Shown here: positions 1-64,000 of the stretch, one piece after another
Layout: each line of letters opens with the position of its first letter
How positions within the stretch are numbered: position 1 is the first letter of the stretch
Made by a program: the position numbers and the translations under genes
The notes under the pieces: model-generated
Database searches by the model: none
What the model was told of the DNA's origin: nothing
The model's input: only the letters and a program-made list of their open reading frames with translations
Assembly (NCBI GenBank): GCA_963971285.1
Contig: OZ020257.1
Span: forward strand, 15,948,602-16,012,601
Source: Astropecten irregularis
Taxonomy: Eukaryota > Echinodermata > Asteroidea > Paxillosida > Astropectinidae
Length of the DNA: 64,000 bases
Reading direction: 5' to 3'

Positions 1-280
1 CTGCTTATTAAACATGCTTAGCAGTAAGCATGGAGGTATTGTGCTTTACTCAACAACACCAATTGCTGGAATTTTAAAGTAACGGAACAAATCACAGGGC
101 ACATGCGAACAAGCCAGTGCCAAATTTCACGGCTCTGCTTACCTACACTGCAGACTTTGGTGCTTATGATCCTCATTCTTAGCTTACAGAGCTAGCGTCA
201 AATTTCAACGCAAGCAAATCAAGTGAGAAATTCTTATGCTGATTAATAATTTTGTTCTTTATTTCCCTCGTAAAATGCAG

Positions 281-3200
281 GAAACTAGTAAAAGATGCCA
301 AGGTCAAATTAAAGTATCAGCATCTGATCACCAACAGCTTCGTAGAGTGCAATCGTCTCATGCGCTGGTGTCCGGCACCAGACTGTCCCAATGCATTCAG
401 AGCCAGTCACCTGGAGGTCCGGCCGGTAACCTGCAAGTGTGGCCACATATGCTGGTAGGTGGACGTAGACGTTGGACAACTGCTTAAAAAGTGGGGTGCA
501 GCGTGATCTCACAAACTTTTGGCTGCCTCCAGACTCCTGACATTAAAACCCAGGAGATGCTAAGGCACTTCCTACTCATTGGTGAATATCCAACATGTTC
601 ACAGATTCTCTGATGCCTGTTTTTTGTTGTTTTCTTTTCTTTTCCCCTCTTTGGTTGTCCTATCCTGCAGCTTTTTGTGTGGAGAAAATTGGCACGACCC
701 GGTCAAATGCAAGGTGAGTGTTGAATGATCGGCCAACCTGCGTGGGCTTGTTGGCTCATTGTGGACCCCATGCCTGTCCAATTGGTCATGATTAGAGACC
801 ATCTGTCCTGTTCCATTGTGAGGGACTGGCTTTCCCACGCTAAAAGGGCGGAAGCATTAATCGGTGCCTTGCTGTGGACTAGGACTAGGTACCCTGTCCA
901 GCTCTGTCTCTCTGAAGACACCATCAGTCTTGTTTCAGTTCTTAAGGACTGGTTCCCCTATAGTGTGGAAGTATTAATTACTGCCTTGCTGTGGACAAGC
1001 CGCCCCATCCAATCCTATTTATACTATGAAGACATTGTTTTAAGTACTGATGTCTCCATACTGCATATATTCTGCGTTTTTCCTTATTTTGTTTACCCCG
1101 AATTGGAATTCATTGCAAAATGCACTTTGTTAGGCTCTGTTTTTTTAAATAATTCCCGACAACTTCCATTCCAGTGGCTGAGGAAATGGATAAAAAAATG
1201 CGACGATGACAGCGAGACGTCCAATTGGATCTCAGCAAACACCAAAGAGTGTCCGAAGTGTCATGTGACCATCGAGAAGGACGGGGGATGCAACCACATG
1301 GTCTGCCGCAACCAAAACTGCAAGGTGAGGTTTCAAATCAGTCTCCATTGTCCAAATTTTCCTCAAAAGTCACGCGGTGTAGCAACAGTGTCTTTTAGTC
1401 TGGGGAATTCATATCTTGACTATACATGTAACATTGGTTGAAGTCGGTGGTATCAGACCATTGGTTAATTTGGCTAAATTGGTTAAACAGTCTGTTGTTA
1501 ATTTTCCATATTAAGTTTGTAAACTGCAGCTTTTTATCATTGTTGCAATCTCGGTTGCCTTTTTTTTTTGTTCTTTGCAAACAGTTAAAACAAAAAAAAT
1601 ATCTTGTAATTTTAATGAAATAATTTTAAAAAAAGATAATTGATCATCAAATTCACAATCTAGTTGTTTCTGTTGACTTCTTGATGCTAGTGTCTACAAT
1701 TTTATTTCTTTCAGGCTGATTTCTGTTGGGTTTGTTTGGGACCGTGGGAGCCACACGGGTCGTCATGGTAATATTTTGTTTCATTCTTAATTTTTTTATT
1801 TTGTTTTAAAATTTTTGGGAGCAATATTAAAACCTAAATTTACAGTTGTAGATAATTAACAGAGGGCTTTTCTCCTATCGAAAAAAAAATTTCCATCTCA
1901 AAATCTTGAATTCTGTTTCAGTCATTCAACCATTAACCCAATGGACTGACAAATAATGAATTAATATAAGTAATATACATACTGCTGCAAACTGCTCATC
2001 AGCCTAAATGACCTGAAATATATAAAATGCGTCAGGAGGGCCTGACTTGTTTCGATCCTAGCAGGATCTTTCTCAAAGTCTAAATGAAGGTTTAATCTAT
2101 TTAGCCTTTGAGAAAGATCCTGCTAGGATTGAAATGCGTCAGGCCCTCCTAACTCCAAGCAAATAATTATTTAACCCGACACAGGAATATCCAACAGAAA
2201 ATCTTAATAAATATACTTCGAGACATTGGGATTAGGTTTTGGAGTATCTCTTTAATCTGAACGCTTTATAATATAGAATTTGCTGATTCAGAAGCAGTAG
2301 CGTTACTGGGTGTTAAATGGTGAAATTGAAGTGCAAACAGTTATTTGCTGACTATGCTCATTTCCTGGATCTCCTTGCTTTTATACATCCTGCAGGTATA
2401 ACTGTAATAGATTTGACGAAGAAGACGCCAAGAAAGCACGGGATGCCCAAGCAGTAAGTATCAATGGTATCACACTAGGGTTGGCTGACTGTCAGACTGT
2501 ATGGAACTTGCCAAATTGGACTGTGGCTAGATTGTCTGACTAGGGTTTAAATTTGTACTCTTCTATGACAATGGCTGTGGTTGGTCTATCTGACTATGTC
2601 TTAAATGTATACATTCATCTATGTTAGTTGCTGTGGCTGAACTCTCTGGCTAGTTTATACACTTTTCTGTGGTAGTGGCTTAACTTTATACACACTGGTT
2701 GTGGAAGCGGCTGTGTCTCTTCCCATAAACTTGAGTATAACTTCAAGCCATAGCCAGGTTATTATGGACTGGAATCCAACTTAACTACTATGTCACGGCC
2801 AACCGACCATTGCGGTGTTTTGGCAAACCGGCCCTGTCATTCTTGATCTCTTCCTGTTTTTTGTTCCTTTTATTCCTCCAGCGGTCGAGGCAAGCGCTAG
2901 AGAGATACTTATTCTATTGTAACCGCTACATGAACCACATGCAGAGTTTACGCTTTGAAAACAAGGTTAGTGTCCCATCCATTCTGTCTTGTGTGCAAGG
3001 ATTTCCCATCCTCGGCCTTCCCAATCTCATAGAGCTGCTTAAGCACCCAAATCTGCTTAAACACCAAAAACCTTTGAAAATGAAATCAGTATGCCGGCCA
3101 AAACTACTTGTGAATGTTATGCTCAGCAAACAATAGCCTGATACAAGTCAAAATCAGTAAACATCATTTGAAAATTTGGTTGGTAATCCTGTTTGATCAA

Positions 3201-4737
3201 GGAAGACTTTTCATGCTTAAGCAAATTTTGTGCTTAAGCAACTCTATGAAATTGGCCCCTGCTCACAGTTTGATATATCCATAATGCTGACAGTTCTCGT
3301 TTATATTCATTTCAGAGGAGAACAAGGGTATGTTCTGCCGTCAGATATTGATTCTGAGTTAACATAGTCAGTTCAGCGTATGGTTTTTATACCCAAAGTT
3401 GTCAATTTCATTTGCAGGTACAGGTTTTAGAAAGGATTCCATGTAGGTGCTCTCGTCGAAATGCGAACATCTCCTGTTTAGAACTCTCTCCACGAAGATT
3501 TGGTACTACGATGACAAGGGTTGTTGTTGTTGTACGAAATCGGATACTTTCGGTCAGGACCGATGGTGTGTGTTGGTCTTAAAATGTTTCTTGTTTTCCC
3601 ATACCATGGCAATGCAGAGGATTTGGTCACATGTGATGATGTGTACGTTTTACGTCAACCGCTTTCATTACTGCGCAAATGTTACGCGGAGGTGGTTTTG
3701 CTCTACTGCCAGCAGCTTCGTGTACGATGAGCTTATGCTCTCGATGGGGCATGCGTGCGCGCTGCAAAATATAGCTTCGATTGCCGATATCGTTGAACTA
3801 TCTGCAGAACGATTGACCTAGTGCCTACGTATGCGTTACGTTTTTAGGGCTTTGATTTGTTAGCTTGTTTAAACAAGTTTCATAGTTTGAGGTAGTTTTG
3901 CTCCTGCCCTCATAGAGGAGGGAGCACAGGTATTGCTTGGGACAAGAGAGCCAAGGTAGCTGATGTCGCATCCACTGAATGCGGGAATGCTGACTTGGCT
4001 TCACCGGAACCTCTCTAATGCTTGCTCCTCTTCCTTCCCTCCCGGCAGCTCTACACGCACATCATGATGAAGATGGAGGACATGCAGCAGCACAACATGT
4101 CCTGGATCGAGGTCCAGTTCCTGAAGAAGGCCGTGGACGTCCTATGCCAGTGCCGGAGCACCCTCATGTACACCTATGTATTCGCCTTTTATCTCAAGAA
4201 AAACAACCAGTCGCTCATATTTGAGGTAGGTTGCTTCGACAAGCTTGTGAGTGACAATTTAGGATATTAAGAAAACCTCTTGTGAGCTTATCATTTCGCT
4301 ACCAACCTTAATCTATCTGCGTTTCTTGGGTTGCAGGAAAATCAGAAAGATTTAGAGAATGCAACGGAAACGCTGTCGGAGTATTTGGAGAGGGACATCA
4401 GCAGCGATTCATTGGCTGACATCAAGCAAAAAGTCCAGGACAAGACAAGGTACGTCCAGATCTTGACCTCTACCGGCCAAGACGAGTATGACCATAGCCG
4501 CCGGCCCCCATCGGTCACCTACCAACCTTCTGTCAACTGGTTTTTATTCAGTCACCTGAAAATGAGTGGGCAGAAAGCGGCATTCTAGTTGCCGCAGCCT
4601 ACCACTGAATCCACAGCCCAGACTGATTTCTGTTTTGTTTTGTTCTTGGTTTCAGGTACTGCGAGAGCAGGCGGAAGGTCCTATTAGAGCACGTCCACGA
4701 AGGCTATGAGAAGGATCTATGGGAATATTACGAGTAG
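281..4737 (+). CDS. ARIH1: ARIH1 (Ariadne-1) RBR E3 ubiquitin ligase, 3' part of gene, nine exons
   Basis: Exons read from splice sites and protein similarity: 281-454, 671-713, 1175-1324, 1715-1767, 2396-2453, 2882-2965, 4049-4225, 4337-4449 and 4656-4737 (TAG stop at 4735). All have AG/GT borders and keep frame, giving about 310 residues. The family transfers ubiquitin from an E2 through a RING2 cysteine and works with neddylated cullin-RING ligases. The segment starts in the IBR domain ([14 protein letters not shown], then [12 protein letters not shown]). RING2 follows, with the catalytic cysteine in DGGCNHMVC (codon 1289-1291), and then the Ariadne domain ([42 protein letters not shown]). 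The N-terminal acidic region and RING1 must lie upstream of the window. One oddity is a cysteine beside a zinc-binding cysteine at the exon 1/2 junction (CGHICCFLC, where vertebrates have phenylalanine). The C-terminus is nearly identical to that of vertebrates, so the identification is firm. Confidence 0.96.
1485..1617 (+). repeat. Dispersed repeat copy 1, in ARIH1 intron
   Basis: This AT-rich block (AACAGTCTGTTGTTAATTTT through TATCTTGTAATTTTAATGAA) recurs at 5362-5518 in the same orientation with few substitutions and some small indels. It lies in the intron between the exons ending at 1324 and starting at 1715. No coding frame or terminal inverted repeat is evident, so the element type is unknown. 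Confidence 0.8.
1981..2160. mobile_element. Palindromic foldback element, family F, in ARIH1 intron
   Basis: The left arm reads GAGGGCCTGAC, then GTTTCGATCCTAGCAGGATC. The right arm is its inverse (GATCCTGCTAGGATTGAAA, then GCGTCAGGCCCTC), so the region folds into a long hairpin. The flank has AAACTGCTCATCAGCC, whose inverse GGCTGATGAGCAGTTT closes the copies at 16421 and 46521. No coding capacity is seen. The call is a non-autonomous MITE-like repeat. Confidence 0.75.
2966..4048. other. Largest ARIH1 intron in the window
   Basis: This 1.1-kb intron holds a family A MITE at 3021-3260. The rest (3261-4020) contains an open stretch at 3447-3821 and a GT-rich tract near 3525. The conceptual protein matches nothing I recognise and has no conserved domain, so no extra exon is supported. 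Ariadne homologues read straight from the exon ending at 2965 to the one starting at 4049. Confidence 0.7.
3021..3260. mobile_element. MITE family A copy (CCAATTTCAT...GCTTAAGCA)
   Basis: The element starts CCAATCTCATAGAGCTGCTT and ends with the inverse AACTCTATGAAATTGGCCCC. About 240 bp between them contains repeated GCTTAAGCA/TGCTTAAGC motifs. It matches copies at 22431-22684 and 36308-36465. It has terminal inverted repeats and no ORF, so it is a non-autonomous DNA transposon relic. Confidence 0.85.
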
Positions 4738-6561
4738 TCGCCTAACTCTCCATGCAGCTCTTCCATCACCTCGTAATTGTTCTTCTTCGACCTTCATCCC
4801 TGCTCCTATCTTTCAGTCTCGAGTGTCTCCTCAACCTCCCCCCTCTGTTGGGGTTTGGTCTTGATTACTGACGGAATTTGTTAGACATTTCCGCCAGGTG
4901 GTCTAGATGTCCAGGTATGCTGCTCGGCGGACTGAGATTTATCCCCTTGGGCTGGCACGAGGAGGTTATGTGGCACCCCCAGTGGCAGATCGGAGGTTGC
5001 AAAGAGAAGGACAAGCACCCTGAGCCGGTAGTTCCTGAGGTCGCTCCAGAATCAACTCACTTCGTTCATCTAGGAGATTCGTACTCTAGCATGCAGTGTT
5101 CAGCACCCTTGGGAAGTGTTTGGCTCCTCCGTGGCACCAATCCTGCCCCACCATCGCAAAAGCACAAAATAGAAAGTAAATTGAACACGACAAAAAGTGA
5201 CAACATGCAAAATGTTCCTCTTAGGACTCATAAAGAAACTGCCACTACTAACAAGCAAGCAAGAAAACAACTCCACGTCAAGGAACAAAGATAGGAGTTT
5301 TCATATTTAAAAAAAGTTGTTGTACAGAATTGACCTTAAGCAGGTTTTGAAAGCCAACCTAAAACAGTCTGTTGTTAATTTTCCATATCAAGTTTGTAAA
5401 CTGCAGCTTTTTATCATTGTTGCAATCTCGGTTGCCTTTTTTTTTTGTTCTTTGCATCAAACATTGAAACAGTTTAAACAAAAAAATGCATATCTAAATA
5501 TCTTGTAATTTTAATGAACTAATGGATCATCGCTTTTTAAGAAGGGTGCTGTTTAAAAAAAAAAGATTTTGTCAAGAAAACAAGAAGAAGAATGTTGAAA
5601 GGAGTTTTTAAACAGGGAGAAAGCCATTCCTCAATGTGTCGTGGAAGTACAGCAGCATCAGTCATGTGATAGTCATGTGACCAATATCACATGATGCTTT
5701 GGTGATGATAGAAAAAAAACCACCACAATGCAGCATTTTAAAAGAGGCATACAATTTTATACAAAAAAATTTCCTTATTTTTATTTTCCACCGTGGCTTT
5801 TGTTCTGTATCATAATTAATTCTATTTGCATAATCTTTGAACTGACTGTATATTCGTTTGGGTGAAAAAGGGGTGGAAAGCACACTTGCATCTCATGTAT
5901 AATTGAATGGAAGCATTAATACGGTAGTTTTCTCCAAGATTTGGAAGCGATTAATGTCTCATGAAATGAAGCTGTGTTGATTGTAGCCATAGGCATAGCC
6001 GCTCTACCTATCTTGGACCTCCCACTTTCTCCCTCCTATCCCCCGCCCACCCACCACCACCATCACCAGTGTATTTTAGGGCTAGACGATGTAGATTCCA
6101 TGTATAAACAAATTCACAATGCTACCATGCATTCAACCAAACGTCCTTGTAATTAGACGCACTGACCCTGTGTCCTTTTTTATATTGTTTTGCCAAAATT
6201 TTGTAATATCTCTGTGGTTTTTTTTTTACAAAAGCGCACGCGTCTGATGCGTAATTGTCAGATTTTAGGGTCGGAAAAGATTGGATCCGTCATTGATTGG
6301 CTATAGGACTTAGGAGGATGCTTGACGAAATATGAGCCTTGAATTGAGACTATCACGTGTATAGCCTTGTCCACCAGTAGTTGCTATCAGAGAAATTGTA
6401 TCAGCAATATCCGGTTCATTTGCTAACCTGGCAGCCGGAGAGAAACCGTCTGTACATGTACTTCCTGTGCAGTTACGTGATTACATATATCTGTTTGAGA
6501 GTGGTCACCATGCTATTGGGATTTATTCCTCGTTTTGTTTTTCGGAAGTCATGTAAATAAA
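4738..6561 (+). other. ARIH1: Probable ARIH1 3' UTR, ending near an AATAAA
   Basis: No gene on either strand is recognisable between the ARIH1 stop and about 6.6 kb. A canonical AATAAA at 6556-6561, followed by an A-rich stretch, is a plausible polyadenylation signal, giving a 3' UTR of about 1.8 kb. The stretch includes a duplicate of an intronic repeat (5362-5518) and a CACCACCACC tract near 6052. The end point is a guess; an earlier or later site is possible. Confidence 0.35.
5362..5518 (+). repeat. Dispersed repeat copy 2, in probable ARIH1 3' UTR
   Basis: This copy is near-identical to 1485-1617, including the run TTTGTAAACTGCAGCTTTTT and the T-rich tract after CTCGGTTGCC. It carries a short extra insertion after TTCTTTGCA. 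Both copies share orientation, 3.9 kb apart within one transcription unit. This suggests either two insertions of one element or a local duplication. Confidence 0.8.
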
Positions 6562-7043
6562 GGAAAAAAAGAAAAGAAAATGCAGCCGATTTAATACTGC
6601 CATAATACTGTTTAACGAATCAAAAGTTGGCGCTCGATACCGAGCAGTGAAGTCAGTCAGTGAAGCAATGACTGAAGGGGCACAGTGATGCCAAGTTTTG
6701 ATTGAATGCTTGATGGTAGGGCGATCTCTGGACCTCTGGTCGGAGCAGTCCGCCCTCTACCTGAAAAAAAAAAATGAAAATCTCCGGTGCTTACAAACAA
6801 GCACACTTACTGCTTACATATTCCGCCTGTATTACTGATAACACGACGGATCTCAGCTAAGCCTGACTTGAGCAAATCCTCCTCCTATACCGAGTATCGC
6901 CACGCCCCCTCTCCCATCTCCCTGCTGGCTCGCTTTCCCACGCCCTTTGCCCTGCAAACATTTTCCTCTGCATGTGCACTGACAGAGCTTGGACCAGCCA
7001 CTCCTGAATTGGCACCAGAAGCAAGGATGATCAGACAACTCCT

Positions 7044-7190
7044 GGGGCCGATTTCACTTACGCTTTGCGATCATCGTAAAGCCCAAATCCACTGCTAAAT
7101 GGGAAAATCGATCGCTACTTCGCATAGCAATTTTCCGTTTAGCGATGGAGTTTGGGCTTTAGCGATGATCGCAATGCGTTAGTGAAACTT
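7044..7190. mobile_element. Palindromic MITE, family C
   Basis: It begins GGGGCCGATTTCACTTACGC. The interior TTGCGATCATCGTAAAGCCC is mirrored by GGGCTTTAGCGATGATCGCA near the right end. The right terminus keeps AGTGAAACTTTTAC but not the full GGGGCC inverse. The near-perfect hairpin has no coding capacity. Confidence 0.75.
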
Positions 7191-7206
7191 TTACTATCGC
7201 CACTGT

Positions 7207-7309
7207 GGGGTCGATTTTACCAAACTCATCGTAACTTATTATCAACCATAGGACTTATCCTTCATAACTCGAGTTACGATCTATTGTAGGGCTTCGAGAA
7301 ATCTTCCCC
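7207..7309. mobile_element. Palindromic MITE, family B (copy 1)
   Basis: It begins GGGGTCGATTTTACCAAACT and runs through TCGTAACTTA to CTCGAGTTACGATC and AGGGCTTCGAGAAATC. Related copies lie at 37229, 48236 and 63381. It sits only 16 bp from the family C element. Confidence 0.75.
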
Positions 7310-9220
7310 TGGTTCCCTTCTTGGCTTCTCTGATACTAATCGAAGTTGGGTCGAGCAAATTGCGTGTACTGTGCCAAACACCTGTCGCAGTGAACAAGAA
7401 GTGGTACTCGTCGCTTTATTCACTATAGATAATTATGTAATGGTTTATATGTTTTTATAATATTTTATTATCATCAGTTTTGTTTTTATCACTTCCAAGA
7501 GAGTAGCCTCGGTCACGTTTTGAGTTGCTGATGACACCCTGTAATGATTTCAGTAATAAGCATTTCCATTATATTATACATGATAACCATCGGAGCTGTA
7601 CGTTGATCCGACCAAATCCTTCCTTAATTTCATCTACATCCCCTTGTCTTTTTTTTAACAGTTGCATTTTGCTCCTTTCCTCACCATTGCCTATACCTAC
7701 CGGTTTTTCCCTCCAAACGTTGGGGTTTTATATCACTGATAATTATACTGTAATTGTACATGTACATGCTTGTGCTGGCGTACGATGTAGAGAACAAACG
7801 AATTATTCTTGCTCGGGATCCCTGTGGTATTGCTTGCCGATGATGGTAAAGAAATAGAAGACAAGTCTATAATATTGGATAGATCGTTTGGTTTCACGCA
7901 ACTTGGACGATAATAATATTTCCAGGTAGATTTTCAGACAATAAACGAAAGTTCCCATTGGTATTGTAGATACGCGCTGTTACTGTCTGTTTGTTTGTTT
8001 ACAATTCGTACGAGTCATGAATTGACAAGATAGGGAACAGTTTTGGAATGACCCTCAAGGTTTTTGTTACATCACAAGGGCTTCCGGTTCCTTTCTGCGG
8101 TGTTCTAATAAATTACCACTTATAGTGCGTCACGCCTCAAAATAACCATTAATGTCTGAACTGGTAGAGTTTCGTAACGATGTAATTATTTCATGTATTT
8201 TTACACAAAACACAAACAGAGTACAGACAATTTTCGGTGTATACTGTACTTTGGGATCCCTAGAAACTATCATTGTACTGTTTTTAACCCTTTCCCTCTT
8301 GCATACCACAGTTTACCACAGAGGGTTTTTTACCCGTGTCGGTCAATTGTGGGATCCTGAATACCACAATACCTGTACCACACAGTGTGGTTTGCCTTGT
8401 AGTAATGCGTGGTTTATGATCTAACAGGGATGTGATTTTTCAGGAAAAAGCCTGATTTCAGGTATTTTGGCCTCACTTTTGCCTGTACGTACGAAAGTAT
8501 ATGAAATGTACGATTTTCAGTTTTTTGGGGGGCTATGTTTTCAGGGTTTTGTTTATGCAAGTACAATCACAGCCCTGATCCAGTTCCTCTGTAGGAACTG
8601 GGGAGACTGTGGTAATGTGTGGTGAGCAAATTTTGTCGTGTGTGGTAGGTACAGAGGGAGTTGTGGTTGTCTTTTGGTTATCCATGTACTGTATGTGGCT
8701 AGAGACACGTGCCGCCCATGTTGTTCCATCTTTATATCCACCTGGCCTTGAATGATCATACGCTGATTCGATGATTATGATGATTGTGTATAATTATAGA
8801 TATCACGATGGCGAGTCGAATCCGAAATATTTCTTTTATAAGTTTTTCTAGAATGAGTGCGGTTTTGTGTGAATGTTTTTTTTTAGTTCATATTTTTATA
8901 GGATGTTGTTTTCATTGATTTATATGATTTGTGTTAAAGGGGCACGCTCTTTTTGTTCTTTCCATTGATGTTGGACTATACACTGACTTATGTGGAAATG
9001 TCGGATGCTTCTTGGTCTCGCATCTCCCTTTAAAAGGAAAGGGAGACTCCTTTGATGACTTCGGCCCTACGCTGTGAATGTAAGGTCAAAACCTCAGCCC
9101 CCAAATAAATTCATTTGGAAACGCCCACCGTGGTGGACATATTCCTTGAAGATCGTTTCTCTAGCAATAAGATGTGATTGTATTACGGTCCACTAGTCGT
9201 TCATAATGTGTACTGCATTC

Positions 9221-9492
9221 CTAAACTCATCCGGAATCTAATCCGCATCTTTCGGTAACCCGGATCCCCATCCGCACAAGTTCCGTAACCCGGAATGCCA
9301 TTCGCATACCGTCATCCGGAACCCAATCCTCTACCGTAACCGAGAATCCCATCCGCATCTACCGTCACACTGAACCCCAACTGCATCTACCGTCACCAAG
9401 AATCCCATCCGCATCTACCGTCACCCAGAATCCCATACGCATCTATACCGTCATCCGGAATCCCATCTGCATCTTCCGTCACCGGAAACCCT
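9221..9492. repeat. Minisatellite, about 28-bp unit
   Basis: Roughly nine tandem, degenerate copies of a unit close to CATCCGCATCTACCGTCACC followed by CGGAATCC. In the best-preserved centre (about 9350-9430) the period is 28 bp. Unit length varies at the edges (for example CTATACCGTC). No frame stays open across all units, so it is not a coding repeat. Confidence 0.85.
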
Positions 9493-10680
9493 AGTCTTCT
9501 CTCTCGCTCCAGCGTGCCTTCTAAATCTTCCCGGCCTTCCCAAGTTCACCGGCACATCGCACCTTCTGCAAGGACTCTAATATCTGCCCTCTACCCCCTC
9601 CCCAGCCCCCAGTGATATCCAGACTGACAACAGTGTCTCCGTCCCTTCCGCCTGTCCATCAACACTTCGCTCATTACCATAGCCCGTACATTTTTCACCA
9701 CTACATATGTATTTGAACAATCCACGGCTGTTGTGGAATTGCATAGGGTTCTTTATTATATTCAATACTCCACAAATTAAAGTGGCATTAACATTCTGCC
9801 AATTGTTAAAAAGCCTCATTCTATATAAAGTATAGACGTCAACAGGGGCGCTTTTGAGCTTATAATAACTGGCGCCAGAGAAATAACTGTTGAAAGTGTA
9901 ATAGCATGGACCATGATTAAAGCATGGAAGGAAAACAGATTCTTCCTCCATGATTAAAGCTACACTGTAATGATTTGAAGGTATTTGCACTTTTTCAATG
10001 ATCTGTGATGATCGTTGTACCAATTACTATAATATGACACATTGTTTGTGGATTAAACTTTCTAGTTTTAACTTGGTGCGATCAAGCCAAAGGTCAGTCC
10101 TTAATGTCCTATACATAAAACACTCGGTGATTCATAAACATACTATGCATGTTGTCCATCCACTCGGGTCATCAAGCAACCACTTGCCCGTCATGTGACG
10201 GGAAACTGTCCGGTAGGTAGGGGGCCCTTCCCACGCGATACGTGACATTAGGTGTCACGAATGATCCGTGTTGTCCAAAATTAACGGACATTATTTTTGG
10301 TTTAAGTTCACCCTATTATAGCTTGCATAATGAATCATCAAAACTGAAAAAAAACGGCCCGTTCCCAAGTGCAAATAATTGGAGGCATGAATACCAGAGT
10401 TTACTCGAAGGGTGTCAAATAATGGAACCTGGGCCGTGGAGAATGGCAGTTTTTCCAAGGGGTGCTGAACAAGGACAGTTGCTGTGCCCAGGACCTATTG
10501 TCCAGAGTTATGGCCAGATTATTATTCAACAGGCATGCAACTTTTCCTCGGACTAGAGGATTTCCTATGTTTTTCCCCACTTCATTCTTATGCCATTGAA
10601 AAGTGAAAAATACCGCACAAAGTATGGTAAAGATTGAAATTTCCGGTTGTTTTTTTTTAGTCTAAGTTGCATGTCTGTTC
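9493..10680. other. Intergenic, no gene recognised
   Basis: Open frames of 148 codons (9577-10023, minus) and 104 codons (10242-10556, plus) are present. Neither product shows a domain, signal peptide or similarity that I recognise. They are treated as chance ORFs. Confidence 0.5.
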
Positions 10681-10894
10681 CAGTGGCGTCACCAAGGGGG
10701 GGGGGGGGGGGGGGGGGGGGGGCAGGGGGGGGCACGTGCCCCCCCTGGAAAAACTCGTGCCCCCCCCGCGTGCCCCCCCATTTGAGATTTGGGTTGGTGA
10801 AAAAAATATAATATATATTATTGTAGTGCCCCCCCAACAATTGCTAGTGCCCCCCTTGTGCCCCCCCAGACTCAAAAGGCTGGTGACGCCACTG
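10681..10894. mobile_element. hAT-type MITE with 8-bp target-site duplication
   Basis: The left terminus CAGTGGCGTCACCAAG is mirrored by the right terminus CTGGTGACGCCACTG. A perfect 8-bp direct repeat GTCTGTTC flanks it (10673-10680 and 10895-10902). An 8-bp duplication with CAG...CTG ends is the hallmark of hAT transposons. The interior is low complexity: a run of 27 G at 10696-10722 and several C runs of 5 to 8, with no transposase ORF. Confidence 0.9.
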
Positions 10895-10902
10895 GTCTGT
10901 TC

Positions 10903-12004
10903 AAGGAAATGACATCTATATTCGACGTCCTTTTTAAATAATATGATGAACAATCAAAATCGCAGTTCAGAGTGTGACCAATCAAAAGCTTATTAAAATG
11001 CAATTATTTAATTAACTTGCAAATTTTTGGGTTGTGGATCAGTCTGTGGTGTTTCCACCAGAGGTGCGCCAAGAAACTTGTTTTCTGAGCACATTTTGGA
11101 GCCTTGCCCTGTGGTCCATATATAGCCCTTCGAGTTTCATTATTTCACCCAGCTTCCAAGATGATCTAAGTCTATTTGGGCCAAAATCTGATTTCTAATA
11201 AAACTGTGGCGTATAGACAATGCGAATAAAGTTGAATAAAGGTGAACAAATTCGAAAAATTATTCATCGTGGTGGATTATCAAATCAAACAACAGGTAAC
11301 TTACATGCTATATGTTTTTTTTTTAAAGGTGAATGTTATTTTCTTCTTATTGATTACCCGTTTAGTTTCCTCGTCTGACAAATGGGACTTATGACCCATG
11401 ACCCTGGAGAATGGTCTGTATTTTGTTCTGAAAATAAACGTGTGATCACGCGGAATTCCTACCATTATGCCAGTCTGTATAGTAGACCTAAAAGTAAAAT
11501 GACTGCAAAACCGTATGCTATACAGTCCCATACTAATTAGCATTCAATGGATAGGGTGTGATATTATCCTGATTGTTGTACCATGAGCAACCTGTGCTTC
11601 CTGTGGTTAAAAGACTTAGACTACTTGTGAATCTATGAGCTAGCTCGTTTGAGTATTGTTCATCAATTGTACGTCCTTGTGCACTTCCTATACCCTTGTT
11701 ATCATCCTGTAACATCCCGGGCTAACTGTTCGAGTCCCCGGTACGAAGTCTACTTATAGGTTTACCCTATATGGTCTGCATTTCCCATCCCTTCGATAAA
11801 AAAAAAACACGGAAGCTGACAAACTGTGTTTGGAATCTAGAACCATCATCCATCACGTGGTTCTATTTTTGACGACATTTTAATTGAAATACCTGTGTTT
11901 AGGATGTGGTATAATGTGGCATAAATGAAAGGTATGCCTTGTCTTAATTGAATAGTGATGACAAAATGATTTAAATTTGTTTGTTGGCTTATAATATGGT
12001 TGAT
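10903..12004. other. Intergenic, no gene recognised
   Basis: AT-rich sequence with only short open frames on both strands and no recognisable domain, RNA gene or repeat. Confidence 0.5.
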
Positions 12005-12178
12005 TTATTTAGCGAATATTAATGCAAGGTCCTTCAGCCAAGCAGTTGCCTCCTGGTTTGCTGTATGGAGGACATCTAATCCTCCTTCCAGTCTTTGGAG
12101 AGGGCAGGCATCTATGATGTGACCCATTGTCTGCTCCTCTCCACAGGCACAGTGAGGGCAAGAGCTACTGCCCCATTT
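12005..12178 (-). pseudogene. LINE-type reverse transcriptase, C-terminal remnant
   Basis: On the minus strand 57 codons read CPHCACGEEQTMGHIIDACP, then LQRLEGGLDVLHTANQEATA, ending in a stop. The C-x2-C-x-C-G...Q-M-x-H-I-x(4)-C-P pattern is the cysteine/histidine motif at the end of the ORF2 polyprotein of many non-LTR retrotransposons. No upstream endonuclease or polymerase domain is present. It is a 5'-truncated dead fragment, typical of incomplete reverse transcription. Confidence 0.75.
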
Positions 12179-12241
12179 ATGATTTCACGAAGCATTCAGA
12201 TTAAATAAGACTTGTAGCTATGCATGGTGGAAGTACTAAAA

Positions 12242-12409
12242 GAAGGTAGGTTTGCGGTGACACCATGTAATCTCTTCTGTGAGAGTGTGTGGTTCTGAGA
12301 AGAACCGTTGGTATTATCTCGACGTTTCGAACAGTGTGATCTGTTCGTCCTCGGGAGAGTCACTCTCCTGAGGACGATTTACACATGGTGTCACCGCAAA
12401 CATACCTTC
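12242..12409. mobile_element. Palindromic element, family G
   Basis: The ends are inverse copies: GGTAGGTTTGCGGTGACACC at 12245 and GGTGTCACCGCAAACATACC near the right end. Inside are a second hairpin (GAACAGTGTGATCTGTTC) and a third (GGGAGAGTCACTCTCCTGAG). The three nested stem-loops have no ORF. It is a MITE-like foldback element, unrelated in sequence to families A-E. Confidence 0.75.
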
Positions 12410-12679
12410 ATTCAAGCACTATAGATTGGTTTTTGTGATGTCACAATAGGAATGACTATGGTGATACTGACACAACTCATCTTATGATTAATCTTAGTGT
12501 TTGATGAAATCCAGCCTTTATGGTCAAGCACGGGTCATGTTAAACCCTTAATCTATTGAGTGAAAATAGATGGAATGAAAATAATCTCGATGAGTTTTAG
12601 AAGTGCCGTGTCCGTAATTATACCAGCTTTATTTTATATACTGTTCTCAATGACTAGTGGATCAGTGAGCCACAATATT

Positions 12680-12920
12680 GGGGCCAATTTCATAAAACTG
12701 CTAAGCACAAAAATTTGCTTAGCACAAAAATGTCTCGCCCAATAAAACAAACCACCATTGAAAATCCCATTTGATATTCATGGTCAGCGAACAACAGCCA
12801 AAGAGCAATCACAAGTGATACACAACACATGGACATTTGGTTGTTAACCCTGTTTTCATTAAGACAGAAATGTCATGCTTAGCAAATCTTTGTGCTTAAC
12901 AGTTTTATGAAATTGGCCCC
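12680..12920. mobile_element. MITE family A' copy 1
   Basis: It starts GGGGCCAATTTCATAAAACT and ends TTTTATGAAATTGGCCCC, a perfect terminal inversion. The interior carries TTGCTTAGCAC and TGCTTAGCAA motifs, and it matches 22808-23014. Related to family A but with a different interior. Confidence 0.85.
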
Positions 12921-13200
12921 TGATCACAGAGAAACATATCGTTTGATTCTTCCATTGGTACATTAAGAAAAGGATATCTCGCCCCATATAGGCAATTAAA
13001 TCTCAAACAAGTTTACTTAAAAATTCTCCATTATTATAGATTCATCTTACTGATTAATAAGTAAGCTTGCGGAACTTTACTTTGTATACAAAAAAATCAA
13101 ATTAAGTTCATCTGGTTGATGTTGCAACGTTTGTAGATGAGGAATGTTTCAATGTTTAATATTGCTTAGTGTCATAAGGATTCGTTTAACGCCAGATATG
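12921..13200. other. Downstream flank of IgR1
   Basis: This AT-rich stretch would hold the IgR1 3' UTR on the minus strand. No canonical AATAAA is seen. An ATTAAA variant (minus strand) lies at about 13155-13160 and is the nearest candidate poly(A) signal. Confidence 0.35.
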
Positions 13201-14988
13201 TCACTTCAGTTTGGCATAAAGCGTTGGATTTTCCCGGGCATGTAACCGCCCCTCGCCGTGGAGCTCTAGCTCTGCGTACGTAAGACCCTCCACGTTGAAC
13301 TGCCTTGGGTCCTCTCGTTCCTCTGGCACCACCCTTGCCATCTGCCCGTTGATGTAGGTCGGCTCTCGTGCAAACTCGGAGCTTCTTCCAATGCCTTGCA
13401 CAACTCCATCATCGCTATTATCATCATCGTTGGCGACTTGCTCGTACAACGGATCACTCCTGCGTGTCTTCTTGTTGACTTTAGCGTAGTGTACGCCAGG
13501 AGATACGCCTGTCGTTGAGGAATCGTGTTGGTTTTGTCGCGGTGTTGTAACTGGGCGGGAGCTGCTCTGCTGCGCATGGTACTCCGGCTGTCTGGGTAGG
13601 TGTGGATCGTCAGCGAAGCGACCTCCTTCTACCACCGTCTCGTACGTGGTGTTGACGAGGTGAACGGACGTGTCGCGCCGCACTGAGGTCTTCTTGGCGT
13701 GTGATCTCTTCAGAAACACGGCCAAGGCCACGATGACGACGCAGAGCAACAAGGCAGCGGCGACACCGATGGCGATCATGGTGGATTTCGGAAGACCAAC
13801 AGCCGATGAGGTGCCATCCAGTGGTTGCGTCGGCGATGGTACCGGCGATGACCTTTGACGTTCGGTAGTGCTTTCGTCAATAACTGAGCTCCCTCCTACG
13901 GTAGCGCTGTCTGGAATAAACCTTGTCCCTGGCTGTTTTCCCATTCCCGTTGGAATTGTTACCGTCTTGAGGGTTGGTGACGGTGTCGTGTACATCGCTG
14001 TTGGTTTTGGTCGAAGTACCCTAAGAATTACTGTTGAAGATCCGGTCAGTTGCCGAGCTGTTTCCACTCGGCAGGTAATCTCCAGTCTGTCATCCCTCTC
14101 CTCTACCGAGCGCAGACGAAGCACCCTGTTATTGTCCAGCCTCTGAAATCGGCTTCTTCTTAGAGCCCTCGAGGTTTCCCAAGCGTATGAGCGAACTCGT
14201 GGTATCCCTATTCCCCTGCATAGGAACTCCACGTCGTCCCCGACCCTCGCGAAAACCGGGCCAGGGGGAATGATGGATGCGACTGGCGGGATGCTAAGCG
14301 GCATCGCGGTACAGCTCCGCTCGGCATCAATGGCCTCGGACGTCAGCTCGCACCTGAACTCCAAGCCGTTGTCCTCCGGCGTTAGCTTCCGTCGCACCCA
14401 GACATAATCGCCTTGGCTCTTTGTCGCTTCCATGGCCGTGCCGTCTCGGTACCAGACAGCTGTGGGTGTGGGGTTACCCCCTCCCCACATGCACGTTATG
14501 TCCACCGTGCTCCCGACAGCAGGCCCGGAGCTATTGGAATCTGTCACCAAATTGAAGGCACAAGTTGGCGAAGATTCATCGGGGGGCACCAACACACTCA
14601 GACGAGCGCTTCCGAGGACTTGGAAACTTTGACCCGTACCTCGATCGTCGTAGCCGCAGTAAAAGAAGCCATCGTCTTGCGATTGGACGTTTTCGATGCG
14701 AAGATTGTATTCGTGCCAGAATTCACTACCCGTGATGGAGTATCGCTCCTTGCGGTCCTCGTCAAGGGCCCTGTACACGTGTCGCCCGTTCGTCAAGAAG
14801 GTCTTGGACGGCGTGTGATACCAGAGTATGTTCTCGCCGTCACGGTAATTCACGTCGCAGTGGAGTTCAACAGTGTCCCCCGGCCGGGCTTCGGTGTCCT
14901 CCGGTCCCCTGCCGAGAGTTATTGACGACACGCTGCCGGCACAACCCAACGCCACAAGCACCGTTATTACCAAAGCCTGGAAGCTCAT
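13201..14988 (-). CDS. IgR1: single-exon three-Ig transmembrane receptor with ITIM-rich tail
   Basis: 595 residues in one uninterrupted frame. Signal peptide is about 1-22. Ig1 has C44/W56/C111 with the DDGFFYCG strand-F pattern. Ig2 has C166/C213 plus an extra flanking pair C143/C226. Ig3 has C257/W270/C306. A Ser/Thr/Pro-rich stalk (about 327-402) leads to a transmembrane helix at about 403-426 and a basic stop-transfer (KRSHAKK). Tail tyrosines lie in TTYETV (Y449), VHYAKV (Y501), PLYEQV (Y515), PTYING (Y545), LTYAEL (Y571) and TLYAKL (Y591). VHYAKV and LTYAEL fit the ITIM consensus (I/V/L/S-x-Y-x-x-L/V/I), which recruits SHP-type phosphatases. YING fits a Grb2 SH2 site. The start is in a good context (A at -3). 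No introns are needed. Ligand and exact family are unknown. The inhibitory role is inferred from motifs only. Confidence 0.88.
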   Translation of the reverse strand: MSFQALVITVLVALGCAGSVSSITLGRGPEDTEARPGDTVELHCDVNYRDGENILWYHTPSKTFLTNGRHVYRALDEDRKERYSITGSEFWHEYNLRIENVQSQDDGFFYCGYDDRGTGQSFQVLGSARLSVLVPPDESSPTCAFNLVTDSNSSGPAVGSTVDITCMWGGGNPTPTAVWYRDGTAMEATKSQGDYVWVRRKLTPEDNGLEFRCELTSEAIDAERSCTAMPLSIPPVASIIPPGPVFARVGDDVEFLCRGIGIPRVRSYAWETSRALRRSRFQRLDNNRVLRLRSVEERDDRLEITCRVETARQLTGSSTVILRVLRPKPTAMYTTPSPTLKTVTIPTGMGKQPGTRFIPDSATVGGSSVIDESTTERQRSSPVPSPTQPLDGTSSAVGLPKSTMIAIGVAAALLLCVVIVALAVFLKRSHAKKTSVRRDTSVHLVNTTYETVVEGGRFADDPHLPRQPEYHAQQSSSRPVTTPRQNQHDSSTTGVSPGVHYAKVNKKTRRSDPLYEQVANDDDNSDDGVVQGIGRSSEFAREPTYINGQMARVVPEEREDPRQFNVEGLTYAELELHGEGRLHARENPTLYAKLK

Positions 14989-15067
14989 CTTGTGGATTCA
15001 GTGGGTCTCTACTGCCAAAAGTCCAGAGCTTCAGCTTAATTCTCTACAGTAGTCCGTATTATTCGTT

Positions 15068-15074
15068 GCTTATA
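15068..15074 (-). promoter_or_regulatory. TATA-like box upstream of IgR1
   Basis: TATAAGC on the minus strand lies about 80 bp upstream of the IgR1 ATG, which would give a short leader. It is a weak match and could be chance in AT-rich DNA. Confidence 0.3.
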
Positions 15075-17089
15075 GTATGTTCGTAAGGATAATGCTATAC
15101 TCTTACCGTCGTATCTTTGACTTCAGAGGCAGAACATCAATTGACATGATCCCAGTGCCGGTGGTGGATAAGTTCTGTTGTCATTTGCATGTGCTCTTTA
15201 ATTGTAAACTTCAAAGATTGTTGAGATTTTATAGTCTGATGAAACATCTTTCAGCTCAATTGGGACGAAGCTCTACCCTCACAAGCAAACTGAGCTGTAA
15301 TACCAATCCCTTTTGAGCTATCATGCGTGGTATTATAGTGCGATGATAACACACAAACGAAACAAGGAAAGCCACTGATATCTTTCTGTCCACCGGAAAA
15401 CTGAGTCAAATCACGGTCACTTTGGTGGGCACGCCAGTGCAGATTCGGTGTGGGTTGTGCAACTGGGCCTAATCACATGACAGCGGATCATGTTGGGGAG
15501 TGCGTGTGTGATGATGGCTTCGATTTGACGGATGACGGAACCCTGGTTTGGGGTGAATCGTGTCAAGCAAAATGGCCCAGAGATTGGAATATGGGATTGG
15601 GAAAGATCCTTATAGGGCTTTAGACCATGCAGAAAGATCATTATCTCGGGGCTGGGAATGAATGAACCCCGATGAAACAAACGAAATCTGCCATACCGTC
15701 TCTTGATTGTTTCTGTCAGGACCGGGGTTGGTGCTGGTGCAGGCTTAAAAAATAAACTGTTCGGGCCGGTTGTCCCTTCCTCCATGTGCTTGTGGACCTG
15801 CTGTTCTTTTGGTTTGGTTGTCTATCCTGTCTCTAACATGTCCTACGTTGTTCACTGTAATTATTCTTATACGTAAAGGTAATGTTTATCTTACGTATCT
15901 CCGTAGTATGGTCGAACACCGTAGAGTCGACGGTGTTGTCATCAGATTCTTTCAGTTCAGCTACTCAATTGTGAGGCAAAGTATCCCGTTGATTTCCAGC
16001 CGTTTTATCATTTGTTATTCTTGTTCACTTTGCGAAATTGAGATGAAATAGATAAAACATGGCAGTATAGGCCTTTTGCACATCACACACAATCATAGTA
16101 AGGATTGCGTGCGTTACAAATGAGATTGGATTTACACTGATCGTAAGGTAAGCCAGTCACTACACCATCACCAATTTACCAGGCAACCTGTTCCCCTGAG
16201 CAAACCAGACGGACCTCGGAAACTTTTAATGAAGTGCTTCCCCTTTAAGCTTATAATGTTGTCATACAACCCATCGAAGCCGCCCCGTTTGCCAGGGTCC
16301 CTGTAACAGCTAGAACTTTCATGCATCGGGATTATAATGGAAACAGGTATAGTTACATAGGCCTACATGTACGCTGCGCTAACCATGCGTACGGTCTTGC
16401 CGGCACCTAATAAGTAATCATTATAAAATGCTTGGGAGTTAGGAGGGCCTGACGCGTTTCCATCCTATAGCAGGATCTTCATCGAAGACTAAAGATCTTG
16501 CTTGGATCGAAACGCGTCAGCATTACGCCAAGCATTTTATAAATTTCAGGTCATTATTTTGGCTGATGAGCAGTTTGCAGCAGTTTTTTTTACTTGTATA
16601 TTTTTGATACTTGTATTGAAGTAATAATCATAAAAAGTCGCCGTCCGTTGCCCGTTGTTTGTGTGAAACTGGTTTATGCATGTCAGTACCGACAGAGGGC
16701 GCTGTTTGGTTTTATCAATTTATTTTTCTATTAATTCTATAGTATGTGTTTTTACAGAGCTGTAGAATGTAGACTTCCTTCACTCATTCCGATCTCGAAT
16801 GTCCTTTATAATTGTACACTCCGTACAAAAGTCGATGGTGAAGGGCAGTCCATAAATGGCGATTGAAATCATTACGTGAATATGTCGAAACTGATGTGCA
16901 TGACGAGTATTTCACCCATGAAATGATCTTAGTCATATATTTTCCTGTGACGATAGTCACGTGAGATTGACGTCATCCCTATACAGCATTTTAACCACTA
17001 ATCATGCCATACGCTCCCCACTATGGTTATTCGTCACTGTGGTTTTACTTGTTCACGACGGAATAGTTATGTACGATTGTTGTTTACAT
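15075..17089. other. Spacer between divergent IgR1 and IgR2, first part
   Basis: No gene recognised. The 122-codon frame at 15417-15785 (minus) shows no domain. The only structured element is a family F palindrome at 16421-16590. Confidence 0.5.
16421..16590. mobile_element. Palindromic foldback element, family F (copy 2)
   Basis: TTATAAAATGCTTGGGAGTT opens the element and GCCAAGCATTTTATAA is its inverse. The arms carry GAGGGCCTGACGCGTTTCC and GGATCGAAACGCGTCAG. The right flank GGCTGATGAGCAGTTTGCAG is shared with the copy at 46521. Confidence 0.75.
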
Positions 17090-17452
17090 AAAGGTACTAT
17101 CATACTTTGGTTTTTATCAAAGAAATACAGATTCATGGGCAAACCTATTAAGACGGATACAGTAACAGTCATCTGTGAAAATTTCAGTCCTCCCATACGG
17201 TGCCTACTTTTTGAGAAAACAGTGAAAAACAGCCACAGTATTTCTATTCCCCCCTCTTTTTTGTTGATCTTTTAAAAGATCAAAACCATTTTCGGTCGTT
17301 GTTTTACTAATTTCTGGATAAATACACCATTTCAGGCGGAAATATTTTAACGGTATGTTTCTACCACCACCATCTTCAGACCCTGTAAGTTATTCGTAAA
17401 TCTGTGGACATTTCTGTTTTGGTTTCTTAAACAAAGTATGATACTACCTTTA
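17090..17452 (+). mobile_element. TTAA-type MITE, family H (copy 1)
   Basis: About 370 bp with termini AAAGGTACTATCATACTTTG and its inverse ACAAAGTATGATACTACCTT. The interior has ATACAGATTCATGGGCAAA, ATCTTTTAAAAGATCAAA and AATATTTTAACGGTATGTTT. Copies occur at 19165, 23583, 29413 (inverted), 35579 and 43511. No ORF spans it. Confidence 0.85.
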
Positions 17453-18786
17453 AGGATATGTCCAAGTTTCAGCGTGTCCATATAAAGGACAGTCCCGTGA
17501 CAAGCCGAGAATATGCGGGGTGGTTCGCTGCCAGTGTCCGGTCTGGTATGTCGAATTTCCGGTATACCCTTACTACTATGCATACAAAAGTGCACATCAT
17601 GACAGGAAAGGGTCAGGGGTCATCTGGTATCATTGAGGCATTTCCGGCCTGGGCAGTCACTGGGCATGAGATTGATTAATCACAGTGAATAGTTGCTATT
17701 ACATGTAATATCTTCTAACATGATTGTGACTCACTTAGTACGGCCATCGGGCACTCGGTAGCATTTTGCAATGCTCAGACACATTTTCGAAATTTCAACT
17801 TCGTCGTTTTTGAAAATACCAACTCTTCAGTTTGTTTCGATACCGAGAATTATACTGTTTGTTGTTTTGCATCCCCCCATGTCTTTTCATGTCTTTTTAC
17901 TCATTTGAAAGAAATTGAGCAAGTTTCAGAAGCTTATAACCAACACCATCACCAACTAGTGTCACCAACTCCTAGATGTCGCACTTGTCATTAAAGGCAC
18001 GTTGACTTGCGTACAAGGCACCACTTTGATGAAAAGTCTTGGGTTTTTGAAAATAAAAGTATAGGGTTTTGTCATTTCCCTTTAATGTTTGCGTCAAATG
18101 AAGCAAATCACTGGAATTTCAATTCGAGGTGGGTCGCTCTGCAGGCCACGCCCCCAACGAGGCAATTAGACACTCGTAAGTTGTCATTCAGGTCATTCTT
18201 CAAAACGAACTTTTTTTTTGGGGGGGGGGGATATACCTTTCTCGGTAAAAGTACTAATTGCCCTTCCTTTTTAAAAGAAAACATCATGTGACAATGTGAC
18301 AGGACCCAGTTCACAAGTTATGCAAACAAAATGTAATCTCAGTTATGAAAACATAAGTCTTGGCTGTCGCACACACGAACCCATACACCCTCTAGCGAGT
18401 TGCCACGATTTGGGCCGAATACATGACCAATTATATGAATCTTTAATCTTTCAATTTCTTTATCAAAAGCCTATTGTTGTTTTCAAATGGACTTAAAATT
18501 GAATGAAACGTTAACCATGTGTCATTACGTACACCGATGAGTAATGATTTGATTACGAACCAAACTGTCGAAAAAACACTTCTTCAGTACGTGCAATTAA
18601 AACTGATTGTCATGATGACTGGATTTGATGAAAGGATGTGAACGCAAAGTAAAGATAGTTACTACGTTCCATGAGATTAAAGAACCGCTTCAAGTGTGTT
18701 TCCATTGCAATGCGTGGAATTAAAACCCAAATATTATCTGTATGATATATTGAAGTCACTGAATGATTAGAGTTAGGAGGCAATTT
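17453..18786. other. IgR1-IgR2 spacer, second part
   Basis: No gene recognised. Features are a G-run at about 18222-18230 after a T-run and ordinary AT-rich DNA. Short frames on both strands lack domains. Confidence 0.5.
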
Positions 18787-18925
18787 GGGCCGATTTCATA
18801 AAACTTACGACGCGTCGCAGAGTTAAGACGCATCCTTTCTCTATGGACTCGTCGCATCTATCCGACGCTAGGACGCCTCGCAAATCGAGTTGCGACGCGT
18901 CGGAGAGCTTTATGAAATCGGCCCC
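18787..18925. mobile_element. Palindromic MITE, family D
   Basis: The ends GGGCCGATTTCATAAA and TTTATGAAATCGGCCCC are perfect inverses. The arms carry the repeated word GACGCGTCG (left CGACGCGTCGCAG, right GCGACGCGTCGGAG). The 139-bp hairpin is non-coding and is the only copy of this interior in the window. Confidence 0.85.
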
Positions 18926-18929
18926 AGGA

Positions 18930-19062
18930 TATTTCACGATCCTTTCTCAAAGGCTTCGAGAAAGATCCTACTAAAGGGTCGAAACGTCAGACCTTTGTTT
19001 ATTAAAACTCCAAGCATGTTCGGCTCATTATTGTAGTCAATGAGGAGTTTGCAGCAGTTTAT
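18930..19062. mobile_element. Foldback element, family F (copy 3, degraded)
   Basis: It retains CGAGAAAGATCCTACTAAAG, GTCGAAACGTCAG and the flank GAGTTTGCAGCAGTTTAT found in the other copies. One arm is mostly lost. It abuts the family D element. Confidence 0.6.
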
Positions 19063-19164
19063 AACTTGCATTGATTCAGTCATTTAATGGAACTGTTGTG
19101 TCCACAATTCGACTTCCATAAACAACTGTTTAGATATAGCTCCTGTTGATTGTTGCAAAAAAAA

Positions 19165-19514
19165 GTTTGCCCCTTTTAAAGTTTCATGGTAGTATCATAT
19201 AGTAATGTTGATACAACAGCTTCGGTATATCCAGAATGTGATTTGTCATGGAATAAAAACAAACCTGTGAAATTTTCAGCCCAATTGATCATTGGAAACA
19301 GTAGAAAACAGCGAAAACCGTTGCGATAATTGTCACGCGAAATTGTTAGGTAATTGTAATTGTGGGGTTTTGATAAATGTAGCATTTTAAGGCGGAAATA
19401 TTTTAACGGTATTTTTGTAGCAGGTCCATCTTCATAACCTGAAAGTTGTACGTAAATTGGTGAACATTTCTGTTTTGGTTTCCTACCGAAGTATGGTAAT
19501 TCATGTACCTTTAA
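19165..19514 (+). mobile_element. TTAA-type MITE, family H (copy 2, diverged)
   Basis: The right 130 bp (GGCGGAAATATTTTAACGGT to AGTATGGTAATTCATGTACC) match family H. The left half is diverged but keeps a GGTAGTATCATA terminus. Confidence 0.65.
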
Positions 19515-19839
19515 GTCACCGTTGGACACACAGGAAAAACTACCCTGTCATGGAGGTCACAGATGACCTTGAAGACCATACCCCACGGAAAGGACAATGG
19601 TGTTTTAACACGTGAGATAATAATTGACGTAATACCAGAAACTGTCTTCCGTTCAGCACCACTAGCGGATGTTAGCTTTGGCCTCATGCTTTGGTCCAGA
19701 ATGGCACGGTTACCTTTACCACGGTGATACAAGATTGCTACCCTACGCCCACATCTTCTCACGGTGCATGAGGTATGACGAAGCAGACATCGTGAATGAC
19801 TTGGTATTTTTTCCACCAGAATTAAAAGTTTTGGGTGAT
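19515..19839. other. 5' flank of IgR2
   Basis: No recognisable gene. The stretch runs from the family H MITE to the TATA box of IgR2 and is the likely proximal promoter region. No specific factor sites are called. Confidence 0.4.
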
Positions 19840-19846
19840 TATAAAA
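19840..19846 (+). promoter_or_regulatory. TATA box of IgR2
   Basis: TATAAAA lies 56-62 bp upstream of the IgR2 ATG. Transcription starting about 30 bp downstream would give a leader of only about 30 nt, consistent with an intronless gene that has its own core promoter. No start-site data are available. Confidence 0.5.
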
Positions 19847-19901
19847 TACTCAAGAAGTTGTAGATTTGACAACCGAGAAAGGACAGAAATAGCCTACAGC
19901 C

Positions 19902-21815
19902 ATGTGGACTTTATTTTGTTGGCCGTTTTTGGTAACGTTGGCTGCATTGGTTGGGGAAATCGCTGCCATTTCAATTGTTCAAGCACCTCAGGACCAATCG
20001 ATCTTAGTAGGTGGTACCGTGATCTTTCGTTGCACCGTCCGCAATAAGGGAAGCTTCAAGGTCTACTGGCGTTTCGACAGGACCGAGACCTACCTCTCCG
20101 CCGACACGGTCTTTTTCGAGGACGCCCGGGACCCACAGTTCAGCCTCGTGGGCAACCATGCCCTGGGCCAGTTTAACCTGAGGATCACCAATGTCCAGCC
20201 AAGGAATGCCGGCGTGTATCGGTGTGGCTTCGTTCCTGTGGGGAGCACGACCCTTACCTCTAGGTCGGCCAGGCTGACCGTGCTGCTACCGCCCGATGAA
20301 GGCTTCCCACGGTGCGAGGTGACTCCGCCGGCAGGCATGATCAGTTTGGGACAACGGGCAACGTTGACGTGCACGTCTCAGGGCGGTGTACCGCCAGCCT
20401 CGCTCACCTGGCTACAGAACGGGATGGAAATCTCCCCCGTGGTCATGCAAAGGAACGTCATCCAGAAGACCTTCGACTCGGACTTGAACGGAGTGCGTTT
20501 AACCTGTCGGGCGACAAGCCCGGCCTTCATGGAGGTACGTACCTGTTCGATAATCCCCTTAAATATACCTCCGACCGTCCGCGTGGACCCTCCTCAGTTG
20601 ATTACAAGACCCGGAGAGAATGCCATGTATCGCTATACTGCAGGTGGGGTGTCGCCAATCGTCGAGGTCACCTGGAAATTCGGTGTTATCATCGTTTCTT
20701 CTTTGGATCGCGATGACCGGTTTCTGCTCTCTGAAAACTTTAGGACATTAACCATCCTCGACGTACGATTAGCAGATGACCTTACCTCTGTGCAGTGTAC
20801 GGTGGCGACGATTACAGGGCTGTCGGCTACTGCGGGGGCTTTGCTGAGGGTCCTTCCTCCTACAACTGAAGCCGTTACTCTGACCGCCACCACACTAACC
20901 CCTGACCCGAACATGACAGAACCTTTGCCCACACAAGCCTTCGCGACAGGCTTGGGAACAGTTGCCATTATCCTGATTATCATTGGGGGTATAGTGGTGT
21001 CCCAAATCATCGTCGCCATTGTGGTTTACGTATCTCATAAGGTGTCGGCTTCTACCCGGCGTGGAGGTGGTCGACCGATGCGAGGCGAGTCCATAGTACC
21101 GTCATTAGCGGGTTGGCAGTTGGCGGCCGGTACTCAGGCGGCCGGTACTCAGGCGGCTGGTGCGCCGTCGGCCCCACCCTACCAAGATCTGGGCGAGCCC
21201 GACAGGTCCGCAAGCGCCAATCGTTACCTGAGCCTGCACCCCTTACGAATGCCGCCCTATCGGTACTCCACCCCCGACGTGGGCATCTACGAAGCCGCAT
21301 CTGAACCAATCGTGGTCGAGTCGGGATACGTCATGCAAGGAGGAACCGAGTACTACGAATACAGAGATTCCATGAACACCGTGTACAACGCCTACCAACC
21401 GGCATTGCGTGCTAGCGCCCTCAATCCGGTAGTCTACGAACAACCCAGGCAAAGTGTCAACGCTCAAACTGCGACAGACGACGACGACTACGACTACGAC
21501 CAGCCGCCAAAGGAGGACCACGACACCAACCAGCCTAGTATCTACTACGAGCCGCCATTGGACACGAAGTTATCTTCCTTATCCGACACCGAGACCGAAG
21601 ACTACGAGCTTCCGCCCGTCCAACCTGATCTTAACCGTACCGAAGGGCCGCCACCACGCGTAACGTCCTGTGCTGATGTTGACGATGACGAATACTGCGA
21701 GCCACCGACGGAAACGTCGCACCAATCTACGGATAGAGACAAACTCGACGATGCGCATGTCTATGACGTAGCGCCCGAGGACGATGACGAGTACGAGGTT
21801 CCGAATCCGAAGTGA
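19902..21815 (+). CDS. IgR2: single-exon three-Ig transmembrane receptor with YxxP adaptor-docking tail
   Basis: 637 residues, no intron. Signal peptide is about 1-22. Ig1 has C44/W56/C108 (NAGVYRCGF). Ig2 has C157/W170/C202 plus an extra C138/C215 pair. Ig3 has W258 and C299, but the first cysteine is replaced by tyrosine (Y245, codon TAT at 20634-20636), so its canonical disulfide is missing. The transmembrane helix is at about 352-377. A 15-bp tandem duplication encodes AAGTQAAGTQAAG (about 408-420). The tail is very rich in Tyr and Asp. Seven YxxP motifs are at Y455, Y512, Y532, Y549, Y568, Y598 and Y631. This is the docking code for Crk and Nck SH2 domains, and the acidic residues before many of the tyrosines suit tyrosine kinases. 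No strict ITIM is present. The linker words PPDExxPxC and C-x(3)-PL-x-IPP are shared with IgR1, so the two are paralogues. Confidence 0.88.
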   Translation: MWTLFCWPFLVTLAALVGEIAAISIVQAPQDQSILVGGTVIFRCTVRNKGSFKVYWRFDRTETYLSADTVFFEDARDPQFSLVGNHALGQFNLRITNVQPRNAGVYRCGFVPVGSTTLTSRSARLTVLLPPDEGFPRCEVTPPAGMISLGQRATLTCTSQGGVPPASLTWLQNGMEISPVVMQRNVIQKTFDSDLNGVRLTCRATSPAFMEVRTCSIIPLNIPPTVRVDPPQLITRPGENAMYRYTAGGVSPIVEVTWKFGVIIVSSLDRDDRFLLSENFRTLTILDVRLADDLTSVQCTVATITGLSATAGALLRVLPPTTEAVTLTATTLTPDPNMTEPLPTQAFATGLGTVAIILIIIGGIVVSQIIVAIVVYVSHKVSASTRRGGGRPMRGESIVPSLAGWQLAAGTQAAGTQAAGAPSAPPYQDLGEPDRSASANRYLSLHPLRMPPYRYSTPDVGIYEAASEPIVVESGYVMQGGTEYYEYRDSMNTVYNAYQPALRASALNPVVYEQPRQSVNAQTATDDDDYDYDQPPKEDHDTNQPSIYYEPPLDTKLSSLSDTETEDYELPPVQPDLNRTEGPPPRVTSCADVDDDEYCEPPTETSHQSTDRDKLDDAHVYDVAPEDDDEYEVPNPK

Positions 21816-22180
21816 TCTGACAAATGCCGAAGTGATCCGACACATTCAGAAGTGATCCAACAAATTCCGAGAACCTGAAACAATAACAGTACTGTAGACT
21901 GAAGTTTAGTTGGTTTGTCGATATCAGTACTATGGGACAAAACTGCTTAGGAATTCCGTGCATTTTATCCATGTAGAATTAATTTAGAATTTGTGCTAAT
22001 TTACTTTCATTACTAGTGAAAACCAGACAATTCGACTGTTTTGAATATCTATGAGTAAATATGTGACGTCACACTTTAGCGATCTTTCTGTTCTGCATTT
22101 GTCTATGCCCCATAATCAGTTTGGTCCATGCATATTCATAATGTCAGACTTTGAGGATCAAGCTTGAGTTTCCTGTATAA
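21816..22180. other. IgR2 3' flank
   Basis: Just after the stop, three short repeats of GAAGTGATC(T/C)(G/A)ACA follow one another (from the stop codon to about 21862). The closest poly(A)-like word is CAATAACAG near 21881, which is not canonical. No other feature is seen. Confidence 0.4.
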
Positions 22181-22316
22181 GGCCGTGTCCCAAATATCTG
22201 GCTGCGGCCGCAAATAACACACGCACCTATGGCAGCCACTAGCCAGTGACTGCAGCCGTTTCCATAGACTTGTGCGTTATTTGCGGCCGCAGGCAGAGTT
22301 TTGTATTGACACGGCC
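22181..22316. mobile_element. Palindromic MITE, family E
   Basis: The termini GGCCGTGTCCCAAATAT and TATTGACACGGCC are imperfect inverses. The inner arms are GGCTGCGGCCGCAAATAACA and TGTGCGTTATTTGCGGCCGC, near-perfect inverses. The centre has GCAGCCACTAGCCAGTGACT. Non-coding hairpin with GCGGCCGC in both arms. Confidence 0.8.
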
Positions 22317-22430
22317 ATACATTGACAAAATGTAACAGTGGTCCTATCGATACACCTGAAAAGGAGAAAAGGCTTCATAAGGCTTGACAAATTGGATTTG
22401 TCTATTATTTAATTTTAATCTCATTTCCTT

Positions 22431-22684
22431 GGGCCAATTTCATAGAGCTGCTTAAGCACAAAACTTGCTTATGCATTAAAAGTCTTCCTTGATCAAACAG
22501 GATTACCAACCAAATTAATGTTCATGTGATGTTTAATACTTTTGACTTGTATTCGGCCAATGTTTGCTGAGCATACTATTCACAAGAAGTTTTGGCTGGG
22601 CATACTGGTTTTCCTATTTTTTAAAAAGTGTTTTGGTGCTTAAATAAGTTGTGGTCTTTAAGCAGCTCTGTGCATTTGGCCCCT
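22431..22684. mobile_element. MITE family A (full copy)
   Basis: It runs from GGGCCAATTTCATAGAGCTG to CAGCTCTGTGCATTTGGCCC. The interior carries TCTTCCTTGATCAAACAGGA and CTTTTGACTTGTATTCGGCC, matching the copies at 3021 and 36308. Confidence 0.85.
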
Positions 22685-22807
22685 GGAAACTTTTATTGAG
22701 AAGTTGTTTTTCGTTTATGATTTCAAGGAGCTCTTAGATGAATCAATTGTATAGGCCTAAGCCCTTTTATCAAATGTTTGTCATCCAAGCCCCTATTGGG
22801 GCCCTGT

Positions 22808-23014
22808 GGCCAATTTCACAGCGCTGCTTAGCACAAAAATTTGCTAAGCATGACATTTCTGTTTTGATAAAAACATCGTTTGTGATAGTTCTTTGGCTGC
22901 TGTTTGCTGCCCATGAATGTCAAATGAAATTGTTAACGGTGGCTTGTTTGATTGGGCAAGACATTTTTGTGCTAAGCAAATTGTTGTGCTTAGCAGCTCC
23001 ATGAAATTGGCCCC
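22808..23014. mobile_element. MITE family A' copy 2
   Basis: It starts GGCCAATTTCACAGCGCTGC and ends GCTCCATGAAATTGGCCCC. The interior GACATTTCTGTTTTGATAAA is the inverse of the matching stretch at 12680-12920, so the two copies lie in opposite orientation. Confidence 0.85.
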
Positions 23015-23582
23015 TGTGCGATTCATGGGCAGATGTCATTTCTTCAATGATAAGACCAACCTCTTTGCCAAAATGGTCTAGCCATAATCCCGACCTGTCA
23101 TTATTGGGCTGACGGATATTATGAATATAATTGTACACTGCAGATTGTCTTCAACATCCGTGTTACCTGACATCCGAACATACATTGTGTGCATTACTAC
23201 TGGTGCCATAAGGGCTCTCTACAAGCCAATAAGTGACGTCATATCTATTTATATGGATGTGAAGTCTTCAGCTTATTCAATTTACTCCTTGAATTCTGAA
23301 AAGTTCAAAAATTATTTCATAATTATATTTCGGCACTTTCCGTGGAGCGTAGAGCCTACTTCATGCTATGAAAAGTACCAACTGTGGAATTTGTACGATG
23401 TAAATAAAATACAGTGGCGCCTTGTCACATTGGAGTGTGCACTGTCTAAGCAGCTATAAAACACTTAAAAATTGCTAATTAATCAAAACAATTTTTTTTC
23501 TCTTTCTTTTTGGGGGAAATTAGCAAGATTCACGAAGTCGCCGGCCTGTCCCTGCGTAGTATATGCCTTGTTTGTTTCGATG
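23015..23582. other. IgR2-IgR3 spacer, no gene recognised
   Basis: AT-rich DNA with one 112-codon frame (23121-23459) that shows no recognisable domain. Confidence 0.5.
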
Positions 23583-23935
23583 AGGTAATATCATACTTAT
23601 TTTTTTGGTCAATGAAATACAGATTTGTGGGAAGAAATATCAAGGAAGATACAATAACAGTCATCTATGAAAGTTTCAGTCCTATACGGTGTTCACTTTT
23701 TGAAAAACGACAACAGTGAAAAACGGCCACATAATTTTTAAAGTATTTTTCGCATTTATTTGTGATCCTTAGAAGATCACAAAAAATTGTAATTACTGGT
23801 TTTTCTCTTTTCTAAAAAGGAAATATTTTAACGGTATGTTCATGCCATCACCATTTTTGTACCCTGTAAGTTATAGGTGAATCTGTGAAGATTTCTGTTT
23901 CGGTATGCTGCCAAAGTATGATACTACCTTCAACC
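23583..23935 (+). mobile_element. TTAA-type MITE, family H (copy 3)
   Basis: It runs from GAGGTAATATCATACTTATT to CCAAAGTATGATACTACCTT and includes AGTTTCAGTCCTATACGGTG and GGAAATATTTTAACGGTATG, as in the other copies. Confidence 0.8.
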
Positions 23936-24987
23936 ACTTTTCTTTGTAAATATATACCCATGCAGACATTTACCACGGAAGACAAAATTAAGCGAAGATC
24001 AAGAGAAAAAATTAATTTTGTACATTTTATTTTGATGAACAAGAATATAATTATTTACATTCACAAAACCACATTTTAGTAAATGTCCCCCCAAAACGCA
24101 ACACTTTTTGTTGAGAACTATTTATCACTTCAAGATTCAGATGATACAACCATGTCTTGGCTACCACCATGTAGAATTTGAGCAAAATTGGACTGAAATT
24201 GAGAGAAAAAACTAAGACTGAATTACCCAACCTCAAAACCCAATTTCCATCTTTCTTTCAATACGCATTATGTCTATATTGACCACTTATTCTGGAATAC
24301 TACAAATTAGTTTTAAAGAATACTCTTTTAATTGGTCACATTTTCGGCAATTTCAGCTTGATTTCTCTTAAATTCTACATTGTGATAACCAAGACAAGGG
24401 CGATCATATAACTGTAGCTTGAAGTAATAAACAGTTAAATTTTAACATAATGGTTCCCGACACAGTGTTGCGTTTTTTTCTGGGTCACCCTGTATATTGT
24501 AACATTTGATTTGTCTTTCAAAAGTGCGGTTATTTCCACGTTGGTGCGTGATCAGGTTTTGTTTCTGTAATAGATTTTCACCAGGAAGCAAGTTATTGTC
24601 AATTGAACTACAGACACGGATAAGGGAGATTACTAACGAGTATCTCCATTCAATGTTAGATTATGAGACTATGTAAGAACACACACACCTGCGGAACGGA
24701 TCGTAGACTAGAGCCAACTCCTGTCTGAATTCAACCAACAGAGGGCGACATTCAAAGCATTATTGCAGTACGTGATGACATTGCGGGGTTAATGTCACGT
24801 ATTTTTGCTGTTCTGTTTACCTTTGACAAAGGGAAAGACTCCTATCAAATACTTCAGTGCTACACAGTAAATTAATGAACATGTACATTAAAAATTTTTT
24901 TAGAGTTAGTTCATTACGCTTGCCACTTCCTCTAATTAAAAATCGATCTTTTACCGGTCGTTGATACTGATGCTTTCAGTAGCTCGG
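23936..24987. other. 3' flank of IgR3, no gene recognised
   Basis: AT-rich sequence. A weak inverse relation is visible between CAACACTTTTTGTTGAGAAC (24100) and CAGTGTTGCGTTTTTTTCTG (24463), bracketing ATGTAGAATTTGAG/CTTAAATTCTACAT. This suggests a decayed inverted-repeat element of about 400 bp (roughly 24085-24495). Confidence 0.45.
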
Positions 24988-26334
24988 TTAATCGATTAGA
25001 TTGTCAGTCTCAATCACTTTAACCGTGGTGCTTCCCCTTCGACTCCTGGAAACCGAGAGAATTTGAAGCACCTTGGAATATTCGGTGGAGTCCTTTTGGG
25101 TATCGCTGGACGGTCCAGGAGCCGGGCATTCGCGGTCTCCGTCACCGTCCGCACCGAAGTCCAGGAATGCGTACGTAACATCGCAAACGGAAGACTCCAT
25201 GTCCGCATCGCAGTTCTCGTAGTCGGCCTGGTGCGGACGGATATTTTCGTAATGGTTGCAGCTGTTGGGTAGGGATAGTCTGATGCCGGGACAGTCGTGG
25301 CTGTCGGTGTCGATGTAAGCGTAAAAATGGGAGGCCGCGTCCATACTGTGTTGACTCCTGCAGGTATTGTAATACGCGGGGAGGGAGGAGCTACAGCTAG
25401 GTCGGTCTATATGGACACCAGGCTCGCTCGGGCAATGTACTCCCAAGATCATGTTCTCGTAAGCCCCGTAACCACACGTAACGGACACACTGTTCCGTGA
25501 GGCTGGTCTCAAAGTATAGCTCATCCGCGGAGTCAGAGAGGCGCTGTGACCACAGTGCATCTCCCTCAGATCCTCGTATGTTACGCACCGAGGAAGCTGA
25601 AGGCTACCGGCGTGTGCTTGCTTGCCTTTCTCCATGATAGAATCATCTGTAGTAGGGCACCACATCGCTGGTATCTTGTTCATATAGTCACTGGAGGAAC
25701 GCTCTCTTCCCAGACTATCCGGGTCGGTTTTGTCATCCGATGATGTCCAGTGAATGAAGAGCTTCACCGCTAACATGAGGAGTAGAAGGATGATGACCAC
25801 GACCAATGCCGCTCCGAGAATCAAGGTGTTGGACGTGCCACTGAGAGCCGACACGGTGCTGAGACTCCTTGCCGTGGAAGAGGAGTAAGATACCTGAGCT
25901 ACGGTCCCGGCGGTGGTTGTCGTCATCTGGTCGCTTTCGTGCTCACTCCCCTGGCTGACCATCCGCGACGGAGGCGCCGTGGCCCCCGCCGTCTCCACGA
26001 TAATCCTGCCGGTGCCTTTCCTCCGGCTGCTGCTACCGTCGGCGGTCCGGAAGATGCAGGACACGTCGGTCCCGTTATCCGTAGAATGTACGTCGGTGAT
26101 GTGGACGGTTTGACGGCGGTCGTCGTCGTAGTAGTAGCGGGTCTCCTTTGCGATTCTGACGGCAGCCTCCCAGGAGAATTTGCTAACGGCGTTTCCTGCC
26201 TCTTCCGGGTCCACATGGCACGTGAAGGTGGCGGTAGAACCAACCCTCACCCTCGCCTCCTGCGGCCGAACAGTGACATCCACCGTACTTGTCATGGCGG
26301 TCAAGACACACTTGTGATCCTGACCAGTACCCAA
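24988..26334 (-). CDS. IgR3: Ig transmembrane receptor with ITIM/ITSM tail, 5' end unresolved
   Basis: 448 codons are counted from a TTG that is probably not the real start. The frame is open upstream only to a TGA at 26422-26424, and no signal peptide is visible. A plausible splice acceptor (CTGGTCAG before GATCACAAG) lies just inside, so upstream exons may supply the N-terminus. One Ig domain is clear (C39/W55/C93, DNGTDVSC), followed by a Ser/Thr stalk and a transmembrane helix at about 169-194. The tail has YMNK (Y217), VTYEDL (Y253), YENM (Y292), YENI (Y362), YENC (Y372), VTYAFL (Y388) and TEYSKV (Y419). VTYEDL and VTYAFL fit ITIM, TEYSKV fits ITSM (T-x-Y-x-x-V/I), and YENM fits both PI3K and Grb2 SH2 sites. 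The ITIM-then-ITSM order is that of PD-1-like receptors. The domain resembles Ig3 of IgR1. A 5'-truncated but still open relic is the alternative. Confidence 0.7.
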   Translation of the reverse strand: MGTGQDHKCVLTAMTSTVDVTVRPQEARVRVGSTATFTCHVDPEEAGNAVSKFSWEAAVRIAKETRYYYDDDRRQTVHITDVHSTDNGTDVSCIFRTADGSSSRRKGTGRIIVETAGATAPPSRMVSQGSEHESDQMTTTTAGTVAQVSYSSSTARSLSTVSALSGTSNTLILGAALVVVIILLLLMLAVKLFIHWTSSDDKTDPDSLGRERSSSDYMNKIPAMWCPTTDDSIMEKGKQAHAGSLQLPRCVTYEDLREMHCGHSASLTPRMSYTLRPASRNSVSVTCGYGAYENMILGVHCPSEPGVHIDRPSCSSSLPAYYNTCRSQHSMDAASHFYAYIDTDSHDCPGIRLSLPNSCNHYENIRPHQADYENCDADMESSVCDVTYAFLDFGADGDGDRECPAPGPSSDTQKDSTEYSKVLQILSVSRSRRGSTTVKVIETDNLID

Positions 26335-26424
26335 CCAAGTTCTAAACGTGAAGCTAGTGATTTTACTGAAGGTAATCTCGCATGTTAGTTGTGTTGCCTC
26401 GAAAGTTGCCGGTGGGGGAAATCA

Positions 26425-27439
26425 GAATGCAGGCGACAGTCACATCCAACATGTGGAGTCTCGCAGTTTGATTTAACGATACTCGCTGAGGCTACAGGCG
26501 CATGCGACCATCACACACTAAGAATCTTCTCCATCTGCAACCAAAAAGTCAGCTCTGGGGAAAATCTTGGCTTCCCGTGTCTTTCCTGCTCTCGCTGAAT
26601 CACCTTAACCTCCCGGGTATTTTGGGAGACAGTAGGGGAATTCGGAAGGAACACAACATCGGTATTCTGCCTCGCATGCGATGACGCCGCCTTTCCTTGC
26701 TCAGTGATTGTCCAAGACTCCAGGGAGAAGCAAACCTTGCTTGTTTGTTATTGTCGAGAGGGTTCTGTTTTCATGACTCAAACGGCCTGGCTTGCCAACG
26801 ACCACGGGTGTAGAACAACAACAACAACAACACCACCACCAGTACCAACTGCAGCCAGTTTGCCCCGCTCCGAAGCTCGCTCAGCGGATTCACCCTTCAC
26901 AATCATAAAATCGCGTGCGTCCTGCATTATTATGACTCTCCCCGGATATAGAACTAGAGTGCAAGCCGTACGTGGACTCCTTCCAATCACATACCCCCTG
27001 TCCCACCTCCCCCTGCCCCAGCCGTCCAATCACCGGCCAGTTTCTCCAAGAAAACGGTCGTCCTGCATTAGTCATCATGCGAGCGTGTGTAGGGGGAGGG
27101 GAAGGGGATCTGTGTTTCACGATCTTACTTTTCCCTCCCTATAAGAGTCAGGTGCGCCCCAGCTGAACAGGCTTTACAGTAATTGTCCTGAAATCCCGCG
27201 GGTCGATTCTGTGATTATGAACTGCTATAATATACCGTGACAAATCAACATTTCCTTAAAGGAAGCTGTATTAAAATCAAGCCTCGGGTATTGCCAAAGC
27301 AAGAGGAAGAAGAAGAAGATCAAGAAGTTTCAGTCTGCTCAAATCTCTAAGGTCCACTCAAAAGTTTAAAACATTGAATAATGAAGGATCAATTCTGGTT
27401 TTTTTTCCATGTTGCCAGGAAGCGGTAGTAGTAATTACA
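26425..27439. other. 5' flank of IgR3, no exon identified
   Basis: If IgR3 has a signal-peptide exon or further Ig exons, they should lie here or farther right. No Ig-like C...W...C pattern is visible on the minus strand. A (CAA)n/(CCA)n tract lies at about 26815-26848 and a CT-rich stretch near 27000. Confidence 0.4.
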
Positions 27440-27672
27440 CCTCCACGGATGGAATGTGCACACCTGGGAATGGATATTTCCACACGTATCCTATGTTTGG
27501 ATTCGTTCATCAGTCAATGCGTCTTAAGCGTAATGCCAGGAACAACCCCTTTGCCTTGTCGGTATTATTGGACTGGAATTCCATCCGACAGGCCGGAAGC
27601 GAGAGCTTAAAATGAGCGCCTTCAAATCAGAGCTCAAAAGACGTCCGGAAGCTTTTAAAGACTTGAAATAAT
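27440..27672 (+). pseudogene. Probable LINE ORF2 C-terminal remnant
   Basis: The plus-strand reading gives RNNPFALSVLLDWNSIRQAG followed, after a frame change near 27613, by SAFKSELKRRPEAFKDLK and a stop. A WNS(L/I) motif followed by a short FKxxL helix is the usual end of CR1/L2/Jockey-type ORF2 proteins. No polymerase motifs are present and the frame is broken. The match is short, so the call is tentative. Confidence 0.45.
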
Positions 27673-28442
27673 GGCACTCATTGTCATGTCGTGCCATGTT
27701 ATGATAGCGTCTTGGGCTTATCTTCTGATGCATGTGACCAAGACAATGTTACCTTGATGTTGTTGAAGAGGGGTTAAGTGATATTATCACAGCCGTCTTG
27801 GGATTCCGTTGAACTTAGAATGTACTCTGTGAGCCTTGTCGACCAATTATTGGTTGAGAATGTACCGGGAAGTGTTAGGCAACAAATCAAGCCCACCTGT
27901 GAACATCTACGATGCTCCACGAGTGCCATTTCACAAAATGATTTAGTGGAGTGGTAAAACTCGTCTTGTCTCAATAATTATCTCAACAAGATGACTTTTA
28001 GCAAAAACGAGAAGTCGACATGTCCAGGTAATTTATCTGGCTAAGTCAAGGGAGTGAATATAAAATGTTGTCTTATCCTGATAAGTAACCTCGTGTTTAG
28101 GAAGTTGTTAGCGCAAGCAAACAACAGTATCAGCCGGCATTCAGCGGCAAAGGCTTGAAATTGTAGGTAGAAGAAGCATTCAGCATGCAAACGGTGATAA
28201 GATTATGATCTTGTACAGATCTTTCAAACCATATATTCGTTGTGCATGGCTTTTCCTGGGGTTGGGGCCCCGCCGAAGTTCACCAGCAACGACCTACAAA
28301 CACGCTTGAAAACTGGGCAATGGTTAATCCCTCAATATTGCAACACCCATTGGGTCATTGTAAGTAACCTGCATTTCCGGCTCCAAATACCGTCCGTAGC
28401 GCATGTAGAAACACTGGCTAAGCTTGGTGCACGGGTCTTCCT
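27673..28442. other. Intergenic, no gene recognised
   Basis: Only short open frames without domains. No repeat or RNA gene recognised. Confidence 0.5.
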
Positions 28443-28586
28443 AATGGGAGACTTTTGAGAACCGGTCGTCAAGCCAACAGCGCACGTGCACGCAATTGTG
28501 AGCATGCGCACGTTGTTTTGCGCCTGCGCTGTTGTGCGTGCGCGTGCGCTGTTGACTTGAAGACCGGTTCTCCAAAGTCTCCCATT
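28443..28586. mobile_element. Palindromic element, family J
   Basis: The termini AATGGGAGACTTTTGAGAAC and GGTTCTCCAAAGTCTCCCAT are near-perfect inverses, extended by CGGTCGTCAAG/CTTGAAGACCG. The inside is alternating purine-pyrimidine DNA (GCGTGCGCGTGCGC on the right, GCGCACGTGCACGC on the left), a potential Z-DNA and strong stem former. No ORF. Confidence 0.8.
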
Positions 28587-29412
28587 CCCCTCCCAAATGA
28601 CGTCACGCTTACGAAGAGTGCAGAAAGGAAACTATGTGAGAGAGACGTATTGCCCTTAACTCCCTTTCGGGGCGTGGAAAAATACAGCAGGCGTGGGCGG
28701 TTGATTAGTCAGCCGTCAAGGGCCTTTAGTATCATACCAATATGACCAATGGGGCTCTAATACTTTCACGTCATTATTGCCAACACCCCGACGTCTCCGC
28801 AAGGTTACAAACCCATTGGGAATCAGGGGTCCCACTGCGATTGGACATGCACCAGACTGACGGACATGCCCTATTTCCTTGACAGTCACACCGGACGTGG
28901 AGGAAACGGAAGAAATAGGTATTTCCCGCCCTTATAGTATCAAATTGATTTGGAGACGTAATGCCACCCCGCACTGTTAGTGCACGGTACCACTGTCTAG
29001 TTGTGTAGGCTGCATGTTTGTCGCGCTGTTGAGTCAGTGGTAGGTGGGCGTTCAAAACATTCAATGATTTCGCACTGGGGGTATAAACACAAAATCTTGC
29101 ACCGTCACTGTGGCTTGAAGTCTCTTGAGCCATTGGCTCCTGTAAAGGAATCATACCCGGTCCTTTTGACATCATAATTTGTACCCTTTTCGAAAGTTTG
29201 TAAGCCAGGATTTGTTTCTACTGCTGAGTATGCATTTATGCCAGCCCAGGCTCGTAAACAAAATATTAAGCAAGTCGTTTGATTATACAGAACACATTCT
29301 GCTAAGTTCCTCCGATTCGTGCAAACCTTTTAAAATGTATTTTAAAGAAAACACAATCCTCAAATTATACATGTTTGGGAAAATATGTAATCGAAGTATT
29401 AAAACATTCAGC
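28587..29412. other. Intergenic, no gene recognised
   Basis: A 133-codon frame at 28774-29175 (minus) shows no recognisable domain. The rest is AT-rich. Confidence 0.5.
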
Positions 29413-29777
29413 TTTAAAGGTTGTATCATACTTCGGTAAGAGACCAAAACAGAAATGTTAACAGACTTGCGTATAACTTACAGGGTATGAAAATGGTGCT
29501 GGTAGAAACATGCTGTTAAACATTTTCCGCCTGAAATGGTGTATTTATCCAGAAATTAGTAAAACAACAACCGAAAATCTTTTTGATATTTTAAAAGATC
29601 AAAAATAAAAGAGAAAACACTTAAGAAATACTGTGGCCGTTTTTCGCTGTTTTCTCAAAATGTGGGCAACGTATGGGACTAAAATTTTCACAGATTATAC
29701 TTTTATTGTATCTTCCTGGATATTTTTGCCCACGAATCTGTATTTCTTTGACAAAAACCAAAGTATGATACTTTAAA
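29413..29777 (-). mobile_element. TTAA-type MITE, family H (copy 4, inverted)
   Basis: TTTAAAGGTTGTATCATACT opens it and AAAGTATGATACTTTAAA closes it. Internal words (AACATTTTCCGCCTGAAATG, TTTTAAAAGATCAAAAATAA) are the inverse of the other copies. Confidence 0.8.
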
Positions 29778-30229
29778 ATATAATTCAAATCTCAGGTTAT
29801 TTCTAAATTAATAAACTCCTGAATCAAAGTTCTCAAGCGTTTCCCCTACACAAAAATAATGTTTCTTTCATTTGAGTCAAATCTCTCAGGTTACCATTTT
29901 GTGATTAATGCCAACTTTTTTATTACTGAAACTTGAGCAGCAAAGATTTTGCAAATTCTTTGAATTTGAAAGGCGGAAAATGTTTGATTACAATATTAAA
30001 GTTTGAAGTGAAATCAAAAACCGGAGATCATGACCATTATCTACCGCCCTCACTTGCTCAATCTGAATCAGTTGTCGTGGGTGCTTTCAAGAAAAGTCCA
30101 AAGTCCCAATACAACACACAGATAGAGATATCAGTGCATGGTCCCTGTGCAGTGAGACTCGATAGAAAACATCCTCATAGCGCCCTCTGTAATAAACGAC
30201 GCCCTAAAAACTGTATGGAGAGAATTAAG
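29778..30229. other. Intergenic, no gene recognised
   Basis: A long open frame (29933-30454) runs from here into the family I MITE. Its product has no recognisable domain, so it is treated as chance. Confidence 0.5.
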
Positions 30230-30633
30230 TTAAAGGGAGCATATAGGATTTGCAAGGCCTCCAAAATAAAATTATTGAGTTTGAGACAGAATTTGACTCA
30301 ACAGTTCCTAAACAGTGCAAACAGTCACCATGGGAAATCTTGGTTCATCAGATGCTGGGGTTTTCAAGAAAATCAAGATTTAGTGTCTTTTCAAAGAGAT
30401 CGTTCGTCCGAACGATTTATTAGCATTTCGAAAGCGTGGTGTAACCATGAATGATGAGGGCCAGGGGGCAATATTATATCGGTCGTATATTACTGCTACC
30501 CAGATGAACAAAGCGTAAAAAGGTACCGGGTACATGAAACAACGTCTGTAAGGAAGTTTAAGACCTTCACTTCTGTTTAAATACCAAATTCAGACAACAC
30601 GCACATCCTTGCAAATCCTAATGCTCCCTTTAA
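30230..30633 (+). mobile_element. TTAA-flanked MITE, family I (copy 1)
   Basis: It starts TTAAAGGGAGCATATAGGAT and ends ATCCTAATGCTCCCTTTAA, about 404 bp with TTAA at both ends. The interior has GATCGTTCGTCCGAACGAT and CACCATGGGAAATCTTG. An inverted sister copy lies at 31854-32253. TTAA target duplication is typical of piggyBac-type elements. No transposase is encoded. Confidence 0.85.
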
Positions 30634-31853
30634 AGGTTGTAAGAACGGAGGATGTGGACTTATTACATTTGGCAGCTTTACAAACATTGGCGCTGTCTTT
30701 GATAAACACAATTTGGTTTGGGACTGTCAAATTCATGTGGTTATTTCACTGCCCTCTTTCTCCGCGGTCCTCTGGCTAATGATGTCTGTACATTGCATGG
30801 GATATTCTTCCCAGATTAGAATTTGGGGTGCTGCTTATTTGGAGAGCTTACGGTTATTCTGCGATCCGGCTGACGTATTATACAGATTTTGTTTCCTATC
30901 TCGGCTTCCATTTCTATGGTCTTCGGTTCAAACTCATCTATGGTATTATCTGGACAACATGGGTCCTCAGTCTGTTATATTCTTCTGCATCTTGGTGTGG
31001 CACGCGGCCCTTTCTTGGCTCGCTCAGTGACCGGGTTTGGCTTTCCTAAGAAAATCAATCTTAAACTCATCACCTTAATGTTGAACGAAATTCATGTTTC
31101 ATCCTTTGGGACAAATTAAAACTTCAGTTTCAATTCTGTTTCTAAATCAATTCATTAAATGGGCTGATTACAAATGCAGCCATTAGAACTGATGAGTTTT
31201 TTTATAAGCATGTGAATTAGGATGTGCCTGTAGCTATTACATGCAAGCTCCGTTACCGTCTCCTCACGGAGGCTTATAACGGGTTTATTTTTCGTCTCAT
31301 CACAACATCTTCATCTTCTAAGGGGTTAATGTTCATGGATTTTTGTTTATAGTTTGGTGTCATCCTGCGCAGCTCTCTCCTGCGGCTACACATTATGCTG
31401 ACATAACGGTGCAGAATAAGTCTCCGGTTTCATCAACCCCTGAGCGTCTTTAACCGCCAGGGAGATGGGGAGACAGGGAGCTAGGGCCCGATCTCTCGTC
31501 TCGCCCTGGTCCCCTTGCCATTTACAGCATCTCAGCTTGTCCGTTATCATCCAAGGGGTGATTGGAACCCTTCCAGCCAGGTCAATTACCGGTGTTGTGG
31601 GTCCACATTGCGGGGTTGATGATCATGACATGATGTTCGGCGTCGATTATTTGGGGTCCGATCCTTTGGAGACCGATGCGTTTCCCTTCTGTGCCTCTCG
31701 GCGGGTACTGCGACACAGCTCTGGGTGTAAATTCTGTTAAGAACCCCAGCTCCGGTTCACACGCAGACCACGGCACACACTTGCCCGTCCCTTAAAACCC
31801 CCAAATGTAAACAATCAACCGTCAGCATAAAGTGCTGTCCGTGGGGTAAACCC
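30634..31853. other. Intergenic between inverted family I copies
   Basis: No gene recognised. Overlapping frames of 73 to 105 codons at 30713-31119 share one region, but none has a clear domain. Confidence 0.5.
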
Positions 31854-32253
31854 TTAAAGGGAGCATTTAGGATTTGCAAAGATGAGCGTTTTGGCTGAAT
31901 TTGTTACTTAAACTTAAAGTGGAGGTCTTAAACTTCCTTACAGACATTGTTTCATGTACCTTTTAACGCTTTGTTCACCTGGATAGCAGAAATACGGCCG
32001 AAATAATATTGCCCCATCCGAATCCTTCACGGTTACACCACGCTTTCGAAATGCTACTAAATTATTCGGACGAACGATCTTTTTAAAAGACACTAAATCT
32101 TGATTTCCTTGAAAAAAAAACAAACCAGCATCTGATGAAATAAGATTTCCCATGGTGACTGTTTGTACTGTTTAGGAACTGTTGAGTCCATTTTCCGTCT
32201 CAAACTCACTAAATTCTTTTGGAGGCCTTTCATATCCTGTACGCTGCCTTTAA
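31854..32253 (-). mobile_element. TTAA-flanked MITE, family I (copy 2, inverted)
   Basis: TTAAAGGGAGCATTTAGGAT opens it and ATCCTGTACGCTGCCTTTAA closes it. Interior words ATTATTCGGACGAACGATC and AAGATTTCCCATGGTGAC are the inverse of copy 1. Confidence 0.85.
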
Positions 32254-33122
32254 CTCATGTCGGTCCTATACTTTTATTGAAAGCAAAGATTTCTCTCCAT
32301 TCATTTCATCGTTCATGTCCAAAGACACCAGCCTATGTGGGTTGTACGTTATGCAAATAAATCTTATAACATTAATATTCTGCCGTCGGCTGTCAATGTT
32401 GTGGCATCGTGTCTAATGGCCTAATGTCTGCAATATTTTTCAGACCATGTTCAGACGTAACCTTAACTCACCAGCCATGACAAAACAGTGCCGACGGCCA
32501 ATTTAAATTCTCCTTAAAAACGGTAAGGGCACGTAGAGTATCTCTAAATTTAAACAGAAGGAGACGTATACAAGGTCGTTATTATTGCAAAATAATACAT
32601 CTTTGCCAGGAACGGTGAGTGTGCGACCTAGAAACAAATATACCGACTTGAGCTGGGTTGGATCTGGACCGAATGACTCGACAAAAATGAATGATTTTCC
32701 CCCGGCATCACTAAGCTATATAGCCCCTGTGATTAGTGCTTCGGTCACGGTCAACAATCTTAGCTCAGGGTACCACTGATAGTCATACATGTTCAGCTTA
32801 TAATGGGGGTAAGCTTAAGAAGTTCAAAGATTATACGATGATGATAATGCGCTGTTTTGATTGTCGACCAATAACGTGTTAAGACCAAGGACACTTTTAC
32901 AATAACAGCCAGCATGCTGGAAGTAGACTTTTTTGTCCAATGAGGGCGCTATTTGATCGCTTCCCTTGCCGCCTGCAAGTAGGAAGTCGGTGAAAATAAC
33001 AATCACGTAAATATACTAGAATGAAGTTAATTCACATATTGAGTAAATTAAAACCACTTCAAATGTATTCAACTACAAGACTGCCGAATGCAGCTTATTG
33101 GCTATTGTCTTTTGGTCATTTT
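32254..33122. other. Intergenic, no gene recognised
   Basis: AT-rich with only short frames and no recognisable repeat. Confidence 0.5.
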
Positions 33123-33237
33123 GGGTGCGTTCGTTTAGCTTTCACGAATCGACTCCAGTAAACCTCGCTTGTTTTGCGCAGTATACGCGACCATTTCTAG
33201 GTTATGGTTGCGCCGTGAAAGCTAAACGAACACACCT
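33123..33237. mobile_element. Palindromic element, family K
   Basis: The termini GGGTGCGTTCGTTTAGCTTT and AAAGCTAAACGAACACACC are inverses over about 22 bp, with TCACG/CGTGA continuing the stem. About 115 bp, non-coding. A single copy in the window. Confidence 0.75.
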
Positions 33238-35578
33238 AATGTACCACAAAGATCGCTTCAAAATGTACGCCCTCATCGGGTAGAAATGGCCAATTGAAAT
33301 CCATTGTGTCTTCCTGCGATCTTGCAAAAAAACGAATGGAATACACTAGATTAAGATGCACACAACACCAAGAGATCATCTAATTTGGAAGACAAGTCAT
33401 ATCATTCTTACAAGATCCATTCTCGTTGAAAGCTAAAAGCGTCAAGATAAAAGCTTTTATGACCATTATAAAAGACAAAAAACCTGAAGTGTCCACGGAG
33501 TCGATCGAGTACTCGATCCCCGTCATCCATTTTGCATTGATGTATCAGATGTTAAAAGAAAGAATAAAAAGAAGTTCACCATTAATGAGCGGATCCGAAT
33601 CGTATTCCCCGTACATTATGGCAAAAAGGCTTAAGGGCTTCTGTAAGCATTACTTCCGGTAAACGGCTCGTAATGCACGCATGTAACGCACTCCTTCAGT
33701 TTGTTTGCCCAGCGAATGCAGAGTCAAAAAAGGTACAAAAGACGTCTTTTCAGGATACGCACTTACCGTCCGTCTCGCTAAAGCTCCATTACGCTCTGGT
33801 TTGATTTATATCCATTCCCGCTTATTGGCTGAGTGCTGCTCGCTCTTTTATCTTGATTCCCGCCATGTTAACATCTTAGATCTTATATCCCTTCTCCATT
33901 TTTTCTTGTTTTACTACAGAGACCGCTTCTAAAATTATCGTCGGATCCGGTCCAAACATATACCTTAATTTCTCTAGAGAGCCCACGATCTGGCGAGTTC
34001 CAAAAATATCTTCTAATTTTCTCCGGCGGATCTCGTATTCTAATACTGGTGTGGTGATGAGCAGCGAGCAGCTACTGGAGATTTTATTCTTAGAAAAAAA
34101 AAATGGAGAAATTTACAAAGAGCCGAAATAGGTGATTCATGGCGATAACACACAATGATAAACACGAATGCATTGCGATTGGAAACAAGAGGCAGTAAAA
34201 TATCTTTTATTGCCACATTGATTCATTGAATTAATTTCAACCGGTCTCTGCAGGTGTGCTTTATTAATGCGAAGGGCTTGTAGAACGTATTATACGTTAT
34301 TTTGTTTGAATACAATATCTGGGACGATTTATGTAAAGGGGAGTCAAATTGAGATTTTTATGTCTCTGGTCGCTGGCCATACTGTGATACGTAGTTGCCT
34401 TAAAGAAATGAGCATGCAGTTATAGGCGCCAATTATTATACTAAGGTCCAGGGAACATGAAACATTACACAAACTGCCTAATCAGTGTAACGCCTATCAA
34501 TCATGAAGGACATGATATTGAATGAGTTATTATTTTTTGGAGATTCGTGACCTATTCCTTAGAACATAGGCGACAAACGAACACCACGATGACAATCACG
34601 GAGCGATTATAGTAGGCCTAGTTGATTTCTGGATAACATGTCGTGCATTCGTTTTGTATAGGTCGCCGAGCATAACCTCCCAAAATGCAAATAAAAACAC
34701 ACCCCAAAAACATAAAAAACGAGCATTGACGAAGTTTTTGGATTTTGTTCAGCTGCCAGTAAACCAAGCCCATCCGCGTGGAATTTACCCGGTGCGTATA
34801 GGCATGTGACAGAAATGCCCCATGGGAATGGACACGGACCAACTACGGGCCAAAATGCTGCATCAGCCCCTGAAACTCCGGACCCATCACCGCCAAACGG
34901 AACCTCAATACCCGCACGTATATAGCCGACTCTTGCTCCGCACTTGACTGTCATTTCACGTAATGAGATCAATCCGGAAAAAAAAAATATCAACCAAAAA
35001 ATAAAACCTCGCTCGTCTGTTATGCCTTCGTCGACAGAGGGGGGAGGGATGATGCTTGGCTCCCGGTGGAAATTGAGGCTGAAACACGGTGGAATCGTTT
35101 CGCAAGAATTGGCGTAACACGAGAGAACTGGCCACGGCTGCCGCTCCTCTAAATTGTTTTCCTTTCCAATCAAGCTGGTCGGGGAATTACCGATGGGAAA
35201 TCCTACTCGCTATAACTGTCCGCTAGTCACCCTTTCACTACTGATGTCTAGTTAATATTTTCTTCTTCTTCTTTTTTTCTTTTCTGTTCGTCCATTGCTT
35301 GCACTTTGGGTGCACCCAAGGCAGACATGGAAAAGTGCATGATGTTTGTACTTGCCCCAGCTTGTAAGGATATATCATCTTAAAATAGCACCTACAGGAG
35401 TGGCAAAATGTATCCCAAAAGATTTGGGTAAAAAGAAAAAGAGAACAAGAAAATTCTCTTTCGTTTTGTTTTATTTGAAGCATGTCAGTTGTCACGCAAG
35501 ACCAGGACAAATGCATTTGCTTATGCTGGCTACATGAAACACACCGTACGTATACCAGAATATGAATTCAGTATCAAC
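33238..35578. other. Intergenic, no gene recognised
   Basis: The largest open frame is 188 codons at 34607-35173 (minus). It has no signal peptide, domain or similarity I recognise, and it has an unbiased composition. It could be a lineage-specific gene but is more likely chance. No repeat is seen. Confidence 0.45.
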
Positions 35579-35933
35579 TTAAAGGTAATATAATACTTTG
35601 ACCGTTTTTGTCAAAGAAATACAGATTCATGGGCAAAAATATCAAGAAGGATACAGTAATACTAGTCTGTGACAATTTCAGTCCCATACGGTGCCCACTT
35701 TTTGAGAAAACAGTAAAAACAACATTCACAGTATTTCTTAAGTCTTTTCTGTTTCATTTTTTTATCTTTAAAAGATCAAAAATAATTTTGCTCACTGATT
35801 TTACTATTTATTTCAGGTGGAAAATCTTTAACAGTATGTTTCTACCAGCACCATCTTTATATCCTGTAAGTTAAAGGTAAATCTGTGAACATTTCGGTTT
35901 TGGTTTTCCACCAAAGTATGATAGTACCTTTAA
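35579..35933 (+). mobile_element. TTAA-type MITE, family H (copy 5)
   Basis: TTAAAGGTAATATAATACTT opens it and ACCAAAGTATGATAGTACCT, then TTAA, closes it. The interior matches 17090 and 43511. Confidence 0.85.
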
Positions 35934-36307
35934 AGAGCACCAACAAAATAAATGACTAAAATATTCATGAATATTACGACAGATACGTATGACCGAATTA
36001 CAACCCATCCCTTAACTATTCATATTTTTGTTGTTGTTGTTTTCCAACCTGGCAAATATTGGGCTGTGAAAAACTACACGATGGGCAGTAGTGTTTGACG
36101 GCTCGAATGGGATATGACACTATACCGATGCGCTATGTCACACACCCATGGTTTTTACGAGCTGTCGATGCCTGAAGGGCACGAAAATCACACCGTTGGT
36201 GTCACGGACGAAATAACACGGACTCCCCCGAAACGCCACGGGTGTACGCCTTGCAGTCACGCCGATGATCCGATCAGGAATACCCACTAGATGCAGAAGC
36301 ATGGCAA
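35934..36307. other. Intergenic, no gene recognised
   Basis: No gene or repeat recognised between a family H MITE and a truncated family A copy. Confidence 0.5.
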
Positions 36308-36465
36308 GGAGCCAATTTCATATAGAGCTGCTTAAGCACAACATTTGTTTAGCATGAATAGTCTTCCTTGATCAAACAGGATTACCAACCAAATGTGCAT
36401 GTGATATTTACTGCTTTTGACTTGTATTCGGCCATGTTTGCTGAGCCTAACATTCACAACATCCT
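36308..36465. mobile_element. MITE family A, truncated copy
   Basis: The left terminus GAGCCAATTTCATATAGAGC and interior TCTTCCTTGATCAAACAGGA are present. The right half and terminus are missing after about 36465. Confidence 0.75.
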
Positions 36466-36598
36466 AACAATTCAAATTGCCAAACCATAACCCGAAGCCT
36501 TGACGAAAATGAGTCTTTTTAGGGTATGTGCTTGGTTTCATGGCTTCTGACTGCCAAACGAACACAGATAATTGACTATTTGGGACACCACCAGCATA

Positions 36599-36850
36599 GG
36601 GATTGCTAGCTCAGTTGGTAAGAGCACCGGTACGTTATTTTGGAGGTCAATGGTTCAAATCCCGCTCCAGTCATTTGTTTGGTTCACTTGTCAATGTCTT
36701 TTTGGGGGAAGTAGATTCTGTTTTGTTCAGGCTATCCCTAATTGGCAGATTCACTCCGATGTACGGATCCCTCATCCACTCCATCCTCAGTTGATGCTCT
36801 CCCGAGCGCTCTATGTCGTCCAGCATCTTGATGATGATGTATTACAATGA
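36599..36850 (+). mobile_element. tRNA-derived SINE-like element
   Basis: An internal RNA polymerase III A box (TAGCTCAGTTGGT at 36607) and B box (GGTTCAAATCC at 36652) lie at tRNA spacing. The D-arm pairs GCTC/GAGC. The acceptor and T stems are imperfect and the position before the anticodon is C, not T, so this is not a functional tRNA. About 170 bp of non-tRNA body follows (to about 36850). The usual reading is a SINE with a degenerate tRNA head. Confidence 0.65.
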
Positions 36851-37228
36851 CAAGAAGTCCAAGCAAAAGAAGGGTGTCGCTAATCCATCACCGTATATAG
36901 GTATAATCAGGCCTGGGAGTGTATTGACTCTTGCCGGTCGAGCCCAAGAGCGTGTAGGCGGACTGTGCGCCGGTTGGACGGGGAATTATCGTCTTACTCA
37001 CGGTGTCGGTCTTTAGTGAATTCGGGGATGTATGATAGAAAAAAGATGATAATAACTTAAGCTTATCTATAACAGTAAAGCGTTTATGCAAACAATGTGC
37101 TCAAAATAGCTGTAGGCGAAGCGCAACGTGTATTGGCTTTTGAATTTAGGTGACAAAATTGGAATTTTTTTTTCAGTTTATTGGCAACTTATTTTCATGT
37201 GTGTGGTGTAACACATTTAAAGACTACA
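36851..37228. other. Intergenic, no gene recognised
   Basis: No gene or repeat recognised beyond the end of the SINE-like body. Confidence 0.4.
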
Positions 37229-37369
37229 GGGGTCGATTTCACGAAGCCGTACGATCGATCGTAACACGAGTTTCAAAGGATAACCCATCGTAGGGGGCAT
37301 ATCCTATACAGGGCTGCAATTGTATCACAAGTCCTACGATTGATAGTAAGTTACGATGAGTTTGGTTAC
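37229..37369. mobile_element. Palindromic MITE, family B (copy 2)
   Basis: GGGGTCGATTTCACGAAGCC, then CGATCGATCGTAAC, with the inverse GTAAGTTACGATGAGTTTGG near the right end. Matches the copies at 48236 and 63381. Confidence 0.75.
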
Positions 37370-40300
37370 ATGTTGTGTCGTATTACCAAGAGCAGTAAGA
37401 TTTTGTCAGTACCCCGTTTTTGCTCTGACGACTTCGCTTTTGTATTATGCTTTTCTGTATACACAATGTTCTTAAAATATTAATTAGTCCAATTTGTATT
37501 CCTATAGTTAATTTTAACAGTTAGTGTATCTTGGGTATCTTTAAGTTTGCAGACAAAAAAGCGACGGCAATGCATCTTTAATGACTCCTTCCTGTCATGT
37601 CAGTTGTCACTCCCCTCCGGATATTGCCAGTTGCCGCCCCCAAGTGCCTTGTACTATTAAACAAACCCGTAATACGCCGACAGAACCGGACTTTGCAATC
37701 AATCAATCAATCATTGATCCGAGCGAGCTAGTGAGCTTTACACTGAGCTAGGAGCTCATTCTAGCTAGCAGGCAATATCCCATCATCCGGGCCCGTATAG
37801 TAGTCGTCCCAACTACCAAGTATCATTGCTCGGCACCCTCGCAAGTCGCGACACCCTCAAGTGTGACATGCCAGCCGCCCGCTGACTACACGGAGGTCCG
37901 CTCTGAATAATTTACAACTAATTGACGACAGGCACACCTGTCAGGAACATGTTTCTCGCCACGAGATTTGATTGATTCTCTGAGCTTTATAACCCCGTTC
38001 TCTCCATAAAGTCTATCTTTTTTTCCTTCCTAAATCTCCAACGGCCTTTTGCGAGACAGAACGAGGCGAGGTATAGGGAGGAAAGAGAGTTGAAGACTGA
38101 ATGAAGAGAAAGAAGGAGAAAACCAATTCAGCTAGATTTTTGCATTCTTGATAAGATAGATTCTTCTGCATGGATGGAACTGCGGCATTACCCAGCCACG
38201 TCCCAACGGATAATGTACATTCTCGTGGCCTCGTATGAGGTTTAAACCTCAGCAGAATGTAGATCCATGTTGGGATGCATATCAGATGATATTAAACTAC
38301 AAAGATACATGGATTCAATGTTCTAATCCTGCCAATAATACATGATCTAACAGAAAAAAGCTACACAAAAACACACTCATTGCCATCAAGAACTTCGGCA
38401 TTTAATGAAAAGGTGAGCCAACAATAAGACTGGGACTAATATGACTCTTGTTTCAGTCAAACTTGTGCCGATTTTCTCGGAGTTTCTCAATTACTTCCTG
38501 GGAAAATCGCAGGATATGAATACCTTGGAATAAATGCATCTACGGCTTTGCCAATAGGTGTCTGCTGCCACCTAGTGTTTGTACAGGCTCAAGTCATTCT
38601 GAAAGCTACTGTACGGAATGTTGGAACCGTACCATGTAACGCGGGGATCTGGACTACAGTGTGTAAGAATGTAAGAATTGCCAGACATTCCACTTGGTTG
38701 AGCATATACTACTAAGTGAGTGTGCTTTCGCCACATAATATTAATTATACCTAATAACCAGTCTGTAACTTTCACAATAATGCAGCAATTACAGGCCGAT
38801 GAATGTTCAGTTGTGTATGTCCAAGAACATTTCTAGTATCATCTCAACGGTCAAGAAATAACTCGAATAAACTTGATATGATTGTGCCTCGTGTGTGGAC
38901 AAGTGCAAAAAGGACATGCTGTTATTGTTGCTGTTATCTCCATTAATAATTATCAATTGTGCTATTGTTTCACAATCTTGTAATTGACCTATTTCTTCGA
39001 GGATAATGTGAATAAGTTCAAGGCACCGAATGATATTGTAACTCCAAAACAACCCCAGAGACATAAACAAACGTGTGCGTAATTATAATCCCCATTTTTC
39101 TGCTGCTACAACAGGAGCCCATAACTAGGAAACAATTTGACTGTGACTGACCTGTAATTAAGTTCTCTAAAGGGTCAGTTTTAGTTAGGTTGGCTCCGTA
39201 CGCTTTGCCTCTAAGATATAGGGCCGGAACCACACTCTCCTATGTATAATCATAGACCTATAGGCTCCTAGCTGTATGGTCCAACTTTCTCTCTTCCGAG
39301 TGTATAGCAACCGAACTCAAGTCAGTTTGCCCGTGGGAAAATAAGCAAATGAAGCGGAACTAGTCGTCAAAAAAATGACCACATATCCACTCCATACACA
39401 CCCGCAAGCTCAAATCAATTTATTTACTCGTCTGCATAGGGGTCCGTACCTGGAGCGCTAATTAGTAGCTATTGATGCTGACAAGAACAGATTCTTCTCA
39501 AACTCATTTATCTTTTCAGGAGGGGTAAATATAGGAAGCTGATTTTCCTCCAGCTATATTAATTTTTTTTTGTTCTTCGAAGCTCAGTGTCCCGAATGAC
39601 AAGGAATGTTGCGGGGACATCGTGTATGTGCCCGGGGCGCGGCATCTCCGACCGACTCGCTGCATGGCACTGCAAGAGCGCTATATCGGTATTCCATTAA
39701 AAATCTTGACAGGATGGCTGGATACTCGACTAGGTTCGAGTGTTATGGAACTTCATGATAAATTGTATTGATTTTTTGGTTGTGTCCGTCTCGTAATTTT
39801 CCATCGTCTTCCACCGATATCGCCTATGTGGAGGATTGGTCGGATTGCTTTAGGCCCTCTAGTTGCAACAGAAAGTAATCATATGCTATCACGATGATTC
39901 TCAGAACTTCAATGATGAGAGATAGAAAACTAGCAATAATTAATAATCAAAGGCTGTAGGGGTTCCAAGCCTGGCTGCAAGAATATAGAATGACCCAGCT
40001 GTGAGCACGGGGCGTCTAGTTCCATCAAGGATTGGTTATTTTTGAATTTGACCGGTCGGAGCTAGAAGACTGAATATTCTCAGCTTGTAAGGCCCCCCCC
40101 CTTCTGCAATGCCGCATCAGAATGCCGATTTTTGGCAGAGCAGGTGAGTCTTTAATACCAAGATATGGATTTAGATCGTGACCAACGTGGACCCTTGAAC
40201 TTGACCGCTTTTAGGTACTCGACACAGACCCACCTAGAGAGGCGACCTTCTGGTGGCCACTTGGCTCTTTCCACTTGATAACACAGGAGAATGCTTTCAT

Positions 40301-43300
40301 TCTTGACCGCTGATCGAGGCACAAGAGGTCTTCTTCTTCCTCTTCTTCTTCAGCTACAGCTACTTCTTCTTTTGCCCTGACGTGGCTTTGCGATGCGTGG
40401 GTGGGAATCTCGGTGAATGAAGCTAGTTCCTTTCATCACCTGCATGCAGTCAATGCTTACCCCCGCCGGCTACCTGTTAGCAAAGTCAACCTAAAACCCC
40501 AATGAGACCTTCGGCCAGATTTCCCCCAACCATGACATTTCTTTCTGTGTTTTTGTTTTAGAGCCCCGCAATCCTTAAGAGGATTGTTGTTTTCCCGCTG
40601 TGTGCTTTGCAGGTAAATGTCCTTGATGTCAGTCGTCGGCGAGGATGATTACGTGGATAAAACCGAAACGTATCACGCTCCAGTCAACGACGCTGTGAGG
40701 AGGAGTGGGGATTGTGTGATTGTCATGACAATGATAGCGTAGCTTAAGGGCAGTATTAAGGACGTTGGGATGCTTCAACTGTCGTCTTCGAGTTTGCCTT
40801 TAACCACATTAAGCTCTCAGTTGAGTTGAGAGCCCTCTTGGAGAGAGCTGTACTGCTAGCATCCCATCCCTCTTATAGGCCTGGTCCCACCAAGTATAAG
40901 ACGGCATCATCCAGCCCATCCACTGTCATGCATGCTATACAGTCAACTTGAATTCAGTTCAATTGGCGTCGATGTGCCTACGTTCTGGTCTCAAACATTG
41001 CGTGGAATCAAACATAGGCCTAATCGAGGGGGCCTTTTTCGCAAGCATGTTTGCTCGAGAGCACAACATTCAGCATACTTGAACATGCCGCTTGGTCCTC
41101 GGCGTGTAAGGAATTCCACAGTCCAATACTCAACCCACGCATAGAACATAATTCAAGGTAGATCTTTGCGTTCATCAAATTTGTGGAGTGAATTACAAAA
41201 ATGTAATGCACCCATAAATGATAACTTAAGTTATGATTTTCAAATGAGTAACCTCACTTAATGGTAGTTCAGAGTGATACGATCTTTGCTGATTTTATTC
41301 ATTTCAATCAGCTCAACATAATGTTTAGCGTGCCATTATGCAATACGCTTAGTGTATACAACACGGTTACAACGATATCTTGAGAAACTTTGTGGTTTTG
41401 ATAATTTGACATAGCAAAGTTTTCTAGCATTCACCCATTAGGGCTACTACACCATACATGCAAGATGCTATTTGGACCAATGCTCCGAGAGATGTTAGGA
41501 ACTTCTTGTACTTTTCATGTCCTCGGCTTTGTCCGTGTGAGAACTATAAGCAAACTGCACTGAAGCTAAATATAATTGGCATAAGTCAGTTTTCCTTGTG
41601 TTTGTAACTAGAGTTTCACTTATTTTAATCCACTAAAAGACGAATTTAGACTTTGCCAGTCTGGCTAAAAACAGCGATGTTGCTGTAACTCTGATGCTAT
41701 ATAGGAGAGTCTGATTCTTTTTACACATGTTTGCGCGTGCATGCAAAACAAAATCGTGAAGTCCTTCAATAACACAAGAAAGGGAAGCGTAGCTTAGCAA
41801 CAAAATTGATCATAATGCTTGGTTTCTTCCTCTATATATAAACTTGCAGCTTTTTTCCATTTTGTATGGAGAAAAGCACTACCCGTGCATTCTCGCTGTA
41901 CTATACCCTTTGCATGTAGATGCAAATCCGAAATTTCTATGTGTAAGCAAAAAAGGATTGCTCTTTTCTAAATTAAAGGAATGACGTGGAATAGGTAGGA
42001 ATGGCATAGAAACGGGCAACTTCATTTTGTTCTTTCTAATTCGATTTATTTACTGTTATTTATGTATTTATTTCTCCTCAAAAGTGCTGCATATGGAGAT
42101 GACTATATAGGACGAGTATGCGTCTATGATAGTCAAAGAAAATTTTATCTTCTCGATAACTCTATTTCATTAAAAATCGTCTGCACGTTTAGATTTCACG
42201 TTCTTCTTTACCACAGTGAACAGGCAAGGGAAGAAGTAAGAAAGAAACTATGAATACAAATAAAAATAAATTAACAAAGAAAGAAACAATGAAAGAAACT
42301 CAAAATAACAAAATAGTATATACATTCTCTTGTAAGAATCATAAAATGTAGGCCTATACATGTATATAGATGATTTCCAACTGTGCCGTTGTTAAGAAAT
42401 GTAGTATGACTTTACGTGCATGTCACATTGAGGTGCATGTATGTGTGGACAGCCAGGGCCTCCCATACACACTGTGGACGTCACGACAAAGGACGTCCAC
42501 ATAATGCAGGATCCCAAGACGTTATGTGGACTCGCACATGCGTCCACATAATGTTTTCATGACAATGTAAATGGCCAAAAGGGGAATTGTTCAATGTGTC
42601 TTTATCCGTCACAAATATGAAGTTTATCATTTTAGAGATATTCAGTCCAAATTTCATCATGGAAATATGGGTACAGTTTCAAATACGAATGGTTCGATTT
42701 TGTCAATTTAGTCAGTACAAGAGAATAAAGGAAAGTCCACATATTGTGTATAAATCAAATGGGTGTGGGGTGGGGTGGGGAGGGTTTAAGGGGGTCAAAC
42801 TAGGCAGACGCATCCACATGTGAATTACACGTCGGTATTTGTCAGTTGATTTAGCGAAAGGCAAAGCCACCTTACGGTCTTAAGAATAAATCTGCTTAAT
42901 AATTGAGGACAGATGAAGTCTGACAGTCATGGGGGTGAGCTCCTTCGGATGTCCCAGAAGGTCGATGCGTGTCGGCGGCATGTTTTATTTTGAGATCAGT
43001 CAGGAGGAAAAAAAAGGCCACGGCCCAAGATATTTGGCATTTTGAGGTGGTGCCTGTCGATATTATCTCAGGAAAAAGGAGAGAAATCTCTTCTTCTTTT
43101 TTGGTTCGTACATACACAAACAGCAAGGCCTCTTCTGGATGATGTACTGTAGTCTAGAATTACAGTGCTGGGATGACATTTGGCTGGAGGCATGGTTTGA
43201 ACGAGGACTATGTATGATGTTAAATCATCAGGCATACGGAGGTAGATGTTGTCGCTCTGTGTGGGTATGTGGATACGACGCGTAGTCGTTATGGTATGGT

Positions 43301-44884
43301 GGAATCGGGGGTCTGTGTAGGGTTTGCCGTGAAAACAGGCTTTGATAATTTCAACTCAACCCAAGAAATTTCTGGAACGTTCCCCGTCCAACAATATGAC
43401 ATTCTACTGATTGATACACGATGGCACGTCGAATGCCTTCACCATATCAAAGCCTTTCCAATAAATGATCATTATGTCAGAACAGTACACGCTAATTTTG
43501 GACACCGTTCTTAAAGGTATATATCATACTTTGGTTTTTATCAAAGAAATACAGATTCATGGGCAAAAATATCAAGACAGAAACTGTAACAGTCATCTGT
43601 GAAAATTTCAGTCCCATACGGTGCCCACTTTTTCTGAAAACGGTGAAAAACTGCCACAGTATTTCTTAAGTCTTTTCTCCTTTATTTTTGATCTTTTAAA
43701 AGATCAAACAGATTTTCGGTCGTTGTTTTACTAATATCTGGATAAATGCACCATTTCAGGAGGAACAATTTTAACGGTATGTTTGTACCACCACCATCTT
43801 CATACCCTGTAAGTTATACGTACATCTGTGAACATATCTGTTTTGGTTTCTTACCAAATTAGTATGATACTACCTTTTAAGACTTATTTTCAACAATGGG
43901 TCGTTTATTTAAAGATTCCCCCTTGTTCAAAGTCAGCTTTTGAGATATACAAAATAGATTGTCGGTATCTATAGGCATGTACCCAGCATTTTATCTTAGC
44001 CCCAAACCTTGCCACAACTTGCAGAGTATGCACTGACTCAACCGGTGTGAGAATCACCAAACCCTTTAAATCGCCCAAAACTTTAACCCTCGATGTTTCA
44101 CGTTAGATAAAGGACCAAACAGAAACGGCAGAACTAGCTCCAACCGCGTCTGAACTCTATCTTGTTTGAAGTAAGTCCACTAAACTAATGTTATATTAAT
44201 CCGCTCAGACAAGGCAGCATTATAAAGGTCAATAAATTACTCCGAGCATACTCAGTTTATAGAATGCTCGATATATCCTTAGGGGTACCTTTCCCCCAAA
44301 TCGCACTGAATACACTCAATATGTATATGTATATTTATATACGCATAATAGACCGTGTTTGTTTCTGGTCCGTTTGAAGAGAAAACAAATCGTCTTTGAT
44401 TGAAAGCGAAGAGCCCTCCATGCTCTCCACCAGGACAAACCTGATCGTATGGGACAGAGAATCTTAGACAAACCACTAGGTCCTTCGTACCTTATCACCC
44501 TCGGGCCTACGTGTACATAATCAAGCGATGTGCTTTTTTTCTTCCATGTACTCAGATTCGATCATTTTACTTAAAATCTATATTTATAGGACGTGGATTT
44601 TTCCCGCCAAAAATCCCCTTGGCAATATAGCCTTGCGTTTTCCGCTCTCACGAATCTGCCATAATCCGTTTTTGAATTTGAGGAAAAGGCCTTGGTGCAT
44701 ATTTATACCGTTCTCTGTAAAGAATTGATACCAGGATAATCTGTATTGCATACGATTTGGCCAATGAGATATATCTTTATCGGAAATTGAGATACCTCTG
44801 AGAAAATGTGGACATTGAAAGACGTAATGAGTAAAGCAAAAGAAAATATGGAAATGTCCCATTGGGGTATCTTCCCACGACAGG
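37370..44884. other. Gene desert with one MITE
   Basis: No coding exon is recognisable on either strand. Features: a CAATCAATCAATCAATC run near 37697, a CTT/CTTCTT-rich tract at about 40330-40371, a GGGGTGGGGTGGGGAGGG stretch at about 42768-42785, and the family H MITE at 43511. It may hold distal regulatory DNA, but no specific site is supported by sequence alone. Confidence 0.5.
43511..43880 (+). mobile_element. TTAA-type MITE, family H (copy 6, best preserved)
   Basis: TTAAAGGTATATATCATACT opens it and AGTATGATACTACCTTTTAA closes it. TTAA is present at both ends. The internal stretch is nearly identical to 17090-17452. It contains a short self-complementary core ATCTTTTAAAAGATCAAA. Confidence 0.88.
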
Positions 44885-45290
44885 GATACATTTTATTTGT
44901 AGTAAAGATAATTTCTCTGTTTCTATAGAATTTCGATATATCTTTGTTTGTAGCAAAGATATCGCGTTCTTTTTAAGACGATGTATCTCACGATGAAGTT
45001 TAGAGATTGTGTGCGTATTTGGTACGGGTATCTGTGTTTCTGATGTAGTATTTCGTGGATCTGCATGCTAGAAATATTTCGGGCGAAGTATATGTGTGTC
45101 TATTATGATAAAGATATAATCTTGCAGAGATATTTGTGTTTTGGAAGATATAATGTTCGTATGGGGATATTGTTTGTTTGTCTTGTAGAGTTATCTTGGT
45201 TTCCGGTCGAGATATCTCTCTTTCTATAGTGGAAATATTTCTGCTTCTATTTGAGATATCTCTCCTATCATAATGCAGATATCTCTTCTA
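44885..45290. repeat. Degenerate minisatellite of about 23 bp, AGATATCTCTnTTTCTAT type
   Basis: About 16 tandem, strongly degenerate units centred on (A)GATATCT or AAATATTTCT, each followed by a T/C/G-rich stretch and often ending CTATAG or TTGTAG. Spacing varies from about 17 to 45 bp and is mostly 20-26. It is best preserved at 45210-45290. No frame stays open. The core GATATC is itself palindromic. Confidence 0.7.
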
Positions 45291-48187
45291 GTAATTGGTA
45301 TTTGCATATTCCTATCACGATGCTCATCTCGGAACGAAAAGTAGGAAGATGTGATGTAAATATTTTCTGTTCAGCAATATCTGCCAGGATATTTATGAAA
45401 TAGTTGAAGTATTTATTTGATATCTCCGACTAACACAGTCCAGCTGTGAGATATTTTAAGAGATATTTTGAAGCTCTTCCTCTATCTACCACTCACCTTT
45501 CCAATTTCACACGATCATTGGAATCGAATCATTGGACATATTTTGCTGGTTATTCATTTCACAGAACCATTGAATACTTTCAGGTCTGAAAAGCTGGCGA
45601 ATACATGATGACTAAGCAAATGATGCATCAAAGGATACAATTTCCACGGGAGCAGGAGATCAGGAAATCAGTTGCCGGACTTCATGAAGTCACGAAGATG
45701 GATCTAAAATCAACATTTTGTTCTCAAGATTGGTGGTTTGCACCGAGAGTGGATGTCCTTTGAAATCAAATTACCTCTGGAAGTCGTCTATACCTGGATT
45801 TGTCATTGTTTCTTGGTCAATCATTGATGGACTCAGCTTGAGGAAGTAGAAGCTTTTCTTCTTCTTCTCCTGAGTTTACACTGGACGAACGTCAGTGCTG
45901 ACCTAACGTGGCGATTCAAGCGAAGTAATAATTTTAAGTCCAGGTAGCCGTGTGGTCCAAGTAAACAGCCTTGGGAGGAGTGATTGAATCCTGTTTTTGT
46001 TGGCTGTGTGCTTCCTTCCTTCCCATCCATCCAGTGCCTCCTTCTGGAATCATCCGTGCAGGTCTGGGATGTGGGTGAGTGGACGAGTTTGGTATTTGCA
46101 ATTTTGCTCTATATATGCGGTTTGCCAAACAGCATATCCGCTGTTTACCTAGACGTGTTCAAGTGGAGTTGTGTGTATGGGATGTATTGGGTTAATGTAT
46201 AACTTCGCCTTCAAGGGATGCGATTCTGCGGTGAGCCATCATCAAGGCAAGTCCTCACCAGATGGACTGTACCTTGACTCCGTGCACGCAACAACCACTG
46301 GGTGAAGACCGCACGCGACACTATATGGCTCATAGTGGAAAAGATCATTATTCTTCTTGGCAGTGGTTCGTAACTTCTCACACCAAGCAAACTAAGAATG
46401 CTTGCACCTCCGTGTATGATGATTAGCTAAAGGTTAAAATGAGCTATCAGAGTCGTTAAAATGAATACGACTGGGAGGTTCGTAGGGTATAGATACAAAT
46501 ATACATTTGTATATCATCCAAGCCTTTGGAAAGATCCTTGCTCTGATCGAAACGTCATACCCTCCATATTCAAAGCATTTGATAGATTTCACGTCATTAG
46601 TTTGGCTGATGAGCATTTTGCAGCAGTTTATTACCAGTGTGTACTTATATTGATATTATAAACCCTCACACATGAAGAAGACACCACGAAATCACGGACT
46701 TAGTATACGCGTATACGATGTCTGTTGATGAAAGATCCCCACTTATTCTGTACACAGCTCACGTCTTTCTAGCTTTCATGTAATCCCTGCCTTTTTGCAG
46801 CTGCTCTTGAAGGCAAACGAATTGAGAGCAACCTGCTTGCTCTTTAATGGAACAGTATCTCCGTGCCGATAGGCAACCAGCCGAGATTCAAAGCCGACAA
46901 GCCCCGAGTTTGACCATGCATCCGTTCACGAATCGTGTTAGCAGCTGGGTTTTACTGACTCACCTCACGGGTCGTGAACGGGATTCGCACCCGGAACAAA
47001 GTGACGGCAAGAGACACAAACACCACCGCAAAACGCCATGACCCCGATACCTCGTACCCCTAGAAAGCTCTCGTCATGCTTTTCTTTGAACGTGGATCAT
47101 TTTTCCACGGGGAGAGGAAAAAAAGGAAAAAGGAAATTGTCTATGAATTTCATTTCTCCGGTCGGCGACCTGCTCTCAAAATTTGAAACCCACGCGTCCG
47201 CCCACACAAAATCGATAACCCATCTGAGGGTTTGATTACACACGCCAGAAAGCTGGAGAGGAATGTTAATAAAATAGCTCCAAATAATATACGGAGTTCT
47301 TTCATAGGACGATATAGCCTTGACGAGCCATCGGAGTAAAAACTGGACATTTTCCCCGTGTGCGTTCACGTTTACATTTCTCTTTCTGTCTTCAATGTTT
47401 TTCGTTTGTTTTGCTTGAGGGACGATGTCCAATAAAGGCCAAATGAACAATTTCGACCTCAGTTTTTGTTATCAATTTCTTTTGCCGTCGAGTCTACCTT
47501 GAAAAGCGGTAAATCCATACTGTATTCAAAGTGATATTGAATCACCTGCCATCAGTGTCATGTATAGTTCCCGAGGTGAAATACAAGGGAAAGGAAAAGT
47601 TTAAACGGCAAAGCCCTAGATTGTGATCAAGGATGGTGACTGACGGTCTGCCCGCCCGGGAGTTAGGTCCCAGGCATGGATTAAGGCTCTAGTGTTTCTC
47701 AGTTGATCGTAAATCGAGACGATTTCTTCGGAATATGGGAGGTATGAGCGAGCGTGCGCGCCTTGCATCCATGCCCCTGCTTCCCCCGTAGCTCTCTGGG
47801 CCAGGGCCGCTCAGTCAACAGTTTGGAGGCTCCAATAATCTTAAAGGCATCCATGGCGCGCTGATGCAATCTGAAACAATATCGGCCTAATTTAATCTAA
47901 CGGGTCAGCCCTTCAAGTTCGGGGAACGGATTGAATTACAGTGTCCTTCCAATCCTGACCCTTGAATGTTGATAGATATAATTGATATCATTGAAAACTA
48001 TAATAATCAACCACCACCAACTCTACAATAAATCACTTCGAAAGCTTCCAAGAAGATCCACTCAGAATTTAAAGAATAAGTATGAGCATTCACAATGAAT
48101 GACCCTAGATGGAGTTACATTCGTTTTCCTTTTTAGACAACCAGTCGGGTAATCTGTATTAAAAAAAACACATTTAATGCAAATTAA
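45291..48187. other. Intergenic, no gene recognised
   Basis: Only short frames without domains. A degraded family F element lies at 46521-46634. The 117-codon frame at 47097-47450 (minus) shows no domain. Confidence 0.5.
46521..46634. mobile_element. Foldback element, family F (copy 4, one-armed)
   Basis: AGCCTTTGGAAAGATCCTTG, then GATCGAAACGTCATACCCTC, then TTTGGCTGATGAGCATTTTG, as in the right half of the other copies. The left arm is missing. Confidence 0.65.
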
Positions 48188-48397
48188 GCTGGCTCAGGTG
48201 TGATTCCAATCTACGACCTCCTGCTTACTAGTGCTGGGGTCGATTTCACCAAAATCATCGTAACTTACTATCAGTCGTAGGACACATAACGGCCCAAACT
48301 CAAGTTACGATCGATCGTAGGGCTTCGTGACATCGATCCTAGATGCCATACCACTAGTAAGCAGGATGTCGTGGGTTCGAATCCCACCTGACCCAGC
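48188..48397. repeat. Inverted tRNA-like arms enclosing a family B MITE
   Basis: The left arm (48188-48235: GCTGGCTCAGGTGTGATTCC to CTGCTTACTAGTGCTG) is the inverse of the right arm (48345-48397: GCCATACCACTAGTAAGCAG to CCACCTGACCCAGC). The right arm contains a perfect tRNA T-arm, GTGGGTTCGAATCCCAC (48371-48387), with a B box. A family B MITE (48236-48339) sits exactly between them. No complete tRNA can fold, because the 5' half is absent. Confidence 0.75.
48236..48339. mobile_element. Palindromic MITE, family B (copy 3)
   Basis: GGGGTCGATTTCACCAAAAT to GGCTTCGTGACATCGATCC, with TCGTAACTTACTATC and CAAGTTACGATCGATCG as inner arms. Nested between inverted tRNA-like arms. Confidence 0.8.
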
Positions 48398-51300
48398 GCA
48401 TGATTTTTCATGGGCAGTCAAAAAGAACCGAGTATGCAGTGCTCATAAGGCCCTTCACTGAAGGGCAAGACTATTCGCATAGGCCTAATTCTATCACCTC
48501 GACGTAAAATAATTGGTAACCGAAAACCACACTTCTTTGAGTGACCGATGTATAATTATGGGAAACTGTTTAATTGACATTTCACTAACATTTGATGTAC
48601 AGTGACAACATCATTTGATACACAACTCACCCGTATCTGCATAATGACATAATGATTATACATTTCACACGCGATGTTAGAGAACCACAAGAAAACACAA
48701 CCAAAAAGGCACATTCCATTTAAGTGCGTATGTGCAAAACTTTATTTTTTTTTGTTCTTCCCCACTCATTTTATATTTTTCGATACAAAGATAAATTGCA
48801 ATTACAACTGATAACCATTCAAATTGAATTTACTTTGTTGTGTTGCTTGTTATACATTGTCCAATTACCACTTCACATAATATTTAGGTTTTCTTTTATA
48901 CAAATACAGAATATATATGCGCTTTGATATCTTTTTATACACTTCATGGTATTTACAACGACATTTATATCAGGTGCTATATAAGCAAAGCTGATTTTTT
49001 GTATATATATAAACGTTTGAAGGCTAATATGCAAATGAATAATTATAGAGCAACAATAAAAGGCTGCTTTAGCTGGTGAACGCTCAGCAGAGAACCAGTT
49101 ATGATGCAATATTGGCATCTCACTGTATGATGGTAGCCTGCTTTGGTTACCAGTGAGACGTGCGACTTTTCTGCGTTCAGCAGTATGCGTTTGTGAGCTT
49201 CGAGATTTCCAACGTAAGATTATGTGTCTTTTCATGGCACTGCAATATTTTCGCTGTCTTCACAAATGTCTTAAATAAAGAAAAAATTGTGTCTTAAACA
49301 AGAAACCGACTTGAACACACTTTGTGTATGAACGTAGCAATGTCACCGTATACACGGGTTTAATTTATCGTAAATGTAACTTAATTTTGACAGCTGCAAA
49401 ATAACAAAATGTGACTCAGTGTACCATAGCGTATAGAGGGCAATACTTGTCATTGAGTGTATTACCGGGTATAGTATAAATTACTATACCACAGCGTAGT
49501 CAGATGTGACTTGTTATATGAACAATCTGCAACAACGCATACAGCCATATACAACCCAATGGGTCAAGTGTGAATTAAGATGGCAGTAATGATCATTCCG
49601 TAGATAGCCTGAATATGGCAATTGTGACTTACCAATATCCTCTGGGGGAATATACTAACGAAAGCGATGGGCTTTTGGACTTAAGTTAGGTTGTACCACA
49701 TGCCGTACCATACCATGGCAAACACATGGCAATATTGTAACATGTTATATGCAAAGCTTTTTCGGTAATATTACCGCATACCAACCAGCTCAGCTAAAAA
49801 GAACGTTTGAGCTTTTCTGGCAAAGAACGTCATCCGCATGTTTCACAGAACAGAACATGGAACTTTTGCTTCGATGATCTCTGTTTCAACACAATTTCTG
49901 ATATTGACCGGTTTTTCTGCGCCGTTCGGAAGTCCATTTCTGGCGCACAGATCCCGTTTTGTCGGGTTTAGACAAAATTGCAGCTTTTCGGACAATCCTG
50001 TGCAAAATTATATTTCCCAGACTTAAAGCAGAGACATGGCGTGTTCCCCAGAGGAACTAGCCGTCTTTCTAGGGGTAAGTTTCAGGCGCTTGGGAAGTGA
50101 GTGCTTGGTTCTGGTTCAAGATTATCATTCCTTATTTTCGACAGTGTGGTCAAACTTCTTCAGTTAAAAGACACCATGTCATACCAGCTTGGGTTGCCTT
50201 AAGGCTTGTACCGTTCGACTCTGCCGAAAATTCAAAGATTTTACTAGATCAAACAGGTAAAAACACATTAAGTCATGAGCCCTTTAATATTGAAAGGCAT
50301 AGATGAAATTTGAATCGGGCTGACATAGCATTGGCAGTCACTCAATGGGCGGACATTGCCGATTTTCTACCCTCCAGGATGACATTTGGACGGGGGAAAA
50401 GGACAGAAAAGATCAAACTAGCATGGGATATCGACAAACCATCCCTCATTCTTACATCTTGACGATCTTCAAGAATGTCTTTAAATCGATGGGGCAAGTG
50501 AAAGACCAACGAGAAGTTGGCAGGCTTCTTATAAACACGGTATGTTGGGGCCGTGCGGTGAGCCCAACGAACCCACGGACAGGGGTCGCTGGTTGCGCTA
50601 GTTTCTGAAACACCGGTGCCTCTTTTTATACTTGCACGCATGCTTGACAAATTAAAGACATTAACATCAAGAAGTGGTTACATTTAGCCAAATAATCATT
50701 AGAAACATCTTTAACATGTTGACACAAATATAACAACACAGTGTTACCGTCTTACAAAATAAAACACAACAGAAAACGAATTAAAATATTAATCCCGGCA
50801 TGACTTAGAAGCGAGCAAGATGGGCTTATTTACAAATTGAGTGATGCTGTATAAGCGAAATTTACATTATGGTAAGCAACGTGGTTATGTCTTAACGCCG
50901 TCCTCTATAAATCGTAAAGGAAAACGAAACGGGACCCTATCTCTTGTTGATTTGTTTGCCCTTGTAAGCTGTTTTGTGTTTGGGGCTAAGCAAACTATAA
51001 GTATTATACTGGACGCTGCAAACAGCCCCTTGCTTGTCCAATAGGTGTCGCCATTTAATAATGCACTGAGCGCGTATTGTTGCGCAGTGTGACGCATTTC
51101 AGCCACTTAAGCCACATTGCCAAGTACCAGTGGTGAATGCGTTCAACTAGATTTCTGTACGGCTGAGGTCATCAGAACCAACGATAGAGAGTGAATTGGG
51201 ACACGAAGACCATAGCTTGAAACAAAATGGCGGATACATTTCAACGAACACAGAATGAACAGCCACTCTGAATCCAATCTCGAGGTGGATTCTGGGGGTT

Positions 51301-54300
51301 TATTGCAAAATGCCCGACAGTTAACTCGCCAAAAACACTTGACGCATTACAAATAAACACATTACACGCTGAGTATTATCCTCCGAGGAACGTGCAAGCG
51401 GACACTGACTGGGCCCCATCGTCCTATAGTAATTAATTGAAAATGCTGCTGAAATGCACCCTGGTGCCTTATACAATATCCTTTCTAGATACACTGTTAT
51501 CGTTGGGCAGTTTGTTTCCCTGTCGAGGAAATCTTACCCTGGCCCTAGTTACCTGAGTATACAATCTTGTCAGGTTGCTGGTTTAGCAAGCAAACCAACA
51601 CAAGCAAGGGCTGTCTGTCATACCAACTTTACAAGTATGTAAAACGCCCGGTTAGAAAAACCCTTAGACTGACAGATATGACAGGCTTTTAATTACTCCA
51701 AATGTCCCAAAGGTATCGTGGACGGATGGCAGTTTGCAATACACGCAGCTGATGGAACTGTCAACGACTGAAGGACCTAACGCGGCCATTTTGGCAAGCA
51801 ATCTGATATATGCTTGTTGAGTTCACTCCTCTGAAGAATGTACGTTCGTGGATTGCACTCAAAATGCGAAAGTGAAAACAAAGAGTCCCCGGGGATCTAA
51901 CTGGAGTTATCGAGTTGTGCCGAGGATTGGAGCGAGAGGGTTAGGGTGTGGAGGTGCTGGGTGCACCGAGGTAGCTATAGGCTTCCCTAACCCCACCCGT
52001 ACCTCTTCCTCCATCGGTTTATCGACAGAGGCAGCGCTGGTTGCACGGCCTTCTAATAACTCTCGCATCAAACCTTGTCCACATAGACATGCCCTGATTC
52101 TAGAAATGCGATACCAAAAGAAGCATACTTCACTTAAATCAAGAGTCAAATCGAAATGAACGAGAACAACAAGTTTTAAACAATTTGCTTCCCTTCCAAT
52201 GCCGCAGCTACAGTGACTACCATGTCTGGGTATTTGAAAGAAAGTCAATTACAAGTTTGAGATTAGAATTACAATCAGTCCGAAAACGTCAGGGCTAAAA
52301 CGGATGAGTCTCCTTCGTTTCGTCTGTCAGTCATTCTTCAAGACGGCTTAACGCGGGAGAGATAAGTGTCAGGGGTCCCGAGAACAAGGTGTTGTTTTTC
52401 TTTGCTTGCTCCATCTCAATGACAGCTAGCGCTGTTAAGGTATAGGCTATATATACGGTGTCTCATGAATAAAACACTATAAGGTGCCATATTACCAATA
52501 GTCCAGCAATCACCGAGACGCCATTTTATTCCCCTCTTGAACGAAATACCACCGCAGTAAATAATGCGAACACATTTTCTTCTCTCTCTGTCTGAAACTT
52601 GAGAAGCGAATTGAAAATCGGCACAAAAAAGCAAAGGCCGCAATTTGAGAGCGCAATATTATAAGACAGACCGCACCCGTGCAGGAGACATATAATAGAC
52701 GAATCAACCCACATCATGCAACCCACTTAGACGAACATTCAAAGGCAGCTCAGAGAAACAATATTTGCGATATTTCTAAGGCGGCTTTGTCTTCTGCGGC
52801 ATTGATTTTCAATTTTGATAATCAGGAGGTAATGCTCACGCCCCCTTGCCAGGCGGGTCTTACGTTTTCAATCAAAGACTGCCTTTGAAAACAATTTTGT
52901 ATAAAACCCGATCTTCTTCATTTTTTGTTTGGATACCCAACGCGATTCATTTTTCATTAAGAAACAATTGATTTTCAGGTACAATTTCTTTATCGTTGAT
53001 GTTTCAAAGCTTGACTGCAGTATCTTAAAGAATCCTAAATCGTTTGAAACATTTCTGCCCTAAATGACGTATTATGTTTGTTCTTCTTGCCCTATTCTAT
53101 ATCCAAGTCAAGGCACACAAAAGGAAATGGCAATAATGACTTCTTTTTTTATGTAATTTTGTTTGTGGCAATCGTCTGACTCCCGAGAGCCACTTTCTTG
53201 AGTATTGAAGGAAATTAATCAAATACACCTGAAGTTGCTTTCAGATGTAATAATCACCATGGAAACAAGTTGAAAATATATACAACTTGTAGAAATACTT
53301 TACAAAAAAAGGAAAATTGCCGTTCAAATAAAGATGATTAGTTTTAACTTATTAAAACTGCAAGACGACAATTTCTGCCGTCTTCAAATTGTTACTATTG
53401 CCGTGGCGTCAATGGAACAAGAAATGTGAATTGGGATCTCGTGGCTTATACTCCTGTCATAACGTCTTCAAGCCACAGGCCATGCATGCGAGCGACGACA
53501 ATCGTGGCAGGAGTCTTTTAAAAGCTAGCCACCCTACTTGCGGCGATTTGGAAGAGGGGAGAACCTCGGCTTGGGACCGATTCATTTCTTGCTAAAATAG
53601 TCCGAGTCTAAGCAGCGAATTCATCGGTAAATTGAGACTTCTACCTGTAGGCGTTCAGGCAGAAGACGAGAAGACACTGACAAGGCCACCATGGGTCGCA
53701 TTACACTGGCAATTGTGGCCGATCGGACGCAATGCATATTGATATTGTCCCAGAGGGCGCCCCAGGCCTAACTACTGATTGGTTGCCAATTTCCACATTT
53801 TTTTCCGGTCTCAGTCAAAATAGACGGGTGTATAATGAACAAAGTCTTGGACATTTGACCCGGGGTGGCGCTTTAAGGTGCAACTTACATTGTAATTTAC
53901 ACACATCAGGAATCCTGTGCATTCGGTACAAATACACTTCCTGTATGTACACTTGCGTCGAGAATTGAAAACAAAACACCTTGCAAGTTATAATCGAGGT
54001 TTCTTCCGATAAACACATGGCCAGCGGTAGCCCATGGTCAGGCTGATCATGAAGAAAGGAAAGACCTTCCTGCATGGCCTGACAATGCTTTTGCGAAGCA
54101 CAAGCTTTTACTTACGAAAGCGGCCGGACGGTTTAAGACCCGACGACATAACGTCGGAAAATCCAAGACTGCTCCGACATTATAGGTCTACTATACCTCC
54201 ATGCCAACGGGCATGCAACCAGATCGACTGGTAAAGGTAGGATAAGTCAGCTTGTAAATGAGGTTGATGGATTTCGTTTCTTACATCCTCACTGGCTCTG

Positions 54301-56417
54301 ATCGATAACTCGTTTGGCAAGCGTATTAAGTGAACCGTGTGACTTATCTGACAACCAGTCTTGCTTCGTTGGGACCCAAGACAGAGGAAAAATCTGAAAT
54401 GAATGAGCTTTGATTGTGTCTTAGATGCAGTAACAGTCTGCGTCTCGTCAACTTGTCAGTCGTCCCTACTTCCCCCCAAAGCCGTTCAACATGTATTTGC
54501 TAATAAGTGTGTTCCATCACTTAGTCAACTGATCTGATAAAAAAGGCTGACAAAAAAATTCAGCACCAATTGACGAATTTAAAAATCAGTGTTCCTTAAA
54601 TTCGAAGGCTCGGAACTTATTTCCAGAGATAGGAAAACTATACACCCCTTGACATTCGTGCTATAGGGCGAATAATTAACATTTGGTCCTTATTGATGGC
54701 TGGATAGGAAAATCATTGATAGAAACGTACACTTTGCCTTCGAGTACTAGATTATTAATTAACATTCAATTAGCCACCGTGATATCTGAGGTTAAACGTT
54801 TAACACCAACATTTTATATTTATAACAAATACCAAATTTTGTATAATATAACATATTCACAAACAGAGTAGTCGGAGACGTGGCTTAAATCCCGAAAGAG
54901 TTTTCTAACCCATCATTTCACAGGTAAATCTGCTAACACGTGGATGTCAAACAATAGACGCTGGGTATAATATACAAGCCAAATGATCATAATCAGGAAA
55001 AAAGATTTAAAACTGTACAATAAGGCCTTTGTTTCAAGACAAATACATCGTATTAAAGTGATCAGGATGATCATCAGCACAATGACTCAGCATTTAATCC
55101 AATGAGCATCATTACATGGACACAGATTACAAAATGCGGTTGAAAACTCATTTTTACAGTTTCCAACTACTCTGTCTTACCAAAAGCAATTCCCGCGCAC
55201 GAAATGCTCACAATGTTGCCTTCTGTTGGGAAATTGGCAGTATCCTGCTGAATTCTGAATAGGCACGTACGATTGTTGGATGCCCAATTTTGGAAATCCT
55301 GCCTGTTTCATAGTCTCTATATAAAGTGACTCCAACGTCCAGATTGTGTCTGGTTATACCGCCCTCTCCTGGCCAGAAGCTGAGCTAGTTTCCACTGTCT
55401 CTCAGCATTCAAGAGTGGATGCTTTCTGCCCATAGAGCAGAAAGACAGCGCCCTGTGCGTGAAGTCCTCATGACATGTCTATTAACAATTTTATTTATGT
55501 ATTCACTTCACTCTTCCTCCTTTCCTTTTTTTTTTACCCTGTGAGCACTTTATGGCTTGAAACCATTTAAAAATAAATTTGGTTAACTCAATAATATAAG
55601 TAATAACTTAAACAATAATCCATAGTTACATGCGATTTAAGACAAATAAATAAATAAATAAATAAAATATGTATATACCTTAGCTTAATACCCTCTTTTT
55701 TTGTTTTCTTCCTGACTTCGTGTTGTGATTTATTTTGTCTCGGTATGGTCACTCTGGCTTCCCGACAGCCACAGCCGTGAATTAACTGATTGCAGTGATC
55801 TGTCAACGGGGAAACAGGCACCGGGTGACGTCATTGAGGGGTAGGCGAAGATCTCGAATCGAGAAACAAAAAAGGAAAACAAAACACGATACGCTTGTCT
55901 GACTATCTCAGTATAAATTTAAATAGTTATACGACACTGTAGTACCGTGTTCTTGTGTCATCGTGTACCGTGGAAGAACGCAAAACACCGGGCCATTATA
56001 CACAGTTGGCCGCTTCGGTTCACGAGCCAACTATCTTTGACTGAAAAACAAATCGTAACAGTACGATTTGAAGAGCTTCTTCTCCCTGTAGATTATATGC
56101 ACACGTAACATTTACACCTATCTCGTCGTGCGACATAAAGCAAGTATTCATCGGTCAAATGAGCTGAATCTGACTCCGTTCGTGGCAGGGTAACGCGTAT
56201 CATGTCGACATCGTTGCACATTCATTGCTATCGATCCAATCCAACGCAAAGTTCTCTTTTTTGTGTGTTTTTGTTCCGAAGTAAAGCGTGCAATGATTCG
56301 GCCTGACTTTACGCTGTATCTATCCAAGCAGAGCGCCTCGGTTTTGGTTGAATAGTATTATCCAAGTCATTCAATGTTTTTTTGTCTTTGGTTGGATTTC
56401 CCAAACATTTCGGAGTT
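48398..56417. other. Intergenic downstream of the GPCR exons, no gene recognised
   Basis: No coding exon recognised in 8 kb. Short frames (up to about 120 codons, for example 48873-49235 minus and 51907-52248 minus) lack domains. The 3' UTR of the minus-strand GPCR must start at 56417. Minus-strand AATAAA words near 55729 and 55492 are candidate poly(A) signals. An (AAAT)n run lies at 55644-55667. Confidence 0.5.
55644..55667. repeat. (AAAT)n microsatellite
   Basis: About six tandem AAAT units (AAATAAATAAATAAATAAAT). Simple sequence, no further meaning inferred. Confidence 0.9.
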
Positions 56418-57019
56418 TTAGATGGAGGAGTCTTCCTCTCCTGGCGGGAGCCTCTCCGTTTTCGTGGTCATGCTTATGCTGATCCCCGTGCGCTCTTTGT
56501 ATCCACCGCCAAAGCAAGATGAGAACATTTTCCTGAAGTACTTCCTGAAGCCCGTGGTGGTGAAAGCGTACACGAAGGGGTTGACACAGCTGTTGGCGTA
56601 GGCTAGACACACAAACGTGCCCTGCATGCTCATGAGTACATCCATGCTGGTAAGTGCCATCCGCGTGACCGCCTCGGGATTGGACCGCGACCAGATGGCG
56701 AATATTTGGATCGGCGCCCAGCAGAACGCGAACAGGACCACGACAATGAAGACCATTCTGGTGATCTTCCTCTTCCTTCGGAGGGCACGGGTGTGGGCCT
56801 GGGCGCTCTCTGTCCCTCCCGACGTCTTGCGCCAGATCTGCAGCAGGATTTTCGCGTAGCAGAACATGATGCCACTCAGCGGCACGATGTACATAGACAG
56901 CAAGGAGAAGACGGCATAGACTTTGGTACTGACCTCCGGGTTCGGAAATGCACTGTCACAGTTTCCATGCTCCGAAAGGTTCGTAAAGATAAATGTTGCA
57001 AGGTGGATCAGGGACGAGA
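56418..57019 (-). CDS. Peptide GPCR terminal exon B (TM4-TM7 and tail)
   Basis: The exon starts at 57019 after a clear acceptor (TTCTCTTTGGCAG) and runs to its own stop at 56418. It encodes about 199 residues. They include TM4 (VSSLIHLATFIFTNLS), ECL2 with the conserved cysteine (HGNCDSAFPN), TM5 ending CYAKILLQIW, and an ICL3 ending RALRRKRKITR. TM6 has FAFCWAPIQIF and TM7 has ANSCVNPFVYAF (NPxxY), followed by a basic helix-8 stretch (FRKYFRKMF). No initiation codon or TM1-TM3 is attached, so it must be spliced to an upstream exon. Its phase (two leading bases, TC) fits the TM3 exon ending at 59234. The best match is the kisspeptin (GPR54)/galanin-like receptor group. Exon A, 105 bp upstream, is a clear duplicate. 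Confidence 0.85.
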
Positions 57020-57124
57020 CTGCCAAAGAGAACAAAAAGACACGAGAACAAAAAGAGAGTTACAAATAGTCTGTTTCCCCAGCTAGCTCTCTCAAACCAG
57101 TTAGGCACCAATAGCTGTACATAG

Positions 57125-57705
57125 CTACAGCACTGACTCCTCCTTGCCAGATGTTAAACGATCCACTTTGGTTTTCGCCGTGACACTATTGTTTTTGCCT
57201 TCCCGGTGGAAAGTGCCGTAGCAATGTTGAAAGAAATGCTTAAAGTACTTTCTGAAACTCGTGGTGGTAAACGCGTAGACAAACGGATTGACGCAGCTAT
57301 TTAGGTACGCAATGCTCACGAACGCACCGTGCATGCTACTGACATTGGCCGGGTAATCGCTTCGGTGGAACAGAGACCAGGTGTTGAAAATCTGGACGGG
57401 TGCCCAGCAAAGGGCGAAAAGGACAACCACGATGAAAACCATCTTGGTGACTTTACGCTTCCTCTGGAGGGCGCGGGACTGTGCCCCCTCCGTCCACTCG
57501 GACGTGTTCTGCTTCTGCCAGATTTGAATGAGGATTTTAGTGTAGCAGAAAAGGATAACCAGTAGCGGCAGAGCGTACATCAAGAGAAACACGAAGATGG
57601 CGTACATATCGGCGCTGGCCTGTCCATTGGGGAAATGCCTCGAACACTCGTTCTCATAACTGAGACGGGTGAACACAAACGACGCTAAGTGTATCAACGC
57701 CGAGA
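57125..57705 (-). CDS. Peptide GPCR terminal exon A (TM4-TM7 and tail)
   Basis: The exon starts at 57705 after the acceptor TTTTATACACTCAG and ends with a stop at 57125. It encodes about 192 residues. They include TM4 (VSALIHLASFVFTRLS), ECL2 cysteine (ENECSRHFPN), TM5 (CYTKILIQIW), and ICL3 ending RALQRKRKVTK. TM6 has FALCWAPVQIF and TM7 has LNSCVNPFVYAF, followed by FRKYFKHFF. It has the same leading phase as exon B, and both open with TCTCG. TM6 shares the identical run MVFIVVVLFA with exon B, while ECL2, ECL3 and the tail differ. No poly(A) signal is visible in the 105 bp before exon B, so transcripts ending in exon A may carry exon B as 3' UTR. Confidence 0.85.
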
Positions 57706-59233
57706 CTGAGTGTATAAAAGAAACACAAAATCAGCCAATTAAAAAGAGATGACCAAAAAAACGTATGGGTTGATGATGTATGAAATGTGTGATGAAATTA
57801 TCATGAAATGAACGTTCAAAGCAGGTTGAGGGACTTAGAATAAAACAGGGAAATGAATTTCTACTCTGTTTGTATTCCTTCGATGTAGTTAAATATTAAT
57901 TAAAAACAAGATTTTCACTCCCGATGTTTGACCTTAATTCTTTTACAATTAAGTTATGCATTTCTAAAAATCTGCGAAAAATACGAGACATCCCCCATCG
58001 AATGCTGAATGCTTTCTTAGCTGACGAGGGACACAATAAATTGCACGCATTTATTAGTTTGTTTGAGTTGGGTTGTGACCGTCTGCAACCCACGCGTTGC
58101 CACGTTGAACATCTCAAAGTCTCGTTAATCATTTCTCAATTTTACCAACACGCTAGGTTTCCGCCAACTACTCGACTCCAAACTCCACCATGTCCTAGCA
58201 ACAAACAAGATCACTTCAGATGGGAAGCTTGGAATGGCACGAAAGGAACACTATAGGTTTATAGGAATTAATTCCCTGTCGAACGTGAGGTTTGGCTAGA
58301 GACATACACGTTCCTCGATTGCACGTGCAAACAGTGGTCAAAACCAGGTCACGACTGTTGTTACTGAGTCGAGTTTGCCATGTAAGATGATCAAAAGTGT
58401 GTTTCCTTATAATTTAATCCCGAAGAGACTCGAGCATCAACTGTTTCGTTTGCTGCTCTTGATTCTATACATTGTGGACTGCAACTTGATAAACATGCGC
58501 CCACTAAAACGCCAATCTAAACATTAATAAACGTTTCTGCCTAATTGTTTTCGTTTCATGCAGTTGCTGAGCAGCTTATAACCAAATTTGGTGTTTCCGA
58601 TTAATTCAACAATCGCCCAGAGTCGTATGAGATTCTGCTTAATTAAGAATGCAATTAACCCTTCCCTTTGGAAAATATAAACATTTGATGAAACTTTGCA
58701 GAAGTCGCACGGGGAATTTATGTAGCGTGACAAACGTTTGGGGATTTCGAAATCTTCAATCAAACTCAGTGCGAGATAACATCAATATAACTCTCACTCC
58801 ATCACGCACCGATAAGCAAACATTGAGCAAAGCGTTTTGGGTGTTGTCCTTCTCTTGAACAAGGGTATCCAAATGAGATGAAACTGATTCATAAATATGA
58901 TGGTGATGAAACATCGAATGAATATGAGGACCTTTCGAGACAGTGGCAAGCACACGCCTATTTGTATTCTCTGATGCCAAATGGCATGCGTATGTATGGC
59001 CTGTTTGTTTAACGCAAAGGATCCCAGATTTAGGGATCTACGTCCTATGCAGGGTATGTACGCTAAAATGGGATCCGGATCCGAAAGATTGGTGATCCTG
59101 TGCATTAAACAAACAGGTACACGGTCAGACTTTCCCAGACCGATTGAATGAAGAAAGGAGTCTGCTGCCACCAAGCGTCTCGAAATGTCCAGTCGGAAAT
59201 GCATGCCATATTGGGCACGATGTCGCCGCTTAC
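57706..59233 (-). other. Intron between the GPCR TM3 exon and terminal exon A
   Basis: Bounded by the donor GTAAG after 59234 and the acceptor before 57705. Only short, domain-free frames are present. It would be the natural place for splicing signals that choose between exons A and B. Confidence 0.7.
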
Positions 59234-59369
59234 CTATCCAAATGGTGATGTTGATTATCACCGCTTTCATCACCGTTCTCGTGTTTCTGGACTTGACGGC
59301 GTGCACGATAAGGTAGTAGCGGTCCACTGTCATGGCCGTCAGCGTGAAACAAGTGGCCTGCACGGTGAC
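59234..59369 (-). CDS. Peptide GPCR TM3 exon, kisspeptin-receptor-like
   Basis: 136 bp bounded by the acceptor TTCCTTTCCTGCAG and the donor ATAG/GTAAG. It encodes VTVQATCFTLTAMTVDRYYL, then IVHAVKSRNTRTVMKAVIIN and ITIWI. The word QATCxTLTAM(S/T)VDR(W/Y)Y is characteristic of kisspeptin receptors (GPR54), and DRY-type residues are present (DRY). The start after the VxVQATC border matches my memory of the vertebrate KISS1R exon layout. The final G plus TC from either downstream exon gives valine, so both A and B keep frame. TM1-TM2 exons are not in the window and presumably lie beyond 64000. The kisspeptin assignment is from memory of the family; galanin or allatostatin-A receptors are the alternatives. 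Confidence 0.8.
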
Positions 59370-62300
59370 CTGCAGGAAAGGAATAACACATACGAATACA
59401 GATAAGGTATAAATCTCATTCATTTGGGGACTTAGACCAAGAGTCTCCATGCATATTAGGTTTCGGTTTCGTTCTTCACACTTGTTCCTGTTGGGGAAGC
59501 ATTTTGTTTGTGTGTCTATTGCGATGGCTATATTGATGGCTATATTGTGCTATTTGCTGGTATTAACTGTTCACCAGAACACAGTTAAAGTGTGTGCTTC
59601 TTCAACGGATTGTGAATCTTTACACGACATCTAGCGAGCCAGAACTCCCTTGCCTCATGCAGTCTAGCTGTTGTCAACTTTACAACAAGTCACGCTCTGG
59701 GGATGCAAAATGAGTTAAGGTCTTAATGCTCAAGTCTAAGCTGTGAATGCGACCGTGAGTTCACACAGGGCAATATGTTTTAATAATTGCATTGCTATAA
59801 TTCCTTTAGTAAGATTTTCAATGACTTAACACAATACATAAACGGCAATATTGGATCGCGATTCGCATGTAAGCCGCATAGAATGTTTTGATAAATACAA
59901 TGTATAGGTAGTTCTGAGCACCGTGAATCAAAGACATTAGGTCTCGGAGCTTTGTTTCTATAATTATGGTGTATATGTTAATTAATGTCAGAAACAAGTT
60001 CCAACTAGTGACGACCAAGAACGTTGAAGATTTGTCCTTTTGTCAGCAAGAGAGATTGGCGTACTTCCTTCCGTAAACCCTTTAAAAAGGAAGACTGCAA
60101 TGTAATTTGTTGTAGTAATCCGATCTGTTCTTTCATTCCGCTGGACTGGTTAACCTCATTGCGTCCTGGGTATCTCTTTTCACGAATGCCACAGGTCACT
60201 TTCCTTCATCACAGTATTACTTCCTCCTCGTTCTGACATACCAAACTAAAAAGTAGGTCTTGGGACTTAATTAGCTGAGACCGGTAGTCTACATCAGCAA
60301 GAACGAGGCCTCTTTCTCTCCCCCTCTCCCCGTCTCCGACGAGGGCGATTCTGTATGAACCTCTTCTGGGTGTCTGCGGTTCCTCCATCATCCTGGCTCA
60401 ATTATAGAAGCAGGCTCGCAGGCAGATTAAGACCCACTGAGGGAAAGATGTAAGGCGTGCGCTGTGGATTGCCTCGGCAATCCCGGGGTTCGTTCTCAAT
60501 CACCGTCTTCAAACCCAATCCCTACCCCTTCCTTTACCCCCCCCGTCTTTCCCCTCCTCTCCCTACCCTGGCAACAACCTCCCCCCTCGTCGGATACATT
60601 GACGGGGCTTCCGGCTTCGCAGTCCGGGCGGATCTTTGGGACAGCGTGTTTTGACAAGGTGAATAAACGCGCTTGCACTCGGACACACACATACACACAA
60701 CGAAAAGGTCCCGTGTCATCAATATCGCTCATCATTAGTTTCTGGTGAGCAATTTGTCACAAACGGGGCTTGGGCTTCTGCGTCTATCCAAAATGCATCA
60801 CTGTATTCTGTATTATTGCCCACGTGGTGAAATTGTAGACGTAGTGGTTGGCATTGATTAACCCTAAGCACGGTGCATCGCAAACTCATTCAACTGCTTC
60901 CCGAGGCGCGCCGTGACGCAGCTTATGTGGTTCAATATCTATGTGCTGCACTTCGTCTGTAAATGTCACAAAAGATGCTCCTCTTTTTTTTTTACATTAC
61001 TGATCTGTATATCAAGCATCATTTTGAATAGAGATGCGAAATGAAGCCACTCTTGGTATAAAATAGAACAGAGCGCAACGTCACGAAACTATTTGTAAAA
61101 AAGGAATGAGGACAAAATTGAAAAAAAAAATGTAATCGCTACTGTACTGATGGAGAGCAATCTGACAATCTGAAATGGGCAGAGGTTTCCTCTAACGGAA
61201 ATGAATCGACGTACAAGAATAGGGTTAAGTAGTCAATATACGCAACCTTCTTACTGTTTCCGTATAGCGAGGCAAATCAAAGTGCCACAAGTCAGTATAT
61301 AATGTACAGCAGACCTAATAGTGCCAATGGGCTATTCTCCCAAATGATGTTATCTTAACGCAGCATTTGGATAGTCTGTAATATACCTCCGAAATCTTAT
61401 ACTGGCTTTTTGTCAGTGCCCCCTACAGTCCCTAGACTAGACCTTCCAAGCCAATGAACCTATAGAAGAGCGAAGAGCGAACATCGAACATTGAACAGAG
61501 ATAGAGAGAGAGGGGGGGGGGGAGTTGGGTGCCACTGAGCACGCTTGAAAGACAGGATGCTTTTAAAGCTAAGGTATATCCACCTTCGGGTGACATGTCA
61601 TCTCGTCCCCAGACCTGACATTACCACATCGCCCCAGGAATCCACAGGGCTTTACCTTTAATCCGTTTTGTTTTCTCCATGTAAAAGAGGGGCTACGACC
61701 CCCTCCGGCGATGTTACACTTTCTCTGTCACGGTGTGCTTTTAAGCATCAGAAGCTCGCAAATTAAGAGTCATGGTGCGTATTACGGCGCGACTTCATCC
61801 TTTTTTATTTTGTGGCCGATGTTCGGAGGCGTTATAGGCTCATGCACTCTCGCTCGCGTACTCAGAGCAGATAGTAGATCGTACGATTGTGCCCGAGAAG
61901 TTTTTCCCCGTCGTTTACGCTGTAGGGAACTAATCGTGTTTATCTCCGTCTTCATACCTTCTTTTCCTCACTATAAAGCAATATACCGCTTTGATTGGGT
62001 CCCTTTTTTGGCACTTGGGCACGTTTGGATGGAGAAGATTTTTGTCATTTAAATCTCGGGATTTTATTTTTTCTTCAAAAGGCGGCAATATACGTCTGGG
62101 AAACAAATTATAAGGGAAGGAAAAAAAAGCGATGCATGCATTGCAAGGAAGCGAAGAAATAGCGATGACGAGGGCCTGACATTCCGTGCAGATTCTAACC
62201 GGCATACACTGATGAGATAAAGTCCGGGAGAAAAACAGAGTCATGTCTGGCCAAAGATCACGTAGGGTAGAGTCATGTTGTCTGGCTGGGATGTTTTTAC

Positions 62301-64000
62301 AACAATCGCCATGCGTGTCCGTTCTAGAACATCCCCTATCAATATTAGTACACTGCCTGCGTACTAGGACGGTCCAAGTTTCGAATAAAAATAATTGCAA
62401 CTCACTAAATGAAACTCCACAGACGAAGAATTCTAATGAAACGTGTGGCACTCGGGCAATTAAGATACGGAATGCACAAACGTATTAAAGCATAAACATG
62501 AAAATGAGGTTCATTGTCAACAAGATTGCACCGTAGCTGCCCTGGGACCGACTGGCATGTTCTGACTCGACAGGGAATGGCTACGGTTGCAATTTTTCCA
62601 TTCTTATTAATCAGCATTTCACTGTGCTCGCAACGGAAGCCCGTGTCGCTGCATGCTTTAGAAAGACAGCGTGGTCTCGCAAATAAACTGATGAGATACA
62701 CTCACACGTTCCACTCCACGCCAAACAGAACGAAGTCAATTGAGCAGGACAATCCTATTATTATGGACAGGAATGTTGTTTTTCTCATTGGCCGAAACTG
62801 GATCTTTATTGTATGAAATCCAAGCCACGAAAATTGCATGATTTAAAAGCTAATCCACTACCTAGAAACTTTTAAAATTGACAGACTTTGCGTCCGGGCC
62901 GGCCCTGGGATTTTGTCAGAGACGCCCGGCCCGTGTGCAAATGCAATATAGAGGCAGGCCCTTGTTCCATTTCAGTGCAAAGAGCTATCAGAGTCTCCTT
63001 CACTAAAATGCTATTCTTCAAGATTGGATCAATTTTTTTGCCTTACAGAATTAAGACCCAGTGCATGACTCGAAATACTGAAGAAAACCGTGGGAAGAAA
63101 TAAGCGATTAAGATAAGTCAGTGTAGACAAAAAAAATCAGAGTCAATTTTATTCAAAATGTTTTCCTCGGGGTGAAGATAATTGAACTGAAAGAGAAGAC
63201 AGCAACCCGGTTCCGATTCGTTTAAATGCCGTGCCAAAGTCATTTGCTCAAACGGCAATTATTACAGAGAAGAACCTTTCCGATTCAAGGATGGGAACAG
63301 ACATTGAGGTAAACTTTGCGTTTATATTCAGAAATATATAAAGCAAGATGTTGGCTAAGCTGGACTTTAAAGACAGTCATGGGGTCGATTTCACGAAGCC
63401 CTACGATCGATCGTAACTCGAGTTGCGAAGGATAACCCATCGTATCCTACGACTTCTACGTGGGGCTACAATGCATCATAAGTCCTACGATTGAGAGCTT
63501 AAGTTATGAGTTTGATGCAGTCTTGTAGTCGAGTATCAAAATTCGAGTACCGTGTTTTCCGAGTACCCACAAAGTGCCGAGTACGGGCCGAGTCCGAATA
63601 ACTTTTAATCGATTCCTGGGCCAAAAAAAAAGAGTTGGAGTTTATCAGAGTCCGAGTACGAGCCAAGTTCGAGTACAAAGACATCGAGCACATCCAAACT
63701 TTGGTGAAATCGACCTCTGGTCTCATCAGTCCGTCGCATGTGCCTGTAAGACCAGCAAAACCAGAACAAATGTGTATTTCCTTAATTTTCCCCTCATTTC
63801 ATCCATTTCCTAAACTTGGGGCGGGGTGAACGGCAACAACAACCTAATCTGCGCACCAGGCAATCACCCATAGATTCCCCTGATACAAAACGCCACGCGG
63901 GTTAAGAGAGAGACAACTCAACTCCGGGGCTCCTTTCCATTACGTCAACCCTCCCCGAGCAATAAGATGAGAAATGTCTGCCCTAGGAGATAGCACAGTT
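59370..64000. other. Probable upstream intron of the GPCR, no exon recognised
   Basis: No TM1 or TM2 exon is visible on the minus strand and no gene on the plus strand. Several CT-rich or G-rich tracts (60535-60590, 61510-61521) and a family B MITE at 63381 are present. The 173-codon frame at 61930-62451 (minus) has no domain. A short CGAGTAC word recurs several times at 63510-63680. Confidence 0.5.
63381..63512. mobile_element. Palindromic MITE, family B (copy 4)
   Basis: GGGGTCGATTTCACGAAGCC, then CGATCGATCGTAACTCGAGT, with TAAGTTATGAGTTTG as the decayed right arm. Matches 37229-37369 in order and orientation. Confidence 0.75.

Follow-up and report, generated by a model that had tools for sequence, protein, structure and literature searches.

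The three Ig transmembrane frames described here, IgR1, IgR2 and IgR3, are, judged by sequence similarity, members of a large and mostly single-exon sea-star family of Ig-TM receptors with about 100 loci or more. We observed the family itself, tail modules that its members share, the conservation of these modules, and mosaic genes in which the same ectodomain is followed by different tails. A reading that we consider somewhat favoured is that these are signalling receptors, in which ITIM/ITSM-like tails would be inhibitory via SHP2-type phosphatases, YxxP tails would act via adaptors, and the tail switch would be convergent with that of vertebrates. The findings suggest that a paired phosphorylation switch resembling vertebrate checkpoints, here a predicted one, arose independently in echinoderms.

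The Ig receptors of the window

The window (the whole stretch of 64,000 nucleotides of Astropecten irregularis DNA that was analysed) contains the following features:

13201..14988, minus strand: IgR1, single-exon Ig receptor, 595 aa, stop codon present (Pfam, reading frames)
13714..13776, minus strand: IgR1 transmembrane segment, residues 405-425 (hydropathy 3.1)
13633..13650, minus strand: IgR1 TTYETV, ITSM-type (tail motif scan)
13477..13494, minus strand: IgR1 VHYAKV, ITIM-type (tail motif scan)
13267..13284, minus strand: IgR1 LTYAEL, ITIM within the C-terminal pair of the family (tail motif scan)
13207..13224, minus strand: IgR1 TLYAKL, ITSM-like partner, 20 residues downstream of LTYAEL (tail motif scan)
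19902..21815, plus strand: IgR2, single-exon Ig receptor, 637 aa, stop codon present (Pfam, frames, sea-star orthologues)
20964..21026, plus strand: IgR2 transmembrane segment, residues 355-375 (sequence scan)
21180..21236, plus strand: IgR2 YQDL-x11-YLSL, a widely spaced ITAM-like pair (neither Tyr varies among 5 proteins)
21264..21803, plus strand: IgR2 YxxP array, 7 separate sites or 8 with overlap (motif scan, alignment)
24988..26421, minus strand: IgR3 open frame with D2 end, D3, TM and 258-aa tail, 5' part not found (Pfam, frames, tblastn)
25765..25827, minus strand: IgR3 transmembrane segment, residues 199-219 (sequence scan)
25162..25179, minus strand: IgR3 VTYAFL, which may correspond to the GLxYADLDL block of the family (matched by eye)
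25069..25086, minus strand: IgR3 TEYSKV, ITSM type, 31 residues past VTYAFL (motif scan)

IgR1 and IgR2 both consist of a Met plus hydrophobic leader, three Ig domains, one TM segment and a Tyr-rich tail (170 aa in IgR1, about 260 aa in IgR2), with Pfam Ig_3 matching three stretches in each (E 7.7e-21 and 6e-20, respectively); the AlphaFold model of the IgR1 ectodomain has a pLDDT of 92. Ig families alone passed the Pfam cut-offs, and no sushi match was seen in the three window receptors. The first-pass annotation had proposed three Ig-TM genes within 13 kb; three such frames are indeed located there, but that of IgR3 is not a complete receptor, having no leader and an ectodomain made up of only D3 and the end of D2. 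A tblastn search of the remaining window with 57 family ectodomains as queries, in which matches of the three window receptors were set aside, revealed no convincing D1/D2 exon for IgR3 (best outside match listed, E 0.08). Used as genome query, IgR3 found itself and two weak places. In the window no tRNA genes were found, and the Rfam search returned only a histone stem-loop.

The view of IgR1 and IgR2 as paralogues that differ in their tails was borne out: the words PPDExxPxC and C-x3-PL are common to both, and, numbered from Met, C44 and W56 coincide in position. These features proved to be a family signature; when 25 chosen members were aligned, the D2-opening and D2-closing cysteines (C146 and C229 of the first row) did not vary. 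The idea of a paired receptor locus is not supported for the window genes, since IgR1 and IgR2 are only about 27–28% identical and IgR3 lacks D1 and the bulk of D2; the reading of the window as a complete paired cluster of three genes was rejected. The invertebrate deuterostome source suspected from the letters fits, as orthologues of IgR2 are present in other sea stars and IgR2 lies at the same distance from Patiria as sea stars do from one another. The rooted tree of IgR2, its orthologues and three paralogues left the placement of IgR2 unsettled.

A large receptor family

With IgR1 as query, 58 places were found in its own genome, of which 57 lie in frames reported as open and at least 393 codons long; in a set of 57 retrieved frames that were examined, 51 passed a crude test for Met plus leader. 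Using IgR1, L043, L044 and IgR3 together, we obtained 112 distinct places with frames of at least 350 codons; this list requires Ig similarity at E <= 1e-3 and a long frame, so that distant entries may not be one family, and it leaves out places with frames below 350 codons or with internal stops. One place (C21:15.79 Mb), reported as open, falls on translation into a frame of 216 aa and another of 360 aa and is included in the 112 and not in the 57. A lineage family of similar receptors, for which the first-pass annotation had suggested looking, thus exists and is far larger than three genes. In a protein search no relatives of IgR1 at E <= 1e-3 were present among 7,993 scored proteins. We claim no deep relations within the family because long branches are numerous in its tree and 21 forks are open. 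Some copies decay, since the tails of L022 and L033 are cut by stop codons; these two were therefore rejected as true tail swaps.

Tyrosine motifs in the tails

The IgR1 tail contains four broad ITIMs compared to a mean of 0.36 in shuffles of the same tail, a level reached in 0 of 2000, and three YAx[LIV] motifs (0/2000), which agrees with the ITIM-type motifs noted earlier. Likewise, the seven YxxP motifs described for IgR2 were recovered (7 separate, 8 overlapping, mean 2.4), a number reached in 2 of 2000 tail shuffles; no ITIM plus ITSM pair occurs in this tail. A chance origin of the IgR1 and IgR2 tails was rejected. The ITIM, ITSM, YxN and YxxM motifs attributed to IgR3 are all present, and here YxN is clearly above chance (5 versus 0.46, 0/2000) and broad ITIM reaches 3 (42/2000), whereas the single ITSM-type TxYxx[VIL] (236/2000) and the single YxxM (696/2000) are, as counts alone, within chance.

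Family members share tail modules that occur above chance: LYAxP(D/N)K, the ITIM GLxYADLDL and, usually 20–27 residues further, the ITSM-like TxYAx(I/V). The same modules are found in Acanthaster. Two copies of window genes (L001 and L056), the broken frame L025, L037 with its 200 aa and an antisense L034 frame were set aside before the 57 tails were counted, and in the shuffles the close paralogues L002, L005 and L006 count as independent tails. The pair [AILV]xYAx[LVI]...YAx[IVL] is present in 11 of the 57 tails (shuffle mean 0.001) and missing from 46; its spacings are 20, 23, 24, 24, 24, 26, 26, 26, 27, 34 and 38, nine of them within 20–27. Thus, IgR1 and ten other tails combine an Ig ectodomain with ITIM and ITSM at tandem-SH2 spacing, with IgR3 showing a looser arrangement (31). 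Ala at pY+1 occurs in 15 of 22 strict ITIMs compared to 84 of 421 tail tyrosines overall (56 tails, the 57 minus one IgR1/IgR3 tail). Further enriched motifs are [LIV]YAxP.?K (13 observed, 0.04 expected) and YEN (16 observed, 1.2 expected); YxxM is not enriched in the family tails (8 versus 8.7).

These motifs might be by-products of descent from a single ancestral tail and of a Tyr/Pro-rich composition, without a signalling function. Shared ancestry does explain part of the enrichment, and the L022 and L033 tails are truncated; however, the motif residues stay the same from clade to clade and from species to species where much of the tail differs, and we regard this explanation as very improbable. 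The first-pass annotation had made its proposal depend on conserved tail tyrosines, and such conservation was found: among IgR2 orthologues 11 of 19 tyrosines are invariant compared to 64 of 208 columns overall (p 0.009), and each of the five IgR2-type proteins compared retains the YxxP array (8, 11, 8, 13 and 15 per tail). For the IgR1-type tail, the pair is kept in paralogues and in two Acanthaster proteins (P0005 and P0006, spacing 27 and 28), IgR1 itself having no orthologue among the proteins scored. In nine pair-bearing tails, seven of which were picked for the pair, 7 of 10 invariant columns fall in YA motifs.

ITAMs at 6–8 spacing show no excess (1, reached in 112/500 shuffles). ITAM-like sites at 6–12 spacing do exceed chance (6 sites in L016, L018, L041, L053 and IgR2, mean 0.66, 0/500), and therefore IgR2 could also be an activating receptor. 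A central TM charge was seen in three of the TMs scanned and is basic in one (L028); no classical activating partner was recognised among the tails and TMs scanned.

Mosaic receptors in a tandem array

A six-gene array on the same contig (C21:2.69-2.72 Mb), 13 Mb from the window genes, contains mosaics in which near-identical ectodomains are joined to different tails. L005 and L009 differ by a dS of 0.04 in D1 and 1.50 in the tail, while L005 and L006 show the reverse (1.06 in D1, 0.11 in the tail); the break was reached in 0 of 2000 permutations. L005 and L009 have what defines paired receptors, a near-identical ectodomain and different tails in one cluster.

A more far-reaching reading, which we put forward tentatively, is that of an independent germline paired-receptor system. 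A Kirrel-like intronless gene would have expanded to about 100 or more loci with a composite YxxP, ITIM and ITSM tail matching the SHP-recruiting motif and spacing of vertebrates, and recombination of D1 and tail between neighbours (2 x 2 mosaics) would connect the same surface to inhibitory or adaptor output.

The mosaics would also suit an allorecognition system comparable to FcoR of Botryllus or Alr of Hydractinia, with polymorphic self/non-self genes in arrays and inhibitory and other tails. FcoR, with 53 loci, is the nearest published analogue found, as far as the accessible text of that study describes it, and the combinations of D1 and tail as well as the hemITAM-like DGYTVL in the L014 tail resemble its switchable outputs. 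We consider this unlikely: the receptors are known here from one genome, and the strict hemITAM pattern occurs twice (mean 0.28), a number reached in 16 of 500 shuffles.

A possible signalling mechanism

If the receptors signal, ligand binding would lead a Src-family kinase to phosphorylate the tail. The C-terminal ITIM and ITSM-like pair (IgR1, probably IgR3) would then dock a SHP2-type tandem-SH2 phosphatase and restrain the cell, and YxxP arrays (IgR2; LYAxPDK sites elsewhere in the family) would dock Crk/Nck-type SH2 adaptors, acting on actin and positive signalling. The genome encodes a SHP2-type SH2 domain (PDB match E 1.4e-39, for the SH2 domain only) and a Syk/ZAP-70-type SH2 (E 9.4e-37). 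Within tandem arrays, ectodomains and tails might be exchanged by gene conversion or by unequal crossing-over, so that one recognition surface would be wired to different outputs. A likely setting would be coelomocyte or other cell-cell recognition, and we infer from the sequences that the receptors may have an immune role.

In the open-licence literature we found no account of an echinoderm family of Ig receptors with ITIMs. Accounts of echinoderm immunity usually centre on expanded TLR, NLR and scavenger receptors; a 2026 review names these, and the word ITIM is absent from its accessible text (PMC13428168). If our reading is true, a large Ig family with SHP-type tails and tail swapping in arrays would provide an inhibitory arm in the immunity or cell recognition of echinoderms, and paired receptors would have evolved there as an independent replicate.

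Comparison with adhesion proteins and known receptor families

The predicted ectodomain fold is nearest to adhesion proteins and receptors, and PDB sequence and fold matches are scattered over many Ig proteins, adhesion types foremost. Nephrin, Sns and Kirrel proteins recruit Crk/Nck, driving actin at contacts. A Kirrel/nectin-like family for adhesion and fusion is hence a minority possibility, though a better one than allorecognition: YxxP would act via Crk/Nck on actin at contacts, ITIM-like sites would tune adhesion, and immunity would play no part. Cell fusion is the role of kirrelL, the intronless Ig gene already known in echinoderms, which is in line with this; however, about 100 loci in tandem arrays, tail swaps and a mosaic D1 are more typical of recognition families, and we know of no Kirrel protein with a tandem ITIM/ITSM pair. 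KirrelL is, in the accessible part of its description, a single skeletogenic cell-fusion gene, intronless and Ig-TM, sea stars included, and tail motifs are not mentioned there. IgR1 and IgR2, unlike IgR3, share this single-exon structure, and Kirrel-type folds are among the best matches, the comparison being one of description and fold; in contrast to the one KirrelL gene, the sea-star receptors form a large family.

Returning to signalling receptors, the tail switch would act like those of vertebrate SIRP, Siglecs and BTLA. The tyrosines are 25 apart in PD-1 (Y223/Y248) and BTLA (Y257/Y282), according to the accessible text of two studies (PMC7078208, PMC8631942), one of which also reports a conserved Ala at pY+1 for the ITIMs of BTLA, SIRPalpha and Siglecs (PMC8631942). 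Unlike SIRPalpha, Siglecs, BTLA and PD-1, the sea-star genes are intronless and in some members combine YxxP and ITIM in one tail; moreover, D2 has a conserved extra Cys pair, the sequence matches point to no single vertebrate family, and no DAP12-type partners were seen in the sea star. The suggestion of a family ancestral to KIR/Siglec/PD-1 was rejected; convergence is favoured by the lack of introns and by a predicted ectodomain that most resembles adhesion receptors.

The acidic YxxP/YEPP arrays of the IgR2 type resemble the docking tails of p130Cas, SLP-76 and BLNK; these are cytosolic adaptors, whereas the sea-star sites are located in an Ig-receptor tail. ITIM-bearing Ig families are already known in invertebrates, namely in Botryllus (53 FcoR loci) and Hydractinia, and the accessible text reports ITIM, hemITAM and core YxxI/L/V motifs in FcoR tails (PMC12065747). 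As far as described there, FcoR is similar to the sea-star receptors in being a large Ig-TM family of an invertebrate deuterostome with variable tails, some with ITIM; it differs in having a sushi domain (V-Ig, sushi, two C2-Ig) and alternative splicing, whereas the sea-star family has single-exon genes, mosaics and YxxP arrays.

The receptor locus

Three Ig transmembrane (TM) receptors had been proposed for this locus in the first-pass annotation; two of them, IgR1 and IgR2, are complete, but the third falls short of a full receptor:

13201-14988, minus strand: IgR1, complete in a single exon, with leader, three Ig domains (D1-D3) and TM
19902-21815, plus strand: IgR2, complete in a single exon, with leader, three Ig domains and TM
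24988-26421, minus strand: IgR3, open frame beginning within D2, without leader

The window spans C21:15,948,602-16,012,601. GC3 is 0.62-0.63 for IgR1 and IgR2, compared with 38-55% GC across the window (2-kb bins). The IgR3 start (LTCEITF...HKCVLTAM) aligns with the end of D2 in other family members. Since the ectodomain of its closest paralogue in tblastn (L058, C21:5.99 Mb) is similarly short, both genes may, judging from sequence, possess upstream exons.

Near the receptor genes lies a repeat in two copies (12680-12920 and 22801-23019) with inverted ends of 45-50 bp (GGGGCCAATTTCATAAA...), resembling a foldback or MITE element. A histone 3´ stem-loop at 12267-12311 (minus strand) scores over the Rfam gathering cut-off, with no histone-like frame of at least 70 amino acids seen just upstream. 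The window also contains an IBR (RING-between-RING type) exon at 725-1441 (plus strand) and 7tm_1 (rhodopsin-type GPCR) matches in three frames at 56418-59549 (minus strand), which probably represent exons from two or three receptor genes.

A large family with a shared ectodomain signature

Searching the genome (475.7 Mb, 168 contigs) with IgR1 gave 58 places among the matches listed, 57 of them in reported frames of at least 393 codons; family member L043 added seven places with long frames, and L044 gave 91, chiefly on C29 and C20, again among the matches listed. The matches listed gave 112 distinct family places whose frames reach 350 codons or more (C29 43, C12 25, C21 20, elsewhere 24). 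This count misses some members because the search scores best candidates only, and, since matching uses Ig similarity, some of its distant entries may belong to other groups of single-exon Ig genes. Ten clusters of at least three genes occur among these places, six of them in a single orientation throughout. A crude Met-plus-leader test was passed by 51 of the 57 frames fetched.

One-orientation arrays of L044-related single-exon Ig receptors, few of whose tails were read, were seen at C29:0.54-0.65 Mb (13 genes), C29:13.25-13.28 Mb (9), C29:13.52-13.56 Mb (10) and C20:14.16 Mb (5).

Alignment of 25 family ectodomains revealed nine invariant columns, including the D1 and D2 cysteine pairs. An additional pair at the start and end of D2, C146/C229, is invariant in all 25; it corresponds to the PPDExxPxC ... 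CxxxPL pattern noticed earlier in the ectodomains, which is a family signature.

Tail modules

Several cytoplasmic tails carry modules in the order P[LI]YAxP[DN]K, G-L-x-Y-A-[DE]-L-[DE]-L and, close to the end, T-x-Y-A-x-[IV]. In the tails of the 57 fetched frames, most tyrosine motifs exceeded their frequency in shuffled tails: YAx[LIV] (43 observed, 3.6 in shuffles), strict ITIM (24, 7.5), TxYxx[VIL] (18, 4.1), YxxP (78, 38), YxN (38, 21), YEN (16, 1.2) and [LIV]YAxP.?K (13, 0.04), with no excess of YxxM (8, 8.7). An ITIM followed by an ITSM-like motif ([AILV]xYAx[LVI] then YAx[IVL], the YA pair) was present in 11 of 57 tails versus 0.001 in shuffles; all these shuffles ignore relatedness, and the C-terminal blocks of L002, L005 and L006 are very similar. 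Module-carrying tails are spread over C21 and C12 and several clades. Alanine follows the tyrosine in 15 of 22 strict ITIMs, compared with 84 of all 421 tail tyrosines (56 tails).

The L002 tail alone retrieved two Acanthaster proteins (E 1.8e-17 and 8.8e-4) from one contig of 61,546 bases, both with the YA pair (spacing 27 and 28). Seven of the ten invariant columns in a nine-tail alignment fall within YA motifs, seven of these tails having been picked for the pair.

The IgR1 tail has the YA pair and no YxxP, the IgR2 tail YxxP only, and the IgR3 tail a looser pair plus YEN/YxN sites. The three tails may thus be derivatives of a single composite tail.

Two further tails deserve mention. That of L054 (C29:7.23 Mb) repeats the family's YAxP module as an array of five YAMP sites (four YAMPDK, one YAMPEK). 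That of L014 (C21:5.996 Mb) contains a hemITAM-like DGYTVL; L014 adjoins L012, which has an ITIM/ITSM-like pair, and L058, a possible activating/inhibitory neighbour set.

Mosaic genes

Six genes lie head to tail within 24 kb at C21:2,692,384-2,716,664. Two of them, L005 and L009, share 97.5% identity along a stretch of 2,161 bp that runs from the upstream region through the TM, and then diverge in the tail. Synonymous distances for D1, D2-D3 and tail are 0.04, 0.09 and 1.50 for L005-L009, 1.06, 0.10 and 0.11 for L005-L006, and 1.23, 0.15 and 1.29 for L006-L009; D1 and tail therefore each come in two types, and three of the four combinations are found around a common D2-D3. Sites at which L005 agrees with just one of L006 and L009 stand at 223:20 before a break near residue 353 and at 8:122 after it, a change matched in none of 2000 permutations. 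The long tail (L005/L006) has the ITIM and ITSM-like pair without YxxP, and the short tail (L003/L009/L011) two YxxP and one broad ITIM match (SSYWTV) without the pair. At C12:19.07-19.09 Mb, L043 differs in its tail from its relatives L022 and L033 because stop codons truncate theirs.

Conservation of the IgR2 tail

Only four proteins in the database matched IgR2 at E <= 1e-3 (44-55% identity), among them Patiria miniata LOC119737556, Acanthaster planci LOC110990371 and Asterias rubens LOC117295642. In the ectodomain tree IgR2 and these four form a single group (100/99), within which IgR2 joins Patiria and Acanthaster with weak support (87/47), a placement that a small rooted tree left unsettled. 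Over full alignments IgR2-Patiria identity (59.9%) exceeds that of Patiria-Asterias (54.9%) and Acanthaster-Asterias (48.9%), so the window very likely comes from an asteroid. The five tails contain 8, 11, 8, 13 and 15 YxxP (shuffle means 1.8-2.8), and 11 of the 19 tyrosines in gap-free tail columns are invariant, compared with 64 of all 208 such columns (hypergeometric p 0.009). YYEPP repeats are more numerous in some orthologues, so the number of YxxP sites varies and the motif is kept. Upstream of the array, Y427 and Y442 of IgR2, likewise invariant, form an ITAM-like YxxL-x11-YLxL, spaced longer than the usual ITAM (6-8).

Candidate signalling partners and known systems

Two SH2 exons have close counterparts among signalling proteins: one at C29:10.067 Mb matches SHP2 in its C-terminal SH2 (E 1.4e-39), with more SH2 matches directly upstream on the same strand, and one at C17:9.408 Mb matches ZAP-70/Syk (9.4e-37). 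Two different SH2 exons at C21:7.41 Mb (L059) and C21:3.14 Mb (L060) are presumably CSK-like, to go by their appearance. In the proposed reading the tails would be phosphorylated and dock SHP2 and adaptors, with opposing outputs in an immune setting. Syk, Csk and a BLNK-like transcript are expressed in Patiria eggs (PMC11593052).

For IgR2, a role in adhesion or fusion is a strong rival explanation. Skeletogenic cell fusion requires echinoderm kirrelL, a gene that is intronless in every echinoderm examined, possibly through retrotransposition (PMC8903837). Our search of the open-licence literature found no paper on an echinoderm Ig-receptor family of this kind; ITIM Ig families are already known from Botryllus and Hydractinia (PMC12065747).
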